A DNA stretch of 64,000 nucleotides from Pseudeuparius sepicola (taxonomy: Eukaryota > Arthropoda > Insecta > Coleoptera > Anthribidae): the NCBI GenBank assembly GCA_963920635.1, contig OY987306.1, positions 11,240,001-11,304,000 of the forward strand, given 5' to 3'. The first letter of the stretch is position 1. Every line of letters starts with the position of its first letter. Both the position numbers and the translations under genes were made by a program. A model generated the notes under the pieces. It saw only the letters and a program-made list of their open reading frames with translations, searched no databases and was not told the DNA's origin. Shown one piece after another: positions 1-64,000 of this stretch.

Positions 1-262
1 AAGTCGCAAAAAAAATCCAATTCGAAGGATTTTTCCAGGGTTGCTTGGGGACTGTCTACTCTCCTGAGTGTACAACCAAAAGATTACACTCGAACTCTTG
101 GTACCAATTTAGGGTGGTTTCGTAAAAAATATGGGTGGTTTCCTAAACATTTTTTTAGAGCAAAATGACTAATAAAAGTTGTAAGGGATCAAAGTATGAA
201 CAACTTTTCCTCATAAACTTTTCTGTATCTCTAATACATAACGAGTTACAGCGCATTACTTT

Positions 263-560
263 TATGACAAAAATTCCGCACGCTGCAGGGGTAGACTTGT
301 AAAACATTTTTTTACAAAAAAAATGACCATAATAAAAGTTTTACAGGATGAATTTTTAAACAACTTTTTCTTCTAAACTTTTTTGTGTCTCCAATACTTA
401 CTGATTTACAGGGAATTATATTTTTTTATTAATTTTTGTGATATACCTAAAGCTCTGTAAATCATTAAGAAGTTCATCCTCGAAAACTTTTATTCAGGTC
501 ATTTTTCTGTAAAAAAATGTTTATAAGACCACATCTGCAGCGTGAGGAATTTTTGTCATA
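263..560. mobile_element. Palindromic MITE nested in left arm
   Basis: TATGACAAAAATTCCGCACG at 263 is mirrored by a diverged copy ending at 560. The arms fold around a centre near 425, giving a nearly full-length hairpin of about 300 bp. It is present only in the left arm of the surrounding element and absent from the equivalent place in the right arm near 4240, so it inserted after that element formed. It is non-coding. Confidence 0.7.
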
Positions 561-1842
561 TACAGGGTGCCCAACTTTATAACTGTACAAATCCGTAAAA
601 TCTTCATTTTTTGAGACAAAAGCCTAAACTTTTTTTTGTTTGAAAAGCCTTCAAAAACCGTTTCTTTTGGCCTACCTTTCATTTTCAAAATAAAAATCCG
701 CAGGGCCGGCTCTGATTTTTTTATGCCTCCGATTTTCACGAAAACCATTTAGCGATTTTTTTTATTTAAAATCTGACCCCACAGCGTTAATCAGAACACC
801 CCACAACCCCTATATACTAAATTTGAATAACAAATATACAGGGAGTTCCATTCTGCAGGGTGTCAAAGTTGAGCAAAATAGGAATTTTAAAGGCATCTGC
901 CAAGTCAAGTGTGCCATGGAATCCCCTCAAAACAGTTGAATGGTCAATAGAACCACCCAAGGTGTTGGGGGTACAAAGGTCCAATACAAAATATACAGAG
1001 TACCTATTCGTATTTGTGCCATCTCAAATTACTGCATTTTTGGGACTTTATACGGGTCAAAAATCGAGCACATCAAAGCCGCTCCACACACTATAAACGA
1101 ACTAAATCTAAAAAATACAGAAACCTGTCAGCCAGTAAATCCATGTCAGTCAAGGTGGCTGGTGTGCCACAACAGGAAACGCACAGAAAATGTATCATCT
1201 TAGACAGTGAATTTGTTGAGATAGGTCCAATAATTTAATTTTTTTTTATTTGTTAGTTGGCATTTTGTAAAGAAATGCATTATTTTTGGGTTTATCAATA
1301 TTTTTCAATGATTCCAGAGTACTCTCTTGATCCGTATAAGTTTCATAAAATTTTAGAATTTTGAGACGGCTCAGAGAAAAATACCCTGTATATTTTTGTA
1401 GTAAATCTTTTCACACCAACATTTTGAGTGGTCCTGTTGAACATTCGACTGTTTTGAAGGGATTCCACACTGAAAGAATTACTTTGCTACGGTTAGTAAG
1501 AACTCAATTACCTCAGCAAAATATCTGCATTAAATAAGCGCCGAGTGAGTTACTTTGCTACCGCAGCAAAGAACGCTTTGCTAAAGACAACTCAATTGCA
1601 GTAAGTAAGCAGATTTGTTGAAAATCACTATGCTGTGATAATTCAACCCTTGTATTAAGGCAAGTGAGTCAGCTCGCTAACCACAAGTGAGTTGCTTAGC
1701 TACCATAGCAAATAATTTAATTGTGCGGTTATGTAGGTAGGTATTGTTGCTGTAATTGAATCAGCTCATTAATGACAATTAAGCTGCCCACTAGCCACAA
1801 GTGAGTTGCTTACCTACCATGGCAAAAAATTCATTTGTTGCC

Positions 1843-2278
1843 GGCGTCTTTAAAGGTATACGTAAAAATTAATATCTTCAAACTTAATGTCCGCTTGGTA
1901 GCACATTATTGTTATATTATACATAATCTGCATCCTGTCAAAAGTGTAAAACAGCGCAGCCAGATTTTTTGTTTTTCCTGTAGTTTTCCCATTTCATGTT
2001 TTTTAATAACATGTTGTTCACGCGGCAACCCCCTATAGGTTTCTTCTACACCTAGCCAAGTAATAAGAATATATTAAGTAGGGATTTGTAGTGAATGACT
2101 CAACATGTTATAAAGAAAACGTATGAAATGGTAAAAACTACAGGAAAAACAAAAAATCTGGCTGCGCTGTTTTATACTTTTGACAGGATGCCAGATTATG
2201 TATAATATAATGATAATGTGCTACCAAGCGGACATTAAGTATGAAAATATTAATTTTTACGTACCTTCAAAGACGGCA
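1843..2278. repeat. Internal inverted repeat, about 170-bp arms
   Basis: Arm 1843-2010 is mirrored by 2104-2278 (for example CTGGCTGCGCTGTTTTA against its reverse complement), leaving a roughly 90-bp unpaired centre. It lies just left of the pogo-like element. It may be a separate palindromic MITE or part of the inner element. No coding potential was recognised. Confidence 0.65.
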
Positions 2279-2336
2279 ATGTTCCCGGAAAACAATGATG
2301 CCAGAGCAGTCTAGGTCTATATGTAGACGATCAGTA

Positions 2337-3470
2337 GGGGAAAGTGGGGCAAAGCGGAACGAGGGGCAAAGCGGAATTGTGTGTATCGTGTAGCGCCATC
2401 TAGAAGGCAGTAGCAAAAATATGTGCCCTAGAGCACGCTAGTTATATTCTAGAAAGTGCAGACTCATTCCTTTAACGGTTTAGGCAATATGGCCGAAAAT
2501 GTCAAAACAAGTGAAAATCGGTTAATCTCCGGCAACGTAATTTTTGTGTTTGGAAACTACTGCGTTCTTTTTTTTTTTAATTCGTGCTAGACAGTTAGAA
2601 GGTAAGGTGTTGGCTATGTTTTGCAAAATATCAGAAGTCAGTCATTTATCGCATTTTTGTCACATATCAAATTTTCGTAAAAAAAGAAGATTGGGGCAAA
2701 GTGGAATGGCACACCAATGTTGCATTCCACTTTGCCCCACCTGCTACTTTTTTGTAATTTACTAAATAAAAACGAAAGTAATGGTTTTGGACTGCTGTGC
2801 TTACTTCAAGCCCATATTACTATGAACTGCAAGAAAAAAACAAAGCTACCCCCAAGGGTTCGGTAAGTGCTGTAAAAAAAATATGGCAAAGAAAAATGTA
2901 TTTAAAAATAAAACTAAACCAAAAAAAGAAGCTAATACGGAAGAGTAAGCAGTTGGAAGAAAAGCTAGACTTAAGTGACGATAATGATGATACTCAGTGC
3001 ATAATTTGTAGAGGATACTTTCTACAATCTAAACCAGATGAAGGGTGGCTATCGTGTAGCAGGTGCAAAAATTGGGCCCACAAGGAATGCAGATTCGGAA
3101 AATCTCTTTGTTTGTGACTTTTGTGAATAATCACTTAGCCTAGTTTTCAGATGTTTATTTTATCTATGCAATAGATATTATGTGACACTAATATATTTTT
3201 TGTCTATTGTAAGACAATATACTACATGTTCCACTTTGCCCCACTACACGTTCCGCTTTGCCCCCTCTGTGGGGCAAAGTGAAACATATGCAGCACATTT
3301 TCCAAATGGCGTTTAGAAAAAAATCCTTGACGATGGACATCAGAAATCAAGGTCATCTTTTTGTATCATATTAAACTTCTAGTACATACATTTCTCACAG
3401 TATTTTTATTTATTATATAAGAATTTTAAGCAAAAAACGAAAATCCGTTCCGCTTTGCCCCACTTTCCCC
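2337..3470 (+). mobile_element. Pogo/Tigger-like element with TA target duplication
   Basis: The ends are GGGGAAAGTGGGGCAAAGCG and its inverse, flanked on both sides by TA (2335-2336 and 3471-3472), as expected for the Tc1/mariner/pogo superfamily. The motif GGGGCAAAGTGGAA or its inverse recurs internally near 2695-2737 and 3231-3290, giving several extra copies of the terminal motif. The 1134-bp body keeps only the C-terminal end of a transposase gene, so the element is an internally deleted, non-autonomous derivative. Confidence 0.8.
2797..3130 (+). pseudogene. C-terminal zinc-binding end of a pogo-type (DDE_1) transposase
   Basis: The plus-strand frame shows a lysine-rich segment followed by a cysteine/histidine cluster: CIIC, then CSRC, then WAHKEC. 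This matches the PHD/RING-like tail common at the C terminus of insect pogo/Tigger transposases. The open frame ends at 3117, but the next frame reads the expected final FVCDFCE and stops at 3130. A small indel near 3088-3092 therefore broke the gene. The CENP-B-like DNA-binding domain and the DDE catalytic core are missing, so no activity is possible. There is no genuine start codon. Confidence 0.75.
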
Positions 3471-4687
3471 TATGATCATCACGGACCAACAACTGCGCGA
3501 CGACTGCGGCGGGGCCGCCTGGCGGGCTCAGGCTTGCCGGCTAGCGCAGGCGCATTTGCAACTCGCCGTTAATTTTAGCAAAGCAACTCACTTGTTGTAA
3601 GTGAGGGCTTGCTAGTCACAAATGAGCAGTTGAATTACCACAGCTGAGTGCATTGCAGCAGACTGCACTCACCTGTGGTAACTAAAGGACTGGCTTCAGT
3701 AAGTGGCTTCAGTAAGTGGGCTAACCAAAAGACATTTCTAGTGACCCATCCACATAACCGCAAGTAAAAATTTTGCTGTGGCAGCGAAGAAGTTTTAGCA
3801 AAACATGTTTACTTGCCACAGCATTTTTTTGCTATGACAGCATAATATCTACTTACCGCAGCAAAAAATCTTAGCAAAGCAACTCACTTGGCGGAATTCT
3901 TTCAGTGCATGTCTTTAAAATTCCTATTTTGCTCAACTTTGACACCCTACAGAATGGAACTCTCTGTATATTTTTTGTTCAAATTTGGTATATGGGGGTT
4001 TTTGGGTGTTCTGGTTAACGCTATGGGGTCAGATTTTAAATAAAAAAATCGCTAAATGGTTTTCGTGAAAATCGGGGGAATAAAAAAATCGCAGCCGACC
4101 CTGGATTTGTATTTTGAAAATGACAGGAAGGTCAAAAGACGCGGTTTTTGAACGCCTTTCAAACAAAAAAAAGTTTAGGTGATTATCTCCAAAAATGAAG
4201 ATTTTACGGATTTGTACAATTTTAAAGTTGTATGCGCTGTAACTCGTTATGTACCTATTAGAGATACAAAAAAGGAATTATGAAAAAAGTTACCTTGATC
4301 CCCTATAACTTTTATTAGGGTCATTTTGCTCTAAAAACTGTTTAGGAAACCGCACCCATATTATTTAGGAAACCACCCTATAGCGCAAATCGTACCAGGA
4401 TTCCAGTGTGATCTTTTCGTTGGACACTCGGGAGGCAGTCCCCAAGCAACCCTGGAAAAATTATCCTGTTTTTTTGCAAAACTGACATGTTTATTGGACT
4501 ATTCGTCGCATTTTACAAATCTCAAATTTGCTTTTGAGTTATTACTTATTACTTACAACGAAACTCTATTTCTATTTTTGCCGAAGTTCTGTTTGTGTGA
4601 GCTTCGTAATAACACTGTGGTAGTAATAATCCATTTAGTAGGTCTGTTCGGTATCATAAAAAGTAGGTAAGTACATAAAATTTAGAT

Positions 4688-4906
4688 TCAGGCTGACTTC
4701 CCGTCCATCAATTTACCCAAAAATATATTTTCATTAAAATACTCCATCCATAAAACATAAGGCTGCTTCATTTCGCCTTCGGTGTCGGTATCCAGGCCCC
4801 ATAAAAAGAATAAATATCTATATAGGGGTCTCTTCTCTTGACCTCGAACGACTGTATTGGCCATCAGATTGTTATTTACTTTATACGGCTCATTAAACTC
4901 TACCAT
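4688..4906 (-). CDS. Possible exon, unrecognised protein
   Basis: A 72-codon minus-strand frame with balanced composition, including RPLYRYLFFLWG and QPYVLWMEYFNENIF. It does not overlap any repeat I identified. The stretch just upstream on the minus strand has an AG that could act as a splice acceptor (GGTAG near 4902). I do not recognise the family. It could be a terminal exon of a host gene, a decayed fragment or chance. The other candidate, at 5518-5899, is on the same strand and could belong to the same gene. Confidence 0.2.
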   Translation of the reverse strand: MVEFNEPYKVNNNLMANTVVRGQEKRPLYRYLFFLWGLDTDTEGEMKQPYVLWMEYFNENIFLGKLMDGKSA

Positions 4907-5517
4907 TGTCGAGTGCAGATAATACTTATTGGAACATAGAAGCGGTAAAAAGTATTTTCAAGAAATAGCCGTGCTAAATTTAGTGTAAAATTGTTAACTG
5001 GGAGAAATATTGTTTAAAACGACAAAAATGCTCAAAGATGGTCGCAGAAACCGATTTAGAAAGAAAATTCAAACTTCAATTTATTTTATTATGTTTTCCC
5101 TATATACTTAAGGATAACTTTTTCATGTTGCCCAAATACTAGTATAAAAGAAATATAAAAAAGTGGGCCTTGTAGATACTACTCTCATCTCGAGACTTCC
5201 TATGATAACTAAAACAGGACCGATATAACATCATATTTGCGACAGCCTACTCTATAAACTATACTGTCAGTGTGTTTCCTGACTGAAAGCACAAAAAAAA
5301 TTAAGTTTGCTATTTAGTTTATTAATGTATTATTAAACAGAAAATATTGCTCGGCAACAGAAAACTCCTGAATGAAATCTCTCGAAATAACTTTCCCTAC
5401 ATTAAAAAAATCATACCAGTTCCTAGATTACAATATATTTGATAATAACAAAGAAGACAGAATACAGAGAGCTCGTCTTGTCAATTAAATATGTAACTGT
5501 GGGTCTTACCGTATTCC

Positions 5518-5899
5518 TCACTCAACGGTCTTACTTTTCTTTTTGCTGCTGATTTTAGAGGCGATTTGCGCGAAAATAGCGAAAGATACGAATTTTTGGA
5601 TTGACGGCAATCGACGCAGCATCCCAAAATGCACCGAAATAAGACCGGGCAGATCTACAGAAGATACAATGACAAAACCTTTGAATAAAAAATCCCGAGG
5701 AGTCAAAACTCTATGTATAGTAAGTATAAAATACGTGAGACGGAAATCGCACTGAATAGTAACCAAGTTTTGACACAATATTTTTATATCTGAGACGGTG
5801 ATAGGGGAAATGTGGTATTTAGAGAGTTTTCGAGTTATTTTGCTTAGCTGTGCGGCTTGTGGCACTCCCTGACCGCCGAAACTAAAATGCATTCGCTGT
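5518..5899 (-). CDS. Possible exon, unrecognised protein
   Basis: A minus-strand frame of 124 codons preceded by CTACAG (possible acceptor, about 5895-5900) and followed by a GTAAGA donor-like site at about 5504-5509. The frame stops at 5518, just before that donor, so either this is a terminal exon or the arrangement is fortuitous. The C-terminal end is lysine/serine-rich. No domain was recognised. Confidence 0.18.
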
Positions 5900-6092
5900 A
5901 GGTACTTACTTCATAGTTAGTTTATAATCTAAACAATATACTACTTACCTATCGGAAGTGCGAAAATTTAGCTCAATATCTTAATAATATCGATGCATTT
6001 CGAAAATAATTAGCGTACAAGTTGGAGACAGCTGTCACTAAGGAGCCTTCTGTTGCGAATGTATTTTTTCTGATTATTCTTAAATAAAAATA

Positions 6093-6780
6093 TATACAGG
6101 GTGTTCCTTAAAGACATGCTAATACTTAACGGGGTTATTCTTGGGCCCATTTTAAGAAAAAAACTTCATATGAACATATGTCGTAAACGTCCTAACTTTT
6201 GAGATACAGGGCGTTAAATTTCATTTTTTTAAATTGAATTTTAGCTACATCTCCCGAAATAATCAAGCTGCTGAACTGAAATTTGGCACTGCTATGTTTT
6301 TGGGGATGGAGAATAAGCTGAAAATGTCAATTTCACCGTATCTCACAGAGGGCGCCACTTGCGCTGTTTTTTTATCACGCTTTTACGCGTAACTTTTTTG
6401 AGGTTATCTTTTTGGTCCTGCAGGTCCATCATTTTAGTGCATCTTTTCATTCTGCAAGAAAAAGGTACTCTTGTTTCATAACGATAAAATCAACCGTTTG
6501 CTTTGAAATTGCCAAAAGGTTCTCCAAAACACCTGTTGACTTCAATATTCGAAACATAAAATTTTCACCTACCACCTTCAAGTGTGCCAAATTTCAGTTC
6601 AGCAACTTGATTATTTCGGGAGATGTAGCCAAAATTCAATTTAAAAAAATGAACTTTAACGCCCTGTATCTCAAAAGTTAGGACGTTTACGACATACGTT
6701 CATATGAAGTTTTTTTCTTAAAATGGGCCCAAGAATAACCCCCTTAAGTATTAGCATGTCATTAAGGAACACCCTGTATA
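6093..6780. mobile_element. Palindromic MITE, TATACAGGGTGTTCC ends
   Basis: TATACAGGGTGTTCCTTAA at the left end is mirrored at 6780. The inverted arms are about 180-bp long and strongly conserved, including GGGCCCATTTTAAGAAAAAA and its inverse. ACAGGGTG ends abutting TA are typical of mariner-related non-autonomous elements in insects. The centre (about 6390-6590) holds a block with GTCCATCATTT that is shared with the elements at 20403-21462 and near 37650-37800. Confidence 0.8.
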
Positions 6781-7434
6781 ATGAATAAATACTTCTATAG
6801 CGGGTGCAACGTGGATTCCTTCGCATTTTGCCTTACGTAAATGCAGCACTGAAAAAGTTAGTTAATTTCTGACTTTAGGTGCTTCCAACTTAAAATCGGC
6901 ACCCCGGTATTTCTCAGTTTCATGAAAATATGGGCAAAATTCACATTGCATCTGCCTCTGATCTTGAAATCATTATAATGTTTGAGATAATTTTGGTGCT
7001 ATTTATTTTTCTGGAAAAATATATGTTTTATATTTATATAGACCAACCATTTACATACATTTTGGTTATAGGAACACAATAAAACGAATAAAATAGTAAA
7101 TAAAAAAACCTTTTTAAAAACAATCTTTTATTTAAGCGATGTACTAAAACGAATAAAGTAAGTTTATTATTCAAATATTAAAATTTATGTTGAATTGTTT
7201 ATTTTCAAAAAGCTTGTTGCGCGAATTGTAAAGAAAATACAAACTTCAGCAAGTATAGTATAAACGCTTGGCGGCGTTTGCTTTGTAAAACATGACCTAG
7301 TCATAGGCGGCGCGCGGCCCTTAATAATATTATATAAATTTTATTTAAATGCTCTAAAAATGAATAAAATAAACTTTGAAATAATTAAGACCAAAGCAAA
7401 CCAATAATTTTGTTACACACAAAAATCATATATA
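6781..7434. other. No recognisable feature
   Basis: AT-rich sequence with several AATAAA-like strings and no inverted repeats, coding frames or RNA genes that I can support. Confidence 0.5.
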
Positions 7435-7640
7435 CTTACACAAAACCAAAATCCGTAAAACAAAGCGCAAACCTTATTTCCGTGCACGGCACTGGTTATA
7501 CTGGCCGAACTGGCCCACATCAACATTTGCTTCGTGGATCTCCGAAACGCCGACCAATCAAATCGCTACGCTCGCTTTCTTATTGGCTGCCTCCTTGACT
7601 AAGTCAACGCCGACCGCATAAAAAACTTTGAATTTTATAC
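7435..7640. repeat. Dispersed repeat A, copy 1
   Basis: The block from ACACAAAACCAAAATCCGTA to the GCATAAAAA stretch recurs almost unchanged in direct orientation at 28833-29030. Its final part (GCATAAAAAC then TTTGAATTTTATACT) recurs again near 39968. It includes a moderately GC-rich segment with CCGACCAATCAAATCGC. It may be a promoter-derived piece of a larger transposon. No protein frame was recognised. Confidence 0.7.
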
Positions 7641-7916
7641 TTGCTTATCAATCAATCACTATCCAATAAAATTAACTACTTTTATGTACATTTAGTACAT
7701 GGTTTAAATAAAAGCTTGTTTTTTAAAAGGATATTATTTTATTTTGTGCTTTTTAGTTAATATATCTAAATCTATCCTAGAAAGGGTGCAGACGAATGCT
7801 AACGACGCGCATCTCACCGGGCCATGCAGTGATGAGAACCGCTTTTGACAGCCATCTCTCGGAACTGCCACAGTCATCCAATCCATATTGAATTCAGAAT
7901 AACGTTATTCTGCTCG

Positions 7917-8205
7917 TCAAAGCCTTTCATTTGTTACCCATGTCAAGCAGGTTGTAAAGGAACAGGTAATCCGCCATCTTGGAGTTGCCGCCATATTAGA
8001 TTTAGTATGACGTCAAGCCCTTTCATTTGATATCAATATCAAAGGGGTTGTAAAGAAAAAAGGTAATCCGCCATATTGAATTTAATATGACGTTACCCAC
8101 CTTATCGTTTTATAATTGTCAAACCCTTTCATCTGATATTGATGTCAAGGGGTTGTAAAGGAAAAAGGTAATCCGCCATCTTGGAGCGGCGGCCATTTTG
8201 AACAA
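7917..8205. repeat. Three diverged tandem units, about 85-105 bp
   Basis: Each unit begins TCAAANCCTTTCAT, runs through a GGTTGTAAAG segment and then GGTAATCCGCCAT, with ATATGACGT in the first two. Units start near 7917, 8013 and 8119. They are diverged from one another, so the array is old. Non-coding. Confidence 0.7.
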
Positions 8206-8394
8206 ATTACAACACTGAGAGTACTAGATTGTATTTTCACCAGCATTACAAGTATGCGCATAATTTCGGCTCAATCGGTTGAGTCGAAATGGTTTAAAAT
8301 CCAGTTGCAAAATTTGAACCATTCATAACAACAGACGAACAAATCAAACAGGTACCTAATACTTAACATGTATGTATATATATGTGTGTATGTA

Positions 8395-9795
8395 TATACT
8401 GTGTTCCGGATAAGAATGAACAGCATGGGGATATTGCAAACGGTGAGAGATAGAGCAACGGTTAAATGGGGAAAAAGTTGCGCAATTTTGAGGTCAATAA
8501 AATGGCATAAACAGATTTGTAATATCTTTTTTCGTTTTTGAGTTATTTTGAAAAAGTAAAATTTTGCGTTTTCGATTTTATTTTTTTTAAGAAAAAAAAA
8601 AAAAAAGAAAAACACTTTCTTATGGCACTTTTTAACGGGCTTTAAGATGGCGTTTTTAGATTTGTTCTACAACGTTTCGTTTTTGAGAAACCATCTTCCA
8701 CTTAATTTTTTTAAATACGGACCTTGACCTTTTTTGCAGATTTTGAAAGCATTTTTCATTGCAAATACCATGATGTATGACACGAAATATTTTTAAAATG
8801 TTTTGAGACAATCATACTGAAAATTCCTTTTTTTCAATTCATTTTTTTCTATTGCGGCCCTGTATTTAATAATAATAAGTCTAAATATTAATTTGACAAC
8901 AATTTAACTCACAGTTTATTTTTTCTTCGAAAACTTAATATTTTTAAATACGGCCCTGTCTGGTAAGTGTTTTCCTCTGTTGTTGTACAGCAAACAGTGT
9001 CGCCTTGTGTTTTGGAGTAAATTCTTCGCTCGGCCTCTACACTATTTCTGTGACACAAGATATAAGATTCTGACATGTTAAATTTGTCGTCATTTGAAAA
9101 AGCACCCCTTCATTTCTAATGATACTAATTGTTAACTAAATGATACAGTGGGAGTTATAACAAATGACAAGGGGTTGGTTTCGTTGTTTCAAAGCCTTCT
9201 AGGTGGAGGATTTTTATTTATTTTTTATTATCGTATGTAGTCTTTGCTGTCCTTTTTTAGTTCTCCAATTGAAAGATAAGTTGTAAGTTAAATTTTTGAC
9301 AATACTGATTAATATTTACACTTCTTATTATTAAATACAGGGCCGCATTAGAAAAAAATGACTGAAAAAAAAAGAATTTTCAGTATAATTGTCTCAAAAC
9401 ATTTAAAAAATACTTCGTGCCATACATCATGGTATTTGCAATGAAAAGTGCTTTCAAAATCTGCAAAAAAAAATCCAGGTACGTATTTAAAAAAAGTTAA
9501 AGATGGTTTCTCAAAAACGAAACGTTGTAGAACAAATCTAAAAACGCCGTCTTAAAACCCGTTAAAAAGTGCCATAAGAAAGTGTTTTTTTTTCTATCTG
9601 TGATAACAACTTAAGAAAAAAATAAAATTTTACTTTTTTCTAAATAACTCAAAAACGAAGAAAGATATTAGAAATCTGTTTATGCCATTTTATTGACCTC
9701 AAAATTGCGCAACTTTTCCCCATTAACCGTTGCTCTATCTCTCACCGTTTGCAATATCCCCATGCTGTTCATTCTTATCCGGGACACAGTGTATA
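8395..9795. mobile_element. Long-inverted-repeat element, TATACTGTGT ends
   Basis: The left arm (about 8395-8880) is mirrored by the right arm (about 9340-9795). The ends read TATACTGTGTTCCGGATAAG and the inverse of TATACACTGTGTCCCGGATA. Arms of about 460-480 bp flank a roughly 450-bp centre with no recognisable gene. A second, 5'-truncated copy of the same family lies at 25566-26704. The flanks are (TATG)n-like, so the exact target duplication is hard to read. Confidence 0.8.
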
Positions 9796-10788
9796 TGTAT
9801 GTATATATATGTATGTTGTTTATACAATGTCTGGCAGAAAGTACGCAGTAAGTATACGAGATTTCTTTTTATTTTACCTACATTTATCAGAAAATTTTAT
9901 TCTTGATAAAAGTTTGTACATTTCTGAAAACTCAAAACGCGGTACCTACTCAAAATTTTAATATCTCATTTCGTATACGGAGGAGGTTCGAAAATATGAA
10001 TATGGATCGAGAGTAAAGTACACCTATTTTTAATTTTACAGAAAACATGTACGAGTATTGTGAAAAGTTGTTTAGGGTTAAAAGATAAGTTCAAGTTTCT
10101 ATATGTAGCGCGTTTTTAGTTTTATAAACTATTAATTTTATTTTTTAACATTATAATCTTAAATAAACTTAAAGTTTTACGGATCTAGAGTAGGTATTTC
10201 AGGGACTTTTATATCCAAACAAATAAAGTATTCTTACTGTGCCATGCATATTTTAAAGTTATTGCTTTTTGATAAAAAGAATTCTCAGCTCTACATACAC
10301 CAATCTTACACTGTCACAATCATGACACTTTATTTGGACATTTGTTTAGGTTATACAAGTACAGAAGAATCTTATAATATGAGATATTGTGTTTTTTACA
10401 AGTTACCACTAGGGGCCCTAGAGTTGTGCACAATATCAAATTATACACTATTTTCAATTAAAGTGAAAAATATACTAGTAAGTAAGAAATTTATTCGTTT
10501 TAGATTGAAAGTTAGTTGACTGATGACCGTATTATTTTTTATATGATTACATATGATTACAATGACATGTACTTACTACTTTGTAAACAAAAAAACCCTT
10601 GCAATGAGTATACCTGCAGGTTATTTTTTGTATTACTTGCATTATATTTTTTTACAATTTTAATCCAGTTTTTGTTTCATCTGTTGACCAAGGAATAATA
10701 ATGAAATATTACACCTACCTATGTCCTATGTACCCAATTAGAAACCAAGAGGGTTGATGTTTTAGTGACATATGAAGCAAAGGATAAT
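9796..10788. other. No recognisable feature
   Basis: Low-complexity AT-rich DNA. Short open frames here have no recognisable domain and lack supporting splice or promoter context. Confidence 0.5.
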
Positions 10789-10868
10789 AATCCGCCGGAT
10801 TCGAACCTGGGACTCCTAATAGGACCGTAAGCACTTTTGAACTAACTAACTAAGCTACCGGAGCATCA
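10789..10868 (-). tRNA. tRNA-like pseudogene or SINE head
   Basis: On the minus strand a good A-box-like TAGCTTAGTTAG is followed 40-odd bases later by an exact B box GGTTCGAATCC (plus positions 10797-10807). The acceptor and T stems do not pair well and the anticodon region is a short palindrome (TCCTATTAGGA), so this is not a functional tRNA. A tRNA-derived SINE or an old tRNA pseudogene fits better. No clear A-rich tail was found. Confidence 0.5.
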
Positions 10869-11374
10869 TACTGAATATCAGAAATTGTACGTAGGTACCT
10901 ACGGCTATGGATAAGTCCACTTTTTGTCAAGATGGGACAGAGAGCTGTGGTTATCCTATAAGAAATCCAATTACAGTTCCTTCATTTTATCTTGATCAAG
11001 GTAAATGTGGGTGAGGCGAAAAACATCGTTGAGGAAGCCCAAAGGCCGGAAAGGGTTTAACCTACATTCAGGTGGGGTGAGATTGTCTATTTAGCATATC
11101 GGGGCAATTCGATAATTTATTATCTTGGGCGAATTGCGGCTTCTTGGTGATTTCATTAACATATTTTTAAATATATAAGAAGGAAAGAAAATGTCCTAAG
11201 TTTCGAAATCTTTTCTTAGAGAATTGTCTTCTGCAAATGCGAGCTTAAAATCCAGATTGCGAATTAATTGCCTAATAAGAGCCAATGAGTTTGAATTGAT
11301 AAAACATTAAATAAGAATAGACGTTGATTGTTACGTGTTTGTTGGTGGGAAACATTAGTGTCAAGATAGTGACA
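10869..11374. other. No recognisable feature
   Basis: AT-rich sequence; I see no gene, inverted repeat or RNA. Confidence 0.45.
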
Positions 11375-12640
11375 TATAGAGGGTGAGTTAAAGGGAAAGG
11401 TTAAATGGGGAAAGAATTGCAGTTTTGAATGCACAATCTAATACCCCTTTTAGATTTTTAGAAAAGTTCATGGCTCACTAGAAATTTTGAAAAGAGTCAT
11501 TTTTTGCTATTTCATCAGATCTCTGTAGCTCCGTTATTTATGATTATACAGAAAAACTGTAGAGACAAATATTTTAGATAATTTTGGGCTTAATAAGATA
11601 GTCTAATCCAATTTTTTATGTTCTTTGTGATTTTTGAGATCTGACATAAACTTTTGTTTTTTTTTTATGTAAATCATAGTTGGCTGTGGCCTTATCAAAT
11701 CGGCCATTTTTTGAGCTTTCCAAAAATATAATACTCGGCATAGTTATTATAAAAAATAAAATAGCTATGGCTAATTTTCATTTTTTTTTTTTAATTTTCA
11801 CATAGTCAGCCATGGAATATTTTCATAATTACGTTCTATTTTATAATAAGACATTCTTCAAACTTTCAAATATTTTATTTTTAGTTGGTAACAAAATAAA
11901 ACAAAAATTATCGCGATGAAGCTCCACCACATAATTGTTTGCCCGTAAGAAATTACCTAGATCAGCTCTATCCAAATAGTTGGATAGGGAGAAATAGACC
12001 TATTTCCTGGCAGCCCCGATCCCCCGATTTGTCTGTTTTGGATTTCTTTTTGTGGGGAACAGTACAAAATAAAATATGAGACAATTGTTGAATTAAGAGC
12101 AGCCAGAGCAGCTGTTTTAGAAACAATTGCCAGTATTGACAGGCGCTCTCTAAGAAAGGCGACAAATTCAGTTTTAAAAATATGCAATATTTGCATAAAT
12201 AATAATGGTGGATTGTTTAAACACCTTTTTTATTTTAAAAGGTGACCTTTTAAAATAATAATAATTTGAATTTGAGTTTTTCAATTTTTGTTTTATTTTG
12301 TTACATTTTGTTACCAGCTAAAAACAAAATATTAGAAAGTTGGAAGTATGTCTAATTACAAAATAGAACGTAATTATGAAAATATTCCATGGCTGACTAT
12401 GTGAAAATTTAAAAAAAATCAGAAAATCAGCCATAGCTCTTTTATTTTTTATAATAACTATGCCGAATATTATATCTTTGGAAAGCTCAAAATATGGCCG
12501 GTTTTTATAAGGCCACAGCCCACTAAGATTTACATTCAAAAAAAGTTTGTCATATCTCAAAAATCACAAACAACCTTTGTTCTAGCTCTGCTGGTTTCGA
12601 GATCCCCATAGTGGGCATCGAAAAAAACTCACCCTGTATA
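11375..12640 (+). mobile_element. Mariner-type palindromic element with transposase remnant at its centre
   Basis: The ends read TATAGAGGGTGAGTT at left and the inverse of TATACAGGGTGAGTT at right. Long inverted arms run about 11650-11910 and about 12270-12560, with landmark GACTATGTGAAAATT and its inverse. The unpaired centre (about 11911-12250) encodes the 3' part of a mariner-like transposase. That ties this class of ACAGGGTG-ended palindromic elements to the mariner superfamily by direct linkage. Confidence 0.8.
11915..12245 (+). pseudogene. 3' end of a mariner-like transposase gene
   Basis: The frame from 11915 reads APPHNCLPVRNYL, then PRSPDLSVLDFFLWG, and hits a stop at 12077-12079. 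Reading continues one frame over from about 12075 with an E-L-R-A-A-R segment and ends at NGGLFKHLF. This is the normal order of the C-terminal half of insect mariner-like transposases: the PPH motif, the SPDL-x-x-LDFFLWG block, then a C-terminal NGGHFEHL-type end. The N-terminal DNA-binding domains and the first catalytic aspartates are missing. One frameshift near 12075 inactivates what is left. Confidence 0.85.
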
Positions 12641-12805
12641 TCGACCGAAATGATTAACAAAGTTACCTACTTTCTACTACAGTAGCCAAAAGAGTAATAT
12701 AAAATATCAATAATTTATCGGATAACTAAACATAGCAAACTAGTCTAGGCAATGTGCAAAAAGCAGAAAAGTACTAACTAAACATTACAGCTATACCGAC
12801 TGGGG

Positions 12806-12807
<2 letters not shown>

Positions 12808-12844
<37 letters not shown>
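12808..12844. repeat. (TCTA)n microsatellite forming the LINE tail
   Basis: About nine TCTA units directly abut the 13-bp target duplication, so on the minus strand they are the simple-repeat 3' tail of the LINE rather than an unrelated microsatellite. Confidence 0.85.
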
Positions 12845-12845
<1 letters not shown>

Positions 12846-13060
12846 GTGCAGGGGGTGGCCGCCTTAGTTCGGCCTGGCACGTAGGTCACAGTGGGCCCGT
12901 TAATAATTAATAATTCAACTTCAGTGCCTTGCTACATAAATAACTATTTTATAGAAAAACTGTTTACTCCAATGGATTCTACGTAAAAAAGTGCGTATGA
13001 AGCGTTTTCAACGAAATATATAGGTTTAAAAACAAATGAGCTATGATAATTGCAAAAATT

Positions 13061-13566
13061 TCAAAAACGCCCTGTATCTCCTAAAGTATTGGAGATATCA
13101 GAGATCTGTTTTGAGGATCGTAAATATCTCAAAAAATTAACCCATGAACACCTACCTTGTTTTTTTCTATCTATACAAATAACGGAGATACCCCATAAAA
13201 CCATCGAAAATGGCTCAGTCTGTACATCCTCCGCGCTCAGCTTAGCTGAGCCGAAGAACTCAAATCTGACCCTGTCAAGTGCAGGGCACTCGGTGACCAA
13301 GTGGTACGGGGTCTCCTCATCCTCCAGACACCATCTGCACTCAGGCTCCCCTCCCACTCCTATAAGGTGCAGGTGGCGAGCCAGGCAGCAGTGTCCGGTG
13401 AGGACCCTTACCACTCCCCTTAACTCCGACCTTGGCAGACGCAGCAGCTCCCTAGACAGGGCGGTCGACGGCCCACGAATCAGGAGCCTAGTCTGCCACA
13501 TCCACGGAGCCCGGCGCCACTCCTCAACGAACCTGCCATGCAACAATTCGTCCAGGGCTCCAATAG
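13061..13566 (-). pseudogene. LINE ORF2 C-terminal segment
   Basis: The minus-strand frame includes LLRLPRSELRGVVRVLTGHC, then RHLHLIGV and CRWCLEDEETPYHLVTECP. This is the region after RNase H in Jockey/R1-type polymerases, with a C-x2-C...H-x4-C zinc-binding pattern. It continues from the RNase H fragment at 15236-15406, from which it was separated by an insertion. The last about 50 codons (below about 13210) do not look like LINE protein and may be another repeat. Confidence 0.8.
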
Positions 13567-15240
13567 GGTATTTAACCGTTTTTCAAATTTTATTTTGTTG
13601 AAAGCCTGTATTGATGCAGACTACACTAGTAAAATTCTAAACTAAAAGTTTTACCTCCTTTGGGAGAAAATTGAGTTTAAAATTATTTCCGTTTTTAACG
13701 GTTTTCTTAATTTTGACGTCATAATAATTTTGAGCTATGTGAATAGGACCGCGAAGCCTTGAAGCTTTATTCGTTTATTGTACGTTGCCAACTCGTGTGA
13801 TTTTTCCTCGCTGGTCGAATATTTTGTTATTAGAATAGCTGTGTTCTATAGCATGGAAACTCAAATTGTCAACATAAAGTTGATTATACAGTTCAAATTC
13901 TCTGACTGTTTTTAACTCTGGTTATTGGTTCGGACTAGTTTGAGATTGCTTCCTAGAACAAACCTATTAATTGCAATAAATAATAACAGCAGTTAACTTT
14001 ATAAAAAAACACTATGTTCCGTAAAGATATAATATACTTTCTCAATGTTTGTTGAAGAATAGTCGGTCTTTGGAGTACAGGATTTACTTCTGAATACAAG
14101 TCCAAAAGGGGATCTGGCAACGGTGCAGCAAACTAGTAACGATAACGGTGCCGTCCTAACCTAATCTTGATGTTTTGTGGGTATCGACACATAACCTAGC
14201 TTTCTAGCTTTGCGGTTTTCGCGTTTCGCGAGATTGTTTCGCTTTGGCATCTCGCTTTAAAAATTGTGAGAGCATAAATAGGCATGTCAATTTCCGGAAG
14301 ATTGTCTGAACTTGCTTTAACAAAACCCACATTCACTATAGGAGGAGCCATTACTTTACTCTTTGTCAACTTCTTCGCACTGAAACAGAAAGCAAATTAA
14401 ACACTCTATCTACTCTCATACCTATATAAATGCATCAGGTAGGTAGGTATTTCTTGGAATTTAAATGATTACCTATTTATATTCTTTAGGTACCTACCTA
14501 CAATCAAATTGAGAAAGAGTGGTTACTAAATTATACTTTGCTCTCAAACACTTTTATCTGGGGATTGAACTACCTACTACCAATATCAATTTTATGGTAC
14601 CTATTCATTTTTCTTTGTAATTGAAACTATAGGGTTTAGGATTGTACCATGTACATAAGTGAAGATTTGCATTTGTAATTAATTAGATTTTATTACACTA
14701 TCTCTCTCAATTTGAAACACAAGCACAATTTTTAATTATATTATAAGAAAGGAGCAATGATAAAAATTTGCATTGCCTACTTGCTTACCTTATTTTAATC
14801 GTTGATTTGTGAACACCTCATTTAGTCCTTTACTATTATGACAACGCGATAAACAATGGTTTTATTATAAAATATAAAATTCAAAATCGTTTGGAACCCC
14901 TCAATAACTTTGATAAAATTAACAATTTTGAAATGTAAACAAAACTCCAGCTGATATTATTTGACTAGTGACATATCAAATCACAAATTAATAAGATTAG
15001 GTCTCCAGTCCAAGTCCGTACCACATGATAAAAAAACGAATGAAAATGTTCGGCTCGTTATTATGACGTCAACACGCGGTCGGGTCCCGAACGCAAATTC
15101 AAATAAATTCAAATTTTATTTTGAAAATTCTAACTTCGTGGATACTTATTCGGGAAATAAAAAATGGTTAAAGCTATCTTAGGACTTGATGAATCAAGTT
15201 ATGTGCAATTTATTTGAAAATTTGATTAGAGGAAACTACC
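13567..15240. mobile_element. 1.67-kb insertion inside the LINE, superfamily unknown
   Basis: The LINE reading frame is broken exactly at ATAGGGTA (about 13563-13570) and resumes at TACCCTAT (about 15237-15244), short inverted termini. Further in, TTGACGTCATAATAA (13713-13727) is mirrored by its exact inverse at 15058-15072. No transposase was recognised. The interior is AT-rich except near 14130-14260. The target duplication is at most 2-3 bp and ambiguous. Confidence 0.6.
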
Positions 15241-15406
15241 CTATTGCGACACATGGCGCATTCCCCAATATCGGTTCTGGCCCCACTGGTCTTCCCATGG
15301 ATCCCTCTCTAGCCAGTAGGTCCGCAGTCTCGTTCCCCGCTATGCCCGCGTGACCAGGCACCCACGACAGAACAACCCTGTTCCCTTCGGCCACCAGCCT
15401 GAGCAA
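15236..15406 (-). pseudogene. LINE RNase H domain fragment
   Basis: The minus-strand frame reads VVLSWVPGHAGIAGNETADL and then LAREGS. This is the signature end of the RNase H domain of LINE polymerases (SWVPGH with a conserved histidine, then GNE-x-AD). It starts right at the 13-bp target duplication and stops at the insertion junction. The 5' half of RNase H, the reverse transcriptase and the endonuclease are absent. Confidence 0.85.
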
Positions 15407-15419
15407 ACCGACTGGGGTC

Positions 15420-16053
15420 ATTTTAAGACCACTGCGAGGAAAATCGGTCCGTTATGCTGTGGCACTGAAATCTCCTTCGTTATTATATCCGTATTTTTTT
15501 ATTTATTAACCCATTTCGATAAACGGGGTCCTTTAAAATCTCTTTCGAAAACTATACCTATACATTCAATCGACCACATTTATTTTCCATCATTACTAAG
15601 TGGAAAATCCTTTCGTCCTCCAAGTTGCAATTCGCCTAATGCGATTACCAATCTCTTCCTAATTGTACCTCGTTTCCTTCCGTCCGACATTAACCATAAT
15701 CATTTTAGAGCGGTTGAGTCGCATCAAAGGAAAAATCTGGTAAATATGCTCCGGTGGTTTTAGTGCCTCCGACGGTATGGCACCTCGGAACGATTTACTC
15801 GTCGATTTTTATTCACGCTTCACTTCGCAAAACGATATTATTTATCAAAATGAGGAAAAAGTTAGTCATAGAAACACTCTTCATTTTGCAGTGTTTCGAC
15901 GATATTTATTTACGAAGTACCCTACCTTTTACAAAAACGCCCAAACACGTCAATATTTTGTGATAAGTTTTCTTCATCCCATAAGCTAATATTTATTTAT
16001 AACAACTAATACCGGATGGGCCAAAAGTCAGTGAAGGTCTTGGAATATATTAA
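15420..16053. other. No recognisable feature
   Basis: Moderately AT-rich. Several overlapping open frames run through 15480-15990 on the plus strand, but none has a recognisable domain and they overlap one another. Confidence 0.4.
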
Positions 16054-16450
16054 TATACAGAGGGTCTTTTAAATTGAGAAAAATAGAAGTTTGAAAAATA
16101 GTGCTACCTCCTCATATAAACTTAATGTCTTTGGGGCTCCCTAAGTAAGTTACAAAATTTGCTGAAAAATAAGATACCTATATTTTTTAATATTTCTGGA
16201 ACTAATAAAACTAGTCAAACCAAAACGTGGACCAAAATCTAATGTTGCTAAAAGCTAATTATACAGGGAGATTTTTTCTTAAAAAAATGTATCGAAATGA
16301 TAAGGGTTTTTTATATATGTATGCAGGGCGTCAAAGTTCATTTTTTTTCAACTTTTCTTTTTATTTTTCCTAAAGGAAGACAGTTAAGGCAAACATATTG
16401 GGTATAAATTAGACACTCATTGAATACTACAAATTAAAAATAATTCAACC

Positions 16451-17260
16451 TAGTGTTTCACAAGACAAATTTCTTGTCTTGCTAGGTCTATTCTTTTCTT
16501 GTCTTGCAAAGCAAGACAAGAAATTAAATTCATTCTTATCTTGCCCGACTCTTGCCGGAAAAAATCTCGTCTTGCAAGCAAGACTCCTTGCAACTTATTG
16601 TTCTTGCATTTTTTGTTTAGTGACGTCATCGCAGCAAGAGTCTTGCTACCAAGACTCTTGTTAGCAAGACTCTTGATAGCAAGACTCTTGCAAAAAAACT
16701 TTACTGCTGAGGATGAACACCTAGCGGTTTGAAACATGTATAATAGTTTTAAGTAAAAACTACTTGTGGAGTTTTGATTTGTTTAATCTTGCATTATTTA
16801 TTAATGTGGATAACACCAACGATGTTGGTTTTGTTATTTGTATATATTTCTTTAAATTTTAATAATAATTTTCTTTTAATGTTTTCATGATTTTCAATTC
16901 GAAATACCTCTTAAGGCCAAGATTTTCCGTTCTGTTAAAGTCATTTTGATATCTGTGGGTTTCGATATGTGTGGACAAAAACTGTGAAACCCACTCTCCC
17001 AAAATACCCTTATCTATAATATACTTATATGTCACTAATATATAACGAACCAAAGCATTAGGAAGTACACTAGACCCGAGAAACAGCTGGTCTATAGGTA
17101 GTGTCATTTAAGTATTTTAGCAAAAGCAGATTAAAAGAAAACATGAAAAATAAATTAATCTCTTGCAAAGCAAGACAAGAAATTTAAAATGGTCTTGTCT
17201 TATTCTTGCAGCACGAACAAAACAAAAACAAGAAATTTGCAAGAGTCTTGTGAAACACTA
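16451..17260. mobile_element. hAT-type MITE with 8-bp target duplication ATTCAACC
   Basis: The termini TAGTGTTTCACAAGAC and its inverse are flanked on both sides by the identical octamer ATTCAACC (16443-16450 and 17261-17268). A TAG start and an 8-bp duplication are hallmarks of hAT elements. Both subterminal zones are packed with CTTGTCTTGC and CAAGACTCTTG motifs, including three close CAAGACTCTTG copies at about 16650-16690, a usual pattern for hAT transposase binding. The 810-bp body encodes nothing recognisable. Confidence 0.88.
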
Positions 17261-17264
17261 ATTC

Positions 17265-17950
17265 AACCCATCTACTTTCACCAGTGCCGGAGAGACAAGG
17301 GTCAACCATCATATTTTTTTATTAAAAAAATGGTACGCCACTGGAAAAGTAATAATTTGTGGTCTTCACTAAGTTCTCCAATCAGTTATAAGAAAACTAT
17401 TCTTGACTTTTTCGAAAAATGTACCTTCCGTTTTTTGAAAAATTCAATTTTGTGCGTTTTAATTTTTTACCAGAAGATAATCAAAGTAGGTCTAGGCTCT
17501 CGAAATTTTGCACACATACTGAAATGCTAATTCCGAACAATTTCCTTAATAACATTTTACCGTAAGACCTACCTAAAGCCCACTTTACTGGTGCGAAAAA
17601 TTAGATTTTTTAACTTCCCAAGTCACATGATTTTTCGAATCTAGAAACCTTTGTGTAGGTTTTAGGACCAAATAATGTTATTAAGGAAAGTTGTTCGGAA
17701 TTAAAAGCTCCGTAGGTGTGCGAAATTTCGAGAGAATATACTTTGATTTTCTTCTGCTAAAAATTAAAACGCGCAAAAGTAAATTTTTCGAAAACGGTAA
17801 CTTTTTCGAAAAAAAGTCAAGAATAGTTTTCTTCTTAGAATTTATTGGATAATTTAGTGAAGGCAAAAATATTACTTTTCCAGTGGCGTACCATTTTTTT
17901 TAAATTAAAAATATGATGGTTAACCCCCGTCTCTCCGACACTGGTGTTTT
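17265..17950. repeat. Palindrome, about 310-bp arms
   Basis: Left arm about 17278-17590 is mirrored by about 17595-17945: ATGGTACGCCACTGG near 17330 against CCAGTGGCGTACCAT near 17880, and CACCAGTGCCGGAGAGAC against GTCTCTCCGACACTGGTG. A diverged relative of part of the arm (TCTAGGCT near a TTTGCAC string) is seen near 38860-38960. Non-coding. Confidence 0.75.
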
Positions 17951-18635
17951 TCTTTAAGAAGAATAAAAGAAAATTTTAAAAAAATAACTTTGACTCGTTT
18001 TATATCGAAAACTGTTCGATATATTGGATTTCCATACATCTTTATAGGAAAAAATCTCCTTTTTTGAAATTTTCTGGCAGTTTTTAAAGTATTGCTGATA
18101 AAGTTGGACCACCGTGTATAGTGAATTGATAGTAAAAAATTCGCTTTCTACTTTACACTCTACTGGAAACATTTTGTTCCTCTTTTTTTCCAATAACAGG
18201 TTTTCTCTTCACATTAAGTTTAAGTTTCATTAAGTTTAAAAAATTGAAATCACCATGAAACCGTAGCAAATACGAACAAATATGAAGAAGGTTTTTGCGG
18301 GAAATGAAAGGGTTCATTCGAGATTAATGTCGTTTATAACTTTGCAGATGGCTGGACTACTTTTTTTTAAATTAGCCTCACTAGTTTTCCCCGCTTCTGG
18401 TGGATACTTCACCATTTTGTCAACCTATTTCAGTAATAAGTTTTCCAAATTTGGTTTGGATGACTTTATTAGTTTCAGATTTATTAAAAAAAATTTTGGG
18501 AACTTTAACACCCTTCTAACTTCCTTCTAGGAAGCCCCAAATATATTAAGTAAGTTTATATGAGAAACTGGCATTATTTTTTAAAGTTTAATTATTTCCC
18601 AAGGTTTGTCAATTTAAAACTGGAACACCCTGTAT

Positions 18636-19835
18636 TTTCTATGATAATGATTCTTGGAAGGTATATGCAGAAGTTCCACTGCATAATTTCATTCATCTAG
18701 CTTATAGGTATCTATAAGCACGCTAGATTTGTTTTTCACTGTTAGTTATACTAATAGAACATAATATCCACTTGTGAGTATACTCCGAGTAGGTATTCTG
18801 TGGTAATGGTATGTTTAGAGAAACATAGTTCTGATGTGGACCACTCACCTGCTAGAAAACTGCGTTCAGCTCGGAAAATACAGAAATCATAAAAGCTATA
18901 CCACGGAAGAAAATGTTCTAGAAGGAGCTCGATTTTATTATACGTGGTTAACAAAATCAGATACAAATTGACTTCACTTGAGAGATGCTTATAAACGCTA
19001 AAGGTATTTTTCCTACAAGCCGCAATACCCTCGCTAATACAATCAATGATTATTTTCAGATTGATTGATATACCTTTATGGGACTTGGGACTTCAAGGAG
19101 AATTTGTAATAATCGGATGGGACTGCAGTAGGTATAATCAGTGATTATAGTATTGAGAAGATATCCGACCGCTGTGCATTCCAGCAGTGACTATTATAGT
19201 TATATAGTCTCTGATTCCAGACACTAAGCTGTAAGCTCCATGTGTACTGATTAGAATGCTAGTAATCACCGCTGCATGCTACTCTAACGCAAAGTTCTTG
19301 ATTCTTTACATATCGCCCTCTATACGAATGAGAGCCTGAAGTTTAATTTGTCCGTCATAGTTTCGCCATTGGTCGCTGGATGCTCCCAACGGCGCTTGTT
19401 GGGAAATGGGCGATAATTAAATAAACGATTACGTTTAAACCCTTATTTTGAGCTCACCTCACCTGAGGTCTAGTCGGTGTCGTTCTCTCGGTCTCGGAGG
19501 TAACTCTTCTCACAGTACGGACTCGTCCGACGTTCTGCGATCCTCGAGGTTGGACTTGGGCGAAACTGGCTAATTTCCTCTTGCCGCGCGCGCGATTAAT
19601 AAAACTTTTTTTATGTATTCGTCAAAAAAATCTCTTGTTTTGTTGTCAATGTCTTGTTCGTTTTTCTATGTATACTAGGTGTTTTGTGCAACTCAATAAA
19701 GGTGTGATATAAAACCAAAGTCTAGAGAATACTATAATTCGGAAACAAACGTTTCCCCCCTGCCGTCTCCCGCTCCCTCGGCCCGCCGTCATCGGAGTAC
19801 GGCGATCGATATCTTATTTGATAAGAAAATAAGCT
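18636..19835. other. Mostly unassigned; locally GC-rich at 19440-19600
   Basis: AT-rich overall, with a GC-richer patch near 19440-19600 (CTCGGTCTCGGAGG, CCGCGCGCGCG) that could be a fragment of a promoter or exon. No open frame of note. The string CAAAGTCTAGAGAATAC near 19717 recurs near 21574, on either side of the next two MITEs. Confidence 0.4.
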
Positions 19836-20313
19836 TATAGACCGGGAGATAGTGACAGATTTTTGGACGTGATTTTACTCAGTATGCCTTGCAAAGGGCA
19901 TTATGTGGCACATATTCTCACAATAATAAGGTATGAATCAGAGAGTCATCCTGGGTTCTTGATGTGAAAAACAGAGTTTTCAATTATTCGAAAAATATGC
20001 GTTTTGATATGACTTTATACAGGCTGCCATGTGTTTTATAATGAAGTTCAAATAGAAAATTCCTCGGAAAACCATAGGCATACCGTTTGGGTTCTCCGAG
20101 GATTTTTCTATTTTGAACTTCATTATAAAACTAAAATCATATCAAAACGCATATTTTTCGAATAATTGAAAACTCAGTTTTTCATATGAAGAACCCAGGA
20201 TGACTCTCTGGTTCATACCTAATTATTGTGAGAATATGTGCCACATAATGCCCTTTGCAAGGCATACTGAGTAAAATCACGTCCAAAAATCTGTCACTAT
20301 CTCCCGGTCTATA
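19836..20313. mobile_element. Near-perfect palindromic MITE, TATAGACCGGGAGAT ends
   Basis: The arms are about 215-bp long and almost identical, from TATAGACCGGGAGATAGTGA to its inverse at 20313, around a roughly 50-bp centre (ATAGGCATACCGTTTGGG). Flanking TA is consistent with a TA target. Relatives with the same terminal core (AGATAGTGACAGATTT) occur at 22478-22535 (fragment), 42500-43100 and 43126-43605. Confidence 0.88.
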
Positions 20314-20402
20314 TGTAGCTGAGAGCGGTTCGAGGCTGATTTACGACCAGTCGCAAAAAATTGTTGTTTTCTCCGAGAGAACAAAGAAGTGAGCTCCGCA
20401 CA

Positions 20403-21462
20403 TATACAGGGTGAGTCAAAATTTATAGTAAATACTTTAAAGGGGTGTTCGGTAGGTGGTTTTAAGGGGGTCTTTCATGTAAAATTTTTCGATTTGGGCT
20501 TTCCTTGCCAAGTTATTCGGGTCTACAGGGTGACCCAAAAGTATTTTTGTTTATTTATATCTCCATAACTGCGCTAGTTAAAAATTTGAAATTTGGTATG
20601 TGTTATCTTCTTACTAGAAGACGCCTTAGGGAAGTTTATTCATTTACACAACTAACAACCTCTATTAATTTTTTTGCTCAAACTTTTTTGAGGTTATCTT
20701 TTTGGTCTTGCAGGTCCATCATTTCAGTGTACCGGTATCTTTTCATTTGGCAACAAAGGTGTACGCTTGTTTCATAACGATAAAATCAACCGTTTGCGTT
20801 GAAATTGACAAAACGTGCCCCAAAACATACAAAACATACAATTTTTACCTACCGCTTTCAAACGTTACACATCGACTGTATCATTTAAACTAAGAAAAAA
20901 ATTCCTATGAACAATGTACCAAAACTTATTAGCTTTCAAAATGGAAAGGATTGAATTTAACAAAATTTGAACATCCTATTTCAAGAAAACCAATGCTGTT
21001 TTGACTAATGTCCAATTGGTATTTTTTTCCTTATTTTGAATGTACAGTCGACCTGTAACGTTTGAAAGCGGTAGGTAAAAATTTTATGTTAGAATGAACG
21101 GTTAATGTTATCGTTATGAAACAAGAGTATACTTTTGTTGCAAAATTAAAAGATACACTGAAATGATGGACCTGCAAGACCAAAAAGATAACCTCAAAAA
21201 AGTTGGAGCAATAGGGGTTGTTAGTTTTTACCCTTTTTTAGGGCACTGTATAAATGAATAAACTACCCTAATGCGTCTGCCAGTAAGTATATATACGTTA
21301 TTGAGATATAAATAAAAAAAATACTTTTTGGTCACCCTGTAGACCCGAATAACTTGGCAAGGAAAGCCCAAATCGAAAATGTTATATGAGAGACCCCCTT
21401 AAAACCACCTGGCGAACACCCCTTTAAAGTATTTATTATACATTCTGACTCACCCTGTATAA
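20403..21462. mobile_element. Palindromic MITE with nested ACAGGGTGACCC termini
   Basis: TATACAGGGTGAGTC at 20403 is mirrored at 21462. About 120 bp further in on each side lies a second terminus-like sequence, CTACAGGGTGACCCAAAAGT (20523) and its inverse (to 21342). Either one MITE inserted into another or the element carries doubled ends. The interior shares a block with GTCCATCATTTCAGTG (20690-20830 and inverted at 21080-21210) with the element at 6093-6780. Confidence 0.82.
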
Positions 21463-23168
21463 TGATACCTGTGGCACAGGCACAGGCATGTAAGCAGCGC
21501 TGTCCAAAATTTTCAGTTTATAGTTATTATTGTTAGGTTCCTCAAATAGGTAAGAGGAACTCAGTTTTATCAAAGTCTAGAGAATACGATTCATTACAGA
21601 ACCACAAAGACAGATTAGTTCATACTAAACTCTACTCTCAGCCTCAGCCGAATGTATTTTGCCGCCGCCATCTCACGTGCGGAAGCTGTATTCCACGGTG
21701 AAGCATTAAACTATGAAAAGTGGCTTTGTACAGTTTTCGTACACGCCTCGAGTTAATTCCCAATCGTGGTAATAGGGGGCAAATGCTATCGACACCACCT
21801 CGCGTCGGGAATTATTTGTCAGTCATAGGTATATTGTTAATAATTCTTAAGGAATCTTATACAATACTATAATCATTGGTATAACGAATGATGGTGCATA
21901 ATATGATAACAAAAAATTAAATTATGTAGTTCACAATTCAAAGAAATATTTACACTTCAAGACCTATTATGACCTTTATCCTACCCTTTATAAAACTTTC
22001 TTCCCTGTTACAGTGGCGTAAACCATATAACTGTAGTTTTCCACTTTTAAAACTCGTGGAAGGGGTGCAGAATTTACATGACATCATAAGTACAATGTCC
22101 TCAAAACTTCTAAACAAATAAAGAATATTATCTTGTTTATACGAACTCAACGAACTGGTATATAGGTACGTAGATAAATATAGTTGTAAGAAAGAAGGGG
22201 TGTGGGGAATATGAGACTACTTCAGCTAGTTACAACTCGAAGTGCTTGAACAAGATAAACTTGGGATCGTGTAAGTAAACACACCGAAAAAAGTAACCCT
22301 TGAATGAACTCCCGATTGAAAGTAGTAGTTTATTGTACAACAAGAGGGGATGTATATGTATATGATGTCCACAACGTACGAGTATGACGCCGAGGGAGAC
22401 ATTCCATAATTTTACCGAATTTTTCCCAACGTGTAATACCTTACTACTTACTACCGTTATATTCAAACGCATTATCATGCCCTCTGAAAGGTATACTGAG
22501 TAAAACACATCCAAAAATCTGTCACTGACTCCAGATCCATTAAGTTTAAGCTAAAATATTTTAATATGGGTTCCTACTCAGTACAAACTGTGCATTGGCA
22601 TTTGTGCATGCGTTGTGCACGTCGCTGTATGAAAAATGTTTTACTAAATCGACCTATATTCCATCGAAACTAAATCTCTCTTTTGCATAACTATTATTGT
22701 AGTCTAGAATTTAATTTTTTTAACGTCAGAAACTCCAAACGCTCAAACGCGCAAGGGAAATCCCGACTAGTCCATAGTTTTTATCCACTAGACAAATGTT
22801 TTCCTGCTTTAATTAAAAGTTATTCTCCATCGAAGTTTACGATGAAGGGGTTAGACCTTATTTTGTTCTCCGCTCCACACCTTGGGTAATAATTCGCTAT
22901 ATTTGCAAGTTTACATCAGAGGCAAGCTTGAGCGGGGAACTTTAATTCCCGGTGGTAGCGTGAGGCGCACATAGCCGAAACGGTTATAAATTTTATTATG
23001 TTATGTCGAAAGGCGGTTTCTTTTTCATTTCGGGGATATAATGGCATCAGCGGGGGAAAACTTTTCTCGGTGTATTATCTTTCCCAAAGTTACGTTATAG
23101 GTCTGGGTTTTGTTTATACCTACCGCCTCTTGCCGTGTATAGAACATTGAACTATCAACGGACTTTGA
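21463..23168. other. Unassigned, with a MITE fragment at 22478-22535
   Basis: No gene was recognised. At 22478-22535 a short piece (CTCTGAAAGGTATACTGAGT, then AATCTGTCACT) matches the end of the 19836-20313 MITE family. A moderately GC-rich stretch lies at 21650-21810. The remainder is AT-rich. Confidence 0.45.
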
Positions 23169-24300
23169 TATACAGGGTGGTTCACTTTTCAGGGACCAAA
23201 CTGGAACAGGTGACAGACCTTCAAAAAATAGCAGCACTTTCTCGTGTGAACTGGACCTGATACAAAAGTTACAGGTTGTTAAAATTTTATAAAATATGTG
23301 GACTTTTTGAATATTTACCAAACCAGTTGAGACATTTAAGTAAAATTTGGTACACGTTATAACGGCACGGGTTAGCATAAAACCTGTTAATGCCAAACAC
23401 CTTGAACAGCCAGTGGCGTAGAAGCGGGAAATTAGTAGGTACAATTGTTTAAAAAAATGAATCACCTTGTATAGTAATAAAATGTATTGATTTTTGTGTA
23501 GATTTGAATTGTAAATAAAAAGGCCCCCTTGGCAATTTTTCGTATCTGTCATGGTTTCATGGTAAATTTGATTTTTTTGTATTATTTCAAGGTATTTCTG
23601 AAAAATTAACTAAAAATTTTGCTCGATAGGTAAGCCTCAAAGTAGAAAATATGCTTTTCTTGATTTAAATAGAGTAACTTTTTCCAATAAATTACCCATT
23701 CAAGATTTCACTTTTCTAGATAAAGAGCGTTACATTAATATTTTCTTCACTATACGTTTTAGGCCCTGTATCTTCAAAAGTATAGCCTTAAATAGACAAG
23801 TTTATTGGAAAAAGTTACTTTACTTAAGGCAAAAAACACATTTTCTCTACTTTGAGTCTTACCTGTCGAGCAAGTTTTTAGTTAATATTTCAGAAATATC
23901 CTGAAATGATTCAAAAAAATTTGCATGAAAAACCATGAAACCATGACACATAGTACTACAAATTGCCAAGAGGACATTTTTGTTTACAATTCAAATCTAT
24001 ATAAAAAATCAATACATTTTATTACTATACAAGGTGATTTTTTTTTCTAAAAATAATTGTACTAACTACCCGCTTCTACGCCACTGGTTCAAGGTGTTTG
24101 ATATTAACAGGTTTTATGCTAACACATAACATATACCAAATTTGACTTACATATCTCAACTAGTTTGGTAAATATTCAATAAAGTTCACATAGGTAATTT
24201 TTAAAATTTTAACATCCTTTAAATTTTTTATAAGGCCTTAAAAATATATAGTTTATCTATGACCTTTACAGTATGGTCCCTTAAAAATGAACGACCCTAA
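23169..24300. mobile_element. Palindromic MITE, TACAGGGTGGTTCAC end
   Basis: Left arm about 23169-23730 is mirrored by about 23745-24300. Landmarks are CAGTGGCGTAGAAGCGGG near 23411 and its relative CCCGCTTCTACGCCACTGG near 24070, and CATGGTTTCATGG against CCATGAAACCATG. The arms are a little over 500 bp and moderately diverged. The 175-codon minus-strand frame in the left arm is repeat sequence without a recognisable domain. Confidence 0.8.
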
Positions 24301-24442
24301 GCGGTGGAAGATGGTTTTGCCAGATAATTCAAGATAGGTTTATAATAAAGGATATATACTGGTTGTTTATGGGATAGCATCACCAAGAGTAAGTTAAAAA
24401 GGTCTATGTACTAAAATCTCTCTTTAACTCGAGCTTTAATTG

Positions 24443-24745
24443 TACAGGGAGGGCCAAATTGGATACGTTTAAAGGGAAACTCCTATTTTTAACGGAAACT
24501 GAGATCGGTGTCTGAGGCTCAGTTTTTATGATAAACTTAATAGCGAAAACCGCAAATCGATATATGTCACCGTTCTTGAGTTACAGAGCGTTTTTCGAAA
24601 ATGTGCGTTTTGGAAAAGTGGCCGTAACTTTTTTCGGGTAGAAAATTCTGTGTTACCGTAAAAACGTTCCCCATTTTTTTTTCAAGTCAATGGTTTAAGA
24701 GATACCGATGAAAAAAATTATTTTTTAAATAGAACACCCTGTATA
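24443..24745. mobile_element. Possible small MITE with ACAGGG termini
   Basis: TACAGGGAGGGCCAAATT at 24443 faces ACACCCTGTATA ending at 24745. Only the outermost 10 bases pair, so the call rests on terminus style and spacing. The interior has no gene. Confidence 0.35.
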
Positions 24746-24902
24746 TTTTTGCATTTTTTAATAGAGCAAAAAATTACCATTTCAAAAATATATAACACTT
24801 AATGATTTACTTAAGTAGTTATCAATTACCAATAGCTTTTATGATTTCATGTGTATAATTGGAAGCGCGCCCTTTCAACAAGTAGGCTTTGGACGGTGAG
24901 AC

Positions 24903-25412
24903 AATCAAACAACCGTGGAAAATGTTTACCGTTACCTGTCAAATTTTCAGTCAAGCTGTTTAGGCAGTGTAAAGATTTTTATATTTTTGTGTAATTTAAA
25001 CATACCTACAATGAAATTTGAAAGTTATGCAAAATGGGATATGATAGTCTGTTTTATACAATCCGGGGAAAATGTCTGTCTCTGTTTAACTCGTACCATT
25101 TCGGCCTCTCCTTCTCAAAAGGCCCACTATTAATCAAATTGTGTGGCAATTTTGCAAAAATGTCCTTGAATTGAAAGGATGTCTTCTCTCTGGATACCGT
25201 TCGTAGTATAAATTGGTCGTTGCATCTGCATTTTCCCCGGATTGTATAAAACAGACTATTATATCCCATTTTTCATAACTTACAAATTTCATTGTAGGTA
25301 TGTTAAAAAGTTTATAAATTACACAAAAATAGAAAAATCATTACACTGCCTAAACAGCTTAACTGAAAATTTGACAGGTAACAGTAAACATTTTTCCACG
25401 GTTGTTTCTACG
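24903..25412. mobile_element. Palindromic MITE, AACAACCGTGGAAAATG ends
   Basis: AACAACCGTGGAAAATGTTTAC near 24909 is mirrored near 25385-25408; CAATCCGGGGAAAATG near 25060 is mirrored near 25235-25250. The arms are about 210 bp with a roughly 80-bp centre. No coding sequence. Confidence 0.82.
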
Positions 25413-25447
25413 AAAGCGTAGAAGGGCCACATACTACTTTTTTTTTA

Positions 25448-25570
25448 CTATTCACACTTTTTACGAAATTTTGTAAAAAGTTTGTGAATTTCAACTTTTC
25501 ACACTTTTTTTACGAAATATTGTAAAAAATGTGTGAATTCACACTTTTTTACGAAATTTCGTAAAGTTTC
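25448..25570. repeat. Tandem short hairpins built from TTTTTACGAAAT
   Basis: Two consecutive hairpins of the form TTCACACTTTTTACGAAAT followed by its inverse, then a third half-unit, end exactly where the truncated transposon at 25566 begins. This could be a separate simple palindromic repeat or a rearrangement scar. Confidence 0.6.
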
Positions 25571-26704
25571 GTTTTTGAGAAACCATCTTCAACTTTATTT
25601 TTTTTCAATATGGATCTGGATTTTTTTGCAGTTTTTTAAAGCACTTTTCATTGCAAATACCATGATGTATGACACGAAATATTTTTAAAATGTTTTGAGA
25701 CAATTATACTGAAAATTCTTTCCATTCATTTTCTTATATTGCGGCCCTCTATTGAATAATTAGCCGTCTAAATATTAATCAGTATTGACAACAATTTAAC
25801 TTACAGTTTATTTTGACTTCGAAAACTTAATATTTTTAAATACGGCCCTGTCTGGTAAGTGTTTTCCTCTGTTGTTGTACAGCAAACAGTGTCGCATTGT
25901 GATTTGGAGCAAATTATTCGCTTTTTCCAATTGTGAGAAGAAAGCTTTAAGCCGACGAAACCAATAACTTTTGCCATTTATTAATTGCAAGAATACATTC
26001 GTTCGGCCTCTACACTATTTTTGTCGTCATTTGAAAAAGCACCCTTAATTTCTAATGACACAAAGTGTTAACTAAATGATACAGTGGGGTTGGTTTCGTT
26101 GTTTCAAAGCCCTCTAGGTGGAGGATTTTTCTTATTCTTTTATTATCGTATGTGACTGTTATTAGTCTTTGCCGTCCTTTTTTTAGTTCTCTAATTGAAA
26201 GATAACTTGTAAGTTAAATTGTTGACAATACTGATTAATATTTAGACTTCTTATTATTATATACATTAGAAAGAAATGAATGAAAAAAAAAAAGAATTTT
26301 CAGTATAATTGTCTCAAAACATTTAAAAAATATTTTGTGTCATATATCATGGTATTTGCAATGAAAAGTGCTTTCAAAATCTGCAAAAAAAATTTAGGTC
26401 CGTAATTAAAAAAATAAAGTTGAAGATGGTTTCTCAAAAACGAAACGTTGTAGAACAAATCTAAAAACGCCATCTTAAATCCCGTTGAAGTGTGCCATAG
26501 GAAAGTGTTCTTCTTTTTTTTCTATCTGTGATAAAATCGAAAATGCAAAATTTTACTTTTTTCAAAAAAACGAAAAAATATATTAGAAATCTGTTTGTGT
26601 CATTTTATTGACCTCAAATTGCGCAACTTTTCCCCCATTTTGCTCTATCTTCCACCGTTTGCAATATCCCCATGCTGTTCATTCTTATCCGGGACACAGT
26701 GTAT
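25566..26704. mobile_element. 5'-truncated copy of the 8395-9795 element family
   Basis: The sequence from GTTTCGTTTTTGAGAAACCA to the end CACAGTGTATA parallels about 8680-9795, including the TACGGCCCTGTCTGGTAAGT centre. The outer about 280 bp of the left arm is missing and replaced by the short-hairpin repeat. The copy is non-coding. Confidence 0.8.
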
Positions 26705-28836
26705 ATGTCGTAGGCATAATGCGAATTTAGGCTTTTTATAAACTTCCTAGGCATTTTATAAAAAGCCGGCAAAACGCGAGCATACAATACATTTTTCGTT
26801 ATGACTACACCAATTCAGGCAAATTGATAAAATGCCGGCAAAACAAGAATAGAAGAATCAAGGGCGTAGATAGCTTTTTCTTCCGGGGGTGGTAATGGTA
26901 ATACCTAATATTTATAGTTCGTCTGTTCCCCAATTATTAGGTTTTATTGTGATTTTATAGGTGGGTATGGGTAGGTATGCATAAGTAAAGACTATTATAA
27001 AGCCAAATAAAATGAACACTAGTAATATATTGAATAACAAAATGTATAGGTACTATATATTTAAAACAAAGAACAATGAAACAAACTCAAAATAAAAAAT
27101 GATAAAAAATATAAAAATAAAATATATACTCTTTCTTTGATGAAAACAGAAACAAAACAAAAAAATAACAAGAAAAAAATCAGTCTTTAAAAAACCTAAT
27201 CCTAAAAAACATTTATAAACTAAAAAAAATTAGTCAAAATATAAAAAATATATCCACACATAAACCAGTGTTTATAGAACTAAATCTAAAATCCTTTTGT
27301 TACTATTATTGGCAAATCTGTTTAGCACTGCTTCAGGGCAAGGTTTTATATGCTTGTTATGTAAAAGCGTCAACCCTACAAGCCTCTCTTGTCCCATAGT
27401 GAACCTCAACCAAGATTTGAGTCTTTCTCAAGATGAAAAACTTCTTTCGGCCGAGGCTACCCTTACAGGCATAGAAAAAAGTTATATATTTTTTTAAATG
27501 GAAACCATACTTCATATCTCAAAAACTATTAACGCTACTAAAAAACTAATTATTCCATTTGATTCTACGCCAAAAAATCTATAAAAATAGTTGATTGAAT
27601 TTGTCGATATATATAAGTTGTAGCCAGGAGAGAGGTCTCCAAAAAATCGAAAATTTCAGTCCTGCGCCAACTATAAAACTTATCTAAAATCTGATTGGTC
27701 CACCTAATTCCTCTCAAAAAAGTAGTACAGTGACGTGAAAACCGCAACCCTCGAGCTTTAATAATAACCGAGATTTTTGAGAAATACACCCAAAAACACC
27801 CAAAATGGGACACGCTGTACACAGAATTTTCAAAAGTTCATATATTTTAGGATCACACAAAGGTAATGTTTCAGAAGCCGAATTTGGCAGACTTTCTTTG
27901 CTAATTTTTTTTGCGTTTTTTTACAGAGTGGTACAGACATGTCGTGGTAATAGCCCTTGATGGATGCTCCAAGTCAGTAGCTATTGAGATGGCCAGCTCG
28001 CTCTCCGGATTTGAAAACTCTTGATTTTTTTCTTTGGGGTCACCTGAAATCGGTGATTTACATAACTCCTCCACGCAACACAGAAGACCTAAAAAACGAA
28101 TAACCCAAGAATGCCGCAGTATTAGAAATATTGTTAAAGTTTAAGCAACAATTCGAATTTCGGCTGTATTATTGCTTAGCCAATGACGGCGGTCATTCCA
28201 TAAATTAAAGACCTCAATAATTCAATGTCTATTGAAATTTTAAAGTTGGGGTAGGTGGCCCGGACAGGGGTGGCTTTATCAACATCACATAATATGCATC
28301 AATGAAGGTCCCCCTCCGAACAGAAATCGATCACGGCGATTGTTTTACTTTTTTGTATTTTGCGATGTATTGGGGGTGGGAAGTTTTCAAATGAACACCC
28401 TGTAATAGGTACCTACATTCTTACAATGTTAAATACAACTAAATCGTATGCAATACCTACTTTAGATTATCTGACTGAAAAGTAAAAAAGTTAATAAGTA
28501 AATTTTTATATCATGAAGTGTTCACTGCTTATCGATGTTTTCTTAATAACAAAATTTATTACGTTTCCTGTAACTGAATTATTTTATTTTTTTATTGTAT
28601 TTTCACGTTTCGACAGCACCGCTTTTGGAAAATCGTAAAATGCCTAAAAATAATCAGTCACAACGTGATACACATTCTTCTGTTCTTGTTTTGCCGGCAT
28701 TTTATCAATTTGCCTGAATTAGTGTAGTCATAACGAAAAATGCATTGTATGTTCGCGTTTTGCCGGCTTTTTATAAAATGCCTAGGAAGTTTATAAAAAG
28801 CCTAAATTCGCATTATGCCTACGACATATACACAAA
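26699..28836. mobile_element. 2.1-kb element with about 150-bp inverted repeats (CGTAGGCATAATGCG)
   Basis: GTGTATATGTCGTAGGCATA at the left is mirrored exactly at the right end near 28836. Pairing continues for about 150 bp, including AAAAAGCCGGCAAAACGCGA and its near-inverse. The centre is AT-rich and contains the mariner relic at 27990-28208, whose 3' terminus ACACCCTGTA is at about 28393-28402. The outer element's own transposase was not recognised. Confidence 0.75.
27990..28208 (+). pseudogene. Second mariner-like transposase 3' remnant
   Basis: The frame from 27990 reads WPARSPDLKTLDFFLWGHLK, then a segment with YITPPRN, an in-frame stop, then QQFEFRLYYC and NDGGHS before the terminal stop at 28206-28208. 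This is the standard C-terminal third of a mariner-like transposase, 73 codons with one internal nonsense codon. A mariner-style right end (ACACCCTGTA) follows at 28393-28402. The upstream two thirds of the gene are missing. Confidence 0.85.
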
Positions 28837-29144
28837 ACCAAAATCCGTAAAATAAAGCGCAATCCTTATTTCCGTGCACGGCACTGGTTATACTGGCCTA
28901 ACTGGCCCACGTCGACACCTGCTCTATGGATCTCCGAAACGCCGACAAATCAAATCGCTACGCTCGCTTTCTTATTGGCTGCCTCCTTGACTAGGTCGAC
29001 GTCGACCGCATAAAAACCTTTGAGGTCTGGTATTTTTACCAGTAGCAGAGCGTGGTAAATGCTACGAACTAGATCGCGCCCCGTATATCGCATATGTTCC
29101 AAGTGAGTTCATCTATACTATACCTGGAGAGGAATAGACGGTGA
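28833..29144. repeat. Dispersed repeat A, copy 2, joined to repeat B
   Basis: 28833-29030 matches 7435-7640 in direct orientation. It runs into a block (TTTTTACCAGTAGCAGAGCG, GATCGCGCC, TGTTCCAAGTGAGTTCAT) that recurs at about 40020-40100 and partly at 39440-39490. The same A-to-B junction near 39968-40100 suggests A and B belong to one larger element. Confidence 0.7.
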
Positions 29145-29152
29145 GGTTTTTC

Positions 29153-30290
29153 CAGGGACCCTTTAAAGAAAGGGGACCCAGCATTATACTTTCCAAAGTG
29201 AGGCCGTTTCTTTCCCCATTCTAATGGTCTCAATGATGCCAAGTATGCAATTTTATTGGAGAATCTATGGATATAACAGGTACTTTCATTGTTAGTAAAA
29301 ATTAATTTGATTTCCAAACAATTAGATTTGACAATGTTCTGTCAACAAACACAGAATATGGCAAGTGCCAAATGAATCAAATTTATTTTATATTTGAATT
29401 TGGTTTCCTGCAATAATTTTCAGGAATTTATAAGTAATATAAATATGGTAAGTCAGTGCCGATTTTGCTTATTTGACAATTTGTCGCTACTGCACCTTGT
29501 TACCAGGTTCCTCAAACCATTTGTAATATTATGCAGGTATAATAGGTACGTACTTGAACTTTCTTCCCTTGTTGAATGTATCTACCGAAAGAACTTTCAC
29601 AGATTTCGATTTCGGGATGGAACTTTCTTCCCTTGTTGAATGTATCTACCGAAAGAACTTTCACAGATTTCGATTTCGGGATGGACTAATAAGATTAGGT
29701 GGTCTTGTACTTAGTTCTAATCATGTAGTTTTTCTCGGTGCTCATTTTTGTAATTTTATTTCTCTCCCAAGGTACCTCATAAACGTAAAATAAACTTATA
29801 GGTGTAGATAAAAAATGTTTAAAAAAATACCTGACTGAAGCTACCTGCTTAATAATTTAATATTTAGGAAATACTATTTTTGTTTTGAACTATACTTACT
29901 TATACCATTGAGTAAAGGAATTATTCCTTTACTCAATGCTTATAAGTAATGCCCACGTAATGGGAATTGTAGGATTACTAAAGGTGAGACAAGAAAAATC
30001 TGGTTGCAATTATTGGGACTACTACAGGTGGCCGCATTACCTTTAACTGACTATCTGGAAGTTAGAAAACTTAAAAATTGTGAATTATGATGGGAAATAT
30101 TTTGCCTCCTTTGGAATCTATGACACTGGCATGTCACATAAACCTGATGGCAGTTGGACACTGACGTATAACATAACCTTGTACCAGCCCACTTATGTGG
30201 TCTCCTTGGAGATATACAGAAAACAAGGCTTCACTTTTCCTATGTGATAGACTGTGACATGCTGGGTCCCCTTATTTTAAAGAGTCCCTG
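29153..30290. mobile_element. hAT-type MITE with 8-bp target duplication GGTTTTTC
   Basis: It starts CAGGGACCCTTTAAAGAAAG and ends with the near-inverse ...TTTTAAAGAGTCCCTG. Identical octamers GGTTTTTC flank it at 29145-29152 and 30291-30298. CAGGG termini and an 8-bp duplication mark a hAT element. The 1138-bp body is non-coding and contains a 64-bp tandem duplication. A partial copy lies at 36596-37032 and a 29-bp remnant with the same ends at 46392-46420. Confidence 0.9.
29558..29690. repeat. 64-bp tandem duplication inside the hAT MITE
   Basis: Two perfect adjacent copies of a block running from GAACTTTCTTCCCTTG to TTTCGATTTCGGGATG. The copy at 36596-37032 breaks off within the first unit, so whether the duplication is ancestral cannot be told from it. 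Confidence 0.85.
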
Positions 30291-30298
30291 GGTTTTTC

Positions 30299-31575
30299 TA
30301 AGTGTTATAAGATGACTGTTCTAAGTGTTTAAGATGACTGGCATATCTACTTTACATGTTTTGTAAATTTTGTAAAGGTACTTTTTGATATATTTTTCCA
30401 AAGGAAATTACCTATTGTTTATTTTTTTTGTATTTCAGGGATTTAATTTGGAGCCTATTTATTTACGGCCGTTTTAAGGGGCTTAAACAGAAATTCCTTT
30501 TTTGTGAACATGCCTATTTGGGGTTTCACTATTTTAGCGGCTGGAAAGAATTTCGCTGCAGATATGCGTTCTAGAAGAAGATAATTTTATTTTGCAGGAT
30601 TCCGCTCAGAAACGGGCTGTTCTGAGCACGTTTCGCCGCTTTTAAGACTGGATTCGCGATACCGGCACAAAATAATTACGGAGGTACCTATATCTACATG
30701 TTTGAGCTTCATTTTCATAAAAGCTGGAAAAGGCATGCTTATGTGAGAAAGCCCAGCTGCGCACGGAAATTTGTGCATCTCTCTAGTATTCGTATTCTTA
30801 CCAGCTGTAATAACCGTATTCTTACCAGTTGTAATAACCAGACGCATAATGCAAATGCAGACATTATATTCTCATCCAAAAGAAGTAGGGTACCATCAAC
30901 CTTCCTTTTGACATTGTTATATTATGAACTTTATCCTTGTCTATAACGGATGGACAAGAATTTTACTCTTGTATTCAATGGAACGAGCCTGGACGCCTGG
31001 ATCTGAATCCTTCCAACAGTGGTCGAATTAGTTCCTGAATTAATTCGTGAATTAAAACACTACGAGTTATGTTTTACGGTGATGAAGAAATTGATGAATT
31101 TTTGGACCCTTTGTCAAAATTTAACAAATTAATATCAATACAAGATACTAAATAAAAAATAATTTTCCTGTGGCTATGTAAAAATCAAGATTCAAGATTC
31201 AGGCATGCGTTGTGTTTCCCTGTTTTACACGCTTCGACGGCCGACAAAAATCTCAAAAACCAGTAATTAAAAATATAACCTCTCTTGTGATAAACTTTTC
31301 AATGTTGGTACTCCTGAAGTTAACGGAAAACTTTACGGAAAATAGATCATTCCCAAGTAACTTCATGAAGTAATTATGAAATAATTGTCGGTGAATAATA
31401 AATACCTACACGGCTTTTTCTACTTATTAATTTGTCCTTAAAGTGACTTCATGAATTAATTCATCAATAAATTGTCAGTTTAAAACAAGCTTTTAGAGAA
31501 GATTGGAGAGTTTCATGTGTAACTATTAAATTTGAGTGAAAATCCACAAACAAATCAGTTAGCGCAATTTGTAAC
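30299..31575. other. Unassigned, with a 24-bp tandem duplication at 30791-30838
   Basis: No gene was recognised. CGTATTCTTACCAG followed by TGTAATAAC occurs twice in tandem at 30791-30838 with one substitution. Around 31020-31470 there are several GAATTAATTC-type strings. The rest is AT-rich. Confidence 0.5.
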
Positions 31576-32389
31576 GTCTATCCCCAGAAAAGGACGAATC
31601 AGAAGTGGCACTTGCTTTCGGCGCCTTTGATGTCGCGGTTCCAATTTCCCCTCTTGCGCATAGGAAATGAACTCTCCGCCGTTGACATCTGCGCATTGGC
31701 CACGCCCACCGTAGTTTGGACAGAGTAGAACTTGCCCATTGCGTTGGCACGGTCAGGTGCGGGCTATAGAAAATTTTGTGTTTTATGTAGCAAAATTAAT
31801 TTTTAGAATAGTAAAGTTTTTTCTGGGATTAGATCTAGTTAAATTTGAATCTCCAGAAGTGATTTTAAGTAGGTATTTTACTAATGAAAAAAATATAAAT
31901 ATTAATATTATTTTACTAATGAGAAAAACACATTTTATTTATTGTACATGGAAATTTCACAATATTTCCTCTTTATTATTTTATACTTACCTATATTAAT
32001 TAGAAACAACTATGATTTAGAATCAAGTGAACTATTCTACTTGGGTGGTTGAAATATTAAAATATTGCAATCGACTTGCGTCAAAACTCATAGCTTGGCA
32101 ATTAATTTGTGTTTTTATATAGATCCATAACAATGATTATTTGCAAAATTGGTTGACCTTCGTATCACTGGTAGTAAAAAACGTTATTTATCAAAAATGT
32201 TTATTACTAAAATCTATAAAAAAATTCAAAAACAATAGCACATATAAAATATAATACCTATAAATACAAAAGATATTATAAACTACTTACGTACATATTA
32301 TGCACATACACACTACAGGCATATCTACATGTTTATACATACATTATCAACTTAGCCTAATTTTTAAAAATACTGACCCCTGGCAGCCC

Positions 32390-34450
32390 TTATAAATGTT
32401 GTAAATTTACATAAAGGGATAATAAATAGGCATGATTAAAACTAGGGCATGGATGTTGATATGAAATGTTTTGCAGCTCATTTTTTAATTTCACACCAAC
32501 ATTTTCTTCTAAAGCAAACTTTGGAAAGAGGGTACAAAAACTAACTTCGAGAGTTTCAATATAATTGAGGAAATTATCAGGAGGTGAAAATAAATGTCCA
32601 AATGTTTCGTTACCACTTGATTTGTATGCTTTAAAATAAGTAAACAAATCAGTATCCCCTAATGTATGACGTTTACAATATTTAATACAAACTTCACATG
32701 AATGTTGTTCCAAGCACTTTCTTAATAAATATCCACAAACATATGATATACTATTTGATTCATGTAGTTCGAAATCAATATAATCTGGTGCCACCGCACT
32801 TAAATCAGAAAAAATAGATCTTGCATTTCCCACAACAACTTTGTTGTAAATTTGTGTATGTTCGGTGGTTACATATGACAATAATGAATCAAAATCCTCA
32901 ATACAATTAGCCCCATCCGCGTGTTGGAAATAATTTAAACAAAATAATTTTTTGAAAGCCCTTTCGCATTGGATGGGGGTTGGATTCAAGCAATTTCCCC
33001 CTTGCTGCCTAATAGTGCCGAAAAAATTTTCGAGACAATCTTGATTTAAGCGTCGAGTGTATAAGGAACTAAACTCTAAACAATGAAATTTTTCCCAAAG
33101 ACCTAAAAATGAATTTATTGTGATTTGCCACCCTTTCAAAAATTTAACTTTATTGGTTACCTCTATATTTTGTTTTAAAATTTTAATATTCTCAAAATAT
33201 GTAAACATTTCCTTTAAAAAATCGACTTGGTAATCTGCTCCTATAAAAGGTCTATTGTATTTCTTACTGCCCGATATTTTTTGGGGAATTTAAGATATCA
33301 AATAACTTATCAATTTTTCCTACAAATGACACTGTAGCGTTTGCCGAAGGGGGGAATTGTCCGAATTCAATAAAGGAATTAAGTGCCGCAGCTACCGTTG
33401 CGCTGAAAACTTGGACGGCTAAACTAACCTTCAGTTTTTTAAAAGGACTCGGATTAATGTGTTCATCTGTTAATTTTGGACACAGCCGAAGAGCCAAAGG
33501 CTTATGTTTTTGTTTATTATAAATTTGGTCAATATACGTTTTATTTGTACATCCTTCAGAGGTTTCGAATGTGTAATTGAAACAATTATTTCGTGTTGAT
33601 TTTAAGAGATGCGGCACATCAAAAATATAAAATATTTTTTCGCTATCGACATAAAAATGTGAAGAGTTTGGAGAGATACCAACTGACTTTGAAAATTGTA
33701 CAAAATTTGATCCTTGATCAGACACTAACGCACTTACTAGTAATCCTACAGATTTAAATTTCCTTATTGCTTCAAAAATAATAAATTTTAATTCCTCCCC
33801 TGAACAAGTATCAATAAAGAAATAAGCAACTGGTTGCTTCCACTTAGCAAATATTGCTCTAGCCATAACAGCTAAAACATATTTAGCAGGAGCATATCTT
33901 TTTTACTTCAATGTATTATGAAAGCCAACAATGGTATCGGAAGATCTATTGTAAAATAAAAAAAAATTAATGACATTTCGTTAATACAAAGAATGCACTG
34001 TTTTGAAGAACCCTCTAAATTTGTAGCTTTTGATTTAGTAACCTCAAAAATGAAACTGTTAAGACCAGCAGTTATATGCCATTTGCTAGTTATTCTTTGA
34101 AGAGTGCTTTTAGATGGCAAATATAGTGGTTTCATTAAAAATCTATAAGCATTTGGGCTTAGAAAATAAATTGCTAAGGAAAATTGTTTCATATCTGACG
34201 AGTAACGATATCCCTGTGGATCTTTTTTGGAATTTTCTAAATAATGCCTTACAAATAGTAGCATTGAAGCAGACAGTTTTTTTCTCACAAATGGCAAGAA
34301 ATTGTTCGTCATTTATTTCAGTGTCGGCACTGTCGACAGCTTGCTCCAACTTCGGATGCAACTTTCTTTGGAGTTTTTTTATTTGTAACTTTAATGAATG
34401 CTTTCTTGGACTATGTGCACTCAAACTAAGAGGAGTTTGTTGACTAGCAT
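32390..34450 (-). pseudogene. P-element transposase catalytic exon, frameshifted
   Basis: After a TTTTTAG acceptor at 34451 the exon encodes a basic coiled coil (KLQIKKLQRKLHPKLEQ), then the catalytic region: NEMSL, ALVSDQGSNFVQF, DVPHLLKSTRNN, LNQDCLENFFGTIRQQGG, and YVCGYLLRKC near the end. These match the RNase H-like fold of P/THAP9 transposases, with the DQG aspartate and the glutamate in LENFFG in place. Lesions: a frameshift in an A-run near 34280, a frameshift in a T-run near 33960 followed by a stop near 33910, and a frameshift near 33270. The open pieces are 33908-34312, 33264-33866 and 32390-33208. Confidence 0.9.
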
Positions 34451-34500
34451 CTAAAAATAGAATTATTTAATAACAAAATAAGTAATACAAAAAATTACAA

Positions 34501-34686
34501 TATACACACACCCAAACTTATAATATGGAATCACTTAATATTTATTACAATTTATATTGTCGGGTTATTCACATTTAACTGTTTTTGTTAGTAAACACTT
34601 TTGATTTTCCATGCCATATAATTTTTTTGACAAAAAAAAAATTATCGCAAATAATGCGTGATGCCATATAAGTTTGGGTGTGTATA
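34501..34686. mobile_element. 186-bp MITE in a P-element intron
   Basis: TATACACACCCAAACTTATA at 34501 is mirrored by TATAAGTTTGGGTGTGTATA ending at 34686. It sits between the splice donor at 34719 and the acceptor at 34451 on the minus strand, so it expanded an intron without touching coding sequence. Confidence 0.8.
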
Positions 34687-34719
34687 CTATAATAACAGTT
34701 TGTGAATATAGATCATTAC

Positions 34720-34913
34720 CTTTTGATGCAACTGAAAATTCGGTAATGCTGTGGAGATCGCCTATAGGTGACTGTGACAGATGGGGTGTACTTCGTTGAT
34801 CCAAAGGTTGAGCGATCGAGACTGGTTGATCAAGTTCTCGTTGAGGTTCTAACAAAGTCAAATTGCTGCATACAGACACAGAAGGACTCTGTGAAGAAGC
34901 CTCATCGATATAA
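34720..34913 (-). pseudogene. P-element linker exon
   Basis: The minus-strand exon lies between an acceptor (TACTAAG, ending at 34914) and a donor GTAATG at 34719. It encodes a serine/glutamine/proline-rich stretch (SPSVSVCSNLTLLEPQREL and on to ITEFSVASK) as expected between the THAP domain and the coiled coil of P-type transposases. It has no obvious lesion of its own. Confidence 0.65.
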
Positions 34914-34985
34914 CTTAGTAAAAAAAATTCAGCAAAATTACAAGTATCAGCAAAAAATACATATTATTATCTAATAATGAAGGGG

Positions 34986-35570
34986 TATTTATGGAAATTA
35001 GTGTATGCACTGCCCGATTTTCTTGAAACTTTGGCTACCCCCCTATTTTCGAGGTCCCTGAACACGAATCTGACCTCGGTGTTTTGAGGTCGGACATAGT
35101 TTCCGAGAAAGTGAATTTTCAAATTTTCTTTTGACACCCCACTTTTTCACGATGATATTTGGTTATAATCGAGATGAATTTAGCTCAAACTGATCACCAC
35201 CCTATTTTGCACCTTCTGCAACATCGAAACTTTACGAAAACAGCGGCCAGGCCTAAACCTAAACACGACATAAATCTTTCAAAATTTCGGTCTTTCCGCG
35301 GGTTTTCGCGAAGTTTCGATGTTGCAGAAGGCGCACAATAGCGTGGTGATCAATTTGAGCTGCGTACACTAAAAATTTATCCGAATTATAACCATAAATA
35401 TCGCCGTGAAAATGGGGTGTCAAAAGGAAATTTGAAAATTCATTTTCTCGGAAACTATGTCCGACCTCAAAACACCGAGGTCAGATTCGTGTTCAGGGAC
35501 CTCGAAAATAGGGGGGTAGCCAAAATGTCAAGAAAATCGGGCGGTGCATACACTAATTTCCATAATTACC
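34986..35570. mobile_element. 585-bp palindromic MITE in a P-element intron
   Basis: Arms of about 270 bp run from ATGGAAATTAGTGTATGCAC to its inverse near 35568, with the landmark GAGGTCGGACATAGTTTCCG and its inverse. The centre near 35240-35300 is short. It lies between the THAP exon (35581-35749) and the linker exon (34720-34913), ending about 10 bp from the THAP exon's donor site. Confidence 0.88.
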
Positions 35571-35580
35571 AATTACTTAC

Positions 35581-35749
35581 ATGGTGAGAACACAGTTGGT
35601 ATTGCTGTTTTCTTTAGCCTAGACTTCGACTGGTTTGCAAACATACTATTTCAAAGTGCATTGAACAAACTTTATAATTAATAAAAAGCTGGGTGGGTGT
35701 TTTTTCTAACAAATCGTGCCTTCCACACTTTCTCACCCATTCATAGCAC
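35581..35749 (-). pseudogene. P-element THAP-domain exon, frameshifted
   Basis: After a TTTTTTCCAG acceptor the minus strand encodes CYEWVRKCGRHDL and NYKVCSMHFE in one frame, then SRLKKTAIPTVFS in the next, ending at a GTAAGT donor (35575-35580). The W, the CS-x-HF and the AIPTVF (normally AVPT-x-F) motifs are diagnostic of the second half of a THAP zinc finger. A one-base indel near 35660 separates the two frames. The first C-x-C pair should lie in an upstream exon that I could not identify with confidence. Confidence 0.82.
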
Positions 35750-36059
35750 CTGGAAAAAATTAAAAACAAAAGTTAGGTAGGTATTATCAGTAGGAAACCC
35801 AAAATGAATAAATGCTAGTGAAAAATATGTTGATATGTTTTAACCTTTCTTACGATCTGGCGGCCTAGCAATACTCCCCGTCCCCACCACCTCATAAAAA
35901 TACCCCTCTGCCCTCTTAAATTAGCCAAGTGCCACTTCTGATTCGTCCTTTTCTGGGGTCTATCTCAGTAACTATTTGAAGAAAAAAATATACAGGAAAG
36001 AGACTACATTCATAAGAGAAAATTACAAACATTTTTCGAAGCACAATATACACACAATG

Positions 36060-36595
36060 TACGGGTTAGTATCCAAACTGCCTGAAACAGGCCCCACGAA
36101 GATCACATTAATGGCCACCGGCCTGTAAGAGTACAGTCGGTACAAGATCATTTAAATTGGCACTAGCAGGAATGGACTCTAATTTCCTTTTCTGATGAGC
36201 CCCGATTTAGGCTTCGGCCAGATTTAAGGAGGCATCGCGTGTAGAGTTGTCCTGGAAATGTAGAACGCCTTGCAGCTGTTAGAGCGGTTCACACCTTTCG
36301 AGTAGGTACGATCATGGTATATGGTGCGGTATCAACATCGGCGGAAGAACTAATCTCGTTTGGTTGGAGCGGTATCTGAATTCCAATGATTATCAAAACA
36401 TTATTCTTCGGCCTATTGTTGTTCCGCATGCTGAGAGAATTGGACCAAAATTTTAACTAATGCACGACAATGCGCGTCCACAGGCAGCAAGTGTCGTGCG
36501 CGAATTTCTGTAGGTCAATGAAATTAATGTTTCGCCTTGGCTTTCTTAATCATCTGATCTTGATCCCGTCAAGCACGTATGAGATATGCTCGGAC
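36060..36595 (+). pseudogene. Tc1-like transposase relic, 3' part broken by a hAT copy
   Basis: Plus-strand frames read SFSDEPRFRLRPDLRRHRV, GTIMVYGAVST, then LMHDNARPQAASVVREFL, then SSDLDPVKHV. These match the Tc1 catalytic core: the DE-R-F-x-L block, the MVWGG-like block, the HDNARPH aspartate and the SPDLNPIEH glutamate region, here changed to K-H. There are several stop codons and frame changes. The gene breaks exactly where a hAT MITE copy begins at 36596. Confidence 0.88.
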
Positions 36596-37032
36596 CAGGG
36601 ACCCTTTAAAGTAAGGGGACCCAGCATTATACTTTCCAAAGTGAGGCCGTTTCTTTCCTCATTCTAATGGTCTTAATGATGCCAAGTATGCCATTTTATT
36701 GGAGAATCTATGAATATAACAGGTACTTTGATTGTTAGTAAAAATTAATTCTAATGGTTTCAATGATTTCTATAAAATTAGACTTGACAATGTTCAACAA
36801 ACACAGAATATGGCAAGTGTCAAATGAATCAAATTTATTTTATATTTGAATTTGGTTTCCTGCAATTATTTCCAGGAATTTAAGTAATATACGTATGGTA
36901 AGTCAGTGCCGATTTTGCTTATTTGAGAATTTGTCGTTATTGCTCCTTGTTACCAGGTTTCTCAAACCATTTGTAATATGTAGGTATAATAGGTACGTAC
37001 TTGAACTTTCTTCCCTTGTTGAATGTATCTAC
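36596..37032. mobile_element. Partial copy of the 29153-30290 hAT MITE
   Basis: It starts at the true hAT terminus CAGGGACCCTTTAAAG and follows the 29153 copy to about 29580 with small indels. It ends abruptly at TGAATGTATCTACC near 37033, so the 3' half is missing. It interrupts the Tc1 relic. Confidence 0.85.
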
Positions 37033-38198
37033 CTAAAAAAAATCAGGAGTTCCAACAATATAATATTCGATATGGTTATTCAGAAAAATAACATAAATAA
37101 TCTGCGAAAAAATCGAACAATATTTTGTGTTGAAGAAAATAGGGGGAACTGCCTACGAAAAGAAACTCGTTTACATTGAATCACCCTGTACGCTATGATG
37201 TCACTGCACGTTAACAAAAAGCTATAACAAAAAGCAAACCTACTAAATACGTTTTTGAAACAAAAGTTATAGCATTCGGGTTACAGTTCTGCATTCTTAG
37301 TATGCATAATAGATTTATGAAGCAGATATAAATTTCGAACCAAAGCGGAATTGCGGGAGAATCAAAAATATCGCTCCCATTTAGTCGAACACGTAGGCGA
37401 CCTACGGTCATGAGTTATTATTGTAAATAAATTATAGATCTAATTTAGGTCGCCCTCCGTCCCTATGCCCTGCCCATTTATTATATTAGGGGCAGGGGCT
37501 CTTTCATACATGAAAGTGTTTTGGAATCATTTTGAATTTAAAATTTCCATGAAATGTACTCCGGTTTTAAGTTGCATCGAGTTCTTCTGTTTTACTTTTT
37601 TGAGAAAGTTATGGATTGCCAGTAGCTTTTTTGTTTTTGTCGCAGACCAAATATCTTTCGAATGTTGGGATGTTTTGGAGCACGTTTTGCCAACTTTAAC
37701 GCAAACGGTTGATTATATCGTTATCAAACAGGAGTACCTTTTTGTTGCAGAATGAAGAGATGATGGACCTGCAAAACCAAAAAGGTAACTGGAAAAGAGT
37801 TACGAGTAATAACACCCAAAAATAGTGCAAGTACAGTTCTCTGTGAAATTAGTATAAATTGACATTTTCAGCTTATTTCCCTCTCCAATGTCAAAATTAA
37901 ATCATGTACCTAGTGAAGTAGAAGGTACGGCAAATATTCTATTTTAAAAAGTAAACTTGGTATCTAAAAACGAATATAGTCGATAAACACACGGTCAATA
38001 ACAATTTTATTTTTATTTTTTGAAGTTCTTCATGCTCCAGAAGTTATTTCAGGTTTTTCTGAAACGCCTTGTATATATAGGACGCATTAGATTTTTCAGT
38101 TTCTTCTTATTACAAGCTTGTCCAACTTTTATGAACAAAACTTTAAGAATCTATAGAAAACGTCAAAATAAGTAGATTTTTCATATAATAGTTATTTA
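37033..38198. other. Unassigned, with a MITE-related block at about 37690-37800
   Basis: AATCACCCTGTA at about 37180-37192 looks like a right end of an ACAGGGTG element. The stretch 37690-37800 (AACGCAAACGGTTGAT, GATGATGGACCTGCAA) is an inverted copy of the central block of the 6093-6780 and 20403-21462 elements. No gene was recognised. Confidence 0.5.
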
Positions 38199-38316
38199 TG
38201 TACCAAGGCACTGAAGTTCAACGTTTTATGACTCATGTGGAATTTAGTTGCCGAAGCCTCTGGCTGAGGCAAATAAACCACATGAGTCATAAAAAGAACT
38301 TCAGTGCCGAGGTACA
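38199..38316. mobile_element. 118-bp palindromic MITE-like repeat
   Basis: TGTACCAAGGCACTGAAGTT at the left is mirrored by AACTTCAGTGCCGAGGTACA at the right, and TGACTCATGTGG pairs with CCACATGAGTCA inside. It is a compact hairpin with a short loop. Poly-T/poly-A runs follow immediately at 38320-38352. Confidence 0.75.
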
Positions 38317-38381
38317 TATTATTTTTTTTTTTAAATCGAAAAAAAAAAAAAAGTTTTATTAGGCACGAAAATAATAATAAG

Positions 38382-38433
38382 GGATCACCCGTCCATGAAC
38401 CGACTACGCGCGGCGTTGCTTGACTTTGACGAT
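38382..38433 (-). repeat. 5S rRNA-like fragment (SINE3-type head)
   Basis: The minus strand reads AAGTCAAGCAACGCCGCGCG followed by a segment ending GGACGGGTGATCCC. This matches the internal promoter of animal 5S rRNA (box A around AAGTTAAGCAGCGTCGGGCG, box C around TGGATGGGTGACC) with diverged positions between. The rest of 5S is missing. On the same strand the fragment is followed by a short AT-rich tail containing CCTAATAAAAC and a T-run, so a 5S-derived SINE or a 5S pseudogene fits best. Confidence 0.6.
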
Positions 38434-38715
38434 CGCTCTACCTAGGTCAAGTAAGACAAGACACGGTATCTTCGTACAGAAAAACCAAACTGCTGCTTCT
38501 TGTGCAGCCTACACAACAAATCTATTGATATTCAAATTTACTAAAATATTTATACTGAAGGATTGCGCTTCTATAGGAAACAATTTCGCAATGTGTACGA
38601 AAAGTTAAATGGGCCTTTATCGGCCGGGTTTTGAATATTTGGTCACTTTTGACGGGCGATTTCTCCGCGTCTGACATTTGATATTTACATCGCGCCAAGG
38701 CCTACTTATTGAAAA

Positions 38716-38750
38716 AATCGTACAATAATGTAGCCCATTATTGTACGATT
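38716..38750. repeat. Perfect 15-bp-arm hairpin
   Basis: AATCGTACAATAATG, loop TAGCC, then CATTATTGTACGATT. The perfect pairing stands out in otherwise unstructured sequence. There is no T-run immediately downstream that would suggest a Pol III terminator. Confidence 0.7.
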
Positions 38751-39002
38751 TCTGTGCTTTTTGGGACACTTTACTGCCGATTTCAAGAAAAAATATGTTT
38801 TTTTTTTCAAGTTTTCTTTTACTTTTCCTTTTTTGTCAATTTTACATTTTTAGTATAAGAAAAGCAAAGTACCTAGTTCTAGGCTTTTGAAACTTTGCAC
38901 CCCTACTCAGTTTGTAATTTTAAACAAGTTTCCTTTATAACGTTTTGACGTGAAAGGTACAGAAAATACGCAATGAAATTATGCCATGCTCGGGTTTTTT
39001 AT

Positions 39003-41007
39003 ATACAGGATGATTCAGTTATGATGTAAAAATATTTAACGACGCAGTTGGGGATGTCTATTAAAAAGGCAAATGCGAAAGAATTTTTTTTCTGAAGTTT
39101 TAAACGTGGGGCAAATGAGCCATAATACCCAAGTAACTCGACGCTTCTGCTTCAATGTCAACCGTCAAGGTTGGCACTGGAGACTCTCCATTTTTTTGTG
39201 GAATGTGAAACTGAAGAAATAAGAAATAACTAACTCTCATCTGCATTATTTGTGTATTCAGTCTTGATTCTGCAAAGGGCGGGCGTTATAGCACTTCAAA
39301 CATCTTAATAAAATGTGGCATTCAGATGCGAATTTCCACACACACATTTAAACCACAATTTCTAAATTGTACGAGAATATTGCTACCGGCAACGCGTAAC
39401 GACGTTTACCGCGATCCATATTTTTCATGGTAAAAGCTATGAAATAGATCGCGCCTCGTATATCACTGTGTTCCAAGTGAGTTCATTTATATTTTACCAG
39501 GGTAGCTCGAGAACAGGCTCTTCCGGCAATAAAATACGAGTCAAAACACTTTTTTAACCATATTAAACCGCACCTGGTATTATAAGTAAAAGGAGATGAA
39601 GGAGACAGAGACGATAGATATTGTAGTAAAAACAATTGACTGCATGCTCGCCTAATATAATATATCACCAATACTTGCATATGGGCTACACTGTTCTACG
39701 GCCGGCCATTTGTACAGCGAAATGCGGTGGATAGGCGTGCGATAATTTCACAGATTTTAGGACCTTTTGACAATATTGTATGGTGCATTAACCTTTATGT
39801 TGTGTTTGACGACAACCTTAAAGAACCCTTAAAACAGAAATATTATGTTGCTTTTAGAATATGTATATCCTTAAAAAACTGCGTGACGCTTATGTCCTAT
39901 ATTGACTTTTTTTTATGCAATTAGAGTTTTTTATGCTGTTTCCAGTGACTTTAAAAATAGTATAGCAGCATAAAAACCTTTGAATTTTATACTAGTGATT
40001 TCTGCTGATAAGTCTAGTATTTTTACCAGTAGCAGAGCGTGGTAAATACTATGATATAGATCGCGCCCCATATATCGCTGCGTGTTCCAAGTGAGTTCAT
40101 TTAAATTTTACCAGGGTAGCTCGAGAACAGGCGCCTCGGCAATAAAATACGAGACAAAACACTTTTTTAACCATATTAAACCGCACTTGATATTAGCAGT
40201 AAAAAAAGTGAAGGAGACAGAGATGATAGACATTGTAGTAAAAACAAGTGACTGCATGCTCGCCTAATATAATATCGCCAATACTTTCATGGGCTGGCCA
40301 CTTGTGCAGAGAAATGCGGTGGATAGGTGTGCCATAATTTCACAGATCTTAGGATACCTGATACCTATACTTGCGTAAATAGTTATAATCGATATGGCTT
40401 GTTAGAAACCTTTTGGCAATATTATATGGTGCATTAACCTTTATGATGTGTTTGACGACAACCTTAAAAAAATTATGAAGTATTATGTTGCTTGTAGAAT
40501 ATGTATATTTTTGAAAACTGCGTGACGCCTATGTTCTATATTCTTTTTGTAACGCCAATTAGAGTTTTTATGCTGTTTCAAGTGACTTTAGAAATACTAT
40601 ACCTACCTATTGATGATTGACATTTTGGGCTTAGTTTTTTGTTTTGTCTGCTACTGCAGTCTCTGTAAACAACGTACATCCGTTGTGGGGAACTAAGAGT
40701 TCCCTATACTCCTAAGAACACACGCGCACCCATTACTGTTGATTGACATAGAAAAATCAAAAAGGTAATAAATTATTCACTAAGTCTATGCATAAGTACA
40801 TTTTTTTAAATATTTGGGAAAAGGTACAAAAAAAGTAAATTTACGATTTGTTGTGCAACTGGCTCGGCACCCCAGGGTCGGCAGCCAAATATGTTTTTTC
40901 GTTTTTTTGTTGATTCTGAATTTTTTAAATTTCGGATTCGTATTAAGCTATTTTTCCCAGTGTGTTTAAAATTTTTTTAATCATGACTGAATCACCCTGT
41001 AGGTTAA
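39003..41007. mobile_element. 2.0-kb element with TACAGGRTGATTCAG ends
   Basis: TACAGGATGATTCAGTTATG near 39004 faces CATGACTGAATCACCCTGTA ending near 41003, a 20-bp imperfect terminal inverted repeat of the ACAGGGTG class. The interior contains a roughly 0.6-kb direct duplication and repeat A/B fragments. No transposase was recognised. Confidence 0.55.
39425..40605. repeat. Direct duplication, two copies of about 530-560 bp
   Basis: About 39440-39960 and about 40050-40605 share GTAGCTCGAGAACAGG, AACCATATTAAACCGCAC, GTGACTGCATGCTCGCCTAA-like segments and TTAGAGTTTTTATGCTGTTT in the same order, with many small differences and a roughly 60-bp insertion in the second copy. A repeat A/B fragment lies between them. 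Confidence 0.75.
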
Positions 41008-42480
41008 ACATAAATATTCACTGTTGATGTTGTTTTAAAATTAAACACATATTGTGGCAAATCCTCATTATTTTTGAGTAATTTTCCCTCATTTGAAAAA
41101 TTTTGCATTAGCTTTCTTATGAAAAATCTGCAAAATGTTTATCAAAACATTACAGCCAAAAATTCCATTGTGCGCAGTGTACGGAGTGCACACGAATGAG
41201 TGAGGCAACGGTCCCAAAACTATTGAATTTTGGGTCATGAAAAAATGTTATTTTTATTTTCTGTCTTTTCTGATAATAACAAGTTGGATAGTTTCTGAAC
41301 TTACAGGTTTATAAGAATAAGTTCTTGAACCTACATGAGATAAGAAGTACCTATATTCATTGAAATACAAGTTGTTATTTTTGGTGGGCTAAGTCTGGGT
41401 GCAGGTTAATCATATTACCTATAAAAATTCATGAGAAAAATCACACTCCCCTTCGTTTTCTCCCCTTATTTTACCTGTAAACACAAAGCAGAATTAACAT
41501 TCTGCACCAGATCAACAGGGGCGGCCGTGTCTAGAAACTCCATTATCCCTTTCCACCCTTCAATTAATACACCTCCAAAAATCTGGGCAGAGCATTAACA
41601 CAGCCTAATTCGCCATTAAGTTTATTACTCTTTTGGCCTTTTAGATGGGCCCTTCCCACAGATCCGATTGAGACGAATTCGGGTTCGTTTCGGAGTATTA
41701 ACCCATTTGGTTTTATGGTTTTTTCTCTTCCTCTTTTTTGTATTCGTTTTATAAGCACAGGATGTTACAAAATAGTAGGTCAATCCACTGACCTCGCACA
41801 GTTTCTTTGGGACAAAATTACAAGTCTTTTGTTAAAGTTTTCTAAATATGAGACGGTCCTGCATTCCGCGGTGGCGATATTTGGAGCATTGTTAACTATT
41901 TAGATTTTATGTTATTATGTTTCCGATCGATGTTGGGCAGACTGCCCGCAGATGTCTATAGAAAAACACCGCTGATGGCTAAGAGCGCTGGACAAATTGT
42001 TTATTCACGTTTATATTCTGTGTGGTTTACTAATTATTGTCCTACACTTACTGGGAGTAGGCAATACGATTCTCTAGGGTTTTCCGTAGTACTTGAGCGA
42101 ATGCTATCCTGATTATATCGGGAAAAATCGGCCCTAGCCGCAAATGACAATGAAGACAAAATAATAGTAATTGTTACTTTTTCTTATTTTTATTTATTTT
42201 TTGATATTAGCATTCAGTTGCTTCTGGAGTATCTACTCCTAGTTTGCAGTAGTGTGAGGGTGAGGATTATTACTACTAGGACTAGGTAAAACCAAAATCG
42301 ACAGGTCTCTGCGATGTTTAAAAATAATTATTTTCATTACCGAAATATTAAGGGTGAATAGTTTCAATTGGACACACTTTACAAAGTGTTAATGTAACAA
42401 AAGTTTCTTTTGTAAGTTTCGTCCATATTATTTTTGGTCTTGACAGCCGTACATTACTCACGAATGAGGCATTACAATGC
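41008..42480. other. No recognisable feature
   Basis: AT-rich DNA without palindromes, RNA genes or domain-bearing frames. The short frames at 41715-42112 have no recognisable motif. Confidence 0.45.
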
Positions 42481-42499
42481 CTATATTTTCACGATAATT

Positions 42500-43100
42500 T
42501 GGTGTGAATCAGAAGACAGTCATCCTCGGTTCTCGGTTCTTCATATGGAAAATTGAGTCTTCATTTTTTCGAAAACAATGCGTTTTTATGTGATTTTAGA
42601 CAGGCCGCCATGTGTTTTCAAATGAAGTTCCACGGAAAACCATAGGCACACCGTCAGCGTGGGCCGAAAGGGCTCTTGTGATCACGCGGACTTGTATTAT
42701 AATAAATAATTTTCGCCGTTTGTGAATAGGGTGCTAATGAAAAAGATGAAAGTTGTCGTTATAAAATTGCTGAAGAAAAGACGGATACTGTTTAGAGTAT
42801 ATGCCCAAATACAGTTTACATTGAATAAATCGTGTAAATTGTTAAATAACATTCAATGTAAACTGTAAACTGTACTTCAACATGCACAAACGATACGTCA
42901 CCTTCTTTAGCAGTTTTATAACAAAAACTTACATACCTACTTATCATATTTGCAGCTTGTTCAGAAACGAGCAAAAATTATTTACTAAAATACAAGTAAA
43001 CGTGACCATAATAGCCCCTTGGGCCCATGCTGACGAGATGTCTATATATTTCATATGAATCTTCTAATTTGATCTTCATTTTAAAACACATGGCAGCCTG
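42500..43100. mobile_element. Truncated relative of the 19836 MITE with an inserted palindrome
   Basis: 42505-42660 (CAGTCATCCTCGGTTCT, GGCCGCCATGTG, AAAACCATAGGCACACCGT) and 43075-43115 (ACACATGGCAGCCTGACT) are the two arms of a MITE related to 19836-20313. The interval holds another hairpin at about 42755-42925 (GTTATAAAATTGCTGAAGAA against its inverse). The outer left end is missing. Confidence 0.65.
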
Positions 43101-43125
43101 ACTAAAATCATATCGACACTGATAT

Positions 43126-43605
43126 TTTCAATATAGAGCGTCAGATAGTGATAGATTAAGGTGCCCCATTTTCGCATACGAGCCTCGAAAAGGGTTGAAA
43201 AGTATATCGATGTTGAGTAAAATGGAATGGAATGGCCGTGTTCAGTAAATGAATAATTAATAGAACCTGGCTTCGGAAAACCAAAGGCTTGAGTGTTGCA
43301 GGTGGCTAAAGAATTGAAATAAGGGCGTAACCTTGTAATCGAAATTTTGACCGATTTCGAAAGTATGAAAATATACATCGTCACTATATAGCCCGAAAAA
43401 CATTAAAAAAACATATTATACATAATTGACATATAATATGTATTATACATATATAGGAAAATCGAATTTTCCATATGTTATCCCTAGGGGGCCACTCGTA
43501 AATTTCCCTGTATTCTACTCAGCATATCGATGCACTTTTCAACCCTCATCGAGATTTGTACGTGAAAATGGGGCACCTATAAATCTGTCACTATCTGACG
43601 GTCTA
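43126..43605. mobile_element. Palindromic MITE, GACCGTCAGATAGTGAC-like ends
   Basis: The left end GAGCGTCAGATAGTGATAGA and the right end TCTGTCACTATCTGACGGTC pair, and arms of about 90 bp (GGTGCCCCATTTTC against GAAAATGGGGCACC) follow. The terminal core AGATAGTGACAGA is shared with the 19836-20313 element although the interior differs. Confidence 0.78.
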
Positions 43606-44388
43606 ATATACCTAAAAGACTCTGGCGAAACTCTAAGTTTAAAGTCAAGTATGCATTGTAACAAATAATCGGGACTTGAATCAAGATTATATTTACTTAA
43701 ATTAAGACTGTTGCGACTTAATTTAAATAAATCTTTACTAATATTAAAGTCTAGTGTGCATACTGTATATTGTAACAAGATGATCAGGACTTGAGTCAAG
43801 TTTTTATTTTCTCATAACAACCTTTCTGATGACTCTACTTTAACTTTGAAGAACATTATCGACGGTTCTATTTCTTCGACACATGTGAAAGACAATATTT
43901 CGTTAATATAATGTATTTTAATCCAACCAATATATGTCACCAAAGAGGTTCACTTATCTACAGATTATACCTAAAGAAAAAAACAATAAGTCTAATAATT
44001 TTAATAGGGCCGAATTTAATTCTCAAAGTATTCTTTAAAATTGAGGGAGTCTTTGTAACAATGAAAACAATGTTTAACATTGTGTAACTATTGTTGCAAA
44101 TGTTCTTTTAATTTTAATGGATACCTATACTTTAGTAGTTGTGTTATAAAATATACTAATATAATATGGCCCTGTATTGGATGTAGTAAGTTAAGGAGAA
44201 CCCTGTGATATCCAATCAAGCATCATTCAGACGGAAAACTTTTTAAAAGATTATTTATGCCTATACCTACTTCGGGAATATTTTTTATAACTCAGATATA
44301 GGTACTTTCCTATTTGATTAAAAATTTAAGTAACATTATTTTAAAAAACTTATAATAGGTAATTATCGCCTTTTATTAGGGACTATAG
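43606..44388. other. Unassigned, with a diverged tandem repeat at about 43630-43805
   Basis: TAAAGTCAAGTATGCA followed by GGGACTTGAATCAAG recurs near 43745-43800 as TAAAGTCTAGTGTGCA then AGGACTTGAGTCAAG. No gene was recognised. Confidence 0.45.
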
Positions 44389-44593
44389 CGACCTGCCCCG
44401 GCTTCGCACGCCGGTAAACATTTATTTAGATCCCTAATTTAATTCTATTAACGATATAGCCTATGTTATTCATAATGTAGCATTCTACTAGTGAAAGAAA
44501 TTTTAAAATCGGTCCGGAATTTTTTGGAGTTTATTCATTCTAAACAAAAATACAAAAATACAAATATTTTCTTTATAATATTAGTATAGATAA
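44389..44593 (+). repeat. RTE-type LINE/SINE 3' end
   Basis: It begins CGACCTGCCCCGGCTTCGCA, passes AAATCGGTCCGGAATTTTTT, and ends TATAATATTAGTATAGATA. This arrangement is familiar from the 3' ends of RTE-related LINEs or SINEs in Lepidoptera and some other insects. It is only about 200 bp and non-coding. Family assignment rests on memory of the sequence style. Confidence 0.55.
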
Positions 44594-45539
44594 GCATTAG
44601 AAAAGTTTACGTCAATGCGTTTTTCATGGAGGATTTTAGGCGGACGCATATTTCAAATTTTTCTTGGGACGTTTGTGAGAGATTCAGCAGTGAATTATGG
44701 CCTCAGTTATTCGATGGAGTTAAGCTAAAAGTTTTAATTAAAAGATTTAATTGCCGACTAAACCCACTTTAAATTTCTATGCCATTGCCCATTTAATTGC
44801 ATGAATGGACTAAGTGGACAAGTTTTAGACCGACTCCATGTGAGCAGACAGAGAAGGATACGTGTTTTCTCGCACGTTCAGTTATAATTAAATACAAAAC
44901 AAGTAAAGACATGGAGCGCCACCAACTTAAGGAGTGCCCAGATTTGGCCGTGCTGAAACCACGGCAGGCTTACAAGCGCCTATACACAATACTCCATTTA
45001 TTAAAGCCTGTTTTACAAATAACAATTTTCGTCGAACAAATCCCCAATAAGCCTTACAATTTATTTTTCTGATTACTTTATTTGACATAAATGATTGCTT
45101 TTTTGATAGGGTAACTTTGTATAACATTTAAGATCCATGGCCTACTTTCGGAGATATTTTTGACAAACCCGAAAACTAACGAAAATTCTTCGGTTTGTAA
45201 CTTTTTTGTTTCAAGAGTTACCGAAACATTTTACCCGGCGTCATTTGTAGGCAAAACTAATTATTGCTTTAGCCTACTTTATCAGAATTTAAAACAATGC
45301 CACGGTTTAATGGGTATGGGTGCTCTCTTAGTACCCACCGAAAAGTGTGCCCATTTTATTGTAGCGAGCCGTGGCCTCGAATCCTGTTTCAGGTATTTTT
45401 CCCCCACATACTACATTGGAAATCTTGGAAATTTCTTACGAGGTATCGGTATATTGCACATTTTTCACATTTTCAAAATTTTCTAGTATGCATGACAGCT
45501 ATCAATAAAAAAATATGTGTTAAGAGAGCACACTATGAG
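44594..45539. other. Unassigned flank with sequence related to the right edge of the giant palindrome
   Basis: 45090-45205 (GGCCTACTTTCGGAGATA, TTCTTCGGTTTGTAACTTTT) is a diverged inverted match to 60830-60930. The outer flank of the giant palindrome therefore also has a mirrored partner, displaced here by the palindromic element at 45540-46975. A 91-codon plus-strand frame at 44797-45072 has no recognisable domain. Confidence 0.45.
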
Positions 45540-46975
45540 GCGCCATTTCGGACTAAATTATTATTTTTGAATATATAAATTTCTCGCGCTAATATATTTT
45601 TTTAATATGATATTTATAGAAATTTGCGTGAATAATCTTTTTTTAGTCAATATATTACGCATCGCCCAAAAGTATATATTGCAGTAAACGCAAAAAAATA
45701 TATCAAAACACGATATATTAATTTGGTGCGCCAATATATAATAATTTAGGGTACCACCGGTCATCACCAGAGGGCGCGGCGCATCCCTAAAGTGCACCGG
45801 TAACGCTGCAGCAGAAAGCGCAGAAGCCCGAAGTCGAAGTGATTATAATTACCGACGTACTGGATGTTCTTTTTCTGTGTCAGGTTTGGGATTTGATGTT
45901 TTGTGGTGTATAACCCCACAATCATCTTACATCATATTAGTTTCGCGCCCGCATGATCGTTTTCGTTTCGCCTTCGTTTTGTTGTAGGAAGTGGCTATTT
46001 ATTTATACGTCCGACGTATATAAAAGTCGGTATACGTCTTGCACTCTCATTGGTGGATTGAGTCACGTGACTACATTTAACTCCGTACACGTCCGAAGCC
46101 GAAGTAAACATTTGATATTGAATTGATACGTCTACGTCGGAAGCCGTCGAAAGTGCATTTTTCTCAAGCATCTTTGCAATAAGGAGCGTATTCCCTCCTT
46201 TTTGGGGGATAAGCGCTGCCGTATGAAAAAAGAAGGGGACATTCGCATCATATTGTGGCAGTCGGCAGCGATGCGCGCTGCCGTATGAAAAAAGAAGTGG
46301 TAATCTTTTCCAATGGTGTAACGTCGGGCGAAAATAGGGGATAGGAACCTATCTAGCCAAAATTTCAAGAAAATCGGGGGTGGGTTTTACACAGGGACCC
46401 TTTTTATTTTAGAGTCCCTGGTTTTACACCATTCTGCGCTTTCTGCTGCAGCGTTACCGGTGCACTTTAGGGATGCCCGGCGCGACCTCTGGTGACGACC
46501 GGTGGTACCCTAAATTATTATATATTGGCGCACCAAATTAATATATCGTGTTTTGATATATTTTTTTGCGTTTACTGTAATATATATACTTTTGGGCGAT
46601 GCGTAATATATAAATTTGACTAAAAAAAGATTATTCGCGCAAATTTCTATAAATATCATATACAAAAAAATATTTCGACTTCGGGCTTTTGCACTTTCTG
46701 CTGCAGCGTTGCCGGTGCACTTTAGGAATGCGCGGCGCGACCTCTGGTGACGACCAGTGGTACCCTAAATTATTATATATTGGCGCACCAAATTAATATA
46801 TCGTGTTTTGATATATTTTTTTGCGTTTACTGTAATATATTCTTCTGGGCGATGCGTAATATATAAATTTGACTAAAAAAAGATTATTCACGCAAATTTC
46901 TATAAATATCATATTAAAAAAATATATTAGCGCGAGAAATTTATATATTCAAAAATAATAATTCAGTCCGAAATG
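45540..46975. mobile_element. Palindromic element with a duplicated right arm
   Basis: The roughly 300-bp left arm (45540-45840; landmark GGGTACCACCGGTC, CACTTTAG inverse) is present twice, in tandem and inverted, on the right at about 46435-46680 and about 46690-46965. Each copy runs from TTTCTGCTGCAGCGTT to the AAATTTCTATAAATATCATA stretch. The centre (45850-46430) is GC-richer and contains TATATAAAAG, CACGTG and CATTGGTGG strings resembling promoter elements, plus the micro-hAT at 46392. No protein frame was recognised. Confidence 0.75.
46392..46420. mobile_element. 29-bp micro-hAT remnant with perfect 8-bp target duplication
   Basis: CAGGGACCC, a short AT stretch, then GAGTCCCTG: only the two ends of the 29153-30290 hAT family are left. 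The identical octamer GTTTTACA lies on each side (46384-46391 and 46421-46428). An extreme internal deletion that was still inserted as a unit, or that shrank after insertion, would give this. Confidence 0.85.
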
Positions 46976-47120
46976 GCGCCTCATAGCACACAACAAACCA
47001 TGGTATTTTTCCAAATTCTGATAAACTAAGTTTAAAGCAATCAGTTCTGTACACAAATTTCATTAAGAAATTTTTTCGGTAACTCTTAAGTAGTAATACA
47101 AAGAGAGTACGGGACCACTT

Positions 47121-47293
47121 TGACCTCAGTTGACCCCTTGATTCTGAGAGTCCCCTACGGCCCGAGGTCACGGCAGCAAAGTGGCTACGTCATGCCCGAG
47201 GTCACGTGACGTCACCGGATGACCCCAGTTGACCCCTAGATCCTGATAGGTTAACCTTTGACCTTTGGGCCACGTGTGACCCCCAGTTGACCC
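47121..47293 (+). promoter_or_regulatory. Cluster of nuclear-receptor half-sites, E-boxes and a CRE
   Basis: Within about 170 bp there are about nine TGACCY/AGGTCA half-sites: TGACCT at 47121 and 47259, TGACCC at 47131, 47220, 47230, 47277 and 47288, and AGGTCA at 47165 and 47199. Three neighbouring pairs are direct repeats with spacers of 4, 4 and 5 bases. CACGTG occurs at 47203 and 47271, and TGACGTCA at 47207, overlapping the first. The cluster is upstream of the small bicistron, so a regulated promoter is a reasonable inference. Confidence 0.6.
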
Positions 47294-47351
47294 CCCCCCC
47301 CACTCCAACGACGGGGCAACCCCCACTCCAACGGCTTGGTGGGGTGAGGTC

Positions 47352-47409
47352 TATATATTCGTGCGCAAGAGCAGTTTTCCCGTTATATACACTTACAATT
47401 TCCTACAGT
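47352..47409 (+). promoter_or_regulatory. Core promoter region of the small bicistron
   Basis: TATATAT at 47352-47358 is followed 20 bp later by GCAGTT, an arthropod initiator-like sequence at 47371. A second TTATATAC at 47383 is followed by ACAGTC at 47405. The spacing is slightly shorter than the usual 25-30 bp. The first ORF begins at 47429. Confidence 0.45.
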
Positions 47410-47428
47410 CTGATTTGCCGAGTTCAAA

Positions 47429-47737
47429 ATGCAGTCGTTCCTGAATCACCTGAACAAGAATTTGATCGTCAAGAAATTCGAAAGCGTTCAAAATATGGAC
47501 GTGGATGAAAATTTTCAAATCACGAGCGTGGACAAAGTGAACACGCAATACGGAGAGAAGGTCTACGTAGAGTTCGAAGAATTTAAGACGGTGCTGCCGC
47601 AACGATACACGGCCGAGTTTACGCCCCAACGGATCGAAGAAATTAATAGGGATATCGGTAACGGAAGGAGGTATTACATGAAGAGTCTTGGACCCGTCGG
47701 CCGATCTACAAATATCGAATTTATTGTAGAACCATGA
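47429..47737 (+). CDS. Small acidic protein, left-arm copy, function unknown
   Basis: 102 codons. The ATG has A at -3 and C at +4. Visible features: a short N-terminal helix-like segment (SFLNHLNKNLIVKKFES), then alternating strand-like segments with TSVDKVNTQYGEKVYVEF and TVLPQRY, then RRYYMKS and a C-terminal strand ending IEFIVEP. The YG-x-K-V-x-V...LP-x-R pattern reminds me of short OB-fold-like proteins repeatedly found in insect mobile elements, but I cannot name a family. The frame is kept identical in the other arm at 60170-60478. It is preceded by a promoter-like block and overlaps the next ORF by ATGA. Confidence 0.7.
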   Translation: MQSFLNHLNKNLIVKKFESVQNMDVDENFQITSVDKVNTQYGEKVYVEFEEFKTVLPQRYTAEFTPQRIEEINRDIGNGRRYYMKSLGPVGRSTNIEFIVEP

Positions 47738-47856
47738 CGAAGCTGGAGTACAGAAGAAAACTGCAACAATATTTGAAGAATTTAGAAGCATTGAAATATG
47801 AACTTATGTTATATGAAATTAAAATGAAGATAAAACATATTGACTTACACAATTAA
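47734..47856 (+). CDS. 40-residue helical basic peptide, overlaps the upstream ORF
   Basis: It starts at the ATG that overlaps the upstream TGA stop (ATGA at 47734-47737), a configuration used for termination-reinitiation. The peptide is rich in K, E, L and Y (YRRKLQQYLKNLEALKYEL, ending IKHIDLHN) and looks like a single amphipathic helix or coiled coil. The frame is preserved in the other arm. An AATAAA signal follows 6 bases after the stop. The function is unknown; a partner of the 102-residue protein is one possibility. Confidence 0.5.
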   Translation: MTKLEYRRKLQQYLKNLEALKYELMLYEIKMKIKHIDLHN

Positions 47857-47861
47857 TTTTT

Positions 47862-47867
47862 AATAAA
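47862..47867 (+). terminator. Polyadenylation signal AATAAA
   Basis: AATAAA lies just 3' of the second small ORF, with a GT-rich stretch (TTTTGTTGTGTTTTTTT) 13-30 bases on, a normal arrangement for cleavage and polyadenylation. It is mirrored at 60040-60045. Confidence 0.55.
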
Positions 47868-48256
47868 CGTTTAAAAATCTTTTGTTGTGTTTTTTTATAA
47901 GAATCTTTGTGTTGAAGGGAAAACACCTGAAGCATCATATTATAATAAAACTCTCACTCTAAGCAATAATATCACTCTATTCCACTGTTATGTGTATACA
48001 GGGTGATTCTTAACTTATACACATAAATTTGGAAAATTGTAGGTTATGTCAAGTAATGGCTAATAATGAAAAAAAAAGTCTAATAAAATTGTTATCGATA
48101 AGGTCTGCGTTTGTGATCTTATGAACCATAATTTTTAATTTATTTGTGCAAATAAACCCCGAATTGTTCAAGTCCACAAAATTATAACTCAGCTGTTGCG
48201 TCGCATCGGGTTACTCGCTGCGAACGCGTGACCGCATAGTAAATATATAGTAAGAG

Positions 48257-48392
48257 AAAACACGTGGAATAGTTCACGACAGACGCCTGCTTTGTTTGGT
48301 CGAGCACTCAGCGATTTTGCTGAAACCCCATATAGAACAATAGGCTACAAATTTCACCCAATTATCTTCTAAATAAAACTACGTGCCAGGAG
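48257..48392. other. 136-bp segment present only in the left arm
   Basis: Between TAAGAG and GAACGGAGG the left arm has about 136 extra bases; in the right arm the two flanks abut (near 59650). GAG is repeated at both junctions, as in a microhomology deletion. The lost piece includes one strand of the hairpin at 48377-48432, so the left arm is probably the ancestral state. Confidence 0.75.
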
Positions 48393-48432
48393 GAACGGAG
48401 GCCGAAGGCCTCCGTCCGACTGGCATGTAGTT
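48377..48432. repeat. GC-rich hairpin, complete only in the left arm
   Basis: AACTACGTGCCAGGAGGAAC pairs with the 3' side GTCCGACTGGCATGTAGTT, with a strongly paired core CGGAGGCC GAA GGCCTCCG. The stem is about 26 bp with a tight 3-base loop. In the right arm only the inner core survives. This is the most stable GC hairpin I see in either arm. Confidence 0.7.
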
Positions 48433-48979
48433 GCCCGAACAAAATCCACCCTTCCCCCTTGCACGCGTTTCGCGCATGCGCAGTTCCGCACTTTTGATAC
48501 CTATGAAAATTCGAAAAATTTTGAAATTTTTTATTCAAAAAATGTAATTTTAAAAAGGTCCTGATCCTATAATCCCGATAACATTTTGGGAAATTTTCAT
48601 TTTTTGACGGTGAAATGTACAAGACAAGACTCAGACGAATGTTTTATATACAAGTGCAGATAGAATTTTTTCGAGTGACTGATAAAAACAGTTATTATAA
48701 TAGTTAGTCGGAAGGCCCCAGATAACATAGGAAATTTTGTTTGAACAAAATCTGTAATAAAAATCCAAGACGTGAAAATGTAGGTAGAATTTTCGAATAA
48801 GTTTTGTATACCGGTAAAAATATATGTAAAGGTAAAAATAACGTCAGTTTCACTTGGAAAAAAATGATGAAAAAATTTCAGTAAAAAAAATACGATGTAG
48901 AGGTTGTACCAAAAAAAAATTGGAAATAATTATTTATTCCAGTAAAATATACACAAGACCGAAAAAGGTAATTGCGCGG

Positions 48980-50883
48980 CTGTCCCATTTTATACACCCT
49001 AGCTGTTTCAGTTCATCTCGTTTGGAAAAATTTTAGGGGTTATTACTTTTTTAAATACCGGTTTCCTCAACCTTATTTGAAAGTAAATATTTTTTAGTTC
49101 CCCACAGAAGGAAATAATGACGATATTTTATACCGGTGGATTCAAAAAATATATAAGGTTAGGAAAAAACCTTGGTAGGCAAACGCGGCTCTGCTGACCA
49201 GACAAAAAAAACCTTAGTCGACAAATAATGGCCTATAAGAAGGGTGCGTGATTCCACGTATCAGTTCGAGTGCTCCAAGATGCAAGTAAGTATATACCAG
49301 CTGTCCCATTTTTAAACAGCTAGATATTTGGAAACCTTTCGTAAAAAAATTCCCAAGGATTACATGAGCAAAAGAAAGAAAAAAATGTAAATATACCAGC
49401 TGTCCCATTTATAAACCGCTTGATATCTTGGAAACGAAAACTTATATAAAGGAAGTAAAAGCTATATCTTAATAGGCGGAGGACCGACTGTCATTCAGAC
49501 AGGTGAAAATTTTTTGTGATTTTTTGTAGAAGTTTTTTGCCAAAATTTTTTTTTGTCAATTTTTTTTGCCAAAATTTTTTTTTTGCCAAAATTTTTTTTT
49601 GCCAAAATTTTTTTTGGCAAAATTTTTTTTTACCAAAATTTTTTTTACCAAATTTTTTTTTTTGCAAAATTTGTTTTTGTCAAATTTTTTTTTGCAAAAT
49701 TTTTTTTCCCAAATTTTTTTTTCGTCAAAATTTTTTTCCCCAAATTTTTTTTTCGTCAAAATTTTTTTCCCCAAATTTTTTTTTCGTCAAAATTTTTTTT
49801 TGTCAAATTTTTTTTTTGCCAATTTTTTTTGCCAAAATTTCTTTTTGCCAAATTTTTTTTTGCCAAATTTTTTTTTGCCAAATTTTTTTTTGCCAAATTT
49901 TTTTTTTGTCAAAATTTTTTTTTTCATAATTTTTTTTGCCAAATTTTTTTTTTGTCAAAATTTTTTTTGTCAAATTTTTTTTTTGTAAAAATTTTTTTGA
50001 CATTTTTTTTGACAAATTTTTTTTTTTTCGAATTTTTTTTTGCCAATTTTTTTTTGCCAATTTTTTTTTTTGCCAAATTCTTTTTCGACAAAATTTTTTT
50101 TGACACAAATATAATTGCTAACGTTTAATTTGTTTACCCCATTTACGAAAATGATAACAAAATTGGATCAGACAAGATGTTTTTTCGAAGTATAGTTTTT
50201 AAACACAGGGTGCCACCACCGGTTTTACGATATAGGTTTCAAAATGCGACGCAAGTACATAAAAAAATACCCTAGAGATAAGAAAACAAAATACAACTCA
50301 CCGAAAGATTCTTGATGATGTATAAAAAGAAATCAGGTTACATCTAATGCCCCAGACAGTAAAATAAACATCCCCGAGCTATCAGATATAACCAAACATC
50401 ATTTTTCTAACGGCACAGTCATTTTCACGGGAAAAACAACCAGTAACCGTTCAAATTCCATAGATAGGTACTGCCGTAATCCAAAATTTCACTGAACTAC
50501 GCGTATCTATTATACTGAAGTAGGTACTGATACACTTCCATCTTTCCAAAGAAAAACAAACACGAAACTCAGACTTTTCATATATTTATTACAACGCCTC
50601 GATAGAGTCTTTATCTGTGGCCACGACCGAGAATCTACTGAAGCAAGTGCGACGCATAGGACGTGAAAAGTGCCGAGTTGGTTTTATTAAACAATGAAAC
50701 TTATACCTACGTATATATAAAATAAATGAGAAATATGCCAGAGATGTGAAACCTAATTGTGTTGCAAGTTTGAGGGTCCAAAAAAAAAATATTGGCTTTA
50801 ATTTTTTAAGGTGAGAAACACATCTAACAGCCAATTTGGAAATATACAAGGCAAAAAAAGTAGTGATGTGGCTGTCCCATTTT
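48980..50883. repeat. Recurrent CTGTCCCATTT motif
   Basis: CTGTCCCATTT (or with one T less) appears at 48980, 49301, 49400 and 50872. Two of the copies sit in roughly 48-bp repeats with ATATACCAG before and a GATAT...TTGGAAAC segment after (about 49291-49340 and 49388-49436). All are mirrored in the right arm. Confidence 0.65.
49508..50108. repeat. T-tract array with GCCAAAA/GTCAAAA spacers, left arm
   Basis: About 40 units of roughly 13-17 bases, each a run of 6-10 T followed by GCCAAA, GTCAAA, or similar. All T-runs are on the plus strand here; the mirror array at 57948-58512 has A-runs on the plus strand. The long phenylalanine-rich or lysine-rich frames are artefacts of this repeat. Array lengths differ between arms (about 600 against 565 bp). 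Confidence 0.9.
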
Positions 50884-52429
50884 ATGTTTTATACAGGTTG
50901 GGTTATTTTAGAATAGTTGTTCAATAGACCGAGACAACATCATAAACGCTTCCCGTTAGAACAGAATCTGATGAAAAGAAAAATTCCATCTGGGTCAAGC
51001 TACTACATAACCAAAATAAAAAATACTGAACGTTATAAAATTTAAAAAATCATATTTTCAACGGATTTTTATCCTCTGAAAATTGTTCTTGTGTAAAATT
51101 CAGTTTCACTGGGTCAAGCTAGGTGGTAACTATATAACCAAAAAAAAAATACTGAACGTTATAAAATTTAAAAAATCATATTATCAAGGGATTTTTGTCC
51201 TCTGAAAATTGGTTTTGTGTAAATTGAGTTTCAATAAGTTACTAATTGAGATAATAGGAAAAAAATCTTAAGAATCTCTTATAGAATTCTGAGACAACGA
51301 CCCTGAGAGTAAATATCATACAAAAATCTTTGTGCGTTGACTTTCAACTCAATTTAATAATTAGGTTTAATAATGACAATTTTCTCGATTATCTAGAATC
51401 AAAAATATTGCGAGTGGCAATTCACAATTTTCTAGATATCATGTGAAGCCTTAATTTTGCGTCGTAAGTTAGAGGATCCAAAAACATTGGCTTAAATTGT
51501 TTAGTAAATGCGATTAAATATGTTTAGTTTATCAACAGTTAATTGTAACAGCTTATAATCTTAGAAGCTAAACTCTTTAAAAAAATTTTTAGACAAAAAG
51601 TTGTAGTTTAATAATGGTCAGTTGGATTCCTTTTGAATCATGTTTGCATATTACCTACAAGGAGTTACAACCTCAAAACATAGAAATCGCTCATTTTAAA
51701 CCGATTTAATAAAAATTTCACCAAAACAATACTTTCACTCATATGATACACTTCTGATTAATAAAAAAGGCACCATAGGTAGTAATAATAAGATATTCAA
51801 CGGAATTTTTATCGACTGTTTGCCCATTTTGCTAGCTTTTGGGGGTATTCCTTGATATTTTAGACTGATAAAAATGAATAATAAAAATTTCACCAAAACA
51901 ATACTTTCACTCATATAATACACTTCTGATTAATAAAAAAGGCACCATAGGTAGTAGTAATAAGATATTCAACGGAATTTTTATCGACTGTTTGCCCATT
52001 TTGCTAGCTTTTGGGGGTATTCCTTGATATTTTAGACGGATAAAAATGAATAACTAAAATACAAAACGCACTGTTGACTTTACTTACGTGAATAGTAAGC
52101 CTATAATACGTATCGAAAACAGAGAAATATTCAGGTCAAGAAAAAAATGGCCTAATTTACAAGTTTGTAAATCAAAAACTACCTTTTGGCTTTTCATTTT
52201 GATGAGAAAATACGTCTAATTAGTAAGTCAAATAAATGGGACATCATGAAAGATATACTAATAATTGAACAAATGCTATCTTAGTTCTATAGGCAGAAAG
52301 GTACTATGGGTAGTAATAGTTTTGGGATCAAAAGACGACCTGTTAGCTTTTAAATTTGTTAAGAAAATACGTCTAATGAAATCGAAAGTAGTAACTAGGT
52401 TTTGGTTAACATTTCGTTAACGCGTTGAT
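50109..52429. other. AT-rich arm segment with internal duplications
   Basis: No gene was recognised. 51000-51120 and 51125-51240 repeat CTGAACGTTATAAAATTT and ATTTTTATCCTCTGAAAAT-like strings in direct orientation. 51710-51870 and 51885-52050 are nearly identical direct copies (TTCACCAAAACAATACTTTC to TATTCCTTGATATTTTAGAC). All are mirrored in the right arm (55620-57900). Confidence 0.65.
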
Positions 52430-53570
52430 GAATAAGAATGCAAGTGAAAAGTAGACCGAATTTCCCAAAAAACGGTGAGTGACCAAACAAGTTATTATAA
52501 AAAGTGGCTCGGGAGACCGATGTAACCTAGAAAACGCCTTTCCTTCGAATAGAAAGTAAAAAAAAGTTGCAAAATGGGACTTAGATGAATATTTGATGCA
52601 AGTGAAAAGTAGGCAGAATTTTCGAAAATCGGGGACGGATCAAAAAATATTAAGTTGATCGGGAGGTTGAGATAACCTATGAAACACCTTTCATTCCGAC
52701 AGAATCTGACAAAAAATTCCAAGAAAATTTTAGACGACTGTTTGCAAGTGAAAAGTATACATAATTTTTTTGAAAAAACTGAGACTGACCAAAAAAAATA
52801 GATATTAGAAAATTTTGCTCGGGAGATCGAGGTAACATAGAAAACGCCTTTCATCCGAATATAATCTGAAATAAATTCCGAGATGGGACTTAGACGAATG
52901 TTTGATGCAAGTGGAAAGTAGACCGAATTGCCGAAAAACGCGGGAGGTCGAGGTAACCTAGGAAAAACGCCTTTTATTCGAACAGAATCTGACAAAAAAA
53001 TCCAAGACGAATGTTTGATGCAATTGAAAGGTAGACAGAATTTTAGAAAAACGGCAACTGATCAAAAAATATATATTCGAAAATTTTGGTCGGGAGCCCG
53101 AGGTAACCTAGAAAACGCCTTTCGTTCTAACAGAATCCGACAAAAAAAATCCAAGACGGGATGGTAGTGGGACGAATGTTTGACGGAAGTTAAAAGTAGA
53201 CAGAATATTAAAAAACGAGAACCGACCAAATAGTTATTAGAAAAAGTGGCTCAGGAGGTCGAGGTAACCTAGGAAATGCCTTTAGTTTGAAAAGAATCTG
53301 ACAAACAAAAAATCCAAGACGAATATTTGATGCAATTGAAAGGTAGACAGGATTTTAGAAAAACGGCAACTGATCAAAAAAATATATATTCGAAAATTTT
53401 GGTCGGGAGCCCGAGGTAACCTAGAAAATGCCTTTCGTTCGAACAGAATCCGACAAAAAAATTCCAAGACGGGATGGTAGTTGGACGAGTGTTTGACGCA
53501 AGTTAAAAGTAGACAGAATATTAAAAAACGAGAACCGACCAAATAGTTATTAGAAGAAGTGGCTCGCATT
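52430..53570. repeat. Array of about seven 150-165-bp repeats, left arm
   Basis: A core GGGAGNNCGAGGTAACCTAG recurs at about 52510, 52659, 52825, 52944, 53093, 53249 and 53404. Each is followed by AACGCCTTTC, a TTCGAACAGAATCTGAC-like stretch and a CAAGTGAAAAGTAGACAGAA-like stretch. Diverged relatives occur further out in the arm near 48600-48800 and 50910-51000, so the arm may have grown by repeated duplication of this unit. Frames of up to 166 codons here follow the repeat and are not genes. Confidence 0.85.
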
Positions 53571-54486
53571 GGATTTGGGAGAGGTGTATCAAAGGCGGAT
53601 TAAGTCAGTTTTGACCAATGGTAATCGGTTCACCAGTCGATAACCTCTTGGTCACCGCGACAATAATGTTAGGTTAGGTTAACTACTTAAAAGAAATGTA
53701 AAGTAGCATCTCTGTGACGTCACAAGATTCCACAGTTGAGTTTGATCTGGTGTAAGTTGCGATTCTGGGAGTTGGAGGGTCCACGCACTTCCACACTCGT
53801 CAACGCTTCGTTAATGCGTCGTCAAAGATTCGTTAACGCGGTTATAACGCGTCTTAACGCATTGACGCGATGTTAAAGCTTCGTTAACGCTTTGTTAAAA
53901 CTTTGCTGACACGTCGTTAACGTTTCGTTAACGCGTTGTTCGTTAATGCGTTGTTCGTTAACGCATTGTTAACGAATCGATAACTAGTAGTTAACGCATG
54001 GATAACGCGTTGTTAACGCGTTGATAACGCTTCGTTAACGCGTAACGCATGGATAACGCTTCTTTCACGCGTTTAACACGTTGATAACGCTTCTTTCACG
54101 CGTTTAACGCGTTGGTAACGCCTCGTTAACGCGCTGTCAATCCTCGTTAACGCATTGTAAACGCTTCGTTAAAGCGTTTTTTAATTTGCATTATATACGT
54201 ATTTGACCAGTCATAATTAATTTAATAGTGAACGCGATTAGTCGACCACCACGCCAATAATGTTACGTAGATGGAAATAACTCTGGTGCAATGGTGTTAT
54301 ATTTTGCTAGACATCGGCCTCCCGAGCAACTTTTTCTAATAACTTTTAGGTCAGTCGAAGTTTTTTTTGGAAATGCTGTCTCTTTTTCATCTGCATCAAA
54401 TGAATATTTTTCTAAGTCATGTCTTGGAATTTTTTTTTGTCGAATTCTGTTCGAACGAAAGGCATTTCCTAGGTTACCTCGACCTC
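53567..54486. other. Asymmetric centre of the giant palindrome
   Basis: This about 0.9-kb spacer has no mirror partner. It contains a GTGACGTCAC site near 53716, AGGTTAGGTTAAC near 53671, the CGTTAACG-type array (53832-54165), and one additional 150-bp repeat unit at about 54300-54486 belonging to the right-arm array. Confidence 0.8.
53832..54165. repeat. Dense CGTTAACG-type array (iteron-like)
   Basis: About twenty TAACG cores in about 330 bp, mostly as GTTAACGC or ATAACGC and followed by GTTG or TTCG. At least eight are the full palindrome CGTTAACG (53832, 53882, 53915, 53926, 53956, 54032, 54123 and 54144, to within a base or two). Between 53991 and 54053 the cores are about 10-12 bp apart, one helical turn. 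One further TTTCGTTAACGCGTTGATGA copy sits at about 52411 and its mirror near 55628. The arrangement suggests cooperative binding of a protein. Confidence 0.85.
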
Positions 54487-55620
54487 CGAGCCACTTCTTC
54501 TAATAACTATTTGGTCGGTTCTCGTTTTTTAATATTCTGTCTACTTTTAACTTGCGTCAAACACTCGTCCAACTACCATCCCGTCTTGGAATTTTTTTGT
54601 CGGATTCTGTTCGAACGAAAGGCATTTTCTAGGTTACCTCGGGCTCCCGACCAAAATTTTCGAATATATATTTTTTTGATCAGTTGCCGTTTTTCTAAAA
54701 TCCTGTCTACCTTTCAATTGCATCAAATATTCGTCTTGGATTTTTTGTTTGTCAGATTCTTTTCAAACTAAAGGCATTTCCTAGGTTACCTCGACCTCCT
54801 GAGCCACTTTTTCTAATAACTATTTGGTCGGTTCTCGTTTTTTAATATTCTGTCTACTTTTAACTTCCGTCAAACATTCGTCCCACTACCATCCCGTCTT
54901 GGATTTTTTTTGTCGGATTCTGTTAGAACGAAAGGCGTTTTCTAGGTTACCTCGGGCTCCCGACCAAAATTTTCGAATATATATTTTTTGATCAGTTGCC
55001 GTTTTTCTAAAATTCTGTCTACCTTTCAATTGCATCAAACATTCGTCTTGGATTTTTTTGTCAGATTCTGTTCGAATAAAAGGCGTTTTTCCTAGGTTAC
55101 CTCGACCTCCCGCGTTTTTCGGCAATTCGGTCTACTTTCCACTTGCATCAAACATTCGTCTAAGTCCCATCTCGGAATTTATTTCAGATTATATTCGGAT
55201 GAAAGGCGTTTTCTATGTTACCTCGATCTCCCGAGCAAAATTTTCTAATATCTATTTTTTTTGGTCAGTCTCAGTTTTTTCAAAAAAATTATGTATACTT
55301 TTCACTTGCAAACAGTCGTCTAAAATTTTCTTGGAATTTTTTGTCAGATTCTGTCGGAATGAAAGGTGTTTCATAGGTTATCTCAACCTCCCGATCAACT
55401 TAATATTTTTTGATCCGTCCCCGATTTTCGAAAATTCTGCCTACTTTTCACTTGCATCAAATATTCATCTAAGTCCCATTTTGCAACTTTTTTTTACTTT
55501 CTATTCGAAGGAAAGGCGTTTTCTAGGTTACATCGGTCTCCCGAGCCACTTTTTATAATAACTTGTTTGGTCACTCACCGTTTTTTGGGAAATTCGGTCT
55601 ACTTTTCACTTGCATTCTTA
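54300..55620. repeat. Array of about eight 150-165-bp repeats, right arm
   Basis: Inverted counterpart of 52430-53570, with the core CTAGGTTACCTCGACCTCCC. It has one more unit than the left array, at its inner edge (54300-54486), so unit number changed in one arm after the duplication or one arm was copied incompletely. Confidence 0.85.
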
Positions 55621-57947
55621 TTCATCAACGCGTTAACGAAATGTTAACCAAAACCTAGTTACTACTTTCGATTTCATTAGACGTATTTTCTTAACAAATT
55701 TAAAAGCTAACAGGTCGTCTTTTGATCCCAAAACTATTACTACCCATAGTACCTTTCTGCCTATAGAACTAAGATAGCATTTGTTCAATTATTAGTATAT
55801 CTTTCATGATGTCCCATTTATTTGACTTACTAATTAGACGTATTTTCTCATCAAAATGAAAAGCCAAAAGGTAGTTTTTGATTTACAAACTTGTAAATTA
55901 GGCCATTTTTTTCTTGACCTGAATATTTCTCTGTTTTCGATACGTATTATAGGCTTACTATTCACGTAAGTAAAGTCAACAGTGCGTTTTGTATTTTAGT
56001 TATTCATTTTTATCCGTCTAAAATATCAAGGAATACCCCCAAAAGCTAGCAAAATGGGCAAACAGTCGATAAAAATTCCGTTGAATATCTTATTACTACT
56101 ACCTATGGTGCCTTTTTTATTAATCAGAAGTGTATTATATGAGTGAAAGTATTGTTTTGGTGAAATTTTTATTATTCATTTTTATCAGTCTAAAATATCA
56201 AGGAATACCCCCAAAAGCTAGCAAAATGGGCAAACAGTCGATAAAAATTCCGTTGAATATCTTATTATTACTACCTATGGTGCCTTTTTTATTAATCAGA
56301 AGTGTATCATATGAGTGAAAGTATTGTTTTGGTGAAATTTTTATTAAATCGGTTTAAAATGAGCGATTTCTATGTTTTGAGGTTGTAACTCCTTGTAGGT
56401 AATATGCAAACATGATTCAAAAGGAATCCAACTGACCATTATTAAACTACAACTTTTTGTCTAAAAATTTTTTTAAAGAGTTTAGCTTCTAAGATTATAA
56501 GCTATTACAATTAACTGTTGATAAACTAAACATATTTAATCGCATTTACTAAACAATTTAAGCCAATGTTTTTGGATCCTCTAACTTACGACGCAAAATT
56601 AAGGCTTCACATGATATCTAGAAAATTGTGAATTGCCACTCGCAATATTTTTGATTCTAGATAATCGAGAAAATTGTCATTATTAAACCTAATTATTAAA
56701 TTGAGTTGAAAGTCAACGCACAAAGATTTTTGTATGATATTTACTCTCAGGGTCGTTGTCTCAGAATTCTATAAGAGATTCTTAAGATTTTTTTCCTATT
56801 ATCTCAATTAGTAACTTATTGAAACTCAATTTACACAAAACCAATTTTCAGAGGACAAAAATCCCTTGAAAATATGATTTTTTAAATTTTATAACGTTTA
56901 GTATTTTTTATTTTGGTTATATAGTTACCACCTAGCTTGACCCAGTGAAACTGAATTTTACACAAGAACAATTTTCAGAGGATAAAAATCCGTTGAAAAT
57001 ATGATTTTTTAAATTTTATAACGTTCAGTATTTTTTATTTTGGTTATGTAGTAGCTTGACCCAGATGGAATTTTTCTTTTCATCAGATTCTGTTCTAACG
57101 GGAAGCGTTTATGATGTTGTCTCGGTCTATTGAACAACTATTCTAAAATAACCCAACCTGTATAAAACATAAAATGGGACAGCCACATCACTACTTTTTT
57201 TGCCTTGTATATTTCCAAATTGGCTGTTAGATGTGTTTCTCACCTTAAAAAATTAAAGCCAATATTTTTTTTTGGACCCTCAAACTTGCAACACAATTAG
57301 GTTTCACATCTCTAGCATATTTCTCATTTATTTTATATATACGTAGGTATAAGTTTCATTGTTTAATAAAACCAACTCGGCACTTTTCACGTCCTATGCG
57401 TCGCACTTGCTTCAGTAGATTCTCGGTCGTGGCCACAGATAAAGACTCTATCGAGGCGTTGTAATAAATATATGAAAAGTCTGAGTTTCGTGTTTGTTTT
57501 TCTTTGGAAAGATGGAAGTGTATCAGTACCTACTTCAGTATAATAGATACGCGTAGTTCAGTGAAATTTTGGATTACGGCAGTACCTATCTATGGAATTT
57601 GAACGGTTACTGGTTGTTTTTCCCGTGAAAATGACTGTGCCGTTAGAAAAATGATGTTTGGTTATATCTGATAGCTCGGGGATGTTTATTTTACTGTCTG
57701 GGGCATTAGATGTAACCTGATTTCTTTTTATACATCATCAAGAATCTTTCGGTGAGTTGTATTTTGTTTTCTTATCTCTAGGGTATTTTTTTTATGTACT
57801 TGCGTCGCATTTTGAAACCTATATCGTAAAACCGGTGGTGGCACCCTGTGTTTAAAAACTATACTTCGAAAAAACATCTTGTCTGATCCAATTTTGTTAT
57901 CATTTTCGTGAATGGGGTAAACAAATTAAACGTTAGCAATTATATTT
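55621..57947. other. Right-arm counterpart of 50109-52429
   Basis: Mirror of the AT-rich left segment with the same internal duplications. Scattered single-base differences are visible, for example GCTAGAGATGTG orientation against GCCAGAGATGTG, and CATATTTTCAAGG against CATATTATCAAGG in the left arm. No gene. Confidence 0.65.
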
Positions 57948-58512
57948 GTATCAAAAAAAATTTTGTCGAAAAAGAATTTGGCAAAAACAAAATTGGCAAA
58001 AAAAAATTGGCAAAAAAAAATTCGACAAAAAAAAATTTGGCAAAAAAAATGTCAAAAAAATTTTTACAAAAAAAAATTTTGACAAAAAAAATTTTGACAA
58101 AAAAAAAATTTGGCAAAAAAAAATTTTGATAAAAAAAATTTTGACAAAAAAAAAATTTGGCAAAAAAAAATTTGGCAAAATAAAATTTGGCAAAAAAAAA
58201 TTTTGGCAAAAAAAATTGTCAAAAAAAAAATTTGACAAAAAAAAATTTTGACGAAAAAAAAATTTGGTGAAAAAAATTTTTACGAAAAAAAAAATTTGGG
58301 GAAAAAAATTTTGACGAAAAAAAAATTTGGGAAAAAAAATTTTGCAAAAAAAAATTTGACAAAAAAAATTTTGCAAAAAAAAAATTTTGGTAAAAAAAAA
58401 TTTTGGTAAAAAAAAATTTTGGCAAAAAAATTTTGGCAAAAAAAAATTTTGGCAAAAAAAAAATTTTGGCAAAAAAAAATTGACAAAAAAAAATTTTGGC
58501 AAAAAACTTCTA
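57948..58512. repeat. A-tract array, right-arm mirror of the T-tract array
   Basis: Units of A-runs with TTTGGC or TTTTGAC spacers, the reverse complement of 49508-50108 but about 35 bp shorter and with different run lengths. Apparent coding frames are artefacts. Confidence 0.9.
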
Positions 58513-60039
58513 CAAAAAATCACAAAAAATTTTCACCTGTTTGAATGACAGTCGGTCCTCCGCCTATTAAGATATAGCTTTTACTTCCTTTATATAAGTT
58601 TTCGTTTCCAAGATATCAAGCGGTTTATAAATGGGACAGCTGGTATATTTACATTTTTTTCTTTCTTTTGCTCATGTAATCCTTGGGATTTTTTTTACGA
58701 AAGGTTTCCAAATATCTAGCTGTTTAAAAATGGGACAGCTGGTATATACTTACTTGCATCTTGGAGCACTCGAACTGATACGTGGAATCACGCACCCTTC
58801 TTATAGGCCATTATTTGTCGACTAAGGTTTTTTTTGTCTGGTCAGCAGAGCCGCGTTTGCCTACCAAGGTTTTTTCCTAACCTTATATATTTTTTGAATC
58901 CACCGGTATAAAATATCGTCATTATTTCCTTCTGTGGGGAACTAAAAAATATTTACTTTCAAATAAGGTTGAGGAAACCGGTATTTAAAAAAGTAATAAC
59001 CCCTAAAATTTTTCCAAACGAGATGAACTGAAACAGCTAGGGTGTATAAAATGGGACAGCCGCGCAATTACCTTTTTCGGTCTTGTGTATATTTTACTGG
59101 AATAAATAATTATTTCCAATTTTTTTTTGGTACAACCTCTACATCGTATTTTTTTTACTGAAATTTTTTCATCATTTTTTTCCAAGTGAAACTGACGTTA
59201 TTTTTACCTTTACATATATTTTTACCGGTATACAAAACTTATTCGAAAATTCTACCTACATTTTCACGTCTTGGATTTTTTTTACAGATTTTGTTCAAAC
59301 AAAATTTCCTATGTTATCTGGGGCCTTCCGACTAACTATTATAATAACTGTTTTTATCAGTCACTCGAAAAAATTCTATCTGCACTTGTATATAAAACAT
59401 TCGTCTGAGTCTTGTCTTGTACATTTCACCGTCAAAAAATGAAAATTTCCCAAAATGTTATCGGGATTATAGGATCAGGACCTTTTTAAAATTACATTTT
59501 TTGAATAAAAAATTTTCAAAATTTTTCGAATTTTCATTTCAGGTATCAAAAGTGCGGAACTGCGCATGCGCGAAACGCGTGCAAGGGGGAAGGGTGGATT
59601 TTGTTCGGGCAACTACATGCCAGTCGGACGGAGGCCTTCGGCCTCCGTTCCTCTTACTATATATTTACTATGCGGTCACGCGTTCGCAGCGAGTAACCCG
59701 ATGCGACGCAACAGCTGAGTTATAATTTTGTGTACTTGAACAATTCGGGGTTTATTTGCACAAATAAATTAAAAATTATGGTTCATAAGATCACAAACGC
59801 AGACCTTATCGATAACAATTTTATTAGACTTTTTATTTCATTATTAGCCATTACTTGACATAACCTACAATTTTCCAAATTTATGTGTATAAGTTAAGAA
59901 TCACCCTGTATACACATAACAGTGGAATAGAGTGATATTATTGCTTAGAGTGAGAGTTTTATTATAATATGATGCTTCAGGTGTTTTCCCTTCAACACAA
60001 AGATTCTTATAAAAAAACACAACAAAAGATTTTTAAACG

Positions 60040-60045
60040 TTTATT
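60040..60045 (-). terminator. Polyadenylation signal, right-arm copy
   Basis: Reverse complement AATAAA just 3' (minus strand) of the 40-residue ORF at 60051-60173. Confidence 0.5.
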
Positions 60046-60050
60046 AAAAA

Positions 60051-60173
60051 TTAATTGTGTAAGTCAATATGTTTTATCTTCATTTTAATTTCATATAACA
60101 TAAGTTCATATTTCAATGCTTCTAAATTCTTCAAATATTGTTGCAGTTTTCTTCTGTACTCCAGCTTCGTCAT
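60051..60173 (-). CDS. 40-residue helical basic peptide, right-arm copy
   Basis: Same frame and length as 47734-47856, with the same ATGA overlap with the upstream ORF (60170-60173). No difference from the left copy was noticed. Confidence 0.5.
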   Translation of the reverse strand: MTKLEYRRKLQQYLKNLEALKYELMLYEIKMKIKHIDLHN

Positions 60174-60478
60174 GGTTCTACAATAAATTCGATATTTGTA
60201 GATCGGCCGACGGGTCCAAGACTCTTCATGTAATACCTCCTTCCGTTACCGATATCCCTATTAATTTCTTCGATCCGTTGGGGCGTAAACTCGGCCGTGT
60301 ATCGTTGCGGCAGCACCGTCTTAAATTCTTCGAACTCTACGTAGACCTTCTCTCCGTATTGCGTGTTCACTTTGTCCACGCTCGTGATTTGAAAATTTTC
60401 ATCCACGTCCATATTTTGAACGCTTTCGAATTTCTTGACGATCAAATTCTTGTTCAGGTGATTCAGGAACGACTGCAT
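60170..60478 (-). CDS. Small acidic protein, right-arm copy, function unknown
   Basis: Translates to the same 102 residues as 47429-47737. Two intact identical copies point to recent duplication or ongoing gene conversion between the arms, and to some constraint on the frame. The two copies are transcribed toward each other, towards the centre of the palindrome. Confidence 0.7.
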   Translation of the reverse strand: MQSFLNHLNKNLIVKKFESVQNMDVDENFQITSVDKVNTQYGEKVYVEFEEFKTVLPQRYTAEFTPQRIEEINRDIGNGRRYYMKSLGPVGRSTNIEFIVEP

Positions 60479-60604
60479 TTTGAACTCGGCAAATCAGACT
60501 GTAGGAAATTGTAAGTGTATATAACGGGAAAACTGCTCTTGCGCACGAATATATAGACCTCACCCCACCAAGCCGTTGGAGTGGGGGTTGCCCCGTCGTT
60601 GGAG

Positions 60605-60790
60605 TGGGGGGGGGGGTCAACTGGGGGTCACACGTGGCCCAAAGGTCAAAGGTTAACCTATCAGGATCTAGGGGTCAACTGGGGTCATAAGGTGACGTCA
60701 CGTGACCTCGGGCATGACGTAGCCACTTTGCTCCCGTGACCTCGGGCCGTAGGGGACTCTCAGAATCAAGGGGTCAACTGAGGTCAAAGT
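60605..60790 (-). promoter_or_regulatory. Nuclear-receptor half-site cluster, right-arm copy
   Basis: Mirror of 47121-47293 with a few differences (for example AAGGTGACGTCACGTGACCT here against CCGGTGACG on the left, and GGGAGCAAAG against GGCAGCAAAG). The half-sites, CACGTG and TGACGTCA are all kept. Confidence 0.55.
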
Positions 60791-60817
60791 GGTCCCGTAC
60801 TCTCTTTGTATTACTAC

Positions 60818-61780
60818 TCTCTTAATTGAAACGAAAAAGTTACATATCGAAGAAATTTCGGCGATTTTCGGGATTTTGAAAAATATCTTGGAAAGTAGGC
60901 CATGGACCTCAAATGTGTTTTTACGCAAAGTTAGCACATCAAAAAAGCATTTTTTTTAATAAAGTTCTCCGAAAATGCATATTTGTCAAGATTTTCTCGA
61001 GTGGCCCTTCTTAAATACACACCCTGCATTTTTGTCCTTAACTTTTCGAGAATACCCTGTATATAAATTCGGAAGCTAGATTCGGATTCTCCAGAGAAAA
61101 CTGTATCATCCTAGTTTTAAGCTGGTCTTTTTATTTCAAAAACTAAGGATATAATCGGACTTTATTTGAGACACCTAATAATACCCTGAAAATTTTTCTC
61201 TTTTTGCTATGCGAAAAACACAATTCTATTATACTTAGAAAAATAGTTATTTGTGTAACTAGTGCAAAAAGTGCATATTTGTTTCACGAGACATATGAAG
61301 TTTTCAGCTCGAGAAGCAGTCGAGGTAACTGATGGACAAATTTATTAATTTCCAGTATTTTTTTTTTGAATTTTGTTTTCTTCATTGCCTATGAAGGTCT
61401 CAGGTTCTTCACTTAAAACTCCTTTTCGAAGTGTTGTGAAGTTTTCGGTACTGGTATACTTGGTTCACCTTCCAGAATTTGAGCAGCTATTTCAGTTTTT
61501 TTTTTTAGAAATTGAAATTTTACTAAAAGTATTTATACCAACAGGTTGAACGGAGCATTTTCCGTTATAATATCTAAGGGATGCATTTTTTCGATACGCT
61601 TCAAAAAAATTAAAAGGTTTGTTTGTCTTGCTATCGGGAATTTTCACAGTTATGATAGAAACCATGTCGTTAATATCATTTAATGGTAATTTCTGTAACT
61701 CGTCTCTGCGGCATGCTCCTGCAATGCCAAATACTGCAACTATCTATAACAATACACAAGTAAGTAGGTATAAAGTTAAA
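60818..61780. other. Right flank of the giant palindrome
   Basis: 60830-60930 is a diverged inverted match to 45090-45205. ACACACCCTGCA at 61018 and ACCCTGTATA at about 61053-61062 look like right ends of ACAGGGTG-type elements whose left ends I could not place. No gene. Confidence 0.45.
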
Positions 61781-62110
61781 AATCGGCCAAGTGCGAGTCG
61801 AACTCGCACACGAAGGGTTCGGTACCACCGTACAATATTTAACACTACATATTTTTAAAAAATACTTTAGTAAAAAATAATAAAAAAAGAAATAGAAAAG
61901 TTTGCCCCAGAGCATGGTTTCGAACGACGGACCTGTGGGTTATGAGCCCAGCACGCTCCCACTGCGCAACTTCGCTGCTTGAGAAATGTTAGTTAGTTAG
62001 CCGTGTTATCATTGTTAACAAAAATCGAATTATATTATTTGTTGTTTTGCGGCCATACACACTCTGTGAAAATGTCAAGTGTCTATTAAGATTCAAAAGA
62101 TACAGCGCTA
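61781..62110. repeat. Interspersed repeat containing GGCCAAGTGCGAGT
   Basis: It begins AAAATCGGCCAAGTGCGAGT, followed by CGAACTCGCACACGAAGGGT, and further on has CACTCTGTGAAAATGTCAAG and AGATACAGCGCTATAAGG. I associate this ordered set of strings with an abundant interspersed repeat of Lepidoptera and some other insects. A B-box-like GTTCGACTC lies on the minus strand. A tRNA-like segment is embedded at 61905-61979. Confidence 0.55.
61905..61979 (-). tRNA. Initiator tRNA-Met-like pseudogene (anticodon CAT)
   Basis: The minus strand reads AGCAGCG, then GCGCAGTGGGAGCGTGCTGG, then GGCTCATAACCC and AGGTCCGTCGTTCGAAACCA. This closely follows eukaryotic initiator tRNA-Met, with anticodon CAT at plus positions 61942-61944. 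Two or three extra bases between the acceptor stem and D arm and a mismatched acceptor end (GCTCTGGGGC) indicate a pseudogene or a tRNA-derived SINE rather than a working tRNA. Confidence 0.7.
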
Positions 62111-63452
62111 TAAGGCATAGTTGGTGTCCCGTGGGGTTTTCTAAACGTATTACTACACAAGAGTGGGGGCCATAACAAGGCCTATGGTCCGGCAGGGCCG
62201 GTAGGCGCTTGTTAACAAGCGAAAAAGAATAAATTAAAAAAAAACGTGAAAGTAGGCAATAACTGGCAAACTGAAAACTAAATATTTTGAAAAACTTCTT
62301 TTTTCTTCAAACGTAGCTAAAATAAGCCATTACGTGCCTCAATTCAAACAGTAAAAAGTGTATACCGGGATACCGCACCAAATAAAACAAATAAAAAAAG
62401 AAAATAATACATATTTTATTTTGTTCTATGAAGATTTTTGATGATGATTATTACAAATCTAAAATAAAAGCTTTTATAAACAACTGGCTAATATATTTTT
62501 TGAGAAAAACATTGTCAATTTTTTCTTTCGAGGATTTCACTAATCAATAACTATTGAGATCTAATCAGATCTCAGTAGGTATTACGTAGAACCCCCTATT
62601 TATTCCTTTACTCAATGGTAGAACTAATATAAATATTTATAGGTACTGCTTTTATAAAAAAATCTCCATTCGAATTTTGAGTTTCTTAGTTGTGGTTGTA
62701 GGTACCTAATATAGCTAAAGTTTCCAAGGTTATTGAAGGCCGTGCAAAAAATCACAGAACTGAGGAGTAATATCTCAGGGATCGAATTATTCCATTATCC
62801 CGTTTTCCCCTTTATTTGTATATTTACCTACGCTCACCTGTTACGCATGACTAAGGTAAAGCCATCTTTCTTTGTTAGGTGAGTCAGGCCACGTATGAAA
62901 TGCTGAAAAATCTCCCCGAAAACTAAACGTGAAAGACATTATACTCGTACGACATTCCTTATTTCCCTCTTTTTAGCATTCCAGACGGAAAGAGAGCCTG
63001 GAAGTTATGATTACTGTTGTACAATATGATTGGTTATATTTTCCGTTTACCTATAACTTTTCAGGTTTAAAAGTTTAAATACAAAAGTTGTTTGAAATTA
63101 AATAGAGTACAACACATTTTTTTTTTCAATAGAACGTTCTATATTTTTATACTGATTTGAATTCTACGCACGTTTCATATTTATATGTTATACACTGTTA
63201 AAAATCGATTTAAAATTACAGGCATTCTCATGTGAAAGTAACGGGTTATTACACGATTTACCATGTACTCTGTGAATATACATTCAAGATCATGAACAAA
63301 TACATACTTATAGTACTTTCTCGCTTTTTTGTGATTTTACATTCGTCTAATGTAAAAATACAACTGAACGAGGTAAAGTTTCGTCGGGCTATTTTATTTT
63401 TACTCTTTAGTGTTGAAAATTACGTTACGAAAGCGAAAATACATCAACTTTA
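62111..63452. other. No recognisable feature
   Basis: Apart from a GC-richer patch at 62160-62215 (GGTCCGGCAGGGCCGG) this is AT-rich DNA without inverted repeats or domain-bearing frames. Confidence 0.45.
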
Positions 63453-63770
63453 GTGTACTTTTACATGTTTGAAGGTGGGAGTATAGCCTCTATAGCGTTA
63501 CGGAATTGCATCATAATTTCTCTAGTACGTAGTAAGCAAGTTGGGCGGTCGCCCATTGTCGTCTTCTACCAAGCGCAGCACGAGAACCGTTGCGTTTGCG
63601 TTATAACTTTTTCATCCATCAAAAACAGTTTGTTAGTATGTGTTGTGAAGAGGAAAATCATGGTAAGTACTAGAAAATGTTGTCAATGTCATCTCGTGTT
63701 ACCTAGTCCCAACCGCGAAAGCACTAGTGTTTGTTTTTATTTCATTTTATTTATTTATATTTTTGTATAA
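63453..63770 (+). CDS. Doubtful exon, possible cysteine-containing start
   Basis: A plus-strand frame passes ATG at 63660, where the next six bases are GTAAGT. That can be read either as MVSTRKCCQCH or as a 5' exon ending right after the start codon. The C-C-x-x-C pattern slightly resembles the beginning of a zinc-binding domain, but the frame then runs into low-complexity hydrophobic residues. I cannot assign it. A first exon of a host gene continuing outside the window is possible. Confidence 0.15.
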   Translation: MYFYMFEGGSIASIALRNCIIISLVRSKQVGRSPIVVFYQAQHENRCVCVITFSSIKNSLLVCVVKRKIMVSTRKCCQCHLVLPSPNRESTSVCFYFILFIYIFV

Positions 63771-64000
63771 ACATAAATTATTATTCCAAACATAGAGGTT
63801 AAAAACATATAACTATATTTTTACATAAAAGGTCGATTTTGACGTTTAAAAGAGTGCCTTTTTTGATTTATGATAATAAAGATCTTGCCATTAAAAATAA
63901 ATATTTTTTTTAATTTTTTGGGAGCCGCCCTTTACGTCTGAGCGCACCACAGCCTCGCGGTCTTATTCTGCTTTTCTCTCGTTTTATTTTACTGCGCTAC
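63771..64000. other. No recognisable feature
   Basis: AT-rich to about 63915, then GC-richer to the window end. Nothing can be assigned. Confidence 0.4.

Follow-up and report, generated by a model that had tools for sequence, protein, structure and literature searches.

This locus raises the question of what a near-perfect palindrome of 13.7 kb is, and how it came to lie within a window of 64,000 nucleotides (the whole stretch of DNA analysed here) from what seems to be a eukaryotic genome. The first-pass annotation offered a foldback transposon, a virus-like genome with terminal hairpins, or a host palindrome whose arms gene conversion keeps alike. We propose, with a probability of roughly 0.6, that it is a non-autonomous, snapback-type element moved by Maverick/Polinton-type machinery from another element. 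Coordinates are collected in Table 1.

Table 1. Features of the palindromic element and its insertion site (window positions).
Feature	Position	Strand	Remarks
Whole palindromic element	47089..60818	.	13,730 bp, AGTAGT...ACTACT; alignment and motif check
Left arm	47089..53566	+	6,478 bp
Right arm, mirror copy	54487..60818	-	6,332 bp
Left target-site duplication CTCTTA	47083..47088	.	single copy (CTCTT) in empty-site paralog
Right target-site duplication CTCTTA	60819..60824	.	perfect direct repeat of left flank
Terminal AGTAGT, the (AGT)2 end motif of Mavericks	47089..47094	+	mirror ACTACT at 60813-60818; motif from PMC8097293
Paralogous empty insertion site	45065..45308	-	E 7e-36, 188/254 columns identical, 19 gaps
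Nine RGGTCA/TGACCY half-sites	47121..47293	+	three pairs form direct repeats, 4-5 bp spacing
ORF1, 102 aa	47429..47737	+	left arm; no relatives detected; base composition varies by codon position
ORF1 copy, identical protein	60170..60478	-	right arm
ORF2, 40 aa	47734..47856	+	left arm; start overlaps ORF1 stop (ATGA)
ORF2 copy	60051..60173	-	right arm; translated; coordinates by mirror mapping from arm alignment
Left-arm-only 136 bp	48254..48389	+	arm alignment
Imperfect G+C-rich hairpin, left arm	48377..48432	+	z -7.5
T-tract array, ~15-16 bp unit	49533..50101	+	~37 copies; right arm 57952-58506, ~36
172-bp tandem duplication	51707..52059	+	right arm 55994-56346; both unit versions in both arms
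160/313-bp tandem repeats	52943..53566	+	broken mid-unit at 53566; right-arm array begins 54421
Asymmetric loop, 920 bp	53567..54486	.	744 bp largely unique plus extra ~160-bp arm-type unit
Extra ~160-bp arm-type unit	54311-54486	right-arm orientation	70-80% identical to arm units
TTAACG/CGTTAA array in loop	53809-54167	.	24 copies vs 0.58 expected

Comparison of the window with itself confirmed that the palindrome is genuine and as near-perfect as first described, with BLAST aligning the arms around the 920-bp loop at 99.0% identity over 5,187 columns and 99.5% over 1,171 columns. Global alignment of the arms gave 40 substitutions and 13 gaps, one gap being a base just outside the element. 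By count from this alignment, the T-tract array holds 26 of the 40 substitutions and six of the 12 remaining gaps, leaving 14 substitutions in 5,909 sites elsewhere. Set against that rate, the complete identity of the arms' inner 2,017 bp makes some inner homogenisation likely (chance probability about 0.003 for substitutions and 0.0002 with indels, both reckoned post hoc). Assembly errors are known to arise at inverted repeats, and an identical inner 2 kb is what one arm assembled twice as a mirror image would give; however, the arms differ by the 40 substitutions, in array length and by a 136-bp indel, the latter two already cited against an artefact and confirmed here, and the two flanks differ in host sequence and together match an empty site. 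Such an artefact is thus very improbable. As a lesser error, assembly or polishing may have made the inner arms alike. The left arm and centre had no match in the remainder of the window at E≤1e-3, and the window contains at least six shorter self-palindromes besides the main element.

The borders had been placed at 47090 and 60817; the palindrome stands, but its true ends lie 1 bp further out, at 47089 and 60818. Mirror identity begins exactly at AGTAGT/ACTACT, bounded by the CTCTTA direct repeat, and the empty-site paralog spans the joined flanks with CTCTT present once. Given these exact ends, the perfect 6-bp duplication and the paralog, the palindrome is one insertion unit and hence a mobile element. 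As a check on chance, 44 of 50,258 positions show a 6-mer match at the element's spacing, and the 64 kb contain 29 occurrences of AGTAGT and ACTACT taken together. Exact 19- and 20-base patterns from the element ends were absent from viral_contigs. The 6-bp duplication of a nearby TIR element (45534-46985) is GCACAC, and the ends of that element are quite unlike AGTAGT. High arm identity and inner homogeneity would also be expected of a host palindrome formed in place, gene-converted and never mobile, but as an origin this is contradicted by the perfect flanking duplication and by the paralog across the junction, and we consider it the least credible account of all.

The ends themselves point to Mavericks/Polintons. 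Vertebrate members carry (AGT)2//(ACT)2 ends and 6-bp target duplications (PMC8097293), and 6-bp duplications are called typical of rve-type integrases in a statement on Polinton-like viruses (PMC12220804). Of the two Maverick/Polinton end forms, (AGT)2//(ACT)2 and (AG)3//(CT)3, the element has the first, a motif defined on vertebrate elements (PMC8097293), while CTCTTA on both sides and the empty site give a duplication of the same length as theirs. The virus-like genome was therefore the nearest of the three earlier candidates, with its end motif and duplication length supported and its terminal hairpins conjectural.

These ends also bear on whether the element is instead an undescribed foldback-type or other long-TIR cut-and-paste transposon, with an unrelated transposase and coincidentally Maverick-like termini. 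Very long inverted repeats enclosing tandem repeats are indeed shared with foldback (FB) transposons, the window holds those shorter self-palindromes, and the adjacent TIR element combines a 6-bp duplication with quite different ends. FB elements of Drosophila, however, make 9-bp target duplications, against 6 bp here, and have termini other than AGTAGT; moreover, chance is unlikely to yield exact (AGT)2//(ACT)2 ends combined with a 6-bp duplication. The foldback proposal fits the shape of the element but not its ends, and we regard this origin as rather unlikely. FB transposons are named in passing in PMC6431247 and PMC8504770.

Membership of the Maverick/Polinton group is not established, as the core genes are missing. 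Our scan covered 74 ORFs, including ORF1, from the left arm, the centre and the right arm's first 214 bp; each was 40 aa or longer, the longest 188 aa, and any that overlapped the T array were set aside. None of the 74 matched a protein-primed PolB, rve integrase, packaging ATPase, protease or capsid in Pfam at E≤0.01, in a scan that would miss short-exon genes. Matches to DIE2_ALG10 (E 0.0038) and DUF3919 (E 0.0081) in Pfam, the latter a family also matched weakly by ORF1 alone, and two in PHROGs (E 0.0027 and 0.0076), are at about the chance level for 74 queries. A PDB search with a pooled alignment, a poor test with unrelated rows, returned none at E≤0.01, and no tRNA genes were found with the bacterial code setting. 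For the ORFs examined, the earlier claim of nothing but small unknown genes, sited in the arms, holds. Maverick-like ends with no recognised Maverick gene suggest that the element may be a self-complementary hitch-hiker of a Maverick-type element.

Each arm carries one small two-ORF gene near the element end, the left copy lying between a TATA-like box (47352) and an AATAAA (47862), both read by eye. Searches with ORF1 gave no relative at E≤10 in a set of 5.8 billion proteins (one candidate had short shared words), one match to phage records (E 7), 14 pattern matches in viral_contigs and 84 in genome_contigs with 0 confirmed in either, two Pfam families under their cut-offs (best E 0.011), none in PHROGs at E≤1, and a best E of 1.9 against PDB sequences. 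Since the viral, phage and genome collections comprise viral or prokaryotic sequences, absence there says little about eukaryotic relatives. The predicted ORF1 structure is beta-rich with one main helix; its leading VIA rows are Pur-alpha, followed further down by PC4 and MRP1/2 proteins, a weak lead that the gene may act on single-stranded DNA.

Besides these genes, the T-tract arrays and ~160-bp tandem repeats reported in the arms were all found. The terminal half-site cluster, whose right-arm copy is deduced from the arm alignment, compares with a mean of 0.27 sites in shuffles of 47089-47360 and with 32 sites across the other 50,270 bp of the window. At the 136-bp difference the right arm resembles, by eye, a deletion between GAG trinucleotides, and it is thereby stripped of the 5' strand of the hairpin's outer 13-bp stem. 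Because both versions of the 172-bp unit are present in both arms, that tandem duplication is older than the doubling of the arms.

The arm–loop junction suggests how this doubling arose. The centre had been described as unique with a motif array; the array is there, but uniqueness fails for the arm-type repeat unit at its right side, and one 23-bp stretch of the remaining 744 bp also matches the arms. The sole Rfam match in the element, tsr1 on the TTAACG array (E 0.033, 23.5 bits against a cut-off of 235), was taken as chance. The right arm's repeat series runs on into the loop, while the left arm is cut mid-repeat, so that two inverted arms enclose a loop continuous with one of them, as in a snapback genome, and the whole looks like one end of a longer element copied back. 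It is plausible that the element was copied from its ends by a protein-primed PolB, and that the palindrome itself arose while one end of its longer parent, comprising right arm and loop, was being replicated. The ends would suit such priming, the doubled AGT allowing its jumping-back step, a rationale given for the doubled Maverick end motif (PMC8097293). At 54487, copying would have switched, or been joined, to its own complement and run back to the end, leaving a snapback molecule whose loop measures 0.9 kb. When displaced, a single strand of it would form a duplex of ~6.4 kb with one double-stranded end, so that the element would carry its own second strand, and a retroviral-type integrase would have joined it to CTCTTA.

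Alternatively, an ordinary Maverick-type insertion may have come first, with gene conversion, inverted duplication or deletion in the chromosome later lengthening its terminal repeats inward. Either history would leave flanks and ends of the same appearance, and the likely homogenisation of the identical inner 2,017 bp would fit, but this route requires that more than 6 kb be duplicated into exactly the opposite position and reach the far terminus, whereas a single snapback event before integration is simpler; we judge the later extension quite unlikely.

Mavericks are viewed as protein-primed replicators, in the literature considered here on the basis of their genes and doubled end motif. If the snapback reading is true, a palindromic derivative with Maverick ends would preserve a naturally occurring trace of strand-displacement copying that had reversed onto its own product, and virus-like transposons would give rise in eukaryotic genomes to defective snapback forms that depend on a helper. 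Were several sites to share the loop junction, the mobile unit would be the snapback form itself. More tentatively, the element could be a self-complementary satellite of Mavericks, a snapback genome turned mobile unit that is integrated by a helper integrase, brings a second strand of its own and retains, next to each origin, a small gene for a DNA-binding protein.

Among known systems, Ginger elements (PMC2836005) are likewise moved by an integrase-like enzyme, as we infer here, but they have TGTNR rather than AGTAGT ends, 4- or 5-bp target duplications and TIRs of ~40-270 bp. Vertebrate Mavericks, as described in PMC8097293, share the end motif, the perfect 6-bp duplication, accessory ORFs outside the core modules and a size range (12.7-24.6 kb) that includes our element; their terminal repeats span 46-1,447 bp, in contrast to 6.3-6.5 kb here, and the element is gene-poor and repeat-rich, and no gene for PolB, an integrase, an ATPase, a protease or a capsid protein was recognised in it. 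Titles and abstract openings among the literature matches listed described no palindromic Maverick. Drosophila-associated adintoviruses (PMC8363768) are Polinton-like and of similar size (13.3-14.6 kb), but have ten to twelve predicted proteins each, with PolB, integrase, capsid, protease and FtsK genes in the one described in most detail; 'palindrom' occurs 0 times in that source. Asymmetric snapback genomes of AAV (PMC8235507) are parvovirus subgenomes in particles, whereas our element is integrated with a target duplication. In both, one genome end is joined to its own complement and a single-stranded loop is continuous with one arm, and replication with functions supplied in trans, which we propose for the element, would be a further likeness.

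The palindrome is a real mobile element with ends of the type found in Mavericks (Maverick/Polinton virus-like transposons). Self-comparison of the window pairs its two arms at 99.0% identity over 5,187 columns and 99.5% over 1,171 columns, a resemblance that cannot be chance and that bears out the near-perfect giant palindrome described in the first-pass annotation. Aligned end to end, the arms differ within the element by 40 substitutions and 12 gaps (a thirteenth, at the base just outside, is not counted), and 26 substitutions and six gaps among these fall in the T-tract array, whose unit is about 15-16 bp; without this array, divergence falls to 14 substitutions in 5,909 sites (0.24%). The largest gap, 136 bp present in the left arm only, reads as a right-arm deletion between two GAG trinucleotides that stripped this arm of the 5' strand of a hairpin's outer 13-bp stem. 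Across their innermost 2,017 bp the two arms show no differences, unlike their outer parts. The chance of this was about 0.003 considering substitutions and 0.0002 with indels added, both figures being computed post hoc; it suggests either that gene conversion later acted close to the loop or that the assembly made the arms alike.

Coordinates of the palindrome and of other features in the window
Feature	Position	Details
Left arm (+)	47089-53566	
Right arm (-)	54487-60818	
T-tract array	49533-50101; 57952-58506	left; right arm
RGGTCA/TGACCY half-sites	47121-47293 and right-arm mirror	n=9; adjoin element end
136-bp difference	48254-48389	
G+C-rich hairpin	48377-48432	left arm; 56 bp, stable, z -7.5; outer stem broken in right arm
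Identical inner arms	51550-53566; 54487-56503	
Loop	53567-54486	920 bp
TTAACG/CGTTAA motifs	53809-54167	loop
Repeat series in loop	54311-54486	
TIR element	45534-46985	inverted repeats ~313 bp, 94% identical; ends TATGAGGCGCC
P-element-type transposase	32390-34312	minus strand, three adjacent ORFs
zf-RVT ORF	13061-13546	E 0.00016
Shorter self-palindromes	1845-2275; 17279-17946; 19836-20313; 23256-24235; 34984-35570; 42652-43035	

CTCTTA occupies the six bases directly outside the element on both sides. When the flanks were joined (46987-47088 and 60825-61524) with the element removed and a single CTCTTA kept, they matched the window from 45308 down to 45065 (254 columns, 188 identical, 19 gaps, E 7e-36). 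The match crosses the junction unbroken, with a single CTCTT in the paralog; as the four bases that follow are missing from it, the final A cannot be checked there. We take this to show that the palindrome entered an existing host repeat as a single unit. A palindrome grown in place and never moved, as in the host-palindrome candidate of the first-pass annotation, is contradicted by this empty site, and a large fold-back error of assembly is very unlikely given that the paralog spans the joined flanks.

The mirror match between the arms starts exactly with AGTAGTAATACA on the left and stops with TGTATTACTACT on the right, and the outermost 85 bp are identical between arms. A six-base match at the element's spacing occurs at 44 of 50,258 window positions, and AGTAGT or ACTACT 29 times on the plus strand of the 64 kb, both element ends counted, so the combination of end motif and flanking match is not expected by chance. 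Foldback elements have target duplications of a length other than 6 bp, and on this ground do not fit.

The neighbouring TIR element, which stops about 100 bp before the palindrome, is itself flanked by a 6-bp duplication, GCACAC. Shorter self-palindromes, at least six of them among the 150 longest self-matches, lie elsewhere; they measure about 0.4-1 kb and match their own complement at 73-89% identity, and foldback-like sequences seem abundant in this region. The P-element-type transposase (Tnp_P_element, TNP-like RNaseH and GTP-binding insertion domains) shows no apparent connection with the palindrome. Another ORF matches the reverse-transcriptase zinc-binding region weakly, below the cut-off, and is perhaps a non-LTR remnant.

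Gene content was assessed from 74 stop-to-stop ORFs with a minimum length of 40 aa, searched against Pfam and PHROGs (E<=0.01). They cover the left arm, the centre and the right arm's first 214 bp; the remainder of that arm, being a mirror copy, was left out, and ORFs overlapping the T-tract array were dropped. None of them matched a family of DNA polymerases, integrases, transposases, ATPases, proteases or capsid proteins, and two PHROGs matches are unnamed. The claimed absence of a transposase from the palindrome thus holds for these ORFs, although genes split into short exons would escape such a scan. The longest scanned ORF has 188 aa and the longest start-codon ORF listed in the right arm, within the T-tract array, 190 aa; hence no full-length polymerase frame is open in the element. 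An autonomous Maverick fails, as its defining genes were not found among the scanned ORFs. The half-sites include two direct repeats with 4-bp spacing and one with 5-bp, which we take as possible hormone-receptor control of the small two-ORF gene near each outer end.

The right arm's series of roughly 160-bp repeats runs on into the loop at 70-80% identity to the arm units, whereas the left arm is cut mid-unit at an abrupt junction; the loop is therefore continuous with the right arm only. A longer parent whose right end had been copied or joined back on itself would be expected to leave such a layout, and no shared sequence was seen at the turn. Two copies of a 172-bp tandem duplication differ at three sites, and since both versions are present in both arms, the duplication predates the palindrome. 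The loop also holds 24 TTAACG/CGTTAA motifs against 0.58 expected, with 8 of 23 steps spanning 19-22 bp.

Among the literature matches listed, no title or abstract opening describes a form like this palindrome. Ginger does not fit, given its TGTNR ends (PMC2836005). According to passages of PMC8097293, the commonest end motif of vertebrate Mavericks is 5'-(AGT)2//(ACT)2-3', whose doubling is considered to assist jumping back during protein-primed replication, and intact copies have 6-bp target duplications and span 12.7 to 24.6 kb; the element matches in end motif, duplication and size. Six-base duplications are also typical of rve-type integrases, in an excerpt from a study of protist Polinton-like viruses (PMC12220804). 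From these matches we infer that Maverick-type proteins supplied in trans would have replicated and integrated the element, whose displaced strand would fold into a long duplex. A non-autonomous Maverick derivative is plausible, and we give the Maverick-type, snapback reading, in which one genome end is joined to its own complement, a probability of about 0.6. The element's inverted repeats are, however, far longer than the TIRs of 46-1,447 bp that the same passages report for vertebrate Mavericks (PMC8097293). Its layout is the same as that of the asymmetric snapback genomes of adeno-associated virus, for which the authors, in the portion of PMC8235507 concerned, favour end joining.
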